Assembly: GCA_946480785.1 (NCBI GenBank)
Contig: CAMLLD010000049.1
Location: forward strand, 1-50,420
Length of the DNA: 50,420 nucleotides
Reading direction: 5' to 3'
DNA from: an uncultured Blastocatellia bacterium
Lineage (GTDB): Bacteria > Acidobacteriota > Blastocatellia > Pyrinomonadales > Pyrinomonadaceae
This document shows positions 1-50,420 of this stretch, one piece after another. Under the pieces are notes generated by a model. That model did not search any database, was not told the DNA's origin, and was given only the letters and a program-made list of their open reading frames with translations. Both the position numbers and the translations under genes were made by a program. How positions within the stretch are numbered: position 1 is the first letter of the stretch; every line of letters begins with the position of its first letter.

Positions 1-421
1 TGGAATGGAAAACCCGCACCCTCGAGGTTTTTACACAAGCTGCTTGACGTCACCCACAATATTATTAATCTTGATCTTTACATCTGACTGTGCAACACTA
101 CGCGTGCTCATCTTTCACAGCGGCAGTCCGCTACAAGAATTGCAGAATTGCTGAAACTACCGATTTGAATCGTTGGCTCAAATGGCGGTAGCCTGCCTCT
201 AAAATAAACTCAACTTAACCTTACTTATACCTCAGGAGTCACTCATAGTCCGGGCCTTAGAAAGCTGGTCGCTACTCGGCGCCGGCCGTAAACCCTAACA
301 ATAAGTTCATGCGTTGGGCCAAGAGGCCATAGGTGCCTTTCACTTTCCCTCAAGGTGATAAAGGTCGCCACGGGCTACCTCTGCGCGTCGATCAGACTAC
401 TGCGCAAATCGGGGAGGTTTT
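1..421. other. Upstream intergenic region, no supported gene
   Basis: No convincing coding sequence is visible in this stretch. An ATG at 5 opens a 49-codon frame ending at 154, but it has no ribosome binding site and an unremarkable translation. Other ATGs (182, 309) close within a few codons. I looked for a RiPP precursor because the next gene belongs to a RiPP-maturation family, and found none. A TTGACG hexamer at 44-49 is a possible -35 box, but no good -10 box follows at the right distance. The only firm signal is a strong Shine-Dalgarno (GGGGAGG) just before the ATG at 422. Confidence 0.5.
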
Positions 422-2287
422 ATGCATAAGATCGCTCTGATCAATATGCCGTTTGCGAACCTGCGAATGCCATCGATCGCCCTCACACAGTTGAAGGCTG
501 TTGTCGAAGAGAGATTCAAAAACGAAGTATCGGTTGACGTCTATTACTTGAACCACGACTTCGCCAACTATCTTGGGTTAGAACTCTACAATCGAATAAC
601 AGACTCCGCCGACTCGCAAAACTCCGGTCTCGGTGATTGGTTCTTTCGCCAGATTGCTTTCCCCGATCAGGCCAATAATATGGCCCTCTATATTTCCCGA
701 TACTTTCCTTATCACACACCGCAGATTACAGCGCTCAAAAACATCGTGATGGAAAAACGCCGCGGGCTGGATAGTTTTATCGATAGTTTGATCTCGAAAT
801 ACGCACTCGATCAGGCGCAACTCGTCGGGTTTACGTCGATGTTCCAGCAAAACGCCGCCGCTTTTTCAATGGCGCGAAAGCTCAAAGCAAAGGATTCGAA
901 AATCGTCACTGTGATCGGGGGCGCCAATTGCGAATCACCGATGGGCCAGGTGATCGCGAAACATGTGACGGCGATTGATTACGTTTTTTCCGGGCCGGCA
1001 CTCAAAACGTTTCCCCAACTAGTGCAGCACTGCATCTCCAAAGAGCTAAGAAAAATCGATTCAATGAAGGGTGTGTTTACCAAGCGCAACTACTTCTTTC
1101 AGTCAGGACCGGAAGCGATTGGTGAAGAGTTGAGCATCGATGTACAGGTCAATCTGGACTACAAGCCGTTTGTGAACACACTAGCAAAAAACTTTCCGCA
1201 AAATAATATCAAGCCCATCCTGCTGTTTGAGACTTCGCGAGGTTGTTGGTGGGGAGAACGTGCTCATTGCACGTTTTGCGGTTTGAACGGAATGTCTATG
1301 GCGTATCGAGCGATGAGTCCGGACCTGGCTCTCAAGCAGTTTGAATCGCTCTTTGAATTTGCTGCGAAAGTACCGCGCCTGGAAGCCGTGGATAACATCC
1401 TGCCGAAAAATTATCTGCACGAAGTACTGCCTTTTATGAAAACGCCGGAAAGCATGTCTATCTTCTATGAGGTGAAAGCCGATCTGAGTGAATCAGACGT
1501 GCAGGTACTGGCGAAAGCGCGAGTGAAATCAATTCAACCAGGAATCGAATCGCTGGCCACCTCGACGTTGAAGTTGATGAAGAAAGGAACCACTGCCTTT
1601 CGTAATCTTTGCCTGCTGAAGTTCTGCGCCGTTTATCACATCGATCCCGCTTGGAACCTTCTTGTCGGCTTTCCCGGAGAAGGTGAAGACGTCTATCGGA
1701 AGTATCTCGACGACCTTCCTTTGCTGGTACATCTCCCACCGCCCTCGGGTGCGTTCCCGGTGCGATTCGACCGCTATAGTCCCTACTTCGTGAAGAGCAA
1801 GGAATACGGGCTCAATCTGCACCCGTTGGATTACTACTCGCTAATTTATCCCTTCCCACAAGACGCCTTGGATAATCTGGCTTATTACTTTACCGATACC
1901 AATACTGAGGCCGAGTACGCGCGGACAGTGTCCAAATGGATTGGGAGAATCAGAGAGAAGACTGATCGCTGGATAAATGCCTGGCGCGATGGCAAAGGTG
2001 GTCCAAAACTTCTTCTCAGCCGCAACAGCGATCAATGCATGATTACTGATTCGCGTTCCGGCGCGGTAAAAGAATACCGTTTAGAACCAATCAGCGGCAG
2101 GATCCTCGACTTCTTAGCTGACAAGGCGAAACGAGTAGGCGATGTGGCTCGAGAATTCAGCGACATTGCCGGTTTCAATGCTGCGAAAGAAATGGCAATC
2201 CTGCGAGAGAAGGGGTTGCTGTTCCAGGAAGAAGATCGCTACCTCAGTCTGGTTATCAACGAAGACAAGCTCAACGCTTACAATTAA
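422..2287 (+). CDS. B12-binding radical SAM protein, RiPP C-methyltransferase type
   Basis: This 621-residue protein matches the RiPP maturation radical SAM protein 1 family, which are cobalamin-dependent radical SAM C-methyltransferases. The N-terminal third has the family's cobalamin-binding-like region (GFTSMFQQN, then GGANCESPMG). The radical SAM core carries the family's unusual cluster motif, a Cys-x7-Cys-x2-Cys arrangement in SRGCWWGERAHCTFCGLNG, followed by VDNI, FYEVKADL, QPGIESL and NLLVGFPGE blocks. The C-terminal part (HLPPPSG, YPFPQ, LAYYF) also fits. Length is normal for the family. The start is set by a strong GGGGAGG ribosome binding site. No precursor peptide is visible in the 421 bases upstream, and an NRPS gene starts 83 bases downstream, so it may methylate an unactivated carbon on the peptide or on a carrier-bound amino acid (inference). 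The precursor could also lie outside the window. Confidence 0.85.
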   Translation: MHKIALINMPFANLRMPSIALTQLKAVVEERFKNEVSVDVYYLNHDFANYLGLELYNRITDSADSQNSGLGDWFFRQIAFPDQANNMALYISRYFPYHTPQITALKNIVMEKRRGLDSFIDSLISKYALDQAQLVGFTSMFQQNAAAFSMARKLKAKDSKIVTVIGGANCESPMGQVIAKHVTAIDYVFSGPALKTFPQLVQHCISKELRKIDSMKGVFTKRNYFFQSGPEAIGEELSIDVQVNLDYKPFVNTLAKNFPQNNIKPILLFETSRGCWWGERAHCTFCGLNGMSMAYRAMSPDLALKQFESLFEFAAKVPRLEAVDNILPKNYLHEVLPFMKTPESMSIFYEVKADLSESDVQVLAKARVKSIQPGIESLATSTLKLMKKGTTAFRNLCLLKFCAVYHIDPAWNLLVGFPGEGEDVYRKYLDDLPLLVHLPPPSGAFPVRFDRYSPYFVKSKEYGLNLHPLDYYSLIYPFPQDALDNLAYYFTDTNTEAEYARTVSKWIGRIREKTDRWINAWRDGKGGPKLLLSRNSDQCMITDSRSGAVKEYRLEPISGRILDFLADKAKRVGDVAREFSDIAGFNAAKEMAILREKGLLFQEEDRYLSLVINEDKLNAYN

Positions 2288-2370
2288 CAGACGGCGAGAT
2301 CCACTCCTGCCGCGAACTCAGTAACAACTGAGCGGCACAGGCAAAACAAGCTGAAAATTCAGGAGCGTTT

Positions 2371-3660
2371 ATGAAGCGCGAGAACGTGCATTCGTGTTTC
2401 AGCCGGATCGCCTCCGAGCTTCCCACCAATATCGCGATTGCGGCTGGTCCACGCCAGATCAGTTATCGCGAGCTGGAGGAACGGTCCAACAGTCTGGCTA
2501 ACTTTCTGCTGGCGAACGGCGCTTCCGCCGCTGCATCCGTTGCCGTGCTCACAAACGACCGGGTCGCGATCCTGATTGCCATTTTAGGAATTCTCAAAGC
2601 TCGTTGTGTCTTTGCACCGCTCGACCAAAACACTCCGGAGAAAAGACTGGCGGCAATGATCTCGTTGCTCGAGCCGGAATGGTTCATCACGGAAACACAG
2701 TTCCTCGGTCGCGTGAATAATCTATCGCAGGAGACAAGGAAGAAAGCGCGCGTTGTCTGCGTTGATAATGAAACTGCCGCCTGCTGCCTGGACCATGTGA
2801 CGGTCCTGACGGACTACCGCAATTACTTCAATCCAGCGGAGCCGAGGGTCGAGGCGCAGCCTGACGATATGTGTTATGTGTATTTCACCTCAGGCTCTAC
2901 AGACCAGCCAAAAGCCATTGCCGGACGGTTGAAAGGCGTCGACCATCTCATTCGCTGGGAAATCGAGACGCTCGGCCTGGGTGCGGACGCGCGCGTCAGC
3001 CAAATCCTTCCTCCATCCGTCGACGGATCACTGTGCGACATCTTCATTCCGCTTTGCGCGGGAGGCACTGCGTGCGTGCCCAAAGACAACGACACTCTCC
3101 TCGATACCAAAGAACTGATCGCGTGGCTCGACCGCGAACGGATCAGCGTCATCCACTGCAATCCATCACTCTTTCGTTCGTTGCTCAATGAACCACTCAC
3201 CGCCGGCGACTTCCAATCTTTGAAGTACATTCTGCTGGCCGGCGAGCCGCTGTTGCCTGCCGACGTTAAGCGTTGGACTCACATCTTTGGCGAACGCATT
3301 CAACTGATCAATCTTTATGGTCCACCGGAAACCACGGTGGCGAAGTTTGCCTATTTCGTGAAAGCTTCCGATCAGGAAAGGCGCACCATTCCGATTGGCA
3401 AGCCGATAGAAGGCGCGGCCGCAATGGTGGTGGATAAGAGCGGACGTCCGTGCCCGCGGGGCACGATCGGCGAGATCTATATCCGCACTCCTTACCGCGC
3501 GCTCGGCTATTACAACCAGCCGGAATTAACGCGCGCATCGTTTATCCAAAACCCCTTCAGCAATGATCCCAACGACATCGTTTACAAAACGGGCCATCTG
3601 GGCCGGGTTCTCGAAGATGGTAACTTCGAGTATCTGGGAAGTGCGCTTGAGCAAACGCGC
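2371..3660 (+). other. Truncated, degenerate A domain at NRPS-1 N-terminus
   Basis: Residues 1 to about 424 of NRPS-1 resemble the N-terminal subdomain of an adenylation domain: A3-like SGSTDQPKA near 171, A5-like LYGPPETT near 315 and an A7-like YKTGHLGR at 405. Several essentials are altered or absent. A2 reads KARCVFAPLD rather than KAGGAYxPLD. The A7 aspartate that contacts ATP is His409. The sequence stops at DGNFEYLG, so the A8 hinge, the whole C-terminal subdomain with the A10 lysine, and a carrier domain are missing. A linker of roughly 40 residues leads straight into the first C domain at residue 465. It is probably catalytically dead, and may be a relic or a docking platform (inference). 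Confidence 0.8.
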
Positions 3661-6600
3661 GAGGGACTGCGTGAAGATGCGGCACTGGTCACAGGTCTTG
3701 CTAACAAGAAACTTGCCTCTCACGCGCCGGCAGTCGAGCCGGCCAAGCGTGCGTCGCGTCAGTTTCCACTTTCATTTGCCCAACAGCGACTCTGGTTCAT
3801 CGATCAGCTCGAGCCCGATAGTTGGGCCTATAACTCTCCTCTTGCAGTCCGGCTTACGGGACGACTCGACGTCGACGCACTCAAACGCACGCTCTCGGAA
3901 ATAGTCCGCCGCCACGAAGCTCTCCGCACTGCCTTCTCAGTTGTCGACGAAACGCCGGTCCAGATTATTTCCCCGGCTGCGGACGTTCCTCTCCCTCTGA
4001 TTGACTTATCGATTCTGGGAGAAGACGAGCGCGAAGCGGAGGCGCGAGTGCTGGCGAATCGCGAATTTCGAGGTCCGTTTGATCTTTCTTCTGGTCCACT
4101 GCTGCGTGCGGTGCTGCTTAAATTATCCGAGCAGCAGCACATCGCGTTGCTGACAATGCACCACATCATTAGCGACGGCTGGTCCCTCGGTGTGCTCATC
4201 CGCGAAGTGGTGGCGCTTTACGACGCCTATGCACGAGGCGAACAGTCTCCGCTGCCGGAGTTGCGGATTCAGTACGCGGATTATGCCGTGTGGCAGCGCG
4301 AGCAGTTGCAAGGTGAAGTGCTTGAAGAAGGATTGAGTTACTGGCGCGAGCAGTTGAGAGATGCGCCGACATTGGAATTGCCTACCGACCGGCCGCGTCC
4401 TGCTCGTCAGAGTTACCGCGGCTCACAGCTCACTTTTGAGTTCAGTAGCGAGTTGACGGAGAAGCTGCGCGACCTCAGCCGCCGCGAAGGAGTGACGCTG
4501 TTCATGACGCTGCTCAGTGGCTGGCAAACATTGCTGGCGCGCTACAGCGGACAATGGGATCTCAGTGTGGGCACACCGATCGCAAATCGGACGCGAGGTG
4601 AACTCGAAGAACTGATCGGGTTTTTTGTGAACACGCTGGTGCTGCGCACACGCTTGAACGCTGAGGCGAGTTTCCACGCGCAGCTAAAGCAAGTGCGGGA
4701 AGTGTGCCTCGGAGCTTATGCGCATCAGGACGTTCCGTTCGAGATGGTGGTGGAAGGGTTGCAGCCGGAGCGGCACTCGAGCCACTCGCCGTTGTTCCAG
4801 GTGATGTTCGCGTTAGAGAACGTACCGCTGCGTGACTTGGAATTGCCGGGGCTGAAGCTGGAGCCGGTCGAAGGTGAGCTGAACACCACCCGGTTTGACT
4901 TGATAGTGAACATGACCGAGACGCCGGCGATGACAGCACTGACCGGCACATGCGAGTACAGCACAGACCTGTATGAAGCGACGACCATCAGGCGGATGCT
5001 GGAGCATTGGCAAGTGTTGCTTGAAAGCGCAGTGACTGGTCCAGAGCAATCGTTGTCAGCGTTGCCGCTGTTGACGGAAGCGGAGCGGCAGCAACTGCTG
5101 GAGTGGAACGAGACGGCAGCGGAGTATCCGCGCGAGCAGACGATTCACGGTTTGTTTGCGGAGCAGGCAGCGCGCACAGCGACGGCCGTGGCAGTGGAAT
5201 ACGAAGGTGCGCGGTTGAGTTACGAAGAGTTGAACCGGCGCACAAATCAGTTGGCCCATCACCTGCGCGGGTTGGGAGTGGGACCGGAAGTGCGTGTTGG
5301 GTTGTGTATGGAGCGGTCGCTCGAGATGGTGGTGGGGCTGCTGGGCATTCTGAAAGCCGGCGGCGCTTACGTGCCGTTGGACCGCGAGTATCCGCAGGAA
5401 CGGTTGCGGTTCATGATCGCCGACGCGCAGTTGCGATTCGTACTGACGGGGAATCAGGCGGATGAACAGGCGCTGGCGGCAATCGCCGCTGAGACTGGCG
5501 TGCAGTTGGTCCAGTTGAGTGCCGCAGAGATCAGCGCGGAGAGTGAAGCGGAGCTGGAGAGCGATGTCACGGCTGATAACCTGGCCTATGTGATCTACAC
5601 CTCGGGTTCAACCGGAACACCGAAAGGAGTTGAAGTAGCACATCGCGCGGTGCTGCGGCTGGTGCTCAATACTGATTACGTCCAGTTAAGGCCCACGGAC
5701 CGGGTGGCGCAGGCAGCTACGATTTCCTTCGATGCTTCGACTTTTGAAGTTTGGGGAGCGTTGTTGAACGGCGCGACTGTCGTAGTGCTGGACAAAGAGA
5801 TCACGCTCGAGCCGGAGCGCTTCGCTGCGGCGCTAAACGCGCAACGGATCAGCGCGCTGTTTCTGACCACTGCGTTATTCAATCAGTTGGTCCAGACAGA
5901 CGCGGCCGTGTTCGCACCGGTAGGAACAGTATTGTTCGGCGGAGAGGCGGTGGATCCGCGCTGGGTGAGAGCGGTCCTGGAGAATGGTCCACCGGAGCGA
6001 CTGCTGCACGTCTACGGGCCGACGGAAGTGACCACCTTTTCAACCTGGCAATTGGTGACGAAAGTCGCGGATGACGCGACCACAGTCCCAATTGGACGGC
6101 CGATCGCAAACACGCAAGCCTACGTGCTCGATGAATCCCTGCAACTCACCCCGGTCGGAGTAAATGGCGAACTGTACCTCGGCGGCGATGGTTTGGCGCG
6201 CGGTTATCTGAATCGGGCGGAGCTGACGGCGGAGCGCTTCGTGCCCCATCCGTATGCGCGCCGTGCTGGTGAACGGCTGTACCGCACTGGCGACGTAGTG
6301 CGTCATCTGGCGGATGGCGCGATCGAGTTCGTGGGCCGCCGTGATTCGCAGGTGAAGCTACGCGGTTTCCGCATCGAGTTGAGTGAGATCGAGACGGTGT
6401 TGAGCCAATACCCAGCGGTGCGGGAAGTAGTGGCGATAATAAGAGAACCGCAACCCGGTAAGAAGCAGTTGGTCGCGTATGTAGCCGGCGAAGCATCGGC
6501 GACTGAGTTGCGGCGCTATTTAAAGGAGAAGTTGCCGGAGTATATGGCGCCGCAGGCGATAGTGAAGCTGGAGTCGCTGCCGTTAACGGCGAACGGGAAA

Positions 6601-9600
6601 GTCGATCGGCAAGCACTGCCGGCGCCGGAGCAAGTGCGTGACGAAGCGGCTGAAGGCAACGTGGCGCCGCGGACAGCGGAAGAAGAATTGTTGGCGAATA
6701 TCTGGGCGGAAGTGCTCGAAGTGGAGCGCGTCTCAGTGCACGACAACTTCTTTGCGTTGGGCGGACATTCGTTGTTGGCGACACAGGTGGTGTCGCGAGT
6801 CCGTGCGCTGTTTCGAATCGAACTGCCGCTGCGTGCCTTGTTCGATACAGCAACGCTGGCAGAACTGGCGCAGCTCATTGTGGCCGAGCGGCAGGCAGAC
6901 GTCATGGGCGCGGCGCCGCCAATCGAGCGGCGCAGGGAGGACACAGCGCCGGCACTGTCCTACGCGCAGCAGCGGTTGTGGTTCCTGGATCAGTTCGAGC
7001 CTGACAGTCCGTTCTACAACGTGCCGGCAGCGATGAACTTGAGCGGAGAGCTGGACACCACAGCGCTCTCACAAAGTTTGAGTGAGATTGCGCGGCGGCA
7101 TGAAGTGCTACGCACCACCTTTCCCAGTATCGCTGGTCAACCAGTTCAACATATCGCGCCGCCAACACCCATCGACTTGCCGATAATCGATCTGGAACCA
7201 CAGACGAAAGAACGCAGAGACGCAGCCGTCCGAACGTTGGTGGCGGAAGAAGCCGCGCGGCCGTTTGATCTGGCGCATGGACCAGTGTGGCGCGCGCTGC
7301 TCGTGCGGCTGGATGAGCAGGAACATGTGCTGCTGCTGAACATGCATCACATCGTCACGGACGGCTGGTCGGTGGGTGTGTTGATTCGAGAACTGTCCAC
7401 GCTTTACGAAAGCTACAGCCGAGCGGAAGCGCCGCTTTTGACGGAGTTGCCGATTCAGTATGCAGACTTCGCCGTGTGGCAACGGGAATGGCTGCAAGGT
7501 GAAGTGCTCGAAGAGCAGATGAGTTACTGGCGCGAACAGTTGAGCAATGCGCCGACATTGGAATTGCCTACCGACCGGCCGCGTCCTGCTCGTCAGAGTT
7601 ACCGCGGCTCACAGCTCACTTTTGAGTTCAGTAGCGAGTTGACGGAGAAGCTGCGCGACCTCAGCCGCCGCGAAGGAGTGACGCTGTTCATGACGCTGCT
7701 CAGTGGCTGGCAAACATTGCTGGCGCGCTACAGCGGACAATGGGATCTCAGTGTGGGCACACCGATCGCAAATCGGACGCGAGGTGAACTCGAAGAACTG
7801 ATCGGGTTTTTTGTGAACACGCTGGTGCTGCGCACACGGTTGAACGCTGCAGCAAGTTTTCGCGAGCAGCTAAAGCAAGTACGGGAAGTGTGTTTAGCAG
7901 CTTATGCGCATCAGGATGTTCCGTTTGAGATGGTGGTGGAAGAGTTGCAGCCGGAGCGGCACTTGAGCCGCTCGCCGTTGTTCCAGGTGATGTTTGCGTT
8001 ACAGAACGCGCCGGTTGGCGAGCTGCAATTGCCGGGGCTGAAGCTGAAGCCGGTCGAGGGCAAGCTGGATACGACCAAGTTTGACCTGTCGCTGATGGCG
8101 ATGGAGACAGAGACGGGACTGGTGGGCTGGTTTGACTACAGCATAGACCTGTTTGACGAGGCGACTGTGGCGCGGATGCTCGAGCATTGGCAAGTGTTGT
8201 TGGAGCGCGCGGTGGCGAATCCGGATCAATCGCTGTCAACACTGCCGCTGTTGACGGAAGCGGAGCGGCAGCAACTGCTCGAGTGGACCGAGACGGCAGT
8301 GGAGTATCCGCTCGCCCAGACGATGCATGACTTGTTCACCGAGCGGGCGGCGCGCACACCGGCGGCAGTGGCAGTGGAGTATGAAGGCGTAACGCTGAAT
8401 TACGCTCAGCTGAACGAACGCGCTAATCAGTTGGCCCATTACCTGCGGCGGTTGGGAGTCGGACCGGAAACGCTCGTCGGTGTTCTCATGGAGCGTTCCG
8501 TCGAGATGATCGTGGGACTGCTGGGCATCCTGAAAGCTGGTGGCGCATATGTGCCGCTCGATCCGCAGTATCCCGAAGAACGTTTGGCCTACTTGCTAAA
8601 CGATGCCGAACTGAAGATCCTGCTTACGCAAAAACAACTCGCGGAAATTCTTCCCGACCACTCTGCACGACGCATTTTTGTGGACGCGGACTGGCCCTCA
8701 ATTGCTCTTGAGAGCACCGAAAACCCAGCGCCGGTCAGCGGTCCCGAGAATCTTGTTTATGTCATCTATACCTCCGGTTCAACGGGCAGACCCAAAGGTG
8801 CGATGGCGACTCACAAGGGAGTTGTGAATTGCCTGCGGTGGATGCAGGAGACCTATCAATTAACCGAGTCAGATCGGTTTTTATTCAAAGCGTCGCTTAA
8901 TTTTGATCCGTCCGTGTGGGAAATCTTCTGGCCCTTGTGGGTGGGAGCAAGCGTGGTCATCGTGCGTCCCGGCGGTCAGCTTGATACGGCTTACCTCGTC
9001 GACACAATCATCGAGCACGGGATAACTACGGCTTACTTCGTGCCCTCAATGCTTAACTTTTTCCTGGAGGAGCAAGACCTCGAGACAATCCACTCGTTAA
9101 GGCAGGTGATCTGCGGCGGTGAATCCTTACCGGGGGAGATGATGGAGCGGTTCTTCGCGCGCTGGTCCGCGGCGCTGCATCACTCCTATGGTCCAACTGA
9201 AACCTCGATCGCCGCTACCGAGTGGATCTGCCAGTCGAACAGCCGGCGGCAGAATGCGCCGATTGGACGGCCACTCGCAAACACGGAAATCTATCTACTC
9301 GATAGTGAGCTCCAGTTAGTTCCGCAAGGCGTATTGGGCGAGCTGTTTATCGGTGGAGTTGGCGTAGGCCGTGGCTACCTCGGGCGCCCGCACCTTACCG
9401 CCGAGAGGTTTATTCCGAATCCTTTTGCCGGCAAGCCAGGAGAGAGGCTGTATCGCACCGGAGACCTGGTGCGGTATCTGCCGGACGGCAACCTCGAATT
9501 CAAAGGTCGGGTGGACCAGCAGGTGAAACTTCGGGGCTACCGCATCGAGTTGGGCGAGATCGAGACGGTGTTGGCCCAGCACCCGGAAGTGCGCGAAGCG

Positions 9601-12600
9601 ATAGCCGTAATCAGAGAGGCGCACCCCGGGAACAAGCAGTTGGTGGCGTATGTGGTGGGAAATGCGACAACGAGCGATCTACGGCGCTATTTAAAGGAGA
9701 AGTTGCCGGACTACATGGCGCCGCAGGTGTTTGTGAGGCTGGACCAGTTGCCGCTGATGGCGAACGGCAAGGTAGACAGGAAAGCACTGCCGGCGCCGGA
9801 GCGAGTAGCCGAAGAATTGGGCTACGTGGCGCCGCGGACGCCGGAAGAAGAGTTGTTGGCGAATATCTGGGCGGAAGTGCTGGAAGTGCCGCAAGTCTCA
9901 GTGCACGACAACTTCTTTGACGTTGGCGGTCATTCATTGCTGGCGACGCAGGTTACATCGCGAATCAAAACTGTTTTCAATCTCGACCTTCCGGTGCGGA
10001 GCATCTTTGAATGGCCCACCGTAGCTGAGCTGGCCCAGGAAATCGCGACGATGACTGCCGCCGTTTCGGGAGCACGCAGCGTTCCCGCCGGCATGCGTGT
10101 CTCGCGCGATGGGCCGTTGCCGCTTTCGTTTGCCCAACAGCGTCTTTGGTTCCTGCATCAACTGGAGCCTCACAGCACGGTCTACAATATGCACACCGCG
10201 TTGCATATTCGTGGCCCACTTAATATCCCGGCCTTCAAGCAGACTATCAACGAGATAATCCGACGTCACGAAGTTCTGCGGACGATTTTCGAAACGCGCG
10301 AAGCCGAGCCTTTTCAGATCATATTACCGCCGCAACAGCAGGAGTTTTCCACGATTGACCTGCGCCACCTGCACGCCGAAGAGCGACTGACACGAACGCA
10401 ACAACTGGCGGCGATAGAGTTGCGCCGGCCCTTCGATTTAGCGCAAACCCCGCCGTTTAGAATGAGCCTAATGATGGTCTCAGAAGATGAGCACCTGGTG
10501 ACCTTCACGATGCATCACGTCGTTGCCGACGGCTGGGCCATGGGGCTGCTGATCAAAGAGATGACTATTCTCTACGAGTCGTTCTCTCGCAACGAGCCTT
10601 CACCGCTCCCGGAACTCTCGCTGCAATACGCCGACTTCGCGAGCTGGCAAAGAGAGTGGCTGCAAGGTGAAGTTCTCGATACGCAGCTCGACTACTGGAA
10701 ACAGAGGCTCGCAGGTGCTCCGGCTGCGCTGGAGTTGCCAACCGATCGTCCCCGTCCGGCGACGCAGACTTATCACGGCAGCAGTGCGACGTTAGCGTTG
10801 TCCAGGAGTTTGTCAGAGGCGCTCAAAGAGTTGAGCAAAGCGGAAGGCGCGACACTCTTTATGACGCTCCTGGCCGCGTACAACATCCTGCTGCACCGCT
10901 ACACTAATCAAGCTGACATTCTGGTGGGCACCGATGTTGCTAATCGCAACCGTCGCGAAATAGAACCACTACTCGGGTTCTTCATCAACCAACTCGTGAT
11001 GCGCACGGATCTCTCCGGCGATCCGACCTTCCGCGAACTGCTCGGGCGCGTGCGCGAGATCTCGCTGGAAGCTTATGCGCATCAGGATCTGCCGTTTGAG
11101 AAGCTGGTTGAAGCAGTGCAGCCGGAACGTCACCTCAGCCGCTCGCCGCTCTTTCAAACCAAGCTCCTGCTGCAAAATTTTCCCACCAGCGTGTTGGACC
11201 TGCGCGAGTTAACGCTAACTTTCCTCGACATCGAAAGAAACAGTTCACCGTTCGATCTTGTTTTGGCAATGACGGACGGAGACTACCTAACCGGTTGGCT
11301 GCAATACAGCACGGAACTGTTTGACGAGAGCACCATCAAACGAATGCTCAAGCATTACGAGACGTTGCTCGAAGCTATCGCCGCAAATCCGGAGCAACGA
11401 ATTTCGGAGCTGTCTCTACTCGATGAAGCAGAGTTGGACCAACTACTCCGGATGTCAACCGGAGCGCGCGAGAGTTATCCCGCAGACACCTGCGTCCACA
11501 AACTCATCGAGCCGCAGGTTGAGAAAACTCCGGATGCGATCGCGCTTGTCTTCGAAGACCATGAGTTGAGTTATGCGGAACTGAACCGGCGAGCGAATCA
11601 ACTCGCGCATTACTTGCGGAATCTGGGCGTCGTAGAAGAAATGGTGGTCGGTCTGTGTCTCGAGCGAAATGTCGAGATGATCGTCGCTGTGCTGGGCATA
11701 TTGAAATCCGGCGCGGCGTTTTTGCCTCTGGATCCGAGTTATCCGATGGAGCGCATCGCATTCATGTTGGAAGACGCGCAGGTCGCAGTTCTGTTGAGCC
11801 AGGAAAGCTTGCTGGACAGCCTGCCGAGTCACCTCGCGCAAGTGGTCTGTGTCGACAGCGATGCGGAGATGATAGCCGCAGAGAGTGCGGAGAATCCGTT
11901 AACAGTAGCGACGGCTGAGAATCTGGCGTACGTGATCTACACCTCAGGCTCAACCGGGAAACCGAAAGGCGTGATGATCCGGCACGGCGGGCTGTGCAAC
12001 TTGATCGAGGTCAAGCTCAAGACCCTGGACATCCGGCCCGAAAGTCGAGTGCTGCAATTTGCGTCGTTGAGTTTCGACGTCTCAATTTTCGAGATCTTCA
12101 TGACTCTACCGGCTGGCGCAACACTCGTGCTCGGACGGCGGGAAGTGCTGATGCCGGGAGGAGAGTTGGAAACGTTACTGCGCCGGCAGCGGGTCACAAC
12201 GGCAACGTTACCGCCGACCGTATTGCGTGTGCTGGATGAAGAGCAGGAGACGCTGACCGTCGCCATCGCAGCCGGCGAGCACATCGACAAGAAAACAGCG
12301 GACCGTTGGCGGCAGCGAAGCAACGGCGGCAGATTGATGAATGCCTATGGACCAACGGAGACGACCTGCGCTACCACGCTCGGAGAAATCGGACCAGTAG
12401 TAACGATCGGGAAACCGATCGCGAATAGTGAAATTTACATAATCAGCGAGGGAATGCAGCCGGCGCCAATCGGCGTGGCCGGAGAGTTGTATCTGGGAGG
12501 GGTGGGCATCGCCAGAGGTTATTTGTACCGACCAGAGTTGACGGCCGAGAAGTTTATCCCGAATCCGTTTGACAGCCACGGAGGACGACTCTACCGAACA

Positions 12601-15600
12601 GGAGATTTGGGCCGGTGGCTGGCCAATGGAGAGATAGAGTTTCTGGGCAGAATAGATCACCAGGTCAAGATTAGAGGTTACCGGATCGAGGCAGGTGAGA
12701 TTGAAACTGTTCTCAACAGTCATCCCGACGTAGTGACGAGTTTGGTCATGGCGCGCGCCGACGACGGCAGTGAAAAACAACTCGTCGCGTACTACGTGTC
12801 ACAGCACGGTGAACAAATCTCGACTTCACTCAGGGACTATCTCAAGCAATCCTTGCCGGAATACATGATTCCCGCCGTGTTCGTAATGCTAGACGCCTTG
12901 CCGCTCACGCCGAACGGCAAAGTCGATCGCAAAGCGTTGCCGTCGCCCGATAAAGTTAAAGCGGAAAGCATGCGAGCCTTTGTGGCGCCGCGCAACGCGA
13001 CGGAAGAACTACTGGCCGGGATCTGGTCGGAGGTGCTGAAAGTCCCGGACGTTGGCATTAACGATAATTTCTTCGAACTCGGCGGCGATTCGATTCTCAG
13101 CATTCAGATAGTCGTGCCGGCCAATCGCGCCGGTCTGAAACTCACCACCAAGCAACTGTTCCAGTATCAAACTATCGCCGAGCTGGCGGCGCATGCGGGA
13201 ACCACCGAAGCGGAAGAGGCCATCCTCGACGCAATCATGCGCGAACCCTTCGCGCTGATTTCCGCGGCGGATCGCGCGCGAATGCCGGCGGAAATCGAAG
13301 ATGCTTATCCGCTGGCGATGATGCAGGCGGGGATGATCTTTCACAGCGAATTCACGCCCGAGGCGCCTCTGTATCACAGTATCACCAGCCTGCACTTGCG
13401 CGCGCCCTTCCATGAAAATGTTTTTCGGAAAGTGGTCGCGGATTTGGCTGCTATTCACGAAGTGATGCGCACGTCGTTTGATTTGACGAATTTCAGCGAA
13501 CCCTTGCAGTTGGTCCATCAGGACGTCGACGTGCCCATCGGCGTCACAGATTTGCGCGCGCTCAGTGAAGCGGCGCAGGAAGAAGCACTGGCGCAGTGGC
13601 TGGTCGAAGAGCAGCGCAGTTTTTCCTGGGGCGACGTGCCGATGGTGCGCTTTCATCTGCATCGGCGTACTGACGACACGTTTCAGTTTACTTTCACCGC
13701 GCACCACGCAATCTTTGATGGTTGGAGCGATGGCCTCTTCCTCAGCCAACTATTTCAACAGTACGTCACATTAATAAAGGACAAGCAAAGCGCTGGTTCG
13801 TCAATGATCGAGCTGGCGCCGCTTGCCAGCCGTTATCGTGATTTCGTGGCCCTGGAGAGAGCGACCCTGGCAGCGCCGGACGCTCGCGCGTACTGGCACA
13901 ACGTCGTGAGTGAGAGCAAGCCGACTCGCATACCGCGCTGGCCGCAAAACGGCGAGCAATCATTCGCAGTCACTGAAGCCGGAAGCGGTGTGGTCCATAG
14001 CGTTGCTATGCGGCTCGACGAGGGCGTCAGCGAGGGACTACGAGAGTTGGCGCGCCGGGCTGGCGTACCGGTCAAGACGGTGCTGCTCGCGGCGCACCTG
14101 AGAGTTTTGAGTTCGATCAGCGGTGAACGCGACGTCGTTACTGGTCTGGTTTCGAATGGCCGACCGGAAACAGCCGACGGCCATCGGGTGATCGGCTTGT
14201 TCTTGAACACGTTGCCCTTCCGCTTGTTGCTCGATGGCGGCACTTGGGAAGAGCTTTTAGAGAAAACATTCCGTGCCGAACGCGAATCGTTGCCTTATCG
14301 TCGCTATCCACTCTCGCAGATACAGCGTGAGAACGGTGGTCAGGCTCTGTTCGATACCTGCTTCAACTACGTTCACTTCCACATCCTCGATGAAGTATCG
14401 CAGCTAAACGAGATCGAAGTGCTCGGTGTTGGCGGAGTCGCCGATACCAACTTTGCACTCCTGGTGACTTTCCAACTCAGAACCGAGATTGCTGAGATAG
14501 ACGTTTCGCTTGCGTGCGACGAGTCGAAGATTAGTGCGGAACAGACGCGGCTCATCGGCGACTACTATAAACGCGTGCTCGAGACGATGGCTGAGGCTCA
14601 GGAAGAAGAACAATACGATCGTTATTCGATACTTTCAGAAGCCCAACAGCACAAGCTGCTGGTTGAACTTAACCAGACGGAGCGCGCTTATCCGGATGGG
14701 GTAACGATTCAACGGCTGTTTGAAATGCAGGTTGCGCAGACACCCGGCGCAGTTGCACTTGTCTCCGGCGACGAGCGCCTCACCTACAGTGAATTAAACG
14801 AGCGTGCCAATCAACTCGCACATCATCTGGTGGCTTTGGGAATTAGCGCGGAGCAGCGAGTGGGCATTTTATCGGAACGCTCAACCGCGATGGTGGTCTC
14901 AATCCTGGCAGTGCTTAAAGCTGGTGGTTGCTACGTTCCGCTCGACCCGCAGTATCCGGCAGAGAGACTCTCTTTCATGATGATGGATGCGGGACTCACC
15001 ATCGTACTGACGACGCGTGCGGTGGCCCAATCAGTGAATGCGACGCTGAACCTCGAAAATAACGATCACGTGAAGCTTGTTTACGTCGACAAGTCGGACG
15101 CGAACGGCGAGAGCACTGAGAATCTGACGACCGCGGTGAGCGAGCGGCAGTTGGCGTATGTGATCTACACCTCTGGTTCGACTGGAGTACCGAAGGGAGT
15201 GGCGATCGCGCATGAGAGTGCGGTCCGGTTCATTCAGTGGGCCAGCGAGATCTTCGCATCAGAAGCGCTGGGTGGAGTGCTCTTCAGCACCTCGATCTGT
15301 TTCGACCTCTCGATCTTCGAACTGTTTGTCACGCTCAGCAATGGCGGCAAGGTCATCGTGGCTGAAAATGCCCTCGAGCTGGCAGTGCTGCCGGCCGCGA
15401 ATGAAGTGACGCTGGTGAACACCGTGCCGTCGGCGATGGCCGAGTTGGTGCGAACGGGAGCAGTGCCGAAATCAGTCCGAGTCGCAAATCTGGCGGGAGA
15501 GCCGTTGAGTAAAGAGTTAGTGGCGGAAGTCTACGCGAAGACCGGCGTCGATGTTGTTTACAACCTGTATGGACCATCGGAAGGCACGACCTACTCGACT

Positions 15601-17268
15601 TTCACCGCAGTGAAAGCAAATGAACGTGTCACCATCGGACGCCCGGTCGCGAACACGCGCGTCTACCTGCTGGATGAGAGTGGGCACCCTGTGCCGCTGG
15701 GAGTTGTCGGCGAGCTGTATCTCGGTGGGGCGGGGTTGGCGCGAGGATATTGGGAGCGACCGGAATTGACTGCGGAAAGATTTATTCCCGATGGCTTCAG
15801 CGGTGAGTCCGGCGCGCGGTTGTACCGCACGGGCGACCTGGCGCGGTATGCGGAGAATGGGGAAATAGAGTTTTTGGGTCGGGCCGATCATCAGGTAAAG
15901 GTGAGAGGTTATCGTATCGAGTTGGGTGAGATAGAGAGTGTGTTGCGCAGTTTGTCGGGCGTGAGAGACGCAGTCGTGGTTGCGAGGGGCGAACCCGGTG
16001 GGTCACAACAACTGGTAGCTTATGTTGTACGAGACACCGCGGTCAGCAGCGTGGAGTTGCGTGAACAGTTGAGCCAGCGCTTGCCCGACTACATGATACC
16101 GTCAGCTTTTGTGATGCTGGCAGAACTACCGTTGACTCCGAACGGGAAGATAGATCGCAAAGCGCTTCCGGCTGCTGATGATTCGCGTCCTGAAACTGTT
16201 GCCGCATACGTGGCGCCGAGGGAGATGGTTGAGTTCCAACTGGTCCGACTGTGGGAGGAACTGTTGCCAGTTCGTCCAATCGGCGTGCGAGACAGTTTCT
16301 TTGCGCTCGGCGGACACTCGCTCGTAGCAGTGAGACTGGTATTACGGATCGAGCAGGAATTCGGAAAGAAGCTTCCGATCCGAGCAGTGTTTCAGGGAGC
16401 AACCATCGAATATCTGGCGGGTCTGTTGCGACAAGAAACGGTGAAGGCGCCACCGCTCGTGCAACTTCGCAGTGGCCACAAACTTCCGATCATCTGTGTT
16501 CCTCCGGCCGGCGGCAGTATCTTCAATTACTTCAACCTCGCACAGCACCTGGATTCTGACCAGCCGCTTTATGCTTTGCACGCGTCTGGAATGGATGACG
16601 ACGAACCGGCGCCCGAAACAATTGAAGCGATGGCGACCGACTATCTCAGCGCCATACGCGAGGCAGGAATCAAAGGACCTTACTTCCTGGGCGGCTGGTC
16701 CATGGGCGGAGTGGTCGCCTTTGAGATGGCGCGACAACTACGAGCTGAAGGTAACGAAGTCGCCGGACTATGGCTGATAGATTCAGCCGTTCCGACTGCT
16801 GACACGGAAAAGAATGTCGACGAGATGGCGTTGCTCACTGGCTTTGCGCAAAACATAGGCTTGCGCGCGGATCATGTCGCTGTCTCTCCGGACAAGCTCC
16901 TGGAATTGAGTACGGATGAAAAGCTGGCGTTGATATTGAACTGGGCCAGGCAGGAACACCTGCTGCCGCTCAACATTGAGCTGGCTGAGATTCAGCGTTA
17001 CTTCAACGTCTACTGTGCAAACGTACTCGCACTGTCACGCTACTCGCCGCGAGCCGAGCGTGTGCGCGTCACCTTATTCAAAGCGGAGGAACACGTGACG
17101 CAAAACGGGAAAGGCGCGGCGCTGGGTTGGGACGCACTAACGGAGGAAGAAGTCGAGGTGCGTGTCATACCCGGTAATCACTACACGCTGCTAAGCGAAC
17201 CACACGTGGGGGTTCTGGCGGAGCACTTGCAAGCTTGGCTTAATAAAGCCGAGGGAGTGTGCGTGTGA
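2371..17268 (+). CDS. NRPS-1: degenerate A, four C-A-T modules, terminal TE
   Basis: A 4965-residue synthetase. Residues 1-424 are a truncated A domain (see separate entry). Four complete modules follow. C domains have intact HHxxxDG motifs at about 597, 1659, 2715 and 3778. A-domain YTSGSTG motifs lie at about 1076, 2133, 3190 and 4266, with A10 lysines at 1410, 2467, 3517 and 4593. Carrier serines are at 1467, 2522, 3574 and 4650. A type I thioesterase ends the protein (GWSMGG Ser4777, Asp4804, His4937). Hand-aligned specificity codes are DAFFLGVTFK (Ile/Val-like), DPWYIGSIAK (not recognised), DVFTIAACAK (uncertain, partly like the Phe code) and DLFNNALTYK (Ala, a well-known code). The third carrier has LGGDS and is followed by a C domain of the YPLxxMQxGMxFH type, an arrangement usually linked to D-residues, yet no E domain is present. 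The TE makes this the likely last enzyme of the line. Start ATG follows AGGAG. Confidence 0.95.
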   Translation: MKRENVHSCFSRIASELPTNIAIAAGPRQISYRELEERSNSLANFLLANGASAAASVAVLTNDRVAILIAILGILKARCVFAPLDQNTPEKRLAAMISLLEPEWFITETQFLGRVNNLSQETRKKARVVCVDNETAACCLDHVTVLTDYRNYFNPAEPRVEAQPDDMCYVYFTSGSTDQPKAIAGRLKGVDHLIRWEIETLGLGADARVSQILPPSVDGSLCDIFIPLCAGGTACVPKDNDTLLDTKELIAWLDRERISVIHCNPSLFRSLLNEPLTAGDFQSLKYILLAGEPLLPADVKRWTHIFGERIQLINLYGPPETTVAKFAYFVKASDQERRTIPIGKPIEGAAAMVVDKSGRPCPRGTIGEIYIRTPYRALGYYNQPELTRASFIQNPFSNDPNDIVYKTGHLGRVLEDGNFEYLGSALEQTREGLREDAALVTGLANKKLASHAPAVEPAKRASRQFPLSFAQQRLWFIDQLEPDSWAYNSPLAVRLTGRLDVDALKRTLSEIVRRHEALRTAFSVVDETPVQIISPAADVPLPLIDLSILGEDEREAEARVLANREFRGPFDLSSGPLLRAVLLKLSEQQHIALLTMHHIISDGWSLGVLIREVVALYDAYARGEQSPLPELRIQYADYAVWQREQLQGEVLEEGLSYWREQLRDAPTLELPTDRPRPARQSYRGSQLTFEFSSELTEKLRDLSRREGVTLFMTLLSGWQTLLARYSGQWDLSVGTPIANRTRGELEELIGFFVNTLVLRTRLNAEASFHAQLKQVREVCLGAYAHQDVPFEMVVEGLQPERHSSHSPLFQVMFALENVPLRDLELPGLKLEPVEGELNTTRFDLIVNMTETPAMTALTGTCEYSTDLYEATTIRRMLEHWQVLLESAVTGPEQSLSALPLLTEAERQQLLEWNETAAEYPREQTIHGLFAEQAARTATAVAVEYEGARLSYEELNRRTNQLAHHLRGLGVGPEVRVGLCMERSLEMVVGLLGILKAGGAYVPLDREYPQERLRFMIADAQLRFVLTGNQADEQALAAIAAETGVQLVQLSAAEISAESEAELESDVTADNLAYVIYTSGSTGTPKGVEVAHRAVLRLVLNTDYVQLRPTDRVAQAATISFDASTFEVWGALLNGATVVVLDKEITLEPERFAAALNAQRISALFLTTALFNQLVQTDAAVFAPVGTVLFGGEAVDPRWVRAVLENGPPERLLHVYGPTEVTTFSTWQLVTKVADDATTVPIGRPIANTQAYVLDESLQLTPVGVNGELYLGGDGLARGYLNRAELTAERFVPHPYARRAGERLYRTGDVVRHLADGAIEFVGRRDSQVKLRGFRIELSEIETVLSQYPAVREVVAIIREPQPGKKQLVAYVAGEASATELRRYLKEKLPEYMAPQAIVKLESLPLTANGKVDRQALPAPEQVRDEAAEGNVAPRTAEEELLANIWAEVLEVERVSVHDNFFALGGHSLLATQVVSRVRALFRIELPLRALFDTATLAELAQLIVAERQADVMGAAPPIERRREDTAPALSYAQQRLWFLDQFEPDSPFYNVPAAMNLSGELDTTALSQSLSEIARRHEVLRTTFPSIAGQPVQHIAPPTPIDLPIIDLEPQTKERRDAAVRTLVAEEAARPFDLAHGPVWRALLVRLDEQEHVLLLNMHHIVTDGWSVGVLIRELSTLYESYSRAEAPLLTELPIQYADFAVWQREWLQGEVLEEQMSYWREQLSNAPTLELPTDRPRPARQSYRGSQLTFEFSSELTEKLRDLSRREGVTLFMTLLSGWQTLLARYSGQWDLSVGTPIANRTRGELEELIGFFVNTLVLRTRLNAAASFREQLKQVREVCLAAYAHQDVPFEMVVEELQPERHLSRSPLFQVMFALQNAPVGELQLPGLKLKPVEGKLDTTKFDLSLMAMETETGLVGWFDYSIDLFDEATVARMLEHWQVLLERAVANPDQSLSTLPLLTEAERQQLLEWTETAVEYPLAQTMHDLFTERAARTPAAVAVEYEGVTLNYAQLNERANQLAHYLRRLGVGPETLVGVLMERSVEMIVGLLGILKAGGAYVPLDPQYPEERLAYLLNDAELKILLTQKQLAEILPDHSARRIFVDADWPSIALESTENPAPVSGPENLVYVIYTSGSTGRPKGAMATHKGVVNCLRWMQETYQLTESDRFLFKASLNFDPSVWEIFWPLWVGASVVIVRPGGQLDTAYLVDTIIEHGITTAYFVPSMLNFFLEEQDLETIHSLRQVICGGESLPGEMMERFFARWSAALHHSYGPTETSIAATEWICQSNSRRQNAPIGRPLANTEIYLLDSELQLVPQGVLGELFIGGVGVGRGYLGRPHLTAERFIPNPFAGKPGERLYRTGDLVRYLPDGNLEFKGRVDQQVKLRGYRIELGEIETVLAQHPEVREAIAVIREAHPGNKQLVAYVVGNATTSDLRRYLKEKLPDYMAPQVFVRLDQLPLMANGKVDRKALPAPERVAEELGYVAPRTPEEELLANIWAEVLEVPQVSVHDNFFDVGGHSLLATQVTSRIKTVFNLDLPVRSIFEWPTVAELAQEIATMTAAVSGARSVPAGMRVSRDGPLPLSFAQQRLWFLHQLEPHSTVYNMHTALHIRGPLNIPAFKQTINEIIRRHEVLRTIFETREAEPFQIILPPQQQEFSTIDLRHLHAEERLTRTQQLAAIELRRPFDLAQTPPFRMSLMMVSEDEHLVTFTMHHVVADGWAMGLLIKEMTILYESFSRNEPSPLPELSLQYADFASWQREWLQGEVLDTQLDYWKQRLAGAPAALELPTDRPRPATQTYHGSSATLALSRSLSEALKELSKAEGATLFMTLLAAYNILLHRYTNQADILVGTDVANRNRREIEPLLGFFINQLVMRTDLSGDPTFRELLGRVREISLEAYAHQDLPFEKLVEAVQPERHLSRSPLFQTKLLLQNFPTSVLDLRELTLTFLDIERNSSPFDLVLAMTDGDYLTGWLQYSTELFDESTIKRMLKHYETLLEAIAANPEQRISELSLLDEAELDQLLRMSTGARESYPADTCVHKLIEPQVEKTPDAIALVFEDHELSYAELNRRANQLAHYLRNLGVVEEMVVGLCLERNVEMIVAVLGILKSGAAFLPLDPSYPMERIAFMLEDAQVAVLLSQESLLDSLPSHLAQVVCVDSDAEMIAAESAENPLTVATAENLAYVIYTSGSTGKPKGVMIRHGGLCNLIEVKLKTLDIRPESRVLQFASLSFDVSIFEIFMTLPAGATLVLGRREVLMPGGELETLLRRQRVTTATLPPTVLRVLDEEQETLTVAIAAGEHIDKKTADRWRQRSNGGRLMNAYGPTETTCATTLGEIGPVVTIGKPIANSEIYIISEGMQPAPIGVAGELYLGGVGIARGYLYRPELTAEKFIPNPFDSHGGRLYRTGDLGRWLANGEIEFLGRIDHQVKIRGYRIEAGEIETVLNSHPDVVTSLVMARADDGSEKQLVAYYVSQHGEQISTSLRDYLKQSLPEYMIPAVFVMLDALPLTPNGKVDRKALPSPDKVKAESMRAFVAPRNATEELLAGIWSEVLKVPDVGINDNFFELGGDSILSIQIVVPANRAGLKLTTKQLFQYQTIAELAAHAGTTEAEEAILDAIMREPFALISAADRARMPAEIEDAYPLAMMQAGMIFHSEFTPEAPLYHSITSLHLRAPFHENVFRKVVADLAAIHEVMRTSFDLTNFSEPLQLVHQDVDVPIGVTDLRALSEAAQEEALAQWLVEEQRSFSWGDVPMVRFHLHRRTDDTFQFTFTAHHAIFDGWSDGLFLSQLFQQYVTLIKDKQSAGSSMIELAPLASRYRDFVALERATLAAPDARAYWHNVVSESKPTRIPRWPQNGEQSFAVTEAGSGVVHSVAMRLDEGVSEGLRELARRAGVPVKTVLLAAHLRVLSSISGERDVVTGLVSNGRPETADGHRVIGLFLNTLPFRLLLDGGTWEELLEKTFRAERESLPYRRYPLSQIQRENGGQALFDTCFNYVHFHILDEVSQLNEIEVLGVGGVADTNFALLVTFQLRTEIAEIDVSLACDESKISAEQTRLIGDYYKRVLETMAEAQEEEQYDRYSILSEAQQHKLLVELNQTERAYPDGVTIQRLFEMQVAQTPGAVALVSGDERLTYSELNERANQLAHHLVALGISAEQRVGILSERSTAMVVSILAVLKAGGCYVPLDPQYPAERLSFMMMDAGLTIVLTTRAVAQSVNATLNLENNDHVKLVYVDKSDANGESTENLTTAVSERQLAYVIYTSGSTGVPKGVAIAHESAVRFIQWASEIFASEALGGVLFSTSICFDLSIFELFVTLSNGGKVIVAENALELAVLPAANEVTLVNTVPSAMAELVRTGAVPKSVRVANLAGEPLSKELVAEVYAKTGVDVVYNLYGPSEGTTYSTFTAVKANERVTIGRPVANTRVYLLDESGHPVPLGVVGELYLGGAGLARGYWERPELTAERFIPDGFSGESGARLYRTGDLARYAENGEIEFLGRADHQVKVRGYRIELGEIESVLRSLSGVRDAVVVARGEPGGSQQLVAYVVRDTAVSSVELREQLSQRLPDYMIPSAFVMLAELPLTPNGKIDRKALPAADDSRPETVAAYVAPREMVEFQLVRLWEELLPVRPIGVRDSFFALGGHSLVAVRLVLRIEQEFGKKLPIRAVFQGATIEYLAGLLRQETVKAPPLVQLRSGHKLPIICVPPAGGSIFNYFNLAQHLDSDQPLYALHASGMDDDEPAPETIEAMATDYLSAIREAGIKGPYFLGGWSMGGVVAFEMARQLRAEGNEVAGLWLIDSAVPTADTEKNVDEMALLTGFAQNIGLRADHVAVSPDKLLELSTDEKLALILNWARQEHLLPLNIELAEIQRYFNVYCANVLALSRYSPRAERVRVTLFKAEEHVTQNGKGAALGWDALTEEEVEVRVIPGNHYTLLSEPHVGVLAEHLQAWLNKAEGVCV
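4361..4652 (+). repeat. 292-bp exact direct repeat, copy 1 (C domain, module 1)
   Basis: Base-for-base comparison shows these 292 bases are identical to 7547-7838, an offset of 3186. The block codes for the middle of the C domain, after the HHxxxDG motif, from the ELPTDRPRP region through FFVNTLVLRT. Silent positions are also identical, so this is recent duplication or gene conversion rather than protein-level conservation. Confidence 0.95.
7547..7838 (+). repeat. 292-bp exact direct repeat, copy 2 (C domain, module 2)
   Basis: Second copy of the block at 4361-4652, at the equivalent place in the next C domain. Similarity with a few mismatches continues on both sides. A further exact run of about 37 bases occurs at the C-A junction (around 5063 and 8243), where the offset is 3180. 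Confidence 0.95.
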
Positions 17269-17357
17269 ACTAAACTCGATCCATCGGTCACCTCTACCTT
17301 CTCCACTTCAATTAACTCACATCGATAGGACCGATTCAGTACCCTGAATTCTGGGAT

Positions 17358-17392
17358 GGCCTGCAGAGACAGGCCGTGAACTCAAAGAGTTC
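17358..17392 (+). other. Two adjacent small hairpins between NRPS-1 and the heme-protein gene
   Basis: GGCCTG at 17358-17363 pairs with CAGGCC at 17370-17375 (6-nt loop). GAACTC at 17378-17383 pairs with GAGTTC at 17387-17392 (3-nt loop). Both stems are perfect but short, and no U-run follows, so this is not a classical intrinsic terminator. They could be an mRNA processing or stabilising element between the very long NRPS message and the following gene, or chance. Confidence 0.3.
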
Positions 17393-17447
17393 TTCCTGGT
17401 GATCAGTTAGCTGAGTCATCCAGTCTATTCCATAGGAGGACGCAGCG

Positions 17448-18965
17448 ATGAATAATCACCTGGACGCACGCGAAACGGATGTTAACCAGGCCCAACAACA
17501 TACTGAACCGGCCCGGCCGCCGGCCGTCTACAATGAACGCGGTGTCATTGCTGAGAGCTATTACGACTTACAAGGACTCGCCGTGCTCGAAGCCATGAGA
17601 GAAGCCAATCCTCTGCCTAAAGCTTCAGATGCGAGCATGCTGCGCGCCATCTTCCAGTCGGTAGAAATAATCCTGCTGAATCTCAGCGATGTCATGCGCC
17701 GGTCCATTGCTGACTTGGGCCAGGCGAAACTGGGCTCGGCAATGGTGAAAATGTCCTGGGCGCACGGCTTTCATCGGGTGCTGGTCCGTCTCAGCATGAT
17801 GCCACATCAACTCGGACTCATGCGGGGACATACAGGCGAGAAGGGAAGTTTGCGTCTTAAGGACTCTCCCGCATTCCGCGAGTACGTCGATGCCTTGCTC
17901 GAATTTGATAAATGCGTATTGGAAAGTGTGGAATCAGGTCTGTTGCCTATGCAGAAAGCTCTGGCGGAGGAATCTTTGGACAGTGTGGCGTTCAAACTGA
18001 TTCACCTCGCGCGAGTCTGCAATCATGAATCAACAGTCTGGGAGCGCAATCTAAGGGAGATCAGGGTTCCTGGTCGGGTGGAATCCTATGAGCAGTTCGT
18101 TGTTAGCGGCGAGATGCGTCACGCGGTTTACGAGCGTGAGCTGAAGGGCGATACTTACTTCACACAGTTTCGTGGTCTACATCAGGTTCCGGAAACGCTG
18201 GGCGAGGAAGTGAACGATAATCTCGAGCAGGCTATCCGCGACATGCGCGACGGCCGCTTGTCGTCGGCAGCGGATCGGCTACGCGCCGTTAACATCCTGA
18301 CTGAAGGCATGCTGGCCTCTATCCCGCCGATGGCCGACAACCTGGCTACCTCCGACTATCACCAGATCCGAGAAAATCTGGGGTTGACCAGTGGCAGTCA
18401 CTCGGTGTGTTTGCGCTTTCACATGTTCACGCACCTTTACGAGCAGTTGTGCGACGAACTCTCGGCCCTGTTACTCAAGCAGGCGAATGGGTCGACAGAT
18501 GGAAGCGTGGAAGAAGCGATTCGAAGCGTTGAGGGCAAGCGGCACGAGAGTGATGAGGCGTGGCTGGCGCATCTTTTAATCGGTTATGGTTTGCAGTTGC
18601 GTACCTTCATCTTCGAGTGGCGCGAGGAACACCTGCACATGCCGCGAAATAATCTGGGTGGTGAATCGACGAAATCGCTCACCGGCTCACCGGATGCGGT
18701 CAAGGCCGTCAAGAGCATGAGAGACTCCGCGGTGATGAAAGATCCGATGATGCGATTGGCGCGCGCGTGCGAGCTGGCGAGCGATCGAAGTGAAGCAACG
18801 TTGGGAGAGTTGACTGCTTATTTAGAATCGGAAGGATCTCTCGACAGTAAAATACTTGTAGCCACCGGACGTGCTACTCAGGAACGTTTTCATGACGTAC
18901 AGGAGCGTCTGGGGTTCTTCGCCAACCGGTGTACGTTCAAAGCTCCACCGCGGCGAACTGTTTAA
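17448..18965 (+). CDS. TDO/PrnB-superfamily heme protein
   Basis: A 505-residue protein that aligns by eye to the histidine-ligated heme superfamily of tryptophan 2,3-dioxygenase, PrnB and the heme-dependent tyrosine hydroxylases. The block IRENLGLTSGSHSVCLRF (near 315) matches the TDO ASGFQSxQxR block and keeps the arginine that binds the substrate carboxylate. EWREEHLHMPRNNLGG matches the TDO proximal-heme segment, with His395 at the ligand position. An N-terminal FQSVEI segment aligns with TDO HQTSELW, with Phe in place of the distal-pocket His, and the protein is longer than bacterial TDOs. It is thus probably not a canonical TDO. It may oxidise or hydroxylate an aromatic amino acid used by the NRPSs: Trp, Tyr, or the 4-aminophenylalanine inferred from neighbouring genes. 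A strong AGGAGG site precedes the ATG. The hydrolase gene begins 2 bases after its stop. Confidence 0.7.
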   Translation: MNNHLDARETDVNQAQQHTEPARPPAVYNERGVIAESYYDLQGLAVLEAMREANPLPKASDASMLRAIFQSVEIILLNLSDVMRRSIADLGQAKLGSAMVKMSWAHGFHRVLVRLSMMPHQLGLMRGHTGEKGSLRLKDSPAFREYVDALLEFDKCVLESVESGLLPMQKALAEESLDSVAFKLIHLARVCNHESTVWERNLREIRVPGRVESYEQFVVSGEMRHAVYERELKGDTYFTQFRGLHQVPETLGEEVNDNLEQAIRDMRDGRLSSAADRLRAVNILTEGMLASIPPMADNLATSDYHQIRENLGLTSGSHSVCLRFHMFTHLYEQLCDELSALLLKQANGSTDGSVEEAIRSVEGKRHESDEAWLAHLLIGYGLQLRTFIFEWREEHLHMPRNNLGGESTKSLTGSPDAVKAVKSMRDSAVMKDPMMRLARACELASDRSEATLGELTAYLESEGSLDSKILVATGRATQERFHDVQERLGFFANRCTFKAPPRRTV

Positions 18966-18967
18966 GT

Positions 18968-19780
18968 ATGCCCTTTCTCGATATTGGAGAATCGCCTTTA
19001 CTGCCTGGTACCAATCCTGTCACGCTGCACTATCGGGAAACGGGAAATGGTCCACCGCTCCTCTTTCTACACAGTGGTTGGGGCTATGAACCGTACCCTT
19101 TCGACAAGCAGATAGAAGCCTTCGGAGATCGCTTTCGAATCTTAATACCCGACCGGTCCGGCTACGGCCGCTCGGCAAAGATGCCGCCGGAACTCCCGCT
19201 TGATTTTCATCAACGTGCGGCAGTGGAAATGATGAAGTTTCTTGACGCGCTCGAGATCAGGCAAGCCGTGTTATGGGGACATAGTGACGGCGCAGTAATC
19301 GCGGCGATGATGGGCTTGTCAGCGCCAGAGAGGTTTATGGGCCTTATGTTAGAGGCTTTTCACTTCTACCGAGTAAAGAAAGAATCGCGCGCTTTCTTCG
19401 CCACCGGGTCTTCCGATCCCGGCCCTTGGGCCAGGCAACTGAGCGAAAAGCTGAAACCTGATTACGGTGAAGAATACTGGCGGGATATCATCCGCACTCA
19501 CTCAACTGTCTGGTTAAGGCTGTCTGACGAAGCTACGAATCCCCACGAGGATTTTTATCAGGGCCGGTTGGCAAAGCTTTCGGTTCCGACGATCTTTCTC
19601 CACGGAAAAGGTGATCCACGCACCGAACCGCGAGAAATGGCTGCCATCCGTGAGGTTCTTCCCGAGGTTCCATTCCACACAATTAATGAAGCACGTCATA
19701 GTCCACACAGTGAAATCGAATCGTATCGCGCGACGAATCACCTGGCCGAACTTTTCCTCCGCGAAAATGCTCTGAGTTAA
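18968..19780 (+). CDS. Alpha/beta hydrolase
   Basis: A 270-residue alpha/beta-hydrolase fold protein. It has an oxyanion-region HSGWG near residue 35, the nucleophile elbow GHSDGA with Ser106, a likely acid Asp216 (HGKGDPR) and a likely catalytic His244 (EARHSPH). There is no signal peptide, so it is cytoplasmic. An upstream in-frame GTG at 18929 would overlap the preceding gene; I chose the ATG at 18968, 2 bases after that gene's stop, which suggests translational coupling to the TDO-like gene. Coupling to a TDO-superfamily enzyme makes an arylformamidase-like role attractive (N-formylkynurenine to kynurenine), but sequence alone does not separate this from a general esterase, an editing thioesterase-like role or a resistance hydrolase. 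Confidence 0.8.
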   Translation: MPFLDIGESPLLPGTNPVTLHYRETGNGPPLLFLHSGWGYEPYPFDKQIEAFGDRFRILIPDRSGYGRSAKMPPELPLDFHQRAAVEMMKFLDALEIRQAVLWGHSDGAVIAAMMGLSAPERFMGLMLEAFHFYRVKKESRAFFATGSSDPGPWARQLSEKLKPDYGEEYWRDIIRTHSTVWLRLSDEATNPHEDFYQGRLAKLSVPTIFLHGKGDPRTEPREMAAIREVLPEVPFHTINEARHSPHSEIESYRATNHLAELFLRENALS

Positions 19781-19819
19781 AACTCCGCAGGCGAGTCAAT
19801 AACACCGGGTAGTGGGTCG

Positions 19820-19918
19820 GTTTGAGTTGAGCGCCTCCTTGGAGTGCGGTGCCTTAGCACCGCTTTGGCCAAAGCGCCGACAAGTCGGGCGCACTCCAAG
19901 GACGCACTCAACTCAAAC
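19820..19918. repeat. Long imperfect inverted repeat (REP/MITE-like)
   Basis: A 29-base left arm (19820-19848) is the reverse complement of the right arm (19890-19918), with two mismatches. Inside are two further perfect palindromes: CGGTGC/GCACCG at 19847-19862, and a 16-base palindrome at 19861-19876. The element lies wholly between genes and could fold as a branched cruciform or RNA hairpin. It looks like a dispersed intergenic repeat, though other copies cannot be seen in this window. Confidence 0.8.
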
Positions 19919-20012
19919 TGATCCATTACCTAACACCCGATTACTGTTGACACTAAATCCGGGGGGCCGGTATTTTTGTCCCTCCCGCTACTCCTTACAG
20001 AAAGGCCACCCT

Positions 20013-21197
20013 ATGACTTCTTTGACCTGGAAACGCTTCACTTGGATCATGACGTTTTTGGCAACTGCGGTGTTGCTCGGTTTCGTTGTGATAACCCGCA
20101 GCAGCACCAGCACCGCGGCGGAGTTGCAGGGCTTCGAAAAAGCGCCGAACGCTTTCTCGTGGCTCCAGACGCCGGCGGAGGATCTACCTGTCGAGCAGAC
20201 GCGCAAGAACATACAGGTGCTCAAGGGAGTGCGCGAGTCGCAACTCTTTCTGCTGATGCACACCATCAACGCCTCGCTCGATGTCCAATGCGACCATTGC
20301 CACGTACAGGGCACCGGGAATGGCGCGGACGGCCGTCCTCTCTGGCACTGGGAAAAAGACGACAAGCCGCAGAAGCTGATCGCGCGCAAGTGCATGAAGA
20401 TGGTTCAAGACCTCAATCGCACGAATTTCAACGGCGAGACGGCCGTGACCTGCAATACCTGTCATCGCGGTAGCCTCGCAACAGTGCGCGTGCCGACTTT
20501 GCCGCCGCACGATCCCGATCGAACCGCAGCTACACTGCCGACGGCCGAGCAGATATTGGCTAAACACTTCGCGGCGATCGGCGGCAAGGATGCCGCGTCG
20601 AAGTTTAAGACCACCGTCATGAAGGGTACCGTCGAAAGATCGGCAGGCCGCACTTCTCAAGTCGAGATAACGCTGAAGGAAGATGACAAGTATCTAATCA
20701 CGACGACCACACCCCAGGGCGCTTTGGTACTGGGCCTTAACGGTGAGACCACCTGGACCAAAACCGGCAACAGCACGATCCCGGTTAACCAAGCCGATTT
20801 GGACCGTTTGAGGCGAAGCGCACTTGTATACTACACACCCCTCAGAGGTGTAGAGCCGGCCGCGCAATTGAAGGTGCTGGGCACCGAAAAAATCGGCGAC
20901 CGTGCGACTTATGTAGTTGCTCTCGCGCTCGATCCGGACACGACGAGGAAGTTTTACTTCGATACGCAGACAGGTCTCCTCCTGCGTGTACTGACCACCA
21001 TACGAACGTCGATCGCGCTCCTGCCTGAGCAAGTGGACTTCGCGGATTACAGGGACGTGGATGGCGTCAAACTGCCCTTCACAATTATCACCTCAAACAC
21101 CGCCACGTGGGACACGGCGACGCGCCGCTTCACGGAGATCAGGCACAACGTAGCAGTGGACGATAACGTCTTCAACAAGTCCGGCCGAGCGCAATAA
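20013..21197 (+). CDS. Secreted diheme c-type cytochrome
   Basis: A 394-residue exported protein. An N-terminal signal sequence or anchor (TWIMTFLATAVLLGFVVI) is followed by two heme-attachment motifs, CDHCH at residue 93 and CNTCH at residue 147. The spacing and surroundings resemble the photosynthetic-reaction-centre cytochrome subunit-like proteins common in Acidobacteriota. The C-terminal half (from about 180) is a beta-rich region of the outer-membrane-lipoprotein-sorting type (DADKYLIT-like repeats, TGLLLR, DFADYRDVDGVKLPF). I chose the ATG at 20013, preceded by AGAAAGG; a longer frame from 19812 would run through the palindromic repeat. It acts in the periplasm, probably in electron transfer. 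Its place in the cluster may be incidental. Confidence 0.85.
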   Translation: MTSLTWKRFTWIMTFLATAVLLGFVVITRSSTSTAAELQGFEKAPNAFSWLQTPAEDLPVEQTRKNIQVLKGVRESQLFLLMHTINASLDVQCDHCHVQGTGNGADGRPLWHWEKDDKPQKLIARKCMKMVQDLNRTNFNGETAVTCNTCHRGSLATVRVPTLPPHDPDRTAATLPTAEQILAKHFAAIGGKDAASKFKTTVMKGTVERSAGRTSQVEITLKEDDKYLITTTTPQGALVLGLNGETTWTKTGNSTIPVNQADLDRLRRSALVYYTPLRGVEPAAQLKVLGTEKIGDRATYVVALALDPDTTRKFYFDTQTGLLLRVLTTIRTSIALLPEQVDFADYRDVDGVKLPFTIITSNTATWDTATRRFTEIRHNVAVDDNVFNKSGRAQ

Positions 21198-21251
21198 GAA
21201 ATCCCATCAACACGCGAGCGTCCAGCGACACTCGCTGCGTATCTCTGAGTT

Positions 21252-21306
21252 CCTCTGCGCTGCCGCGATCAAACAAGATCGCAAGGCAACGCAGGGGACG
21301 CAGAGG
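21252..21306. repeat. Intergenic inverted repeat
   Basis: An inner stem GCGATC/GATCGC (21265-21270 with 21277-21282, 6-nt loop) is flanked by an outer CCTCTGCG/CGCAGAGG pair (21252-21259 with 21299-21306). It sits just upstream of the aminotransferase gene. The CTCTGCG/CGCAGAG words are typical of short dispersed intergenic repeats, and a similar CAGAGGCACAGAG stretch follows the aminotransferase near 22240. No poly-U tail, so a terminator is unlikely. Confidence 0.45.
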
Positions 21307-21348
21307 ACTGCGCACCGCTACGCAAGAAGAACTGAGAGGTCTGGAACA

Positions 21349-22215
21349 ATGAGCGAAATTACCCGCCATGTGTGGCTCAACGGAGAGATCCGAGACGCCC
21401 GCGATGCCTCGCCGTCAATCGCCTCAATTTCACTGAACATCGGAACCGGCGTGTTCGATGGAATGATGGCCTACTGGAATCAGGATCATTACCACGTCTT
21501 TCGGCCGCAGCACCATTTGGAACGGCTGCGTGGAGGCGCCTCGCGAATGTCATTGCACATTCCCTGGACCACTGATGAGTTGCTAAAAGGTATTATGAGA
21601 TTGTTGGAAGTAGTGCCGCCGCGAACTTACTACATTCGCCCGCTCGCACTGCGCGCGGGCCCGGAGTTATTCATCACTGGCGCCGACGCGCACCCGGTTG
21701 ACGTTTGCATCTATGCGGTGCTGGTAGACCGTGATAACGATAAACCGTTAAAGTGCACGCTCTCCACTATGGAACGTGTGTCTTCGCGGTCGATGCCGAC
21801 CCAGTGCAAAGTTTGCGGTGTCTACGTTAACTGCTACCTGACAAGGAAAGAGGCAGAAGAGCGTGGCTTCGACGACGGACTCATGCTGGATCGCTACGGC
21901 CGAGTCGCTGAGGCGAGCGCGGCGAATGTTTTCTTCATCCGTGACGATCGTTTGATAACCCCGGAGGTCTCGCCGGAGTTTCTGCCCGGGATCACGCGCC
22001 GCGTCGTTTTAGAGATCGCCCAGCGACGCGGCATCACTGTCGAGGAACGCGTTGTGTTACCGCAGGAGTTCCCCAAATTTGATGGCGCTTTCCTCTGCGC
22101 TACCTTGATGGAGATCAGGCCACTCTCACAAATTGAAGACTGCGAGTATGCCACGGCCCAGCATCCACTTTTCCGCCAGGTACTAAAGGACTTTCGCGCC
22201 CTCACGCACGCATAG
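21349..22215 (+). CDS. Class IV PLP aminotransferase (BCAT/ADC-lyase family)
   Basis: A 288-residue fold-type IV PLP enzyme. The region VWLNGEIRDARDA, GTGVFDGM, FRPQHHLERL and YYIRPL matches branched-chain aminotransferases. The PLP lysine is Lys154 (QCKVCGVYVN), followed by the family blocks GFDDGLMLD and EASAANVFFI. The class covers branched-chain aminotransferases, D-amino acid aminotransferases and aminodeoxychorismate lyases. The full-length BCAT-like N-terminus favours an aminotransferase. It lies directly before a PabA-PabB fusion, with PapB- and PapC-like genes downstream. Two roles are therefore reasonable: transamination of 4-aminophenylpyruvate to 4-amino-L-phenylalanine, which would complete the precursor pathway, or ADC lyase making 4-aminobenzoate. 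I favour the first because mutase and dehydrogenase genes are present. Confidence 0.85.
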   Translation: MSEITRHVWLNGEIRDARDASPSIASISLNIGTGVFDGMMAYWNQDHYHVFRPQHHLERLRGGASRMSLHIPWTTDELLKGIMRLLEVVPPRTYYIRPLALRAGPELFITGADAHPVDVCIYAVLVDRDNDKPLKCTLSTMERVSSRSMPTQCKVCGVYVNCYLTRKEAEERGFDDGLMLDRYGRVAEASAANVFFIRDDRLITPEVSPEFLPGITRRVVLEIAQRRGITVEERVVLPQEFPKFDGAFLCATLMEIRPLSQIEDCEYATAQHPLFRQVLKDFRALTHA

Positions 22216-22272
22216 GGAAGAGTTAACCACGGAAACGCAGAGGCACAGAGAAGCAGCCCACCGGGTCCAATC

Positions 22273-24360
22273 ATGAAAGCCCTCATCATCGACAACTACG
22301 ATTCGTTTACGTTCAATCTCTATCAGCTGGTCGGAGAGATCACGGGTACCGAGCCCCTCGTTGTCAAGAATGACGGCATGGCGTGGGAAGACCTGCTCCT
22401 GCTGGATTTCGACTCCGTGATCATCTCGCCGGGACCTGGCCATCCTGAGAAGGAGCGTGACTTCGGCCTCTCGCGCAGGGTAATTCAGGAACTGCGTGTG
22501 CCGATACTCGGTGTCTGCCTGGGCCATCAGGGAATCGATCATCTCTTCGGCGGAACTGTGCAACATGCTCCCGAGCCTATGCATGGACGACTCAGTTACG
22601 TCTATCACAACGAGTCGGATCTATTTGCCGGCGTGAGTAATCCTTTTCGGGCGGTGCGTTATCACTCGCTCGCGTGCGCTGATCCACTCCCCTCATGCCT
22701 GGCAAAGACTGCCTGGACCGAAGATGGCATCATCATGGGTTTGGCGCATCGAACTCTGCCGATTTGGGGAGTTCAGTTTCACCCCGAATCGATCTCCACA
22801 GAATACGGTCGAACGCTCCTCAACAACTTCGCGCGACTGTCAGCGCGGAGTGGATCGACCAACGGCCGCAAACGCAGCGCGGCAGTCACGGCAAACGCGA
22901 CGGTCCAGCACGCGGCGGAACGCGAAGCCAACGCCGGTGAATACAAGCTCTTTGTTCGAAGCCTCTCGCTGGTCGTAGATGTACCTGATCTGTTTACGCG
23001 CTTGTTCGCCGGCGAGGAGACGGCTTTCTGGCTCGATAGCAGCCTGTGCTCGGAAGGACTCGCGCGGTTTTCAATCTGCGGCGGTGCTTCAGCCGCGCAA
23101 GGCGAAACGGTCCGCTACTACGCTCATGAAGGCGAATTGGAAGTACGAAAAGGAGGGACAGCTTCCGTCTCACACGAAGACGTCTTTTCCTACCTGAAGC
23201 GCGAAATTGCCCGGCGCGCTGTCGAACCTTCGCTTGACTTACCGTTCGGCTTCAACTGCGGCTACGTCGGTTACTTCGGCTATGAGTTGAAGGCTGCCCT
23301 CGGGTGTAAGACCAAACACCGTTCGAATCATCCCGACTGCGCCCTGCTTGCTGTCGATCGCTGTGTGGTTGTCGATCACCAGGAGAATGACGTTTACCTG
23401 CTGTATCTGGGACACGCAGCAGACGAAGACAACGCCGCGAGTTGGTTTGACAGCATAACCCCACAACTTCACGCACGATCTTCTGCATTGCCGCCGCTAT
23501 CTACCAGCGAGCCGGTTAATTTTGCAGAGTGCCAGTCGCAGGAGCGTTATCTCGAGAATATCGGCGCCTGCTTGCAGCACCTGAAAGATGGCGAGTCGTA
23601 CGAAATTTGTTTGACCAATCGGATCAAGGCCGCAACCCGCGTGAATCCGTTCGAATACTACAAGGTGTTACGCGTTGTGAATCCGGCGCCGTATTCAGCC
23701 TACCTGAAGTTTCCGGAAGTAGAAGTCGCTTGTTCATCAATGGAACGATTTCTCAAGATTAGTTCCACCGGCATAGTAGAAACGAAACCAATCAAAGGGA
23801 CGGTCCGCCGCGGCACGAACGCCGCAGAAGACGAACGGCTCCGCGACTGGCTGGCGCATGACACGAAAAGCCATTCGGAAAATTTGATGATCGTCGATCT
23901 CCTGCGCAACGACTTGGGCAGAGTATGCCGCCTCGGCTCTGTCTCCGTGCCGAAACTCATGAGCGTGGAAAGCTACGCTACTGTCCACCAGTTGGTGAGC
24001 ACAGTTACCGGACATCTGCGCGGCGACCAAACTGCCGTGGACTGTTTGCAAGCGGCTTTTCCCGGCGGCTCGATGACCGGCGCTCCAAAAGTACGGACCA
24101 TGGAGATCATCGATGAACTGGAAGACGAAGCGCGCGGCATCTACTCCGGATCCATTGGCTACCTGGCTTTGAACGGCTCCGCCGATCTGAACATCGTCAT
24201 CAGAACGGCAGTCTTCGCGGGCGAGTCGGTCTGCATCGGCGTGGGCGGAGCGATCGTCGCGTTGTCAGAACCCATTGCGGAATGGGAAGAGATTGTCTTG
24301 AAGGCGAAGGCGTTACGCCACGCATTCGAACAGTTCTCACCCGCGGTTGTCGGGCGGTAG
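22273..24360 (+). CDS. papA: 4-amino-4-deoxychorismate synthase, PabA-PabB fusion (PapA-like)
   Basis: A 695-residue fusion. Residues 1 to about 190 are a class I glutamine amidotransferase (GPGHP, GVCLGHQ with Cys82, FHPESI). Residues from about 230 to the end are a chorismate-utilising component I domain (NPAPYSAYLKF, SSMERF, IVDLLRNDLGR, FPGGSMTGAPKVRTMEII, YSGSIGYL). The decisive motif is PIKGT with Lys508: the lysine is typical of aminodeoxychorismate synthases, whereas anthranilate synthases carry PIAGT. The product should be 4-amino-4-deoxychorismate. With the adjacent mutase-type gene and the downstream prephenate-dehydrogenase-type gene this matches the PapA-PapB-PapC route to 4-aminophenylalanine known from pristinamycin and chloramphenicol producers. 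A housekeeping folate PabAB is the main alternative. Confidence 0.9.
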   Translation: MKALIIDNYDSFTFNLYQLVGEITGTEPLVVKNDGMAWEDLLLLDFDSVIISPGPGHPEKERDFGLSRRVIQELRVPILGVCLGHQGIDHLFGGTVQHAPEPMHGRLSYVYHNESDLFAGVSNPFRAVRYHSLACADPLPSCLAKTAWTEDGIIMGLAHRTLPIWGVQFHPESISTEYGRTLLNNFARLSARSGSTNGRKRSAAVTANATVQHAAEREANAGEYKLFVRSLSLVVDVPDLFTRLFAGEETAFWLDSSLCSEGLARFSICGGASAAQGETVRYYAHEGELEVRKGGTASVSHEDVFSYLKREIARRAVEPSLDLPFGFNCGYVGYFGYELKAALGCKTKHRSNHPDCALLAVDRCVVVDHQENDVYLLYLGHAADEDNAASWFDSITPQLHARSSALPPLSTSEPVNFAECQSQERYLENIGACLQHLKDGESYEICLTNRIKAATRVNPFEYYKVLRVVNPAPYSAYLKFPEVEVACSSMERFLKISSTGIVETKPIKGTVRRGTNAAEDERLRDWLAHDTKSHSENLMIVDLLRNDLGRVCRLGSVSVPKLMSVESYATVHQLVSTVTGHLRGDQTAVDCLQAAFPGGSMTGAPKVRTMEIIDELEDEARGIYSGSIGYLALNGSADLNIVIRTAVFAGESVCIGVGGAIVALSEPIAEWEEIVLKAKALRHAFEQFSPAVVGR

Positions 24361-24391
24361 GGTTCACCAAAAAACAAAGGCGCTAACTCAG

Positions 24392-24673
24392 ATGGATAAA
24401 CTGCAACTGTGGCGAGAGGAACTGGACACGCTGGATGACCAGATTATCTCTCTGTTCTCACGTCGTTACGCGATCTGCCGCGAAGTAGCGGCATACAAGC
24501 GAGAGACAGGCATCCCGATGATGCAAACCGGACGCGTGATCGAGGTGAAGAAGCGCGCGGCGGAAAGAGGACGAGCAAGGGGATTGCGCGAGATGTTCGT
24601 CACGGCACTCTACGATCTCATCATAGACGAAGCTTGTCAGATTGAAGACGAAATCATCGACGGCCATCGCTGA
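24392..24673 (+). CDS. papB: AroQ-type chorismate mutase domain protein (PapB-like)
   Basis: A 93-residue, all-helical AroQ-type domain, the usual size for a monofunctional chorismate mutase: LWREELDTLDDQIISLFSRRYAI, EVAAYKRETG, RVIEVKKRA and a C-terminal IIDEAC helix. A longer frame starts at 24347 but overlaps the preceding gene; the ATG at 24392 has AAAGG upstream and gives the expected domain start. Placed straight after an aminodeoxychorismate synthase, it most likely converts 4-amino-4-deoxychorismate to 4-amino-4-deoxyprephenate, as PapB does. Sequence alone does not rule out ordinary chorismate as substrate. The NRPS-2 start codon follows its stop by one base, so the two are probably translationally coupled. 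Confidence 0.8.
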   Translation: MDKLQLWREELDTLDDQIISLFSRRYAICREVAAYKRETGIPMMQTGRVIEVKKRAAERGRARGLREMFVTALYDLIIDEACQIEDEIIDGHR

Positions 24674-24674
24674 C

Positions 24675-27600
24675 ATGCAAAAGAGTCGGCAAATAGAAGC
24701 CATCTATCCACTCTCACCGATGCAGCAGGGTATGCTCTTCCACACGGTCTATGCCCCGCAGTCAGGTGTCTATTTTCATCAGGTGCGCTGCGTCCTCGAG
24801 GGTGAGCTGGACACTGCCAGCTTGAGAAGAGCATGGCAGTGCGTGTTGGATCGTCATACCGTTCTGCGCACCGCCTTCGTTTGGGAACATCGCAAACAAC
24901 CGCTTCAGGTCGTACACCCGCAAGTGTCCCTGCCGTGGATAGAGGAAGACTGGCGCGACGCATCTCCGGCCGCACAACGTGAGCGCCTTGAAGCGTACCT
25001 CAAGCGAGACCGGGAATCCGGGTTTGTTCTTTCGCAGGCTCCGCTGCTGCGTTGTGCGCTACTGCGAACGGGAGACGAGGTTTACGAATTCATCTGGACT
25101 TTCCACCACATCCTGTTGGACGGCTGGTCAATAAACCTGCTGCTCGCAGAGGTCTTCGGCCATTATGCTGCGTTCCAAAAGCGTGAGCTGCTGGAACTCT
25201 CGCAGCCACGGCCGTATCAGGAATACATCGCCTGGTTGAAGCGACAGAACCTGGCCCAGGCGGAATCCTTCTGGCGCAACTCGCTGCGCGGCTTCACAGT
25301 CCCGACTCCGCTCGCGCTGGGTACGCACTCCAATTCAAATGGCGAGGGCAAGCATTATGGCCAGGTCCAGGTCGAACTGTCTCCGAAACTGACGGCTGCG
25401 CTGAACTCGTTCGCCGCTCAACACCAGTTGACGGTTAATACCGTGGTCCAGGGCGGTTGGGCCTTGTTGTTGAATCGCTACAGCGGCGAGCGTGACGTCG
25501 TCTACGGAGCGACGGTGTCCGGCCGTCCGGCGGAGCTGCCCGGAATAGAGTCGATGATCGGGCTGTTTATCAATACGCTGCCCGTGCGCGTCAGGGTATC
25601 CGGCGGAGAGTTGCTGACTGAGTGGTTGAGGGGCATACAAGAGCAGCAGGTTGAATCGCGGCAGTTTGACTTCAGCCCGCTCATCCAGGTTCAGGGCTGG
25701 AGTGAGGTCCCGCGCAAGCTGCCGCTGTTTGAGAGTCTTTATGTATTCGAGAACTACCCCGTCGAGGGGGCGCTCGCGCGGGAAGACTTCGGTAACCTGC
25801 GAGTGCGAGACGTCCGGGCCATTGAATGGACCAACTATCCGCTCACACTGCTGGTCTATCAGCGTCAGAGACTACTGTTAAAGCTGGTCTACGATTGCTC
25901 CCGTTTTGATTCCGCCGTCGCTTCGCGGATGCTCGATCACTTGCGCACTGTGTTGGCGGATATAGGCGCCGATCCGCACCGCCGGGTTTCGGAACTCAAT
26001 CTGCTGACGCCCGCTGAGCGCGAACGGTTGACTGTCCCGTGGAACGATGACGAGACAGAAGACTATTCTCAGACCGGTATTCAGCTTCTGTTCGAATCTC
26101 AGGTTGAGCGAACGCCGCTTGCTCCTGCACTCGTCTTCGAGCAGACGACGCTTTCCTACGATGAGCTGAACCGCCGGGCCAATCAACTGGCCCATCACTT
26201 ACGACGCTTCGGAGTTGGACCAGAAGTGATCGTCGGCGTGTGTCTGTCGCGTTCCGTGAACCTCATGGTGGCGATACTGGGAATACTCAAAGCGGGCGGA
26301 GCCTATTTGCCGCTCGATCCTGCTTATCCGTCACAGAGACTCTCTTTCATGGTGAGCGATTCAAGAATGAGAGTCTTGCTCACCACGACCGGGCTCTGGG
26401 AGACGCCGGTCGCTGCTGCTGTGCAAGTGGTCAACCTCGATGGCGAATCGAACCGGATCGCCACGGAAAATACTGAAAACCCAAGCGCTGAAGTGTCGGG
26501 TGAGAACCTGGCGTATGTCATCTACACATCGGGTTCGACAGGCACACCTAAAGGGGTACAAATCCCTCATGCAGCCGTGGTTAATTTTCTGCTCTCAATG
26601 AGCAGGGAACCCGGACTCAATGCCCAAGACTCGCTGCTGGCCATCACGACTCTTTCCTTCGATATGGCGGGTCTGGAGATTTTCCTGCCAATCGTTACGG
26701 GCGCGCGATTGGTCCTCGCCAGCCGCGAGACCGCCGCGGATGCGCAGCAGTTGTCGTCGTCACTCGAGCGCCATCGGGTCACGGTCATGCAGGCCACGCC
26801 CGCAACCTGGCGCATGTTGATTGAAGATGGTTGGCCCGGGCGCGCCGGGCTGAAAGCACTCTGCGGTGGAGAGGCTTGGGGCCGGGCGTTAGCCGAACAG
26901 TTGTTGAGCCGGAGCGCAGAACTCTGGAACATGTATGGTCCAACCGAGACGACGATCTGGTCTGCCATCTGGCGCGTCGATCCGCAAGCAAACATTTCCC
27001 TCGGCAAGCCGATAGCACGGACCCGGTTGTACGTGCTCGATGAGAATGCGCAGCTCGTCCCCGAGGGCGTCATCGGGGAGTTATATATCGGCGGTTCGGG
27101 ACTGGCGCGCGGCTATGCACGCCGGGCTGATCTAACTGCCGAGAAATTCGTGCCGAACCCTTACAACGCCGGATCCGGTGCGCGTATGTACCGCACGGGC
27201 GACCTCGTTCGCCGCCTGCCGAACGGACAGCTTGAATACATCGCTCGCGTGGACAATCAAGTGAAGGTGCGCGGCTTCCGCATCGAGCTGGGCGAGATCG
27301 AGGCGGCCCTGGAAGCGCATTCGTCAGTTAGTGAAGCAGTCGTTGTCGTTCGCGAAGACCAGCGCGGCGACAAGCGCCTGGTGGCTTATGTGGTCCCACA
27401 TCAGGAATCGGTTGTGGCCGGCTCCGAAATTGTCCCGCAGCTCCGTGCTGATCTTGGTGAGCGGCTGCCGGACTACATGCGCCCGTCAGTTTACGTGTTG
27501 CTGGACCGATTGCCGTTGACCGCTAACGGGAAAGTCGATCGTAAAGCATTACCCGCTCCGGATGACGCGCGACCCGAGTTGGCGCAAACCTATATCGCCG

Positions 27601-30600
27601 CGCGGACAGAGACGGAAGAGTTGATTGTGGGCGTTTGGGAGGAAGTGCTGGGAATCGAGCGGATCGGCATCGACGACGACTTTTTCGATCTCGGCGGACA
27701 CTCGCTTCTAGCGATGCAGGTTATCTCACGCCTGCGCGACGCTTTCAAACTGGACCTGCCAGTGCGATTGCTGTTCAGTAAGCCGACCATCAGGGCGTTA
27801 GCGACGCGGGTGGAGAAGGAGTTGCAAACAGGGCGGGCGCTGGCGGTGGCGCCGGTAGAAGTTTTACCAAGAGAAGAGAAGTTACCGCTCTCATTTGCGC
27901 AGCAGCGCTTGTGGTTTCTGGACCAGATGGAACCCGGCAACCCTTTCTACAATTTAGGTGGCGCCGTGCGCCTTCGTGGGCCACTTCATATTCCCGCTTT
28001 AAAACGATCGCTCGACGAGGTGCTGCGGCGTCACGAAGTTCTCCGTACTTCCTTTGAGGGCGCCGGAGAGGACGTTCGTCAGGTCATTGCGACTACGGTG
28101 AAGTTGCCACTGCCGATCGTAGACCTGCAAGAGTTAGAACCCGACGAGCGAGAGATCGAGGTCCACCGCCTGGCTGTGGCGGAGGCACAACGGCCGTTCG
28201 ACCTGAGCCGCGGGCCGCTACTTCGGACCACCCTGCTGCGTTTGGCTGAAGAGGTCCACGTGATGCTGCTCACGATGCATCACATCGTCAGCGATGAGTG
28301 GAGCATCGGTGTGCTCATCAACGAGCTCGGCGTTTTGTACGAAGCCTTCTCCTGCGACAAGACTGCACTGCTGCCAGAATTAAAAATCCAGTACGCAGAT
28401 TATGCCGGTTGGCAACAGCGTTGGTTGCGCGACGAGGCCATGGAAACGCTGCTGGCCTACTGGAGAAAGCAACTGGATGGCGCCCCGCTGGTTCTCGACT
28501 TGCCGGCCGAAAGGTCACGTCCTCCTGTCCAAACTTATCAAGGCGCAACATACGCGTTCGAGCTTGGCATAGAGCTGACCGGCAAACTCAAAGCTTTGAG
28601 CCGCCAGCAAGGCACGACGTTATTCATGACGCTGCTAGCCGCGTTTCAAACACTGCTTTATCGCTATACGGGACAGCAGGATTTTCTGATCGGCACGCCG
28701 GTCGCCAACCGGAGTCAAAGCGAGCTGGAACCACTGATCGGTTTCTTCGTCAACCTAATCGTGTTGCGCAGCGAACTCACGGCAGAGATGACTTTCACCG
28801 ACCACTTGAAGCGGGTGCGGGAGACGGCGCTCGACGCCTATGCGCATCAGGACTTTCCTTTTGAGAAGCTGGTCGAAGAGCTTCAACCTGATCGCGACCT
28901 CAGCCGCTCACCCGTCTTTCAAGTTCTCTTCGCCTTGCAAAACGCACCGACCGGTGCGCTCGCCACTAATCTCGCGGGTGTCGACTTGAGCGTCATGGAG
29001 ATTGAACGCGGAATCAGCCGCTACGATCTCGGCGTCGCGGTGAGAGAAACAAACGGGATCCTGCACGTCGCGTTCGAGTACAACACGGAACTCTTTGCCG
29101 CGTCGCGAATGGTGCGCATGGGTGAGCACTACGTGAAGTTGCTGGAGAGCATCGTGGCTGAGCCGCAACAACGCCTCGCGCAATTGGATTTGATCGGAGA
29201 AGAAGAGCGCCGCCGGTTGCTTATCGAGTTTAACCAGGCGACTGCGAGTTATTCGTACGAAGCATGCGTTCACGAGTTAGTACAGCAGCACGCCGCGAGC
29301 CGGCCCTCGGCGCTGGCGTTGACCTGCGAAGATCGGCAACTGAGTTTCGGCGAACTGAATCAACAGGCGAATCGTCTGGCCCACTACCTGCAACGACTCG
29401 GCGTCGCGCCCGAAGTAATGGTCGGCATCTGCGTCGACCGTTCGCTGGATTGGATAGTCGCATTGCTCGCCATCTTCAAAGCGGGTGGCGCTTATGTCGC
29501 GCTGGATCCGAGTTATCCGCAAGAACGTCTCTCGTACATGTTGCAGGATTCTAACGTGCGCGTTCTCGTCACGCAGGAACGTCTCAAGCACATGCTGGCT
29601 TCTTTGACCGAGGCCCAACTCATCTGTCTGGACACCGAGAGGGACCACTTCGCGGCAGAGAGCGATCAGAACCTCGAACCTCGAGCCCACGCCGGCAACC
29701 TCGCCTACGTCACCTACACTTCCGGTTCGACCGGGAAACCGAAAGCAGTAATGACCAACCATGGCTCATTGCTTAACCTGGTCTTCTCACATCAACGTGA
29801 CTTTGAAGTGACCTCGACAGATCGATCTCCGCAGTTTGCCCAGATGGGCTTCGATGCCTCGGTGTGGGAGCTATGGACCTATCTGACTGCCGGCGCGAGT
29901 GTTCATCTGGCAGACGACGAGACACGTCATTCACCGGACAGACTGCGTGAGTGGTTCGTGGAGAAACAGATCACCATCGGCTGGCTGCCGCCCGTCCTGG
30001 CCGAGACTGTGCTGGATAACAATTGGCCGGAGCAATTATGTCTGCGGTTGCTAATGACCGGTTCTGACAAGGCCCGGCGTCACCCACCGGCATCACTTCC
30101 GTTCGCGTATGTAAACAGCTATGGGCCAACCGAAACGACTGTGATCGTGACGTGGACGATCCCGCTCACGCCAAACTCAAACGGCGCCCCATTGATCGGC
30201 CGTCCCATCTACAACACGCAGGTTTACATGCTCGATAGACAACTGCGGCCGGTTCCCATCGGCGTCCCCGGCGAACTGTGCATTGGCGGCGTGAGTCTCG
30301 GGCGCGGCTACTTGAATTGCCCGGATCTTACTGCTGAAAAGTTTGTTCCTGATGCTTTTGGGCCAATGCCTGGCAGGCGACTTTATCGCACCGGCGATCT
30401 GGCCCGTTATGGCGAGGACGGCAACATAGAATTCCTCGGACGCATTGACGACCAGGTGAAGGTGCGCGGCTTTCGCATCGAGCTGGGTGAGATCGAAACG
30501 GTGCTGGCGGAACATCCGGAAGTGCGCACGGCGCTGGTTTTGGTCAACGAGGATGCTACGAACGATAAGCGCTTGATCGCGTACATTGTGCCGCAACAGC

Positions 30601-31172
30601 CCGCTGCTGTCGCGGAAAATAATTCGTACGAGTTGATTAGCCGCCTGGCCCAATATCTGCGCGAGAAACTGCCTGCTTACATGGCGCCGGCAGCATTTGT
30701 GTTGCTGCAGGAGATGCCGCTCTCAGCGAATGGCAAGTTGAACCGGCGCCTGCTGCCGGCGCCAGATGAGAACGGACTGACAGCATCACAGGCTTACGTT
30801 GGCCCACGAACGCCGACGGAGCAAACGCTGGTCGACATATTCAAGCGGGTACTCGCTGTTGAGAGTATCGGTGTCTACGACAACTTCTTCGAACTGGGCG
30901 GACATTCAATACTGGCTACGCAAGTCGTCTCACGTATTCGAGAACAGTTCGACGTAGAACTGTCCTTGCGTAGTTTCTTTACCTCGCCGACGGTTGCTGT
31001 TGTGGCCGAGATGATCGACTCCGGCTCAGGTGCTCAGAGCGGTGCCGGTGGAGCGCCCATCAGACCTGTCTCACGTATAGCACCCGCCGGTTCGATAGCG
31101 GCCCTGGCGATCGACATAGAAGAAGAAGCTGCCCAACTGATTGAAAGCTTCAACCAGGAGCTTGAAGTGTGA
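24675..31172 (+). CDS. NRPS-2: C-A-T-C-A-T
   Basis: A 2165-residue bimodular synthetase. C1 begins at once with YPLSPMQQGMLFH and has HHILLDG at about 144. A1 has YTSGSTG near 617 and the A10 lysine near 953; its hand-aligned code DMLQLGMIWK is glycine-like. T1 serine is 1010. C2 carries HHIVSDEW near 1202, with Glu replacing the usual Gly. A2 has YTSGSTG near 1681 and lysine near 2021; its code DAWWLTSVIK is not one I recognise. T2 serine is 2078. A tail of about 70 residues ends in an acidic helix-like segment (DIEEEAAQLIESF) that could be a donor docking element. There is no TE, so the chain must pass to another synthetase. I chose the ATG at 24675, one base after the mutase stop, over an overlapping ATG at 24642. 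The stop overlaps the next gene's GTG start. Confidence 0.95.
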   Translation: MQKSRQIEAIYPLSPMQQGMLFHTVYAPQSGVYFHQVRCVLEGELDTASLRRAWQCVLDRHTVLRTAFVWEHRKQPLQVVHPQVSLPWIEEDWRDASPAAQRERLEAYLKRDRESGFVLSQAPLLRCALLRTGDEVYEFIWTFHHILLDGWSINLLLAEVFGHYAAFQKRELLELSQPRPYQEYIAWLKRQNLAQAESFWRNSLRGFTVPTPLALGTHSNSNGEGKHYGQVQVELSPKLTAALNSFAAQHQLTVNTVVQGGWALLLNRYSGERDVVYGATVSGRPAELPGIESMIGLFINTLPVRVRVSGGELLTEWLRGIQEQQVESRQFDFSPLIQVQGWSEVPRKLPLFESLYVFENYPVEGALAREDFGNLRVRDVRAIEWTNYPLTLLVYQRQRLLLKLVYDCSRFDSAVASRMLDHLRTVLADIGADPHRRVSELNLLTPAERERLTVPWNDDETEDYSQTGIQLLFESQVERTPLAPALVFEQTTLSYDELNRRANQLAHHLRRFGVGPEVIVGVCLSRSVNLMVAILGILKAGGAYLPLDPAYPSQRLSFMVSDSRMRVLLTTTGLWETPVAAAVQVVNLDGESNRIATENTENPSAEVSGENLAYVIYTSGSTGTPKGVQIPHAAVVNFLLSMSREPGLNAQDSLLAITTLSFDMAGLEIFLPIVTGARLVLASRETAADAQQLSSSLERHRVTVMQATPATWRMLIEDGWPGRAGLKALCGGEAWGRALAEQLLSRSAELWNMYGPTETTIWSAIWRVDPQANISLGKPIARTRLYVLDENAQLVPEGVIGELYIGGSGLARGYARRADLTAEKFVPNPYNAGSGARMYRTGDLVRRLPNGQLEYIARVDNQVKVRGFRIELGEIEAALEAHSSVSEAVVVVREDQRGDKRLVAYVVPHQESVVAGSEIVPQLRADLGERLPDYMRPSVYVLLDRLPLTANGKVDRKALPAPDDARPELAQTYIAARTETEELIVGVWEEVLGIERIGIDDDFFDLGGHSLLAMQVISRLRDAFKLDLPVRLLFSKPTIRALATRVEKELQTGRALAVAPVEVLPREEKLPLSFAQQRLWFLDQMEPGNPFYNLGGAVRLRGPLHIPALKRSLDEVLRRHEVLRTSFEGAGEDVRQVIATTVKLPLPIVDLQELEPDEREIEVHRLAVAEAQRPFDLSRGPLLRTTLLRLAEEVHVMLLTMHHIVSDEWSIGVLINELGVLYEAFSCDKTALLPELKIQYADYAGWQQRWLRDEAMETLLAYWRKQLDGAPLVLDLPAERSRPPVQTYQGATYAFELGIELTGKLKALSRQQGTTLFMTLLAAFQTLLYRYTGQQDFLIGTPVANRSQSELEPLIGFFVNLIVLRSELTAEMTFTDHLKRVRETALDAYAHQDFPFEKLVEELQPDRDLSRSPVFQVLFALQNAPTGALATNLAGVDLSVMEIERGISRYDLGVAVRETNGILHVAFEYNTELFAASRMVRMGEHYVKLLESIVAEPQQRLAQLDLIGEEERRRLLIEFNQATASYSYEACVHELVQQHAASRPSALALTCEDRQLSFGELNQQANRLAHYLQRLGVAPEVMVGICVDRSLDWIVALLAIFKAGGAYVALDPSYPQERLSYMLQDSNVRVLVTQERLKHMLASLTEAQLICLDTERDHFAAESDQNLEPRAHAGNLAYVTYTSGSTGKPKAVMTNHGSLLNLVFSHQRDFEVTSTDRSPQFAQMGFDASVWELWTYLTAGASVHLADDETRHSPDRLREWFVEKQITIGWLPPVLAETVLDNNWPEQLCLRLLMTGSDKARRHPPASLPFAYVNSYGPTETTVIVTWTIPLTPNSNGAPLIGRPIYNTQVYMLDRQLRPVPIGVPGELCIGGVSLGRGYLNCPDLTAEKFVPDAFGPMPGRRLYRTGDLARYGEDGNIEFLGRIDDQVKVRGFRIELGEIETVLAEHPEVRTALVLVNEDATNDKRLIAYIVPQQPAAVAENNSYELISRLAQYLREKLPAYMAPAAFVLLQEMPLSANGKLNRRLLPAPDENGLTASQAYVGPRTPTEQTLVDIFKRVLAVESIGVYDNFFELGGHSILATQVVSRIREQFDVELSLRSFFTSPTVAVVAEMIDSGSGAQSGAGGAPIRPVSRIAPAGSIAALAIDIEEEAAQLIESFNQELEV

Positions 31173-32155
31173 ACAAGACGATGCTGGCAGGACAAATCAC
31201 AGCTCCGGGCCAACTGAATTTTGTCGAGCAGCCGCTACCTCAGATCGCGGACGGACAACTCTCTGTAAAACTCGAGACTGCCTCGCTCTGCGGCAGCGAT
31301 ATTCCTTACTTTCTGCACGATGCTGCGCATCCTTCCGTGGCCGGTGAACCGCTGCCTCTGCGGCCGGGATTATCTCTGCATGAGCTGCTCGGAACTGTTT
31401 ACGAGTCGAAGTCGAAGCGATTCAAAGAGGGTGATCGCGTATTAGCTTTGCCGTTCCACTATCTCCAGGGAATGTCAGAATACTTTCTCTCGTCCGATAG
31501 TCTGGCCGTTCCTCTTCCTGCAGGCCCGGCGGAACAACTCGTCCTTTCGCAACCGCTCGGAACCGTGGTCCATGCCTGCCGGAAGTTGCCAAACTTACTC
31601 GGCAAGACTGCGGTGGTACTCGGTCAGGGACCTATCGGCCAGATGTTCTGCGCGTTGCTGCGACACATGGGAGCCGAGCGCGTGATCACGGTGGACAGGC
31701 TGGCAGAGCGCTTGCGGATCTCGTCTCGCATGGGCGCAACTCACTTGTTCGGTAAGGACATCGAGGAGTTGAAAACAGCCGTGCGCGATCTCACGAATGG
31801 ACTTGGGGTAGACCTCGTGGTGGAAGCGATCGGTAAAGAAGAGACGCTTAATCTCGCCTCCGATCTGATTCGCCGGAACGGCATCGTGATTCTGTTCGGG
31901 CTCCCCAATCGTTATACTTTCAACGTCGCGATTCACGAATTCTTCTACAAGGAGACTCACTTGATTAGCTGTGTCGGACCCGACGTTCAGCTCGACTTTC
32001 CGCTTGCGGTAGAGTTGATTGCGACCGGCGCGATTGATGTGACGCCGCTCATCACGCATAAGTTTCCGTTTCTCAAAGCGCAGGACGCGTTCACGCTCTT
32101 TTCCGGGCGCAGCGATGGGGTGATGAAAGTCATATTGGAGACAAACGGTCGATAA
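31169..32155 (+). CDS. Medium-chain (zinc-type) dehydrogenase
   Basis: A 328-residue MDR-superfamily oxidoreductase. Likely catalytic zinc ligands are Cys41 (SLCGSD) and His71-Glu72 in SLHELLG, where Leu replaces the usual Gly of GHE. The nucleotide-binding Rossmann motif is VLGQGPIGQ. The structural-zinc lobe with four cysteines found in classical alcohol dehydrogenases is absent: the sequence runs from GDRVLALPF straight to the catalytic core. The GTG start shares bases with the NRPS-2 stop, and the PapC-like gene starts two bases after its own stop, so it belongs to a coupled operon segment. Substrate is unknown. Oxidising an alcohol intermediate of an aromatic or tailored amino acid would fit the position. 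Confidence 0.8.
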   Translation: MNKTMLAGQITAPGQLNFVEQPLPQIADGQLSVKLETASLCGSDIPYFLHDAAHPSVAGEPLPLRPGLSLHELLGTVYESKSKRFKEGDRVLALPFHYLQGMSEYFLSSDSLAVPLPAGPAEQLVLSQPLGTVVHACRKLPNLLGKTAVVLGQGPIGQMFCALLRHMGAERVITVDRLAERLRISSRMGATHLFGKDIEELKTAVRDLTNGLGVDLVVEAIGKEETLNLASDLIRRNGIVILFGLPNRYTFNVAIHEFFYKETHLISCVGPDVQLDFPLAVELIATGAIDVTPLITHKFPFLKAQDAFTLFSGRSDGVMKVILETNGR

Positions 32156-32157
32156 AG

Positions 32158-33021
32158 ATGACGCTTTCCGCTGCGATCGTTCTGGGAGGGTTGGGCCAGG
32201 CCGGCGATCTTATCGGTCGCGCCCTCACAGCGACGGGAACGAAAGTGCTGTTTGTCGACGTGCTGCCAGGTTCTGCAGCAATCGGGGAGGGAAGTTATCT
32301 TCAAGCAGACATCACGCGGCCTGATCGTGCGTTGTTGCGAGCGATTGCTGCAACCGACTGTGTTGCGATGTGTGTTCCGGAGCGCGCCGCTATCGACGCG
32401 GCGCCGGCAATTCTCGATGCCATGTCGAGCGGAGCGTTGTGGGTTGATACTTTATCCGTGAAGCAGAAGATATGTGGGCTGCTGCGGAGTTACGAACAGA
32501 AGCTGGAGTTGATCTCTATAAATCCGATGTTTGCGCCGGCGCTCGGATTTGCGGGTCACTCGGTTGCCCTCGTCGAAGTTTCCAGTGGTCCTAAAAGCCA
32601 GGAGTTCACGCGGAGACTCAGCTCACTGGGCGCAATGATCGAGACGGTCACGGCGGAGCAACACGACGAGTTAACGGCAGCTATTCAGGTGGCGACACAC
32701 GCAGCGATCCTGGCGTTCGGAATGGTCTTGCTGGACCTTGGTTATGACGTCGAAAAAGGGCAGGCGCTGGCCACGCCGCCGCACGAGATGCTGGTCTCGT
32801 TGTTGCATCGTTTGAGCACTGCCAATCCGGAAGTTTACTGGGACATCCAACATAATCATCCGCATGCGGCGGCGGTGCGCGACAGCTTGAGTGGCGCCGT
32901 GAGAGCACTTGATGCCGCAGCCCGCGACGAGTCACCGCGCGAATTTCAGGAACTCTTCGAGCGCATAAGAGAGTCGGTGTTAAAGGGCTTTGCCCGAACT
33001 GATTGCGCTCCCTCCCGATAA
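32158..33021 (+). CDS. papC: Prephenate dehydrogenase family protein (PapC-like)
   Basis: A 287-residue protein with an N-terminal NAD(P)-binding motif (VLGGLGQAG, residues 8-16) and the helical C-terminal domain of the TyrA family (SINPMFAPALGFAG, VTAEQHDELTAAIQVATHA, NPEVYWDIQHNHP). The HDE/Q..THA and NP..YWDIQ blocks are characteristic of prephenate dehydrogenases. In this cluster it is the natural PapC candidate: oxidative decarboxylation of 4-amino-4-deoxyprephenate to 4-aminophenylpyruvate. A role in ordinary tyrosine synthesis is the alternative. It is tightly packed behind the dehydrogenase gene and 39 bases before the ABC exporter. Confidence 0.85.
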   Translation: MTLSAAIVLGGLGQAGDLIGRALTATGTKVLFVDVLPGSAAIGEGSYLQADITRPDRALLRAIAATDCVAMCVPERAAIDAAPAILDAMSSGALWVDTLSVKQKICGLLRSYEQKLELISINPMFAPALGFAGHSVALVEVSSGPKSQEFTRRLSSLGAMIETVTAEQHDELTAAIQVATHAAILAFGMVLLDLGYDVEKGQALATPPHEMLVSLLHRLSTANPEVYWDIQHNHPHAAAVRDSLSGAVRALDAAARDESPREFQELFERIRESVLKGFARTDCAPSR

Positions 33022-33060
33022 ATACCGACGGCCTATCCCGGCCTTCTAAACCACAATCCT

Positions 33061-34758
33061 ATGTTTTCCATAATATTCAGGCTGCTCGCCTTCTATCTGA
33101 AGTTCTCTCGACCGTTGGTGGTCTTTGCAGTGTTGGTGGGTCTGCTGGCCGGCTCCACCAGCGTTGTTCTGATCGGATTGATTAACAGTCGCATTTCCAA
33201 TCCGGACCTCGGGGTTGAAGAATTCATCTGGATCTTCGTCGCGCTGGCGTTCGCGCAATTCGTACTCACTATCATTCCCGGCATACTCGCGACCCAGGTT
33301 GCCGAAAGAACCGGCGCTGACTTGCGCCTGCGACTCTGCCGGCAGATTCTCCGCACTCCTTTGCGCCAGCTCGAAGAAACCGGCAATCACAAGCTACTGG
33401 CAACTCTGACTCAGGACATTCAGAACATCACGATGGCCTGCATTCAAATACCGCAAGTCTGCGTGAGTATCGGCGTACTGATCGGTTGTTTTCTTTATCT
33501 GGGACAGCTTTCGTCGACGATGTTGACCGCCCTGATTGTTCTGGTGGCAATCGCTGTGGTCAGCATAAAGCTGCTCGAAGCGAGAGCTCAGGTCTTTATG
33601 AAACGGGCGCGCGAAAACTTCGACGCGTTGGTAAAAACCTTTACTTCGCTGGCCGAAGGAATGAAGGAACTGAAGCTGCATCGCCGCCGCCGCGAAACCT
33701 TCTTCAATTCAACTCTGGCAGTTAACGTGGGCCAGCTCAAACAAAACAACACGAAGGCCTTCACCACCTACGCCTTCGTGAGTGGGTGGGGAACGGTCCT
33801 TTACTTTATCGTAGTAGGACTGCTGATTTTCATCTTGCCGGATTTCGATCGCCGGATAGATCGCGCCGATCTGACCGGCTATGCCATCGCCGTACTCTTC
33901 ATGCGCTCCTATGTGATCGGGCTCATGGTCCTGCTGCCGTACTTCGCCCAGGCAGGAGTCTCGCTGCGGAAGCTGGAGGATCTGGGTTTTGCGCTCTCAC
34001 AGTTTGCCGGAGACATCGACAACGATGTTAAGAAGGCTGAAACAGCGCCGTTCAAAACGCTGGAATTGAAAGCTGTAACCCACTCGTACTATCGCGATCG
34101 GGAGGATGGTAACTTCGTCCTTGGTCCAATCGATCTCACGTTGCACTCCGGCGAAGCGATCTGGATCGTCGGGGGCAACGGCAGTGGCAAGACCACGCTC
34201 GCCAAGCTATTGACGGGTCTTTATGTTCCGGCGAGTGGAGAGATACGAATCAACGACGAGTTGGTCACCGACAACAATCGCGATCAATACCGCCAGAACT
34301 TCTCCGCGCTGTTCACCGATTTTTATCTCTTCGAAAATCTCTTAGGCCTGAGCGAGAACGGCCAGGACAACAATGGCGATGCCAAACTCGATGCAGCGGC
34401 ACACGCCTTTCTCAACCAGCTTCATCTCGATCACAAAGTAAAGGTTAAAGACGGCCAGCTCTCCACTCTCGAACTATCGCATGGACAACGAAAGCGGTTG
34501 GCGTTGCTCACGGCGTTTTTGGAGGACCGTACTGTCTACGTCTTCGACGAGTGGGACTCAGGCCAGGACCCCATTTTCAAGAAGGTCTTTTTCCTCGAAG
34601 TGTTGCCGGAGTTGAAAGCACGCGGCAAAACGATTGTCGTGATCAGTCATGAGGACCGCTATTACCACCTCGCAGACCGCATCGTCCAATTGGAGTTTGG
34701 CAAGATCGAAGATGGAGCCAACTTCGTGCACGAAGTAAGTCTTACCGGACTTAGATAA
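33061..34758 (+). CDS. Cyclic-peptide-type ABC exporter (SyrD/PvdE family)
   Basis: A 565-residue half-transporter with fused membrane and ATPase domains. About six hydrophobic segments lie in residues 1-320, the first near residues 15-42 and the fourth and fifth near 245-300. The ATPase domain has Walker A GGNGSGKT at 371-378, signature LSHGQRKR near 472 and Walker B VYVFDEWDSGQDP with Asp496-Glu497. The DEW.(S/A).QDP form is characteristic of the cyclic peptide export family (SyrD, PvdE). It presumably exports the finished or nearly finished lipopeptide across the inner membrane. Its position right after the biosynthetic block supports this. Confidence 0.9.
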   Translation: MFSIIFRLLAFYLKFSRPLVVFAVLVGLLAGSTSVVLIGLINSRISNPDLGVEEFIWIFVALAFAQFVLTIIPGILATQVAERTGADLRLRLCRQILRTPLRQLEETGNHKLLATLTQDIQNITMACIQIPQVCVSIGVLIGCFLYLGQLSSTMLTALIVLVAIAVVSIKLLEARAQVFMKRARENFDALVKTFTSLAEGMKELKLHRRRRETFFNSTLAVNVGQLKQNNTKAFTTYAFVSGWGTVLYFIVVGLLIFILPDFDRRIDRADLTGYAIAVLFMRSYVIGLMVLLPYFAQAGVSLRKLEDLGFALSQFAGDIDNDVKKAETAPFKTLELKAVTHSYYRDREDGNFVLGPIDLTLHSGEAIWIVGGNGSGKTTLAKLLTGLYVPASGEIRINDELVTDNNRDQYRQNFSALFTDFYLFENLLGLSENGQDNNGDAKLDAAAHAFLNQLHLDHKVKVKDGQLSTLELSHGQRKRLALLTAFLEDRTVYVFDEWDSGQDPIFKKVFFLEVLPELKARGKTIVVISHEDRYYHLADRIVQLEFGKIEDGANFVHEVSLTGLR

Positions 34759-34778
34759 ATGTTTAGGAGGTAGATTCC

Positions 34779-35225
34779 ATGAAGCAATTATTGATCATTG
34801 CGGCTTTGGTTACGGTTAGCTGTTTCTCTGCCGGGGCGCAGACGGCGCCGAAGCCGGGCGCTGACGACGGCGCCACTCGAGAAGCCTTGATAAAGCTGGC
34901 CAAGGAGTGGGTTGACGCAGAGGGACGGCGCGATGGTGCCGCGCTCGATCGTTTACTCGCCGACGATTTCGTAGGCACCGCTCCGTCCGGAACGAGAGTA
35001 ACGAAAAAGATGGTGGTACCGGATCCAAAAGGACCAGGCGGCGGTCTCTCTTTTACGGGCGACGACTATGTGGCGCGAGTTTTCGGTGACATGGCGGTCG
35101 TGTTCGGCAACGGCTCCTGGAAGGCGAAAGATCAGGGCACCCTCTGCTTCACGTTGGCGTTCGTTAAGCGCGGAGACCGCTGGCAGATGGTTGCCGCCCA
35201 CGTGTCACAGGTGCCGTCGCTCTAG
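34779..35225 (+). CDS. Exported DUF4440/SnoaL-like protein
   Basis: A 148-residue protein with a clear signal peptide (MKQLLIIAALVTVSCFSAGAQ, cleavage probably after AGA). The mature part has the nuclear-transport-factor-2/DUF4440 pattern: a helical WVDAEGRRD segment, LLADDFVGTAPSGT, DMAVVFGNGSW and a final KRGDRWQMVAAHVS strand. Such small cone-shaped proteins bind small ligands, and some are enzymes, but function cannot be read from sequence. A strong AGGAGG at 34765-34770 sets the start. It begins the run of three exported proteins after the ABC exporter and may act on or bind the product in the periplasm. Confidence 0.8.
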   Translation: MKQLLIIAALVTVSCFSAGAQTAPKPGADDGATREALIKLAKEWVDAEGRRDGAALDRLLADDFVGTAPSGTRVTKKMVVPDPKGPGGGLSFTGDDYVARVFGDMAVVFGNGSWKAKDQGTLCFTLAFVKRGDRWQMVAAHVSQVPSL

Positions 35226-35256
35226 ACGCGCAACACATTTTAATAGAGGTGCAAAA

Positions 35257-36444
35257 ATGAAACGGCTCGCATTAGTGTTTCTCATAACAGTCGTCTTCCT
35301 TTCCGGGGTGCCAATCAATACTGCAGCAGGTAACGGCGCCGATCTGCATGGAGCTATAAAGGTCGTGGATGATTTGGTGGCCGCCGAGTTTGCCAAAAAT
35401 AGCTTCGGTAGCATCACCGTGGGTGTAGTCGATGGCCCGAACCTCGTCTGGACCAAAAGCTACGGTTACGCCGACATGGAGAAAAAGGAATTAGCAACCA
35501 AGGACACGGTCTATCGCATTGGCGGAATGACCATCAAGTTTACGGCCATCATGTTGTTGCAACTGGTCCAGGACGGAAAAATCGGGATCTCCGATCCCAT
35601 CGACAAATACTTTCCCGAGATAAACCTCGTCCAGGGACGCGATGCCACGCCCCTCACATTTTTACAACTGGCGACGCATACTTCAGGACTTCCCAGCGAA
35701 CCCGATGATGCTGCCACCTACAGCCGTGGGCCAGTGGCCAGTTGGGAAAAGACATTGATCGCCGCTCTTCCGCACACCAAATTTACCTACAAGCCGGGCG
35801 AGAGATTTCTTTACTCGAATCTTGGTTACGCAATCCTGGGAGCGGCGCTGAGTCGTGTAGCCGGTGAGCCGTACACAAGTTATGTCGAAAAGAAAATCTT
35901 CGCGCCTTTGGGGATGAAGCACACGTCATTTGAGCCAAATGCCGCTACCAGGCCGTGGCTCGCTAAAGGCTATGTCGTGACGGGAGACAAGGTGGACGGA
36001 ACGGTTCCTGAACTCGAGCATCAGGGTCGCGGCTACAAAGTTCCCAACGGCGCAGTCTACAGCACGATCGGGGACATGGCTCGTTTACTTTCGTTCGAGT
36101 TAGGACAAGCGCCCGAGAGTGTGCTGAAAAAGCAGTTGGTGGAGGAGAATTACAAGCGCATCACAAAGCTGAATCGACCGAGTGAAGACATGATCGGCTA
36201 TGGACTTGGTTTCCAGGTGAGGTACTGCGGAGAGACGACAGTCTGGGGACACGGCGGGTTCGTGGCGGGTTACATCGCAAGGTCCGACTTTCTTCCGTCT
36301 GCCGGTCTCGGAATCGTAACGCTTCGTAGTGCTGAGGGCGGATCGATACACGTATCGACGCGCAAGTTGGCGTGTGAGTCGCTCATGCAACTGGTTGCGA
36401 GCCGTTCAAACGTTGATCCTCCGAAAAGCGGATCACACGAATAA
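35257..36444 (+). CDS. Beta-lactamase-like serine hydrolase family protein lacking the SxxK motif
   Basis: A 395-residue exported protein (signal peptide LALVFLITVVFLSGVPINTAA) of the class C beta-lactamase/DD-peptidase family. The family's YxN motif is present (YSN at 186-188), as is HGG (332-334), and length is typical. The nucleophile motif is broken: where the family has S-x-T-K after RIG, this protein reads G90-M-T-I93. Both the nucleophilic Ser and the general-base Lys are therefore missing, and the codons are clear (GGA ATG ACC ATC). Lys94 is shifted by one. It is probably a non-catalytic homologue, perhaps a binding or sequestering protein, or uses different chemistry. The start is the ATG at 35257 with AGAGGT upstream; a longer frame overlaps the previous gene and is not credible. 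Confidence 0.8.
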   Translation: MKRLALVFLITVVFLSGVPINTAAGNGADLHGAIKVVDDLVAAEFAKNSFGSITVGVVDGPNLVWTKSYGYADMEKKELATKDTVYRIGGMTIKFTAIMLLQLVQDGKIGISDPIDKYFPEINLVQGRDATPLTFLQLATHTSGLPSEPDDAATYSRGPVASWEKTLIAALPHTKFTYKPGERFLYSNLGYAILGAALSRVAGEPYTSYVEKKIFAPLGMKHTSFEPNAATRPWLAKGYVVTGDKVDGTVPELEHQGRGYKVPNGAVYSTIGDMARLLSFELGQAPESVLKKQLVEENYKRITKLNRPSEDMIGYGLGFQVRYCGETTVWGHGGFVAGYIARSDFLPSAGLGIVTLRSAEGGSIHVSTRKLACESLMQLVASRSNVDPPKSGSHE

Positions 36445-36463
36445 GCGTGTAAGTGGTGTCGTA

Positions 36464-37849
36464 ATGATGAGAAAGACTGTCGGTTGTTGTGTGTGCCTCC
36501 TTGTTGCTCTTCAGTTTGCTGCGCCGGTTCTTCGGGCGCAGGATGGAAACGAGACTGAACAAATCAACAAGTGGTTAACGAGTAACGCGATTCCGTTGAA
36601 GAGTCTGGAGCCTAAAGAAAGCTTTGCGGATCTAAAACCGCTCAAGCAGGTTTTGCGAGGCGTGCGCATCGTCGGCCTCGGAGAAGAGACCCATGGCACG
36701 CACGAGTTCTTTCAACTGAAACGCCGGCTGGTCGAATTCCTGGTAAGAGAAGCGGGCTTTACTGTTTTTGCAATGGAGCTGAGCTACGCCGCCTCGTCAG
36801 ACATCAACGAGTACGTGCTCAACGGGAAAGGCGACCTCGCTAAAATGCTCGCCAGGCAAGGGACGTGGGCCTGGGACACTGAGGAAGTTACTGAGCTGAT
36901 TGAATGGCTGCGGCAATACAACAGCAGCGTGCCGGCGGAGAAAAAAGTCAGGTTCGCCGGCTTCGACATTCACAATAACAACCAGGCAATCGATCTTGTC
37001 GGTAATTATCTGGCAAAGGTCGCGCCTGATCGGCTCGAAGCCTATAACAAGGCAGTGCAACTCTTCCGCTCGGACGATTCGGGACGACAGCATCTCGAGT
37101 ACATCATGCAAGTCAGCGTTGCCGACAAAACCCAGACGTCGGCGACACTAAACGAACTGGTCGGGTTTCTTTGTTTGAACCAGACGCGGTTTGCGCTACA
37201 AACATCCGCCGCGGAATTTGCGCAGGCCTTCGAGAATGCAACCATCCTGGCTGAATTCGCCGACACCTACCGCCGGCCGCTTAACACCAGTGGAGCTGTC
37301 GGATCGGCCAGAGATCTTTATATGGCCCACAATGTAATCCGTAGAATGAACGAAGAGAAACCGGGAACACGGATGATCATCTGGGCCCACAACGATCATG
37401 TAGGAAAAGCTAAAGGCGCAGAGGGCAGTTACCTGCAGTCGATTTACGGACCTGAATACTACGCGCTGGGTTTCAGTTTCAATGAGGGTTCTTTTCAAGC
37501 GCGCGAAATGGCCGCGCACGTGACCATGGGGCCACTGAAGGAGTTTACCGTGAGTGCCGCGCCCGAAGGTTCCGTCGAATGGTATTTAAATCGCACCGGC
37601 ATCAGGAATTTCATCATCGATTTCCGCAACACTGCGAAGACGGAAGTGATTGAGGAATGGCTCAACAAACGAAGACCTATGCGTTCTATCGGTCTTGGCT
37701 TCGTGAGCGATGCGAGTAGCTTTCTGCGTGTCAGCTTGCAACCTACATATGACGGGCTGGTATTCATCGAGACCACGACTCGCGCTCGTCCGAATCCCAC
37801 GGGAACAAGAGGCGCGTGGATCATTCCGGAGAAGCCAAAGACTAACTGA
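36464..37849 (+). CDS. Exported erythromycin esterase family protein
   Basis: A 461-residue protein with a signal peptide (MMRKTVGCCVCLLVALQFAAPVLRAQ). The core matches the erythromycin esterase/EreA-like family: GLGEETHGTHEF at 71-82 with paired Glu74-Glu75 and His77, VFAMELSYAAS, WAWDTEEVTELIEWLR, FAGFDIHNNNQA and WAHNDHVG. The His/Glu-rich sites are the family's catalytic residues. Family members hydrolyse macrolide lactones, but most homologues have unknown substrates. Export plus location in a peptide cluster raises the possibility of periplasmic hydrolysis of a (macro)lactone or ester, whether maturation or self-protection (inference). Start is one of two adjacent ATGs at 36464 and 36467. 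Confidence 0.85.
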   Translation: MMRKTVGCCVCLLVALQFAAPVLRAQDGNETEQINKWLTSNAIPLKSLEPKESFADLKPLKQVLRGVRIVGLGEETHGTHEFFQLKRRLVEFLVREAGFTVFAMELSYAASSDINEYVLNGKGDLAKMLARQGTWAWDTEEVTELIEWLRQYNSSVPAEKKVRFAGFDIHNNNQAIDLVGNYLAKVAPDRLEAYNKAVQLFRSDDSGRQHLEYIMQVSVADKTQTSATLNELVGFLCLNQTRFALQTSAAEFAQAFENATILAEFADTYRRPLNTSGAVGSARDLYMAHNVIRRMNEEKPGTRMIIWAHNDHVGKAKGAEGSYLQSIYGPEYYALGFSFNEGSFQAREMAAHVTMGPLKEFTVSAAPEGSVEWYLNRTGIRNFIIDFRNTAKTEVIEEWLNKRRPMRSIGLGFVSDASSFLRVSLQPTYDGLVFIETTTRARPNPTGTRGAWIIPEKPKTN

Positions 37850-37948
37850 TCAGGTCTAATCCTCTCCTCAGCATCAATTCTCACTTAACAAGCTGCAAGG
37901 CCAACGCCTAAACCGCTCCTCATCTTTCTCAAGGAGGCCCTTCAGAAC

Positions 37949-39313
37949 ATGGAAAGAATAATTATTTCCGGCGCCGGGCTGGTCGGATCGTTGCTTTCCG
38001 TCTACCTGTCAAGAAAAGGTTATCGGGTGGACGTCTACGATCGAAATCCTGATCCACGAGAAGCAAGTAACGAGAACAGAACCGGAAAGGCTTTCAACCT
38101 GACCCTCTGCGACCGCGGCTTCAAAGCGCTCGATGAGGTTGGAGTCGGTGATCACATTCGTAGTCTTTCGGTTCCGGCCTACGGGAGGTTTGTTCATAAC
38201 GAACAAGGTGAATTGGCTTATCAGCCTTACGGCAATAACTCCGAGGCCCTCTACTCTATTTTGCGATCGGACATGAGTGCGGCCATGGTCGACTTTGCCG
38301 CGCGGCAGCCGAACGTGCAGTTTCATTTTCATGAAAAGTGTGTGGGGCTCGCGTTAGCGCCGCTCGAGGTCGAATTCAAAAACACAAAGACCGGAGCACA
38401 GAGACGTGAGAAGGCTTACCTTCTTTTTGGGGCTGACGGCGCCTTTTCCGGAGTGCGGACCTATTTGCAAAGATTTCACCGGGTTAGTTACGCGCAGGAG
38501 TTCCTGGACCAGGGATACAAAGAACTGACTGTGCCGGCAACAGCTACCGCGGATTGGGTGGCGGAAAAGAACGTGTTGCACATGTGGCCGCGCGGTCGCT
38601 ACATGCTGCTTGGGTTTCCGAATCCGGACGGAAGTTTCACCTGTTCTTTGCACATGCCCTTTGATGGTCCTGAGTCTTTCGCGTCAGTGGAAACAGAGAG
38701 CGAAGTGATCGCTTTCTTCCAGGAGAAATTCCCCGACGTCATCGATCACATTCCGAACCTCGTTGAAGAGTTCAATAGCAGTCCGCCGCACCCGATGGTG
38801 ATGGTGAAATGCTCGCCCTGGACGTTGCAGGGCAAGGTCGCGCTCATCGGTGACGCCGCTCACGTCCTCTATCCTTATTACGGGCAAGGCGCAAATTCCG
38901 GCTTCGAAGATTGCTCCGTGTTGATGGAGTGTCTGGAGAAATACGGCGACGATTGGAAAACAGTATTCAGCGAGTACGAACGACTGAGGAAACCGAATAT
39001 GGACGCGATCTCAGCGCTGGTTACTGAGCATTATGTCGAGATTCGCGACTTGTTAGGTGATCCAAAGTTTTTGCTGAGAAAAGCGCTCGAACGCAAGATC
39101 AATCAGATGTTCCCCGATCGCTACCTGCCTTTGTACTCGATGATCGCGTTCACTTGTATTCCCTACGTCGAAGCCTTGCGCATCGACCGCGAGCAACGCT
39201 CAATGATCGACTACCTCATGAACACGCCCGAGATTCAAGCGAATTTGGACAGCAAAGAAGTTGAGAATTTGATCACGCAACTCGTCAACCCGGTGGGTGT
39301 CGGGGCTGATTAG
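37949..39313 (+). CDS. Kynurenine 3-monooxygenase-like flavoprotein hydroxylase
   Basis: A 454-residue class A FAD monooxygenase that aligns along its whole length with kynurenine 3-monooxygenase. It has an N-terminal dinucleotide motif GAGLVG (8-13), then FNLTLCDRGFKALDEVG, QPYGNNSEALYSI, FGADGAFSGVR, DQGYKELTVPA, LHMWPRGRYML, PNPDGSFTC, and the FAD-ribityl motif GDAAH (301-305) followed by YYGQGANSGFEDC. The C-terminal block (DRYLPLYSMIAFTCIPY) is also KMO-typical. The expected reaction is NADPH-dependent ortho-hydroxylation of an arylamine such as kynurenine. In this cluster the substrate may instead be a 4-aminophenylalanine unit. No kynureninase is present, which argues that a 3-hydroxykynurenine-like amino acid would be used directly. 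Strong AAGGAGG upstream. Confidence 0.88.
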   Translation: MERIIISGAGLVGSLLSVYLSRKGYRVDVYDRNPDPREASNENRTGKAFNLTLCDRGFKALDEVGVGDHIRSLSVPAYGRFVHNEQGELAYQPYGNNSEALYSILRSDMSAAMVDFAARQPNVQFHFHEKCVGLALAPLEVEFKNTKTGAQRREKAYLLFGADGAFSGVRTYLQRFHRVSYAQEFLDQGYKELTVPATATADWVAEKNVLHMWPRGRYMLLGFPNPDGSFTCSLHMPFDGPESFASVETESEVIAFFQEKFPDVIDHIPNLVEEFNSSPPHPMVMVKCSPWTLQGKVALIGDAAHVLYPYYGQGANSGFEDCSVLMECLEKYGDDWKTVFSEYERLRKPNMDAISALVTEHYVEIRDLLGDPKFLLRKALERKINQMFPDRYLPLYSMIAFTCIPYVEALRIDREQRSMIDYLMNTPEIQANLDSKEVENLITQLVNPVGVGAD

Positions 39314-39364
39314 TTGCCGGAGAATATCGAGTACTTTTCAGTCGGTCCGCGGGAGATGTTGGCC

Positions 39365-40126
39365 ATGCTAGACCTAACTACTCAAACAACGCTCACAAGT
39401 GAGAGTCTTAACGGAAGATCCGCAAGAGACGAAGTCGTCGGGATCGTCGGTGGCATAGGACCGTTGGCTTCGGCCGAGTTTCTGAAAGCCATCTATGAAA
39501 ATAGTCTCGGTGAACAGGAGCAGGAAGCGCCCCGGGTGATCATGTATTCCGATCCAACTATTCCGGATCGCACGGAGGCCATCCTCTCCGGAGACAACAG
39601 TGAAGTGCTCGACAAGTTAGCCTCAAGCCTGCGCGCTTTGACGTTCCTCGGGGCGACGCAAGTCATTGTTTGTTGCGTGACCGCGCACAACCTGTTGCAA
39701 AACTTACCCCCGGACTTGAAGGTGAAGCTAGTCTCGCTGGTGGACGTTATTTTCGAAAAGATTATCCAGTCACCTGAAAAGCGCCTGCTCATTTGCTCGA
39801 AAGGCACGCGAAAAACTCGTCTGTTTGAGGACCACGAGCTTTGGCCGGCGGCGCGGGAGTATATCGTTCTTCCCGATGAGCGCGATCAGGAGCTGATTCA
39901 TTACGAGTTGATTTGTAAGCTCAAAAAGAGTCGTAACGTCTACGAATTCGTACCGACTCTCAAGAGTCTTTTCGCAAAGTACCGGGTCGACTCCTTCATC
40001 TCCGGGTGCACGGAAATGCACGTAGTAGCGAGGCGACTCGTCTTCACAAACGGTAACGGAAATAAGCACGGCAACATTGATCCTTTATCGATCATTGCTG
40101 AAAGAATCGCCGCCGGGACTGTGTGA
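39365..40126 (+). CDS. Aspartate/glutamate racemase family protein
   Basis: About 253 residues of the cofactor-independent Asp/Glu racemase family. GIVGGIGPLASAEF lies near the N-terminus, the first catalytic cysteine is in CVTAH (Cys104) and the second in SGCTEMH (Cys215). The usual N of CNTxH is replaced by V. The frame extends upstream to a TTG at 39314, adjoining the KMO-like stop. I prefer the ATG at 39365, with GGGAG about nine bases upstream, because conserved family sequence starts shortly after. Since no epimerisation domain is seen in any NRPS, this racemase may make a D-amino acid for one of the A domains (inference). Substrate is not predictable from sequence. Confidence 0.8.
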   Translation: MLDLTTQTTLTSESLNGRSARDEVVGIVGGIGPLASAEFLKAIYENSLGEQEQEAPRVIMYSDPTIPDRTEAILSGDNSEVLDKLASSLRALTFLGATQVIVCCVTAHNLLQNLPPDLKVKLVSLVDVIFEKIIQSPEKRLLICSKGTRKTRLFEDHELWPAAREYIVLPDERDQELIHYELICKLKKSRNVYEFVPTLKSLFAKYRVDSFISGCTEMHVVARRLVFTNGNGNKHGNIDPLSIIAERIAAGTV

Positions 40127-40129
40127 GTT

Positions 40130-41686
40130 ATGAAATACCGAGTTCTCAAATTGCTGGCTCTTATTCTGTTCGTAACAGTCGGTTTTCTTGTGTTGCTGCA
40201 TCCAGGGAGAGCACAGACTCAGGAGAAGGATGTCGATAAGACTCCCAAACAGGATGTCATCGAGATCCCTAAAACCTGGGACGAGGAGGAGCTGCGCTCA
40301 ATGGAACTGCCGCTGGCGAGTAAGGAGTACACACCGACTTACGTCGCGGCCGATTTTTATTATCGAATGTCTGAATTGCGCATCTACAAAAGCTATCCTG
40401 TGTACGCCCCGGGAAAAGAGCCGCCAGGCTATATGGAATGGCTCGCGCAGCAGGAGCCTCAGATAGCTTTCGATCCTGAAAAACTCAAAACTACGGAGGA
40501 CTGGATCAAAGCCGGTGAACTAGTCTTCAATGCCCCAGTCTTCTACAACGCACTTAACCAGATCTCCGATTTGCGAGATCCGGCGTGGTACGAGCGGACC
40601 AAAATGCCGGTGTCCGCAGATGGCATTATGCCGTTCAATGTTTACGTCGTACGGCAGAAGGGAACAGTTGAGAATGGCGAATTCTCCTGCGCCACTTGTC
40701 ATACCCGCGTGCTGCGTGACGGCACAGTGGTTAGAGGAGCACAGGGGAATTATCCACTTGGCCGGTTGGACGAGCTGGATGTCAGAAAGCACGTGGGTGC
40801 GCCCGATGAGGCACAGTACAAAAACCGCGCTCGTGGTGCGTACATCCTTGGCTATTACGCACCCTGGGTGAAGCCTGACGAACTCGAAGTATTTGACAAG
40901 TTAACTCTCAACCAATTCGCCGATCTCATGGGTGCGCTCATTCCTGGGGTGCAGGCTCGCCCGGGTGTGAGTCTCTGGTATCCCGTTGTGGTTCCGGATT
41001 TGATTGGCGTCAAAGACAGGCGCTATCTCGATCGCACCGGCCTGCAACTGCACCGGTCGATAGGCGATATGATGCGCTACGCATCTCTCAATCAGGGCGC
41101 AAACTTTCTCTCGAACTACAAAGGATTCATTCCGCGTGGACCATTAATCAGCCCGAAGAGCCTGCGACCTCGTTTCAGCGACGCGGCACTCTACGCGCTA
41201 AGTCTCTATCTGTATTCGCTGAAACCGCCACCGAATCCGAATAAGTTCGACGCATTGGCTGCGGAAGGTCAAAAGATTTTCGAGCGCGAGGGCTGTGCCG
41301 GCTGTCATACTCCGCCGCTTTACACCAACAACCGTTTGACTCCCGTCGACGGTTTTGATGTCCCCGAGGACCATTGGAAAAAATATGATGTGATGAGAAA
41401 GCGGGTGGGTACCGCACCAGGCCTGGCGCTGAATAGCAGGCGCGCCACCGGCTATTACAAAGTTCCGTCACTCAAAGGCGTATGGTATCGCGGACCCTTC
41501 GAGCACAGCGGTTCAGTTGCGACGCTGGAAGACTGGTTTGATCCTCACCGGCTCGACGACAACTACGTGCCTACCGGATTTCGCGGCTACGAAAACAAAC
41601 CCCACGCCGTTCGCGGACACCCGTTCGGACTCGACCTTTCGGAATCAGAACGCAAAGCACTGATCGCATTTCTTAGAACGCTCTAA
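40130..41686 (+). CDS. Exported diheme cytochrome c
   Basis: A 518-residue protein with an N-terminal signal sequence or anchor (LLALILFVTVGFLVLL) and two heme motifs, CATCH at residue 187 and CAGCH at residue 389. The stretch FSDAALYALSLYLYSLKPPPNPN between them, and the GCAGCHTPPLYTNNRLTPVDGF and RRATGYYKVPSLKGVWYRGPFEHSG blocks, are typical of the large periplasmic diheme cytochromes related to the di-heme peroxidase/MauG group. The exact subfamily is unclear. It starts 3 bases after the racemase stop and so seems to be part of the same operon. It could supply or accept electrons for an oxidative tailoring step, or be incidental. Confidence 0.8.
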   Translation: MKYRVLKLLALILFVTVGFLVLLHPGRAQTQEKDVDKTPKQDVIEIPKTWDEEELRSMELPLASKEYTPTYVAADFYYRMSELRIYKSYPVYAPGKEPPGYMEWLAQQEPQIAFDPEKLKTTEDWIKAGELVFNAPVFYNALNQISDLRDPAWYERTKMPVSADGIMPFNVYVVRQKGTVENGEFSCATCHTRVLRDGTVVRGAQGNYPLGRLDELDVRKHVGAPDEAQYKNRARGAYILGYYAPWVKPDELEVFDKLTLNQFADLMGALIPGVQARPGVSLWYPVVVPDLIGVKDRRYLDRTGLQLHRSIGDMMRYASLNQGANFLSNYKGFIPRGPLISPKSLRPRFSDAALYALSLYLYSLKPPPNPNKFDALAAEGQKIFEREGCAGCHTPPLYTNNRLTPVDGFDVPEDHWKKYDVMRKRVGTAPGLALNSRRATGYYKVPSLKGVWYRGPFEHSGSVATLEDWFDPHRLDDNYVPTGFRGYENKPHAVRGHPFGLDLSESERKALIAFLRTL

Positions 41687-41743
41687 AACCTCGCCATCCC
41701 CCAACACCCTTCATTGACTTCGGTTGAAGCCTCGGGAGGTTCA

Positions 41744-44700
41744 ATGTCACTCACTATCGACAGCCATCCTGATCAACTGGTTGACAACCTTCCTAATCGC
41801 TCCACGCTGGTCTCGTTACTTCGTTGGCGGGCGGAGCACCAGGCCGACCAATTGGCCCACACGTTTCTCGCTGAGGGAAACGTGATCGAAGCCACTCTGA
41901 CTTACGCGGAAGTGGATCGAAACGCGCGCCGGATTGCCGCCAAACTACAATCGATCGACGCCGAGGGAGAGCGTGTGCTCCTGCTTTACCCGCCCGGCTT
42001 GGAATTCATTTCGGCGTTCTTTGGCTGTCTATACGCGGGTGCGGTGGCGGTTCCGGTTTACCCGCCGCGGCGTAATCGCAATCTGCTTCGACTACTCGCA
42101 ATCATCGCAGATTCTGAATCCTCAATCGTGATGACCACGGGCGCCACGCTGGCGAAAGTGCAGCCCTGGTTTGCCGAGACAGCGCAACTGAAAAACGTTC
42201 GCCTGCTTGCTTCCGATAGTCTCGCTGAGCAATCGGAGTACGAGTGGCACGAATCCGTTATCGACAAAAACTCTTTGGCTTTTCTGCAATACACCTCCGG
42301 CTCGACGGGCAGGCCAAAGGGGGTCATGCTCACTCACGAGAATCTACTGTTCAACGCCGCGCTCGTTTATGCGGCGGTGGACCATGCGCCCGGTGACAAA
42401 TATGTATCGTGGTTGCCGACCTTCCACGACATGGGATTCATGGCGGGAATCCTTCAGCCTCTCTACGGCGGATTCCAAAGCATTCTCATGTCACCGGCTT
42501 CCTTTTTGCAGCGGCCACTGTCCTGGCTCGAAGCGATCACACAGTACCGCGCGACGACCAGCGGCGCGCCAAACTTTGCGTATGAACTGTGTGTGCGCAA
42601 GGTCAACGCTGAACAGAAAGCGACGCTGGATCTCAGTAGTTGGACTGTGGCTTTCAACGGCGCCGAGCCGATTCGATTGGAGACGCTGGAACGATTCGCG
42701 GCAGCGTTTGCATCGTGTGGTTTTCGTCGCGAGGCTTTCTATCCCTGTTATGGCCTGGCTGAAGCCACGTTGATGGTCTCCGGTTCATTAAAAACCAGCG
42801 CTCCCGTGAGCAAGCGAGTAAATGCGAAAGCCCTGCTGGACCATCGCGTGGTTGAGTCGGCGGTTGCCGGCGGTGAGAACGATCCTTTGCTGGTTGGCTG
42901 CGGCAGAAATTTGGGCTCGCAAAAGATCGTCATTGTGCGCCCCGAAACCAGTGTCGAATGTGCCCCCGGCGAAGTAGGTGAAATCTGGGTTACGGGGACG
43001 AGCATCGCTCAGGGTTACTGGCGGCAACCGGAACTCACGGAAGCGACCTTCCGCGCGCGTCTTGCCGGTACTAATGAAGGACCATTCCTGCGTACCGGTG
43101 ACCTGGGCTTTATCGATGCGGGCGAACTCTTTGTCACCGGCCGGCTGAAAGACCTGGTCATTATTCGCGGCTTCAATCATTACCCGCAGGACATAGAACT
43201 GACTGTCGAGAAATGTCATCGCGCCCTGCGGCCCGGTTGTGGCGCGGCCTTCTCGGTTGAAGTTGCTGGTGAAGAACGTTTGGTGGTGGTCTATGAAGTC
43301 GATCAGCGGCAGGAAGTGGACCTGAGTGATCTACGCGAACGCATCATCAGGGCGATCGCGGAAGAACATGAACTCCAGACTTATGCGGTGGCGTTCATTC
43401 GTCAGGGAAGCGTTCCGAAAACTTCCAGTGGAAAGATTCAGCGGCATGCTTGTCGAAAGGGTTTTCTGGACCACAGCCTCGACGTGATTGCGGACTGGCA
43501 ACTCGATCTGACGACAGATGAATTGCCGGCCGAGCGCTCGCTTCAGGAGATCGGCGACGTCGAGACCTGGCTCAAACAGCAAATTGCCGGCGCGCTCAAG
43601 GTATCGGTCTCCCAATTGGAGCTTGAAAAACCACTCGCACAATACGGCCTCGACTCACTCGCCGCTTTAGAGTTGATCTACAGCACCGAGGTCGCCACTG
43701 GCGTCAGCCTTTCGCTGGCGAGTTTTCTACAAGACTTCAGCATCTCTGATCTCGCCGCTGAAATACGGGCCGAGTTGGATAAGTCTGCAACCAGTCGGGC
43801 TGAACTTGCTGAAGAAACTCCCGCCGCATCGCAGGCCCTTTCGCGAGGCCAGCAGGCGCTCTGGTTTCTGTATCGCCTGGCTCCCGAAAGCGCTGCTTAC
43901 AACCTCGCCGGCGCCGTTCGTCTGCTCGGCGAAGTGGACGTGACGGCGTTACAGCAAGCGTTTCAAGCTTTGCTTGATCGCCATGAGTCGCTGCGAACTA
44001 TTTACCACGAGCGGGACGGAAAACCTGTTCAAGAGGTGCTCGACTTTGCCGCAGTCTCTTTTGATGAAGAGGACGCTGCTTCGTGGAGCGACGCAGAGTT
44101 GGACCAGCGTTTGCAGTATGAAGCTCACGTCCCTTTCAACCTGGAGATGGGTCCGTTATTGAGACTCTGCCTGTTCAGACGGTCTGCGAACGAGCACGTC
44201 CTGTTACTCGTGGTCCATCACATCGCCGTTGACTTCTGGTCGCTCGGTGTTCTGATACACGAGCTTGGTCTTCTGTATCGCTCACTGACGACGGCGACAG
44301 TGGCCGCTCTCGATCAGCTTCCGCTGCGATACTCAGATTACATTCGCAGCCAGGAACAAATGTTGAGCAGCCCCGAGGGCGAGCGACTCTGGACGTACTG
44401 GCAAAAGCAACTTGCAGGCGACTTGCCCGTGATCGATCTTCCGACCGATCGACCGCGTCCGGCAGTGCAGACCTTTGAGGGGACCTCTTACGCCTTCAAA
44501 CTGGATCCATCCCTGACGCAGCAGCTCAAAGCCGTGGCGCGCGATCAGGGCGCCACACTCTACATGTTGCTGCTGGCTACGTTCCAAATACTGCTCCATC
44601 GTTACACGGGACAGGAAGACATTCTGGTCGGATCGCCGGCAGCAGCACGAGGACGAGCCGGCCTTGCGGGCTTAGTGGGTTACTTCGTTAACCCGCTGGT

Positions 44701-47700
44701 CCTGCGCGCGAATTTCTCCGGTAATCCGACGGTGAGAGAGTTTGTGAATCAAGTGCGCCAGACCGTACTTGATGCTTATCGCCATCAGGACTACCCGTTT
44801 GCCGTGTTGGTTGAGAGGCTGCAACCCGATCGAGATCCCGCACGGTCCCCGTTGTTCCAGGTGATGTTCACGTTGCATCAATCACAGCTACGAGACAAAG
44901 AAGAAGACCTGGCCCAATTTGCTTTGGGTGAAGCCGGTGCGCAAATGAATGTCGGTGGACTGCAACTCGAGTCGATGGCCCTGGAACAGCGTGTCGCACA
45001 GTTTGACTTGACGTTGATGATGGCCGAAGCAGGTGATGGGTTGGGGGCCTCGTTGCAATTCAACCGGGATCTTTTTGACTACCGCACGATCGCGTACATG
45101 GCCCGGCATTTTCAGAATTTGCTGACGGCAATTGCGGGTGCGGAAGGGCGAGAGCCGGTGTGGGAGTTGGAATGGTTGAGTGAGAGTGAGCGGGAGGAGA
45201 TCGTTTACGGGTGGAATGCGACGGAAGTTTTGGTTGCGAGCGAGCTGAGTATTGCGGCAGAGATCGGTGCGCGCGCCCGGGAGCTTGGGGGTGCGGTCGC
45301 GCTTGTCAGTGGGCGGGAAGAGGTGAGTTATGAGGAGTTGAACGCGCGGGCAAACCAGTTGGGCCATTACCTGCGGCAGTTGGGAGTGGGACCAGAGACA
45401 GTAGTAGGCGTGTGTCTGGAGCGGACGGTCGAGTTGGTGGTCGGATTGCTGGGAGTGTTGAAGGCGGGCGGCGCATATTTGCCGCTCGATCCGAGTTATC
45501 CGCGCGAGCGACTGGAATGGATGTTGACGGACGCGGGCGTGCAGGTGGTGTTAAGTGAAGAGCACTTGCGAGAGGTGCTGGGAGAGTACGGCGCCACTCC
45601 AGGAAGACGCGTTGTGTGTCTGGACGTTGAGAGTGAAGCGATCGCGAGGGAGAGTCGCGCGGATCTGAGTGGCGTAGTAAGAGACGAGAACCTTGCTTAT
45701 GTGATCTACACGTCCGGGTCGACGGGGCGGCCGAAAGGGGTGATGGTGCAGCAGGGGAATGTGAAGAACTTCTTCTGCGGGATGGACCAGAGTCTGGGTG
45801 CGAGAGCGGGAGTGCCGGATGGAAAGCGGGAGACGTGGCTGGCAGTGACGTCAGTATCGTTTGATATTTCGGTGCTGGAGTTGTTGTGGAGTTTGCGTCG
45901 TGGTAGCCGGGTGGTGCTGCAGAGTGAAGTGGTGACGAGAGAGGCAGCACGCGAGTCAGGACCCGAGTTGGCCCGGCAGGTGGAACAGGCATCGCTGCGT
46001 GAGAGCGGCAGCGCCGAGGGAGAAGAGGCTGAGACCAGGCAACTGGACTTCAGCCTCTTTTACTTCGCGGCGACAGCCGGTAGCAATGGCCACAGCAATG
46101 GCCATGGTTATGGCGCAGGTCGTGAGAGCTACCGGCTGCTGCTGGAAGGAGCGCGTTACGCGGACGAGCATGGCTACAAAGCGGTGTGGACGCCGGAGCG
46201 GCACTTTCACGAGTTTGGTGGTTTGTATCCGAACCCGGCAGTGACGAGTGCGGCGCTGGCGACGCTCACAGAACGAGTGGAGTTACGCGCCGGGAGCGTA
46301 GTGCTGCCGCTGCATAACCCGGTGCGGGTGGCAGAAGAGTGGTCAGTGATCGATAACTTGAGCGGCGGACGAGTGGGCGTGTCGTTCGCGTCTGGCTGGC
46401 ATGCGGACGACTTTGTCTTAGCGCCGGAACACTATGCGCGACGGCATCAGGTGATGGAAGAGGGAATCGATCTGGTGCGGCGGTTGTGGCGCGGCGAAGC
46501 AGCGCGTCTGCGCGGTGGCAGCGGACAGGAAGTGGAAGTGCGGATTCAGCCGCGTCCGGTGCAACGAGAGTTGCCTGTGTGGGTGACCGCGGCGGGAGCA
46601 GTAGAAACGTTTCGTCAGGCTGGACGTTTGGGTGCGGGAGTGTTGACGCACTTGTTGGGACAGAGCGTGGAAGAGTTGGGCGCGAAGGTGGCGGCATATC
46701 GCGAGGCCTGGCGGGAAGCCGGGCATGCGGGACGCGGGCAAGTGACGTTGATGCTGCACACGTTTGTCGGCGTGGACGAAACGGAAGTGAAGCGGCAGGT
46801 GCGGCAGCCGATGTTGGAGTACCTTGGGAGTTCGTTGGGCTTGATCGAGCGGATGGCGAAGAGTCTGGGAAAGGATTTGGGAGCGGGGCTCAGTGGCAGC
46901 GACTATGACGAAGTTCTTGAGTACGCGTTTGAGCGCTACTACGAGAGGAGCGGATTGCTGGGGCCGGTGGAGAAGTGCGTGCGGATGATCGGACGACTGC
47001 GGCGGCTGGGGATCGATGAAGTTGCATGTTTGATTGACTTCGGACCAGGCGTAACGGAAGTGTTTGAGAGTTTGCAGTACCTCGAAGAGGTGCGGCGCCG
47101 GGCTCGAGCTGAAGCAGTGGCGGCGCGACGGCGGCAGGAGCGAAGCATCACTATCGGAGAGCAGTTGCGACGGCACGAGGTGACGCACCTGCAATGCACA
47201 CCAACGCTGGCGGGAGCGTTGTGGCAGGAAGGGGAGACACGTGCGGGACTGAGCCGATTGCAGCAGTTGATGTGTGGCGGCGAAGCGCTGTCGGGAAGTT
47301 TGGCTGGACTACTGCGTGAGACAGTTAACGGAACAGTCCACAACATGTATGGACCAACAGAGACGACTATCTGGTCTTCTACGCATGAAGTGAATGAGAC
47401 GGATTCCTCGACGCCGATTGTGTCGCTCGGCCGTCCGATCGCTAACACGCAACTTTATTTGTTGGATGAAGCGCTGCAGCCGGCGCCGGTGGGCGTGCGG
47501 GGCGAACTTTATATCGGCGGTGACGGCGTAACGCGTGGCTACTGGCAACGCGGTGAGTTGACGGCCGAGCGGTTTGTGCCCGACCCGTTCAGTCGTCGTG
47601 GCGGGCAGCGGCTGTATCGCACGGGAGATGAGTGCCGCTATCTGGCGAACGGAGAGATTGAATACCTGGGCCGCAGTGACCAGCAGGTGAAGCTGCGGGG

Positions 47701-50420
47701 CTATCGCATCGAGTTGGGAGAGATTGAGGCGGCGCTGCGCGCGCATGAGAGTGTGACGAGTGCGGCCGTGGCGGTGCGGGGTGAGCGGCTGGTGGCGTAT
47801 GTGGTGGGCGCTACGGGCGAGACAGTGGATGGACAACTGCTGCGACGACACTTACAGCAGCGACTGCCTGAGTACATGGTACCGAGTTACTTCATGGTGC
47901 TGGCGGCGCTGCCGCAGACACCGAATGGGAAGCTGGACCGCAAAGCGCTGCCGGAGCCGGAGGCGGGCGCAGACCTGAGTCGCACAGAATACGAAGCGCC
48001 ACGCACCGCAGTGGAAGAAGTGCTGGCGGCGATCATGGCGGAAGTGCTGCAAGTGCCGCGGGTCGGTCGACAGGATGATTTCTTCGCGCTGGGTGGTCAT
48101 TCGCTGCTGGCGATGCAGGTGATCTCGCGGATCAGGGAAGCGTTTCAGGTAGAGCTGCCGGTGCGCGTGTTGTTTGAGACGCCGTCGCTCGCCGGTTTGG
48201 CTCGTTATCTCGAACAGGTACGCGGTAGTGACGAAGCGAGGAGCGAAGCGCCGCCGCTGAGACGAGTGGATCGCGGCCAGCCATTGCCGTTGTCGTTTGC
48301 GCAGCAGCGGCTGTGGTTCCTGGATCGGTTTGAAGCCGACCGGCACCTTTACAACGTGCCGGTGCGGGTGGAGTTGCGCGGCGCACTGGACCATGAGCGA
48401 CTGCAGGAGAGCCTCAACCGTGTATTGCAGCGACATGAAGTACTGCGCACCAGCTTCCGCGAAGTCGATGGTCAGCCGGTCCAACAGATCGAGGATGTGC
48501 TCACGCTGGAGTTGCCGCTGATCGATCTGAGTGGCTGGAGTGAAGGTGAGCGAGACACAGAAGCAAAGCGGATCGCAGATGCGGAACTGTACCAGCCCTT
48601 CGATCTGGCCCAGGCGCCGCTGTGGCGAGCGCGACTGCTGCGGCTAAGGGCTGACAATCACCTGTTGTTACTCACGCTGCATCACGCGGTCTGTGACGGC
48701 TGGTCGTTGGGAGTCCTGCTGAAAGAAACCGCTGCTTATTACGAACGAGGTGCAGCAGCGGAACTGCCGAACTTACCTGTGCAGTACGCCGACTATGCCG
48801 CGTGGCAACGCGAGTGGTTGCAAGGGGCGGTACTGGACCAGCAGTTGAGCTACTGGCGCGAACGCTTGCAGGGGGCGCCGGCAGCGTTGGAACTGGCCAC
48901 CGACTACCGACGACCGGCACTACATCGTTACCGTGCGGCGACATTTCGTTACCAATTCGATGCTGTGCTCAGTAGTGAGATGCAGGCGTTGAGCCGGCGC
49001 GAAGGTGTGACGCTGCTGATGCTGCTGCTCGGCAGTTTGCAGTTGTTGTTGAGTCGTTATACGTCTTCGCAGGACATCAGTGTGGGCTTGCCGGTGGCAG
49101 GCCGCAATCGGGTGGAGAGTGAAGGGTTGGTGGGACTGTTTCTAAACACGCTGGTACTGCGCACGGAGTGGCAGGGCAATCCAACGTTTCGCGAGTTGCT
49201 GGGCCGGGTGCGGGAAACAGCCCTGGGTGCTTATGCGCATCAGGAGTTGCCGTTTGAAAAGCTGGTGGAGGAGTTACAGCCGGAGCGGGACCTGAGCCGC
49301 ACGCCGTTGTTTCAGGTGATGCTGATAATGCAGAACGCGCCGTTGCAAATGCCGGCGCTGAGCGAGTTGGAAGTGGGCACGCTGGAAGTGGCGACGCGCA
49401 GCACCAACTACGATCTGACGGTGTCAGTAACAGAGTCGGAAGCGGGGTTACAGGTATTGCTCGATTACAACGCGCTGTTGTTTCGTGAAGCGCGGATGCA
49501 GCGGCTGCTGCGGCATTGGGCCGGGTTGCTGCAAAGTGTGGTGGCTGCACCGAACAGTAAGCTCAGTGATTTGCCGTGGCTGAGTGCCGCAGAACGCGAG
49601 GAGCTTCTCTATGGCTGGAACCAGACGGAGCGGGAGTACAGAAGTGACGCGAGCGTGACGCAGTTGATAGCGGCGCAGGCAGCGCAGCAGCCGCAAGTGT
49701 TGGCAGTGGTGAGTAGTGGCGAGCAACTCACTTATGAAGAGTTGAACGAACGGGCGAATCAACTGGCGCACTATCTGCGCAGTCGCGGTGTTGGACCAGA
49801 GACGACCGTGGGAGTGTGTCTGGAGCGGACGGTGATGCTGCCGGTGGCGTTGTTGGGGGTGCTGAAAGCTGGTGGTGCTTATCTGCCGCTGGATCCGAGT
49901 TATCCGCAGGAACGGCTGGAGTGGATACGCGAAGATGCCGGTGTGCAACTGGTGCTCACCGAAGAGTATCTGGAGCAGGCTGGAAAAGAGATCGCCGAAC
50001 AAAGCAAAGCAGAGCTTGCGAGTGACCTCCACGGCGAGAACCTCGCTTATCTGATCTACACCTCGGGTTCGACGGGGCGGCCGAAAGGCGTGCAGGTGAC
50101 GCATGGCAATCTCGTGAACTTCCTATTATCGATGCAGGACGAACCGGGGCTGACGGCCGCAGACACGCTGGTGGCCGTGACGACGCTCTCGTTCGATATT
50201 GCGGGGCTGGAACTGTATCTGCCGCTGATCAGCGGCGGTCGGCTGGTGCTGGCGGAGCGGGAGACGGCCACGGATGGACAGAGATTGTTGGCGCTGTTGC
50301 GCGCGAGGCGCGCGACGGTGATGCAGGCCACGCCGGCGACGTGGCGGCTGTTGCTCGATGCGTTAGCGGCAGAAGCGATAACGGCAGCAGAGCTAAAGGA
50401 ACCGCTGGAGTTGAAAGTGC
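41744..50420 (+). CDS. NRPS-3 (partial): FAAL-ACP-C-A(LLM)-T-C-A...
   Basis: Open at the window edge; 2892 codons seen without a stop. Residues 1 to about 600 are a fatty acyl-AMP ligase (VYPPRRNR, QYTSGSTGRPKG near 183, FHDMGFMAG, PKTSSGKIQR with Lys564). The ACP has YGLDSL, Ser638. A starter-type C domain carries HHIAVDFW at 825, with Phe for Gly. The first A domain (YTSGSTG near 1322, lysine near 2063) is interrupted by a monooxygenase domain, entered separately; its code DILQMGMIWK is glycine-like. T serine is 2120. The second C domain has HHAVCDG at 2313. The second A domain has YTSGSTG near 2772 and starts DILQ, again glycine-like, and runs off the end. The ATG at 41744 follows CGGGAGGT. 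This is the lipid-loading enzyme, so it should act first. Confidence 0.95.
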   Translation, partial: MSLTIDSHPDQLVDNLPNRSTLVSLLRWRAEHQADQLAHTFLAEGNVIEATLTYAEVDRNARRIAAKLQSIDAEGERVLLLYPPGLEFISAFFGCLYAGAVAVPVYPPRRNRNLLRLLAIIADSESSIVMTTGATLAKVQPWFAETAQLKNVRLLASDSLAEQSEYEWHESVIDKNSLAFLQYTSGSTGRPKGVMLTHENLLFNAALVYAAVDHAPGDKYVSWLPTFHDMGFMAGILQPLYGGFQSILMSPASFLQRPLSWLEAITQYRATTSGAPNFAYELCVRKVNAEQKATLDLSSWTVAFNGAEPIRLETLERFAAAFASCGFRREAFYPCYGLAEATLMVSGSLKTSAPVSKRVNAKALLDHRVVESAVAGGENDPLLVGCGRNLGSQKIVIVRPETSVECAPGEVGEIWVTGTSIAQGYWRQPELTEATFRARLAGTNEGPFLRTGDLGFIDAGELFVTGRLKDLVIIRGFNHYPQDIELTVEKCHRALRPGCGAAFSVEVAGEERLVVVYEVDQRQEVDLSDLRERIIRAIAEEHELQTYAVAFIRQGSVPKTSSGKIQRHACRKGFLDHSLDVIADWQLDLTTDELPAERSLQEIGDVETWLKQQIAGALKVSVSQLELEKPLAQYGLDSLAALELIYSTEVATGVSLSLASFLQDFSISDLAAEIRAELDKSATSRAELAEETPAASQALSRGQQALWFLYRLAPESAAYNLAGAVRLLGEVDVTALQQAFQALLDRHESLRTIYHERDGKPVQEVLDFAAVSFDEEDAASWSDAELDQRLQYEAHVPFNLEMGPLLRLCLFRRSANEHVLLLVVHHIAVDFWSLGVLIHELGLLYRSLTTATVAALDQLPLRYSDYIRSQEQMLSSPEGERLWTYWQKQLAGDLPVIDLPTDRPRPAVQTFEGTSYAFKLDPSLTQQLKAVARDQGATLYMLLLATFQILLHRYTGQEDILVGSPAAARGRAGLAGLVGYFVNPLVLRANFSGNPTVREFVNQVRQTVLDAYRHQDYPFAVLVERLQPDRDPARSPLFQVMFTLHQSQLRDKEEDLAQFALGEAGAQMNVGGLQLESMALEQRVAQFDLTLMMAEAGDGLGASLQFNRDLFDYRTIAYMARHFQNLLTAIAGAEGREPVWELEWLSESEREEIVYGWNATEVLVASELSIAAEIGARARELGGAVALVSGREEVSYEELNARANQLGHYLRQLGVGPETVVGVCLERTVELVVGLLGVLKAGGAYLPLDPSYPRERLEWMLTDAGVQVVLSEEHLREVLGEYGATPGRRVVCLDVESEAIARESRADLSGVVRDENLAYVIYTSGSTGRPKGVMVQQGNVKNFFCGMDQSLGARAGVPDGKRETWLAVTSVSFDISVLELLWSLRRGSRVVLQSEVVTREAARESGPELARQVEQASLRESGSAEGEEAETRQLDFSLFYFAATAGSNGHSNGHGYGAGRESYRLLLEGARYADEHGYKAVWTPERHFHEFGGLYPNPAVTSAALATLTERVELRAGSVVLPLHNPVRVAEEWSVIDNLSGGRVGVSFASGWHADDFVLAPEHYARRHQVMEEGIDLVRRLWRGEAARLRGGSGQEVEVRIQPRPVQRELPVWVTAAGAVETFRQAGRLGAGVLTHLLGQSVEELGAKVAAYREAWREAGHAGRGQVTLMLHTFVGVDETEVKRQVRQPMLEYLGSSLGLIERMAKSLGKDLGAGLSGSDYDEVLEYAFERYYERSGLLGPVEKCVRMIGRLRRLGIDEVACLIDFGPGVTEVFESLQYLEEVRRRARAEAVAARRRQERSITIGEQLRRHEVTHLQCTPTLAGALWQEGETRAGLSRLQQLMCGGEALSGSLAGLLRETVNGTVHNMYGPTETTIWSSTHEVNETDSSTPIVSLGRPIANTQLYLLDEALQPAPVGVRGELYIGGDGVTRGYWQRGELTAERFVPDPFSRRGGQRLYRTGDECRYLANGEIEYLGRSDQQVKLRGYRIELGEIEAALRAHESVTSAAVAVRGERLVAYVVGATGETVDGQLLRRHLQQRLPEYMVPSYFMVLAALPQTPNGKLDRKALPEPEAGADLSRTEYEAPRTAVEEVLAAIMAEVLQVPRVGRQDDFFALGGHSLLAMQVISRIREAFQVELPVRVLFETPSLAGLARYLEQVRGSDEARSEAPPLRRVDRGQPLPLSFAQQRLWFLDRFEADRHLYNVPVRVELRGALDHERLQESLNRVLQRHEVLRTSFREVDGQPVQQIEDVLTLELPLIDLSGWSEGERDTEAKRIADAELYQPFDLAQAPLWRARLLRLRADNHLLLLTLHHAVCDGWSLGVLLKETAAYYERGAAAELPNLPVQYADYAAWQREWLQGAVLDQQLSYWRERLQGAPAALELATDYRRPALHRYRAATFRYQFDAVLSSEMQALSRREGVTLLMLLLGSLQLLLSRYTSSQDISVGLPVAGRNRVESEGLVGLFLNTLVLRTEWQGNPTFRELLGRVRETALGAYAHQELPFEKLVEELQPERDLSRTPLFQVMLIMQNAPLQMPALSELEVGTLEVATRSTNYDLTVSVTESEAGLQVLLDYNALLFREARMQRLLRHWAGLLQSVVAAPNSKLSDLPWLSAAEREELLYGWNQTEREYRSDASVTQLIAAQAAQQPQVLAVVSSGEQLTYEELNERANQLAHYLRSRGVGPETTVGVCLERTVMLPVALLGVLKAGGAYLPLDPSYPQERLEWIREDAGVQLVLTEEYLEQAGKEIAEQSKAELASDLHGENLAYLIYTSGSTGRPKGVQVTHGNLVNFLLSMQDEPGLTAADTLVAVTTLSFDIAGLELYLPLISGGRLVLAERETATDGQRLLALLRARRATVMQATPATWRLLLDALAAEAITAAELKEPLELKV
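46043..47067 (+). other. Luciferase-like monooxygenase domain inserted in A domain
   Basis: Residues about 1434-1775 of NRPS-3 form a flavin-dependent luciferase-like monooxygenase (LLM) domain: LDFSLFYFAA, YADEHGYKAVWTPERHFHEFGG, NPAVTSAALA, LPLHNPVRVAEEWSVIDNLSGGRVGVSFASGW and LPVWVTAAG. A linker with GSNGHSNGHGYG repeats follows the first strand. The insertion lies between A4 (FDISVLE, residue 1373) and A5 (MYGPTETTIW, residue 1868). This placement is known from the A-MOx domains of MtaG/MelG in myxothiazol and melithiazol synthesis, where alpha-oxidation of glycine is the accepted role. Here the surrounding A domain also has a Gly-like code, but it sits in the lipid-accepting first module rather than the last. 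Confidence 0.9.

Follow-up and report, generated by a model that had tools for sequence, protein, structure and literature searches.

NRPS-3, the last reading frame of the window (the whole stretch of 50,420 nucleotides analysed here, from an uncultured Blastocatellia bacterium), appears to open with an oxidising lipo-initiation module that would pass an N-acyl-alpha-hydroxyglycyl-T on to the next C domain. We consider this reading slightly better than an even bet (roughly 0.55). It is built on a glycine-type A domain that is interrupted by a luciferase-like monooxygenase (LLM) and follows directly on a fatty acyl-AMP ligase (FAAL), an ACP and a C domain.

Domain order of NRPS-3 and neighbouring genes

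The listed frame of NRPS-3 begins with TTG at 41714 and comprises 2902 aa; all residue numbers given here count within this frame. The start is probably not this TTG but the ATG at 41744, which lies in frame and 4 bases downstream of GGGAGG. From Pfam, our own profiles and motifs the domain order is FAAL-ACP-C-A(LLM)-T-C-A, with the second A domain running off the window end:

41744-50419, + strand: NRPS-3 reading frame, from the likely ATG start, stop-free to the window end
41801-43501, + strand: FAAL, residues 30-596 (PF00501, PF23024)
43556-43798, + strand: ACP with the motif GLDSL (at 43646), residues 615-695 (PF23297)
43838-45136, + strand: starter C domain with HHIAVDF, residues 709-1141 (profile, motif, C tree)
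45254-45949, + strand: N-terminal part of the A domain (A1-A4; D, I and L of the code; profile, motifs)
46049-47098, + strand: TIGR04020 luciferase-like monooxygenase, inserted between A4 and A5 (NCBIfam, Pfam, profile, AF2 model)
47117-47938, + strand: C-terminal part of the A domain (A5-A10; remaining code; profile, motifs)
47999-48217, + strand: T domain (PCP) with LGGHSL (Pfam, profile)
48287-49543, + strand: C domain of module 2 with HHAVCDG (Pfam, profile, motif)
49652-50380, + strand: incomplete A domain of module 2 (window end), code beginning DILQ (profile)

FAAL, ACP and starter C are present in the order of a lipo-initiation arrangement. The best PDB matches of the FAAL are 7r7g (named 'Polyketide synthase', 4e-183), 3kxw (5e-145) and FadD32 chains. 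PF23024 scores above its cut-off, and PRK05850, the best FAAL-named NCBIfam model, reaches 577.8 bits, which is below its cut-off of 775. The ACP was missed by our own T profile and detected by Pfam. Two metagenome proteins of the same FAAL-linked layout, P0144 and P0160 from the best-120 protein list, match residues 1-1800 of NRPS-3 with 51-53% identity over 98-99%. Since family scores, motifs and this homology agree, the layout is not a chance pattern.

The first-pass annotation had described an A domain of code DILQMGMIWK that holds a monooxygenase between A4 and A5 and lies behind FAAL-ACP-C, and had taken this layout to belong to terminal modules. The Gly-coded A domain, the insertion site and the position behind FAAL-ACP-C were all recovered by our searches, whereas the terminal-module premise was not supported by the sample surveyed below. 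TIGR04020 (MupA/Atu3671 FMN-dependent LLM) matches residues 1446-1794 with 492.8 bits (cut-off 244.45) over model positions 1-341 of 341, and PF00296 also matches with 167.3 bits. The insert spans 46049-47098, compared with 46043-47067 in the annotation, and is flanked by the A4 motif FDISVLE (45860-45880) and the A5 motif NMYGPTE (47342-47362). Our own A profile breaks at position 226 and picks up again at 216 of 494. Profile alignment reproduced the code DILQMGMIWK for the interrupted domain, which is Gly-like, and activation of Gly is predicted from it. Because the A(LLM) lies behind FAAL-ACP-C, the first residue is its natural target.

The annotation had named a loss of LLM flavin-site residues, or a code for a residue lacking an oxidisable alpha-CH2, as arguments against its proposal. 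The code is Gly-like, and 64 of the 65 near-invariant columns (at least 95% conservation across 108 LLMs) are kept, the single deviation being F to Y at residue 1488, and the LLM presumably uses FMN. The structure modelling that the annotation had suggested gave an AF2 model of good quality, in which an intact A fold surrounds the LLM fold. By BLAST identity the nearest LLM among the proteins listed is that of P0148 (64.4%), with P0041 in third place (63.7%); the A domain of P0148 carries the LLM plus an FkbM-type methyltransferase, that of P0041 is without the methyltransferase.

The remainder of the window contains several further genes. Directly upstream of NRPS-3 (37949-41686) are an FAD monooxygenase, an Asp/Glu racemase family gene and a cytochrome c / di-heme peroxidase-like gene, the last a weak assignment. 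For the FAD monooxygenase the nearest NCBIfam model is VioC, below its cut-off; relatives share 82-89% identity among metagenome sequences, and the nearest one with an organism name, at 68%, belongs to Blastocatellia, which makes an acidobacterial source probable. A class IV aminotransferase, a PabA/PabB-like fusion and a prephenate dehydrogenase-like gene (21349-24360 and 32158-33021) presumably constitute a p-aminophenyl-type building block pathway. At the start of NRPS-1 a truncated A domain (2383-3654; profile positions 3-405 of 494) lacks a T and leads straight into a C domain; the C-terminal end of NRPS-1 carries a thioesterase. A protein of the S12 beta-lactamase fold is also encoded within the cluster (35068-36444). 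S12 enzymes usually carry the motif S-x-x-K; it was not seen when this sequence was inspected by eye, so the protein may not be a canonical S12 enzyme. We rejected a role as prodrug peptidase: although ClbP chains match with 4e-21, other S12 proteins are closer, and S-x-x-K was not seen.

Glycine codes and positions of A4-A5 monooxygenase domains

TIGR04020-type LLMs are widespread, with matches in 1150 plasmid records. A genome contig scan confirmed 144 LLM relatives, the best 80 of which were analysed, and two protein searches (~8000 scored) supplied the best 120 each; all counts given here describe this similarity-biased, Rhodobacterales-heavy sample. Codes were read for 93 rows, namely 79 intact A4-A5 domains, 9 truncated ones and 5 with an A8-A9 insert, the duplicate of the window (reference) being uncounted. 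All 79 listed intact A4-A5 domains, window included, read DILQ-x-G-[MLV]-[IV]-W, which is Gly-like; five of these have a gap or T at the last code position in place of K. The 9 truncated rows and 2 of the 5 A8-A9 rows gave no usable code. According to excerpts of PMC12283262 every MOX module is located in a Gly A domain. Since the uniform Gly-type codes (79/79) agree with that statement, glycine oxidation is likely the common function of A4-A5 LLM domains.

The positions of these domains were compared in a later enlargement of the set to 88 distinct listed A4-A5 domains, codes having been read for only some of the additions. Formyltransferase-A(LLM)-T starters, abbreviated F-A(LLM)-T, account for 38 of the 88 and 17 are found directly behind FAAL(-ACP)-C. 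A C domain at the frame start precedes the A(LLM) in 13, another module in 16, and four begin with the A domain without a detected F domain, two of which are cut by a contig end. The T domain is followed by C in 23 of the 88, by TE in two and by no further profile match in 63. Only 14 of the 88 look terminal in their protein (12 of the 16 post-module cases, which end the protein, and the two before TE). Clustering at 70% LLM identity reduced the 88 domains to 32 groups: FAAL-only (6), F-only (3), F with truncated frames (1), after other modules (10), C at frame start (9) and others (3). Terminal placement is thus no rule for the A4-A5 layout, a substantial share of which consists of starters. 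Rhodobacterales account for most of the surplus of starters in the raw counts: by cluster, starters are not commoner than modules that follow others, both with 10 of 32.

The F domain was Pfam-confirmed in both proteins tested, L043 and L016. Proteins of the type F-A(Gly,LLM)-T are encoded at L016:7550-12277, L043:7631-12301 and 36 further listed loci, mostly in Rhodobacterales and also in Chloroflexota (L016), Gemmatimonadota (L013) and Novosphingobium (L017). Both loci checked have a KS-AT-KR-DH-ACP-TE PKS gene close by, directly downstream (L016) or one gene upstream (L043). We know of no product of such starters.

Three other layouts were observed. Seven proteins (P0005, P0060, P0096, P0148, P0149, P0150 and P0210) contain doubly interrupted Gly A domains, with the LLM at A4-A5 and a second insert of the size of an FkbM-type methyltransferase at A8-A9 (Pfam-confirmed in P0060 and P0148), a combination that suggests alpha-methoxyglycine or a methylated amide. 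A myxobacterial clade of nine LLMs (L018-L024, L026 and L072, from Corallococcus, Archangium, Citreicoccus and another Myxococcaceae) is found in truncated A domains, in which the sequence through A4 is followed by the LLM, a remnant of about positions 319-400 of the profile and then a C domain without T (Pfam, L018). As the LLM itself is full length, it may act there without a working A domain. Finally, the LLM lies between the FAAL, or its carrier proteins, and the C domain, outside any A domain, in L038, L057, L073, P0129, P0141 and P0194; this arrangement probably represents a different use, on the acyl chain.

Recurrence of FAAL-linked starters

The arrangement FAAL(-ACP)-C-A(LLM)-T was found in 10 of the best 80 of the 144 loci: in Blastocatellia AA13 (L001), in Tumebacillus avium (L008), in Myxococcaceae and Archangiaceae (L002-L004, L006, L007, L009, L010) and in L005, which is labelled Comamonas and whose LLM groups inside Myxococcaceae. 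AA13 carries a second FAAL-linked protein elsewhere (L114), and together with P0045, P0061, P0144, P0160, P0214 and the window the listed sample holds 17 cases. Among the relatives, L008 and L114 were the only two whose ACP our own T profile detected; a BLAST search using the window ACP found one at the expected place in six of the seven FAAL-linked relatives compared. Of all 17 cases, 13 run into a C domain in the same protein, 10 of them belonging to one myxobacterial group, and four end after T; a TE after the A(LLM) in the same protein was seen in none of the 17. The annotation had asked how often such a domain follows a FAAL: a FAAL is present in 116 of 229 listed proteins (window included), and 14 of the 116 contain an LLM as well, located in module 1 in six (window included), in module 3 in five and in the gap between FAAL and C in three. 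In the phylum of AA13 an LLM above the TIGR04020 cut-off occurs in 9 of 396 genomes, and the short flanks plus a wider region around L116 yielded no FAAL-linked case in these nine beyond AA13.

In the LLM tree the 13 FAAL-linked rows require four label changes, at least two of them by well-supported branches. The myxobacterial FAAL-linked rows form one clade, L001 and L008 stand apart, and the window pairs with P0041, whose protein has no FAAL; the bootstrap of this tree had not settled, and P0144, P0160, P0148 and L114 are absent from it. The starter C domain of NRPS-3 falls inside a supported set of 27 C domains that are all FAAL-linked, 22 without and five with an LLM. Downstream codes vary among the FAAL-linked loci. 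Comparison of 14 neighbouring window genes with 12 loci (flanks up to ~10 kb) gave only generic ABC transporter matches, in 3 of the 12. Label changes in the LLM tree, the mixed C-domain set, differing codes and barely shared neighbours fit a Gly-oxidising A domain that was repeatedly placed behind a shared type of FAAL-ACP-C start. Acidobacteriota, Myxococcota and Bacillota all have the FAAL version, which was apparently assembled more than once. One mobile cassette moving with its neighbours is not supported, given the sharing of ABC transporters only (3/12 loci) and the four changes in the LLM tree. We also asked whether the next C domain is specialised; in the tree, those that follow A(LLM)-T do not group as a clade (25 rows, 14 changes), so there is no sign of a C domain specific for an oxidised residue.

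Proposed glycine oxidation, its likely outcome and comparison with known systems

For NRPS-3 we propose that the FAAL would put a fatty acid on the ACP, the A domain would load glycine onto T and the starter C would N-acylate the glycyl-T, after which the LLM, with FMNH2 supplied in trans, would hydroxylate the alpha carbon. The product, N-acyl-alpha-hydroxyglycyl-T, is a carbinolamide that would go to the next C domain, either intact or after dehydration or trapping. The alpha-hydroxylation, the order of acylation and oxidation and the survival of the carbinolamide are steps that we infer; on chemical grounds N-acylation should protect the carbinolamide from immediate collapse. Against such an oxidising lipo-initiation module count the missing clade of C domains behind A(LLM)-T, the lack of a FAAL in the protein of P0041, the nearest LLM in the tree, the fact that no flavin reductase was noticed in passing among the window genes, and the A4-A5 cases of known chemistry: MtaG and MelG cleave the C-N bond (excerpts of PMC11342130 and PMC10204066). 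If NRPS-3 behaved in the same way, hydroxyglycine would split at N-C alpha while still on T, giving a fatty primary amide and a glyoxylyl-T that is hydrolysed or serves as the real starter. The A4-A5 site and the glycine code, both as in myxothiazol and melithiazol where cleavage occurs (PMC11342130, PMC10204066, in part), argue for this course, which we nevertheless hold to be rather unlikely. Of the FAAL-linked proteins 13 of 17 continue into C, four end after T and none has a TE; a FAAL or formyltransferase at the front would be wasted were the acyl group always lost; and solanimycin B retains hydroxyglycine, as stated in sections of PMC10204066. Retention or trapping is favoured for NRPS-3 because most FAAL-linked cases reach a C domain, because the acyl group would otherwise be wasted, and because of the FkbM-type methyltransferase of P0148, which could cap a retained hydroxyl. 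A terminal amide was dropped as the default outcome because the A(LLM) module comes first and runs on into C-A.

The target of the LLM might also be the fatty acyl chain, hydroxylated alpha to the thioester instead of glycine. The nearest solved structure, 6ket, is the OX domain of PuwE from a hybrid PKS/NRPS, LLM-type domains of PKS modules hydroxylate alpha to the thioester (PMC10204066, in part), and six FAAL proteins have the LLM between FAAL and C, outside A. We regard this as quite unlikely, since the same Gly-coded fusion exists in the 38 listed F-A(LLM)-T proteins, in which a FAAL was not detected, since 16 of the 88 listed A(LLM) follow other amino acid modules and since the Gly code is kept in 79 of 79. 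A vestigial or structural role of the LLM, with plain glycine being incorporated, seems highly improbable given the conserved columns, the score of 493 bits and the good AF2 model, even though broken relatives exist: nine in myxobacteria, with a truncated A and no T behind, and two Dickeya strains with a SolF without monooxygenase domain, mentioned in parts of PMC9765074.

Within the oxidising lipo-initiation reading, an N-acyl-alpha-hydroxyglycine that outlasts assembly could act as a self-removing lipid cap, collapsing without a peptidase to a fatty primary amide and a glyoxylyl peptide. We think this very unlikely. If it were true, the N-terminal glyoxylyl group would be an aldehyde warhead, the collapse would achieve by chemistry what enzymes are proposed to do for vioprolide and corramycin, namely to take off the lipid, and F-A(LLM)-T starters would be a one-carbon version. 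More generally, if the oxidised glycine is kept, lipopeptide families would start with an N-acyl carbinolamide, which is reactive and easily missed; if it cleaves, the module would itself provide a way to make fatty amides and glyoxylyl peptides. Either prediction extends to a set of orphan clusters.

Several known systems share parts of this arrangement. MtaG and MelG have the monooxygenase at A4-A5 of a Gly A domain and cleave C-N (PMC10204066, PMC11342130); this likeness to NRPS-3 is taken from the papers' descriptions, in excerpts, and not from sequences. However, these modules are described as chain-ending with a TE, whereas the A(LLM) of NRPS-3 comes first, behind FAAL-ACP-C, and is followed by T-C-A without TE. 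In solanimycin biosynthesis module 4 of SolF is, like NRPS-3, non-terminal with an oxidase inside a Gly A domain; it is reported to convert Gly to alpha-hydroxyglycine that is then extended (sections of PMC10204066). It differs in an insert at A8-A9, instead of A4-A5, and in a polyketide-fed chain in place of a FAAL starter. Corramycin and vioprolide have the FAAL-ACP-C start in a myxobacterial NRPS, and the lipid of corramycin, like that of vioprolide, is proposed to come off at a later stage; their second module is an FkbH/HAD-type glycerate unit, and an LLM is not mentioned in the parts of PMC10099666 used here. We discarded corallorazine as a precedent, since the only inserted domain described for its own A2 is an N-methyltransferase; the MOx is reported instead from 38 corallorazine-related Serratia and Pseudomonas pathways (both from portions of PMC11342130).

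Our searches of open-access papers, judged from listings and a small number of opened articles, turned up no account of a FAAL-linked A(LLM) starter or of an F-A(LLM)-T starter. The latter resemble NRPS-3 in having the initiation module, the A4-A5 LLM and the Gly code, but would provide an N-formyl group, presumably, where NRPS-3 would provide an N-fatty-acyl group. The two AA13 proteins, those of Myxococcaceae/Archangiaceae and Tumebacillus avium, P0144 and P0160 have the module layout of NRPS-3 with other downstream codes. Gly-oxidising A domains are, in the excerpts cited, mainly chain-ending, while our survey suggests that they also have a repeated chain-starting role, tied to a FAAL or a formyltransferase, in several phyla. 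The parts of NRPS-3 are each known from other systems; as far as the open-access papers show, what is new is that they are combined to begin a lipopeptide and that this recurs.
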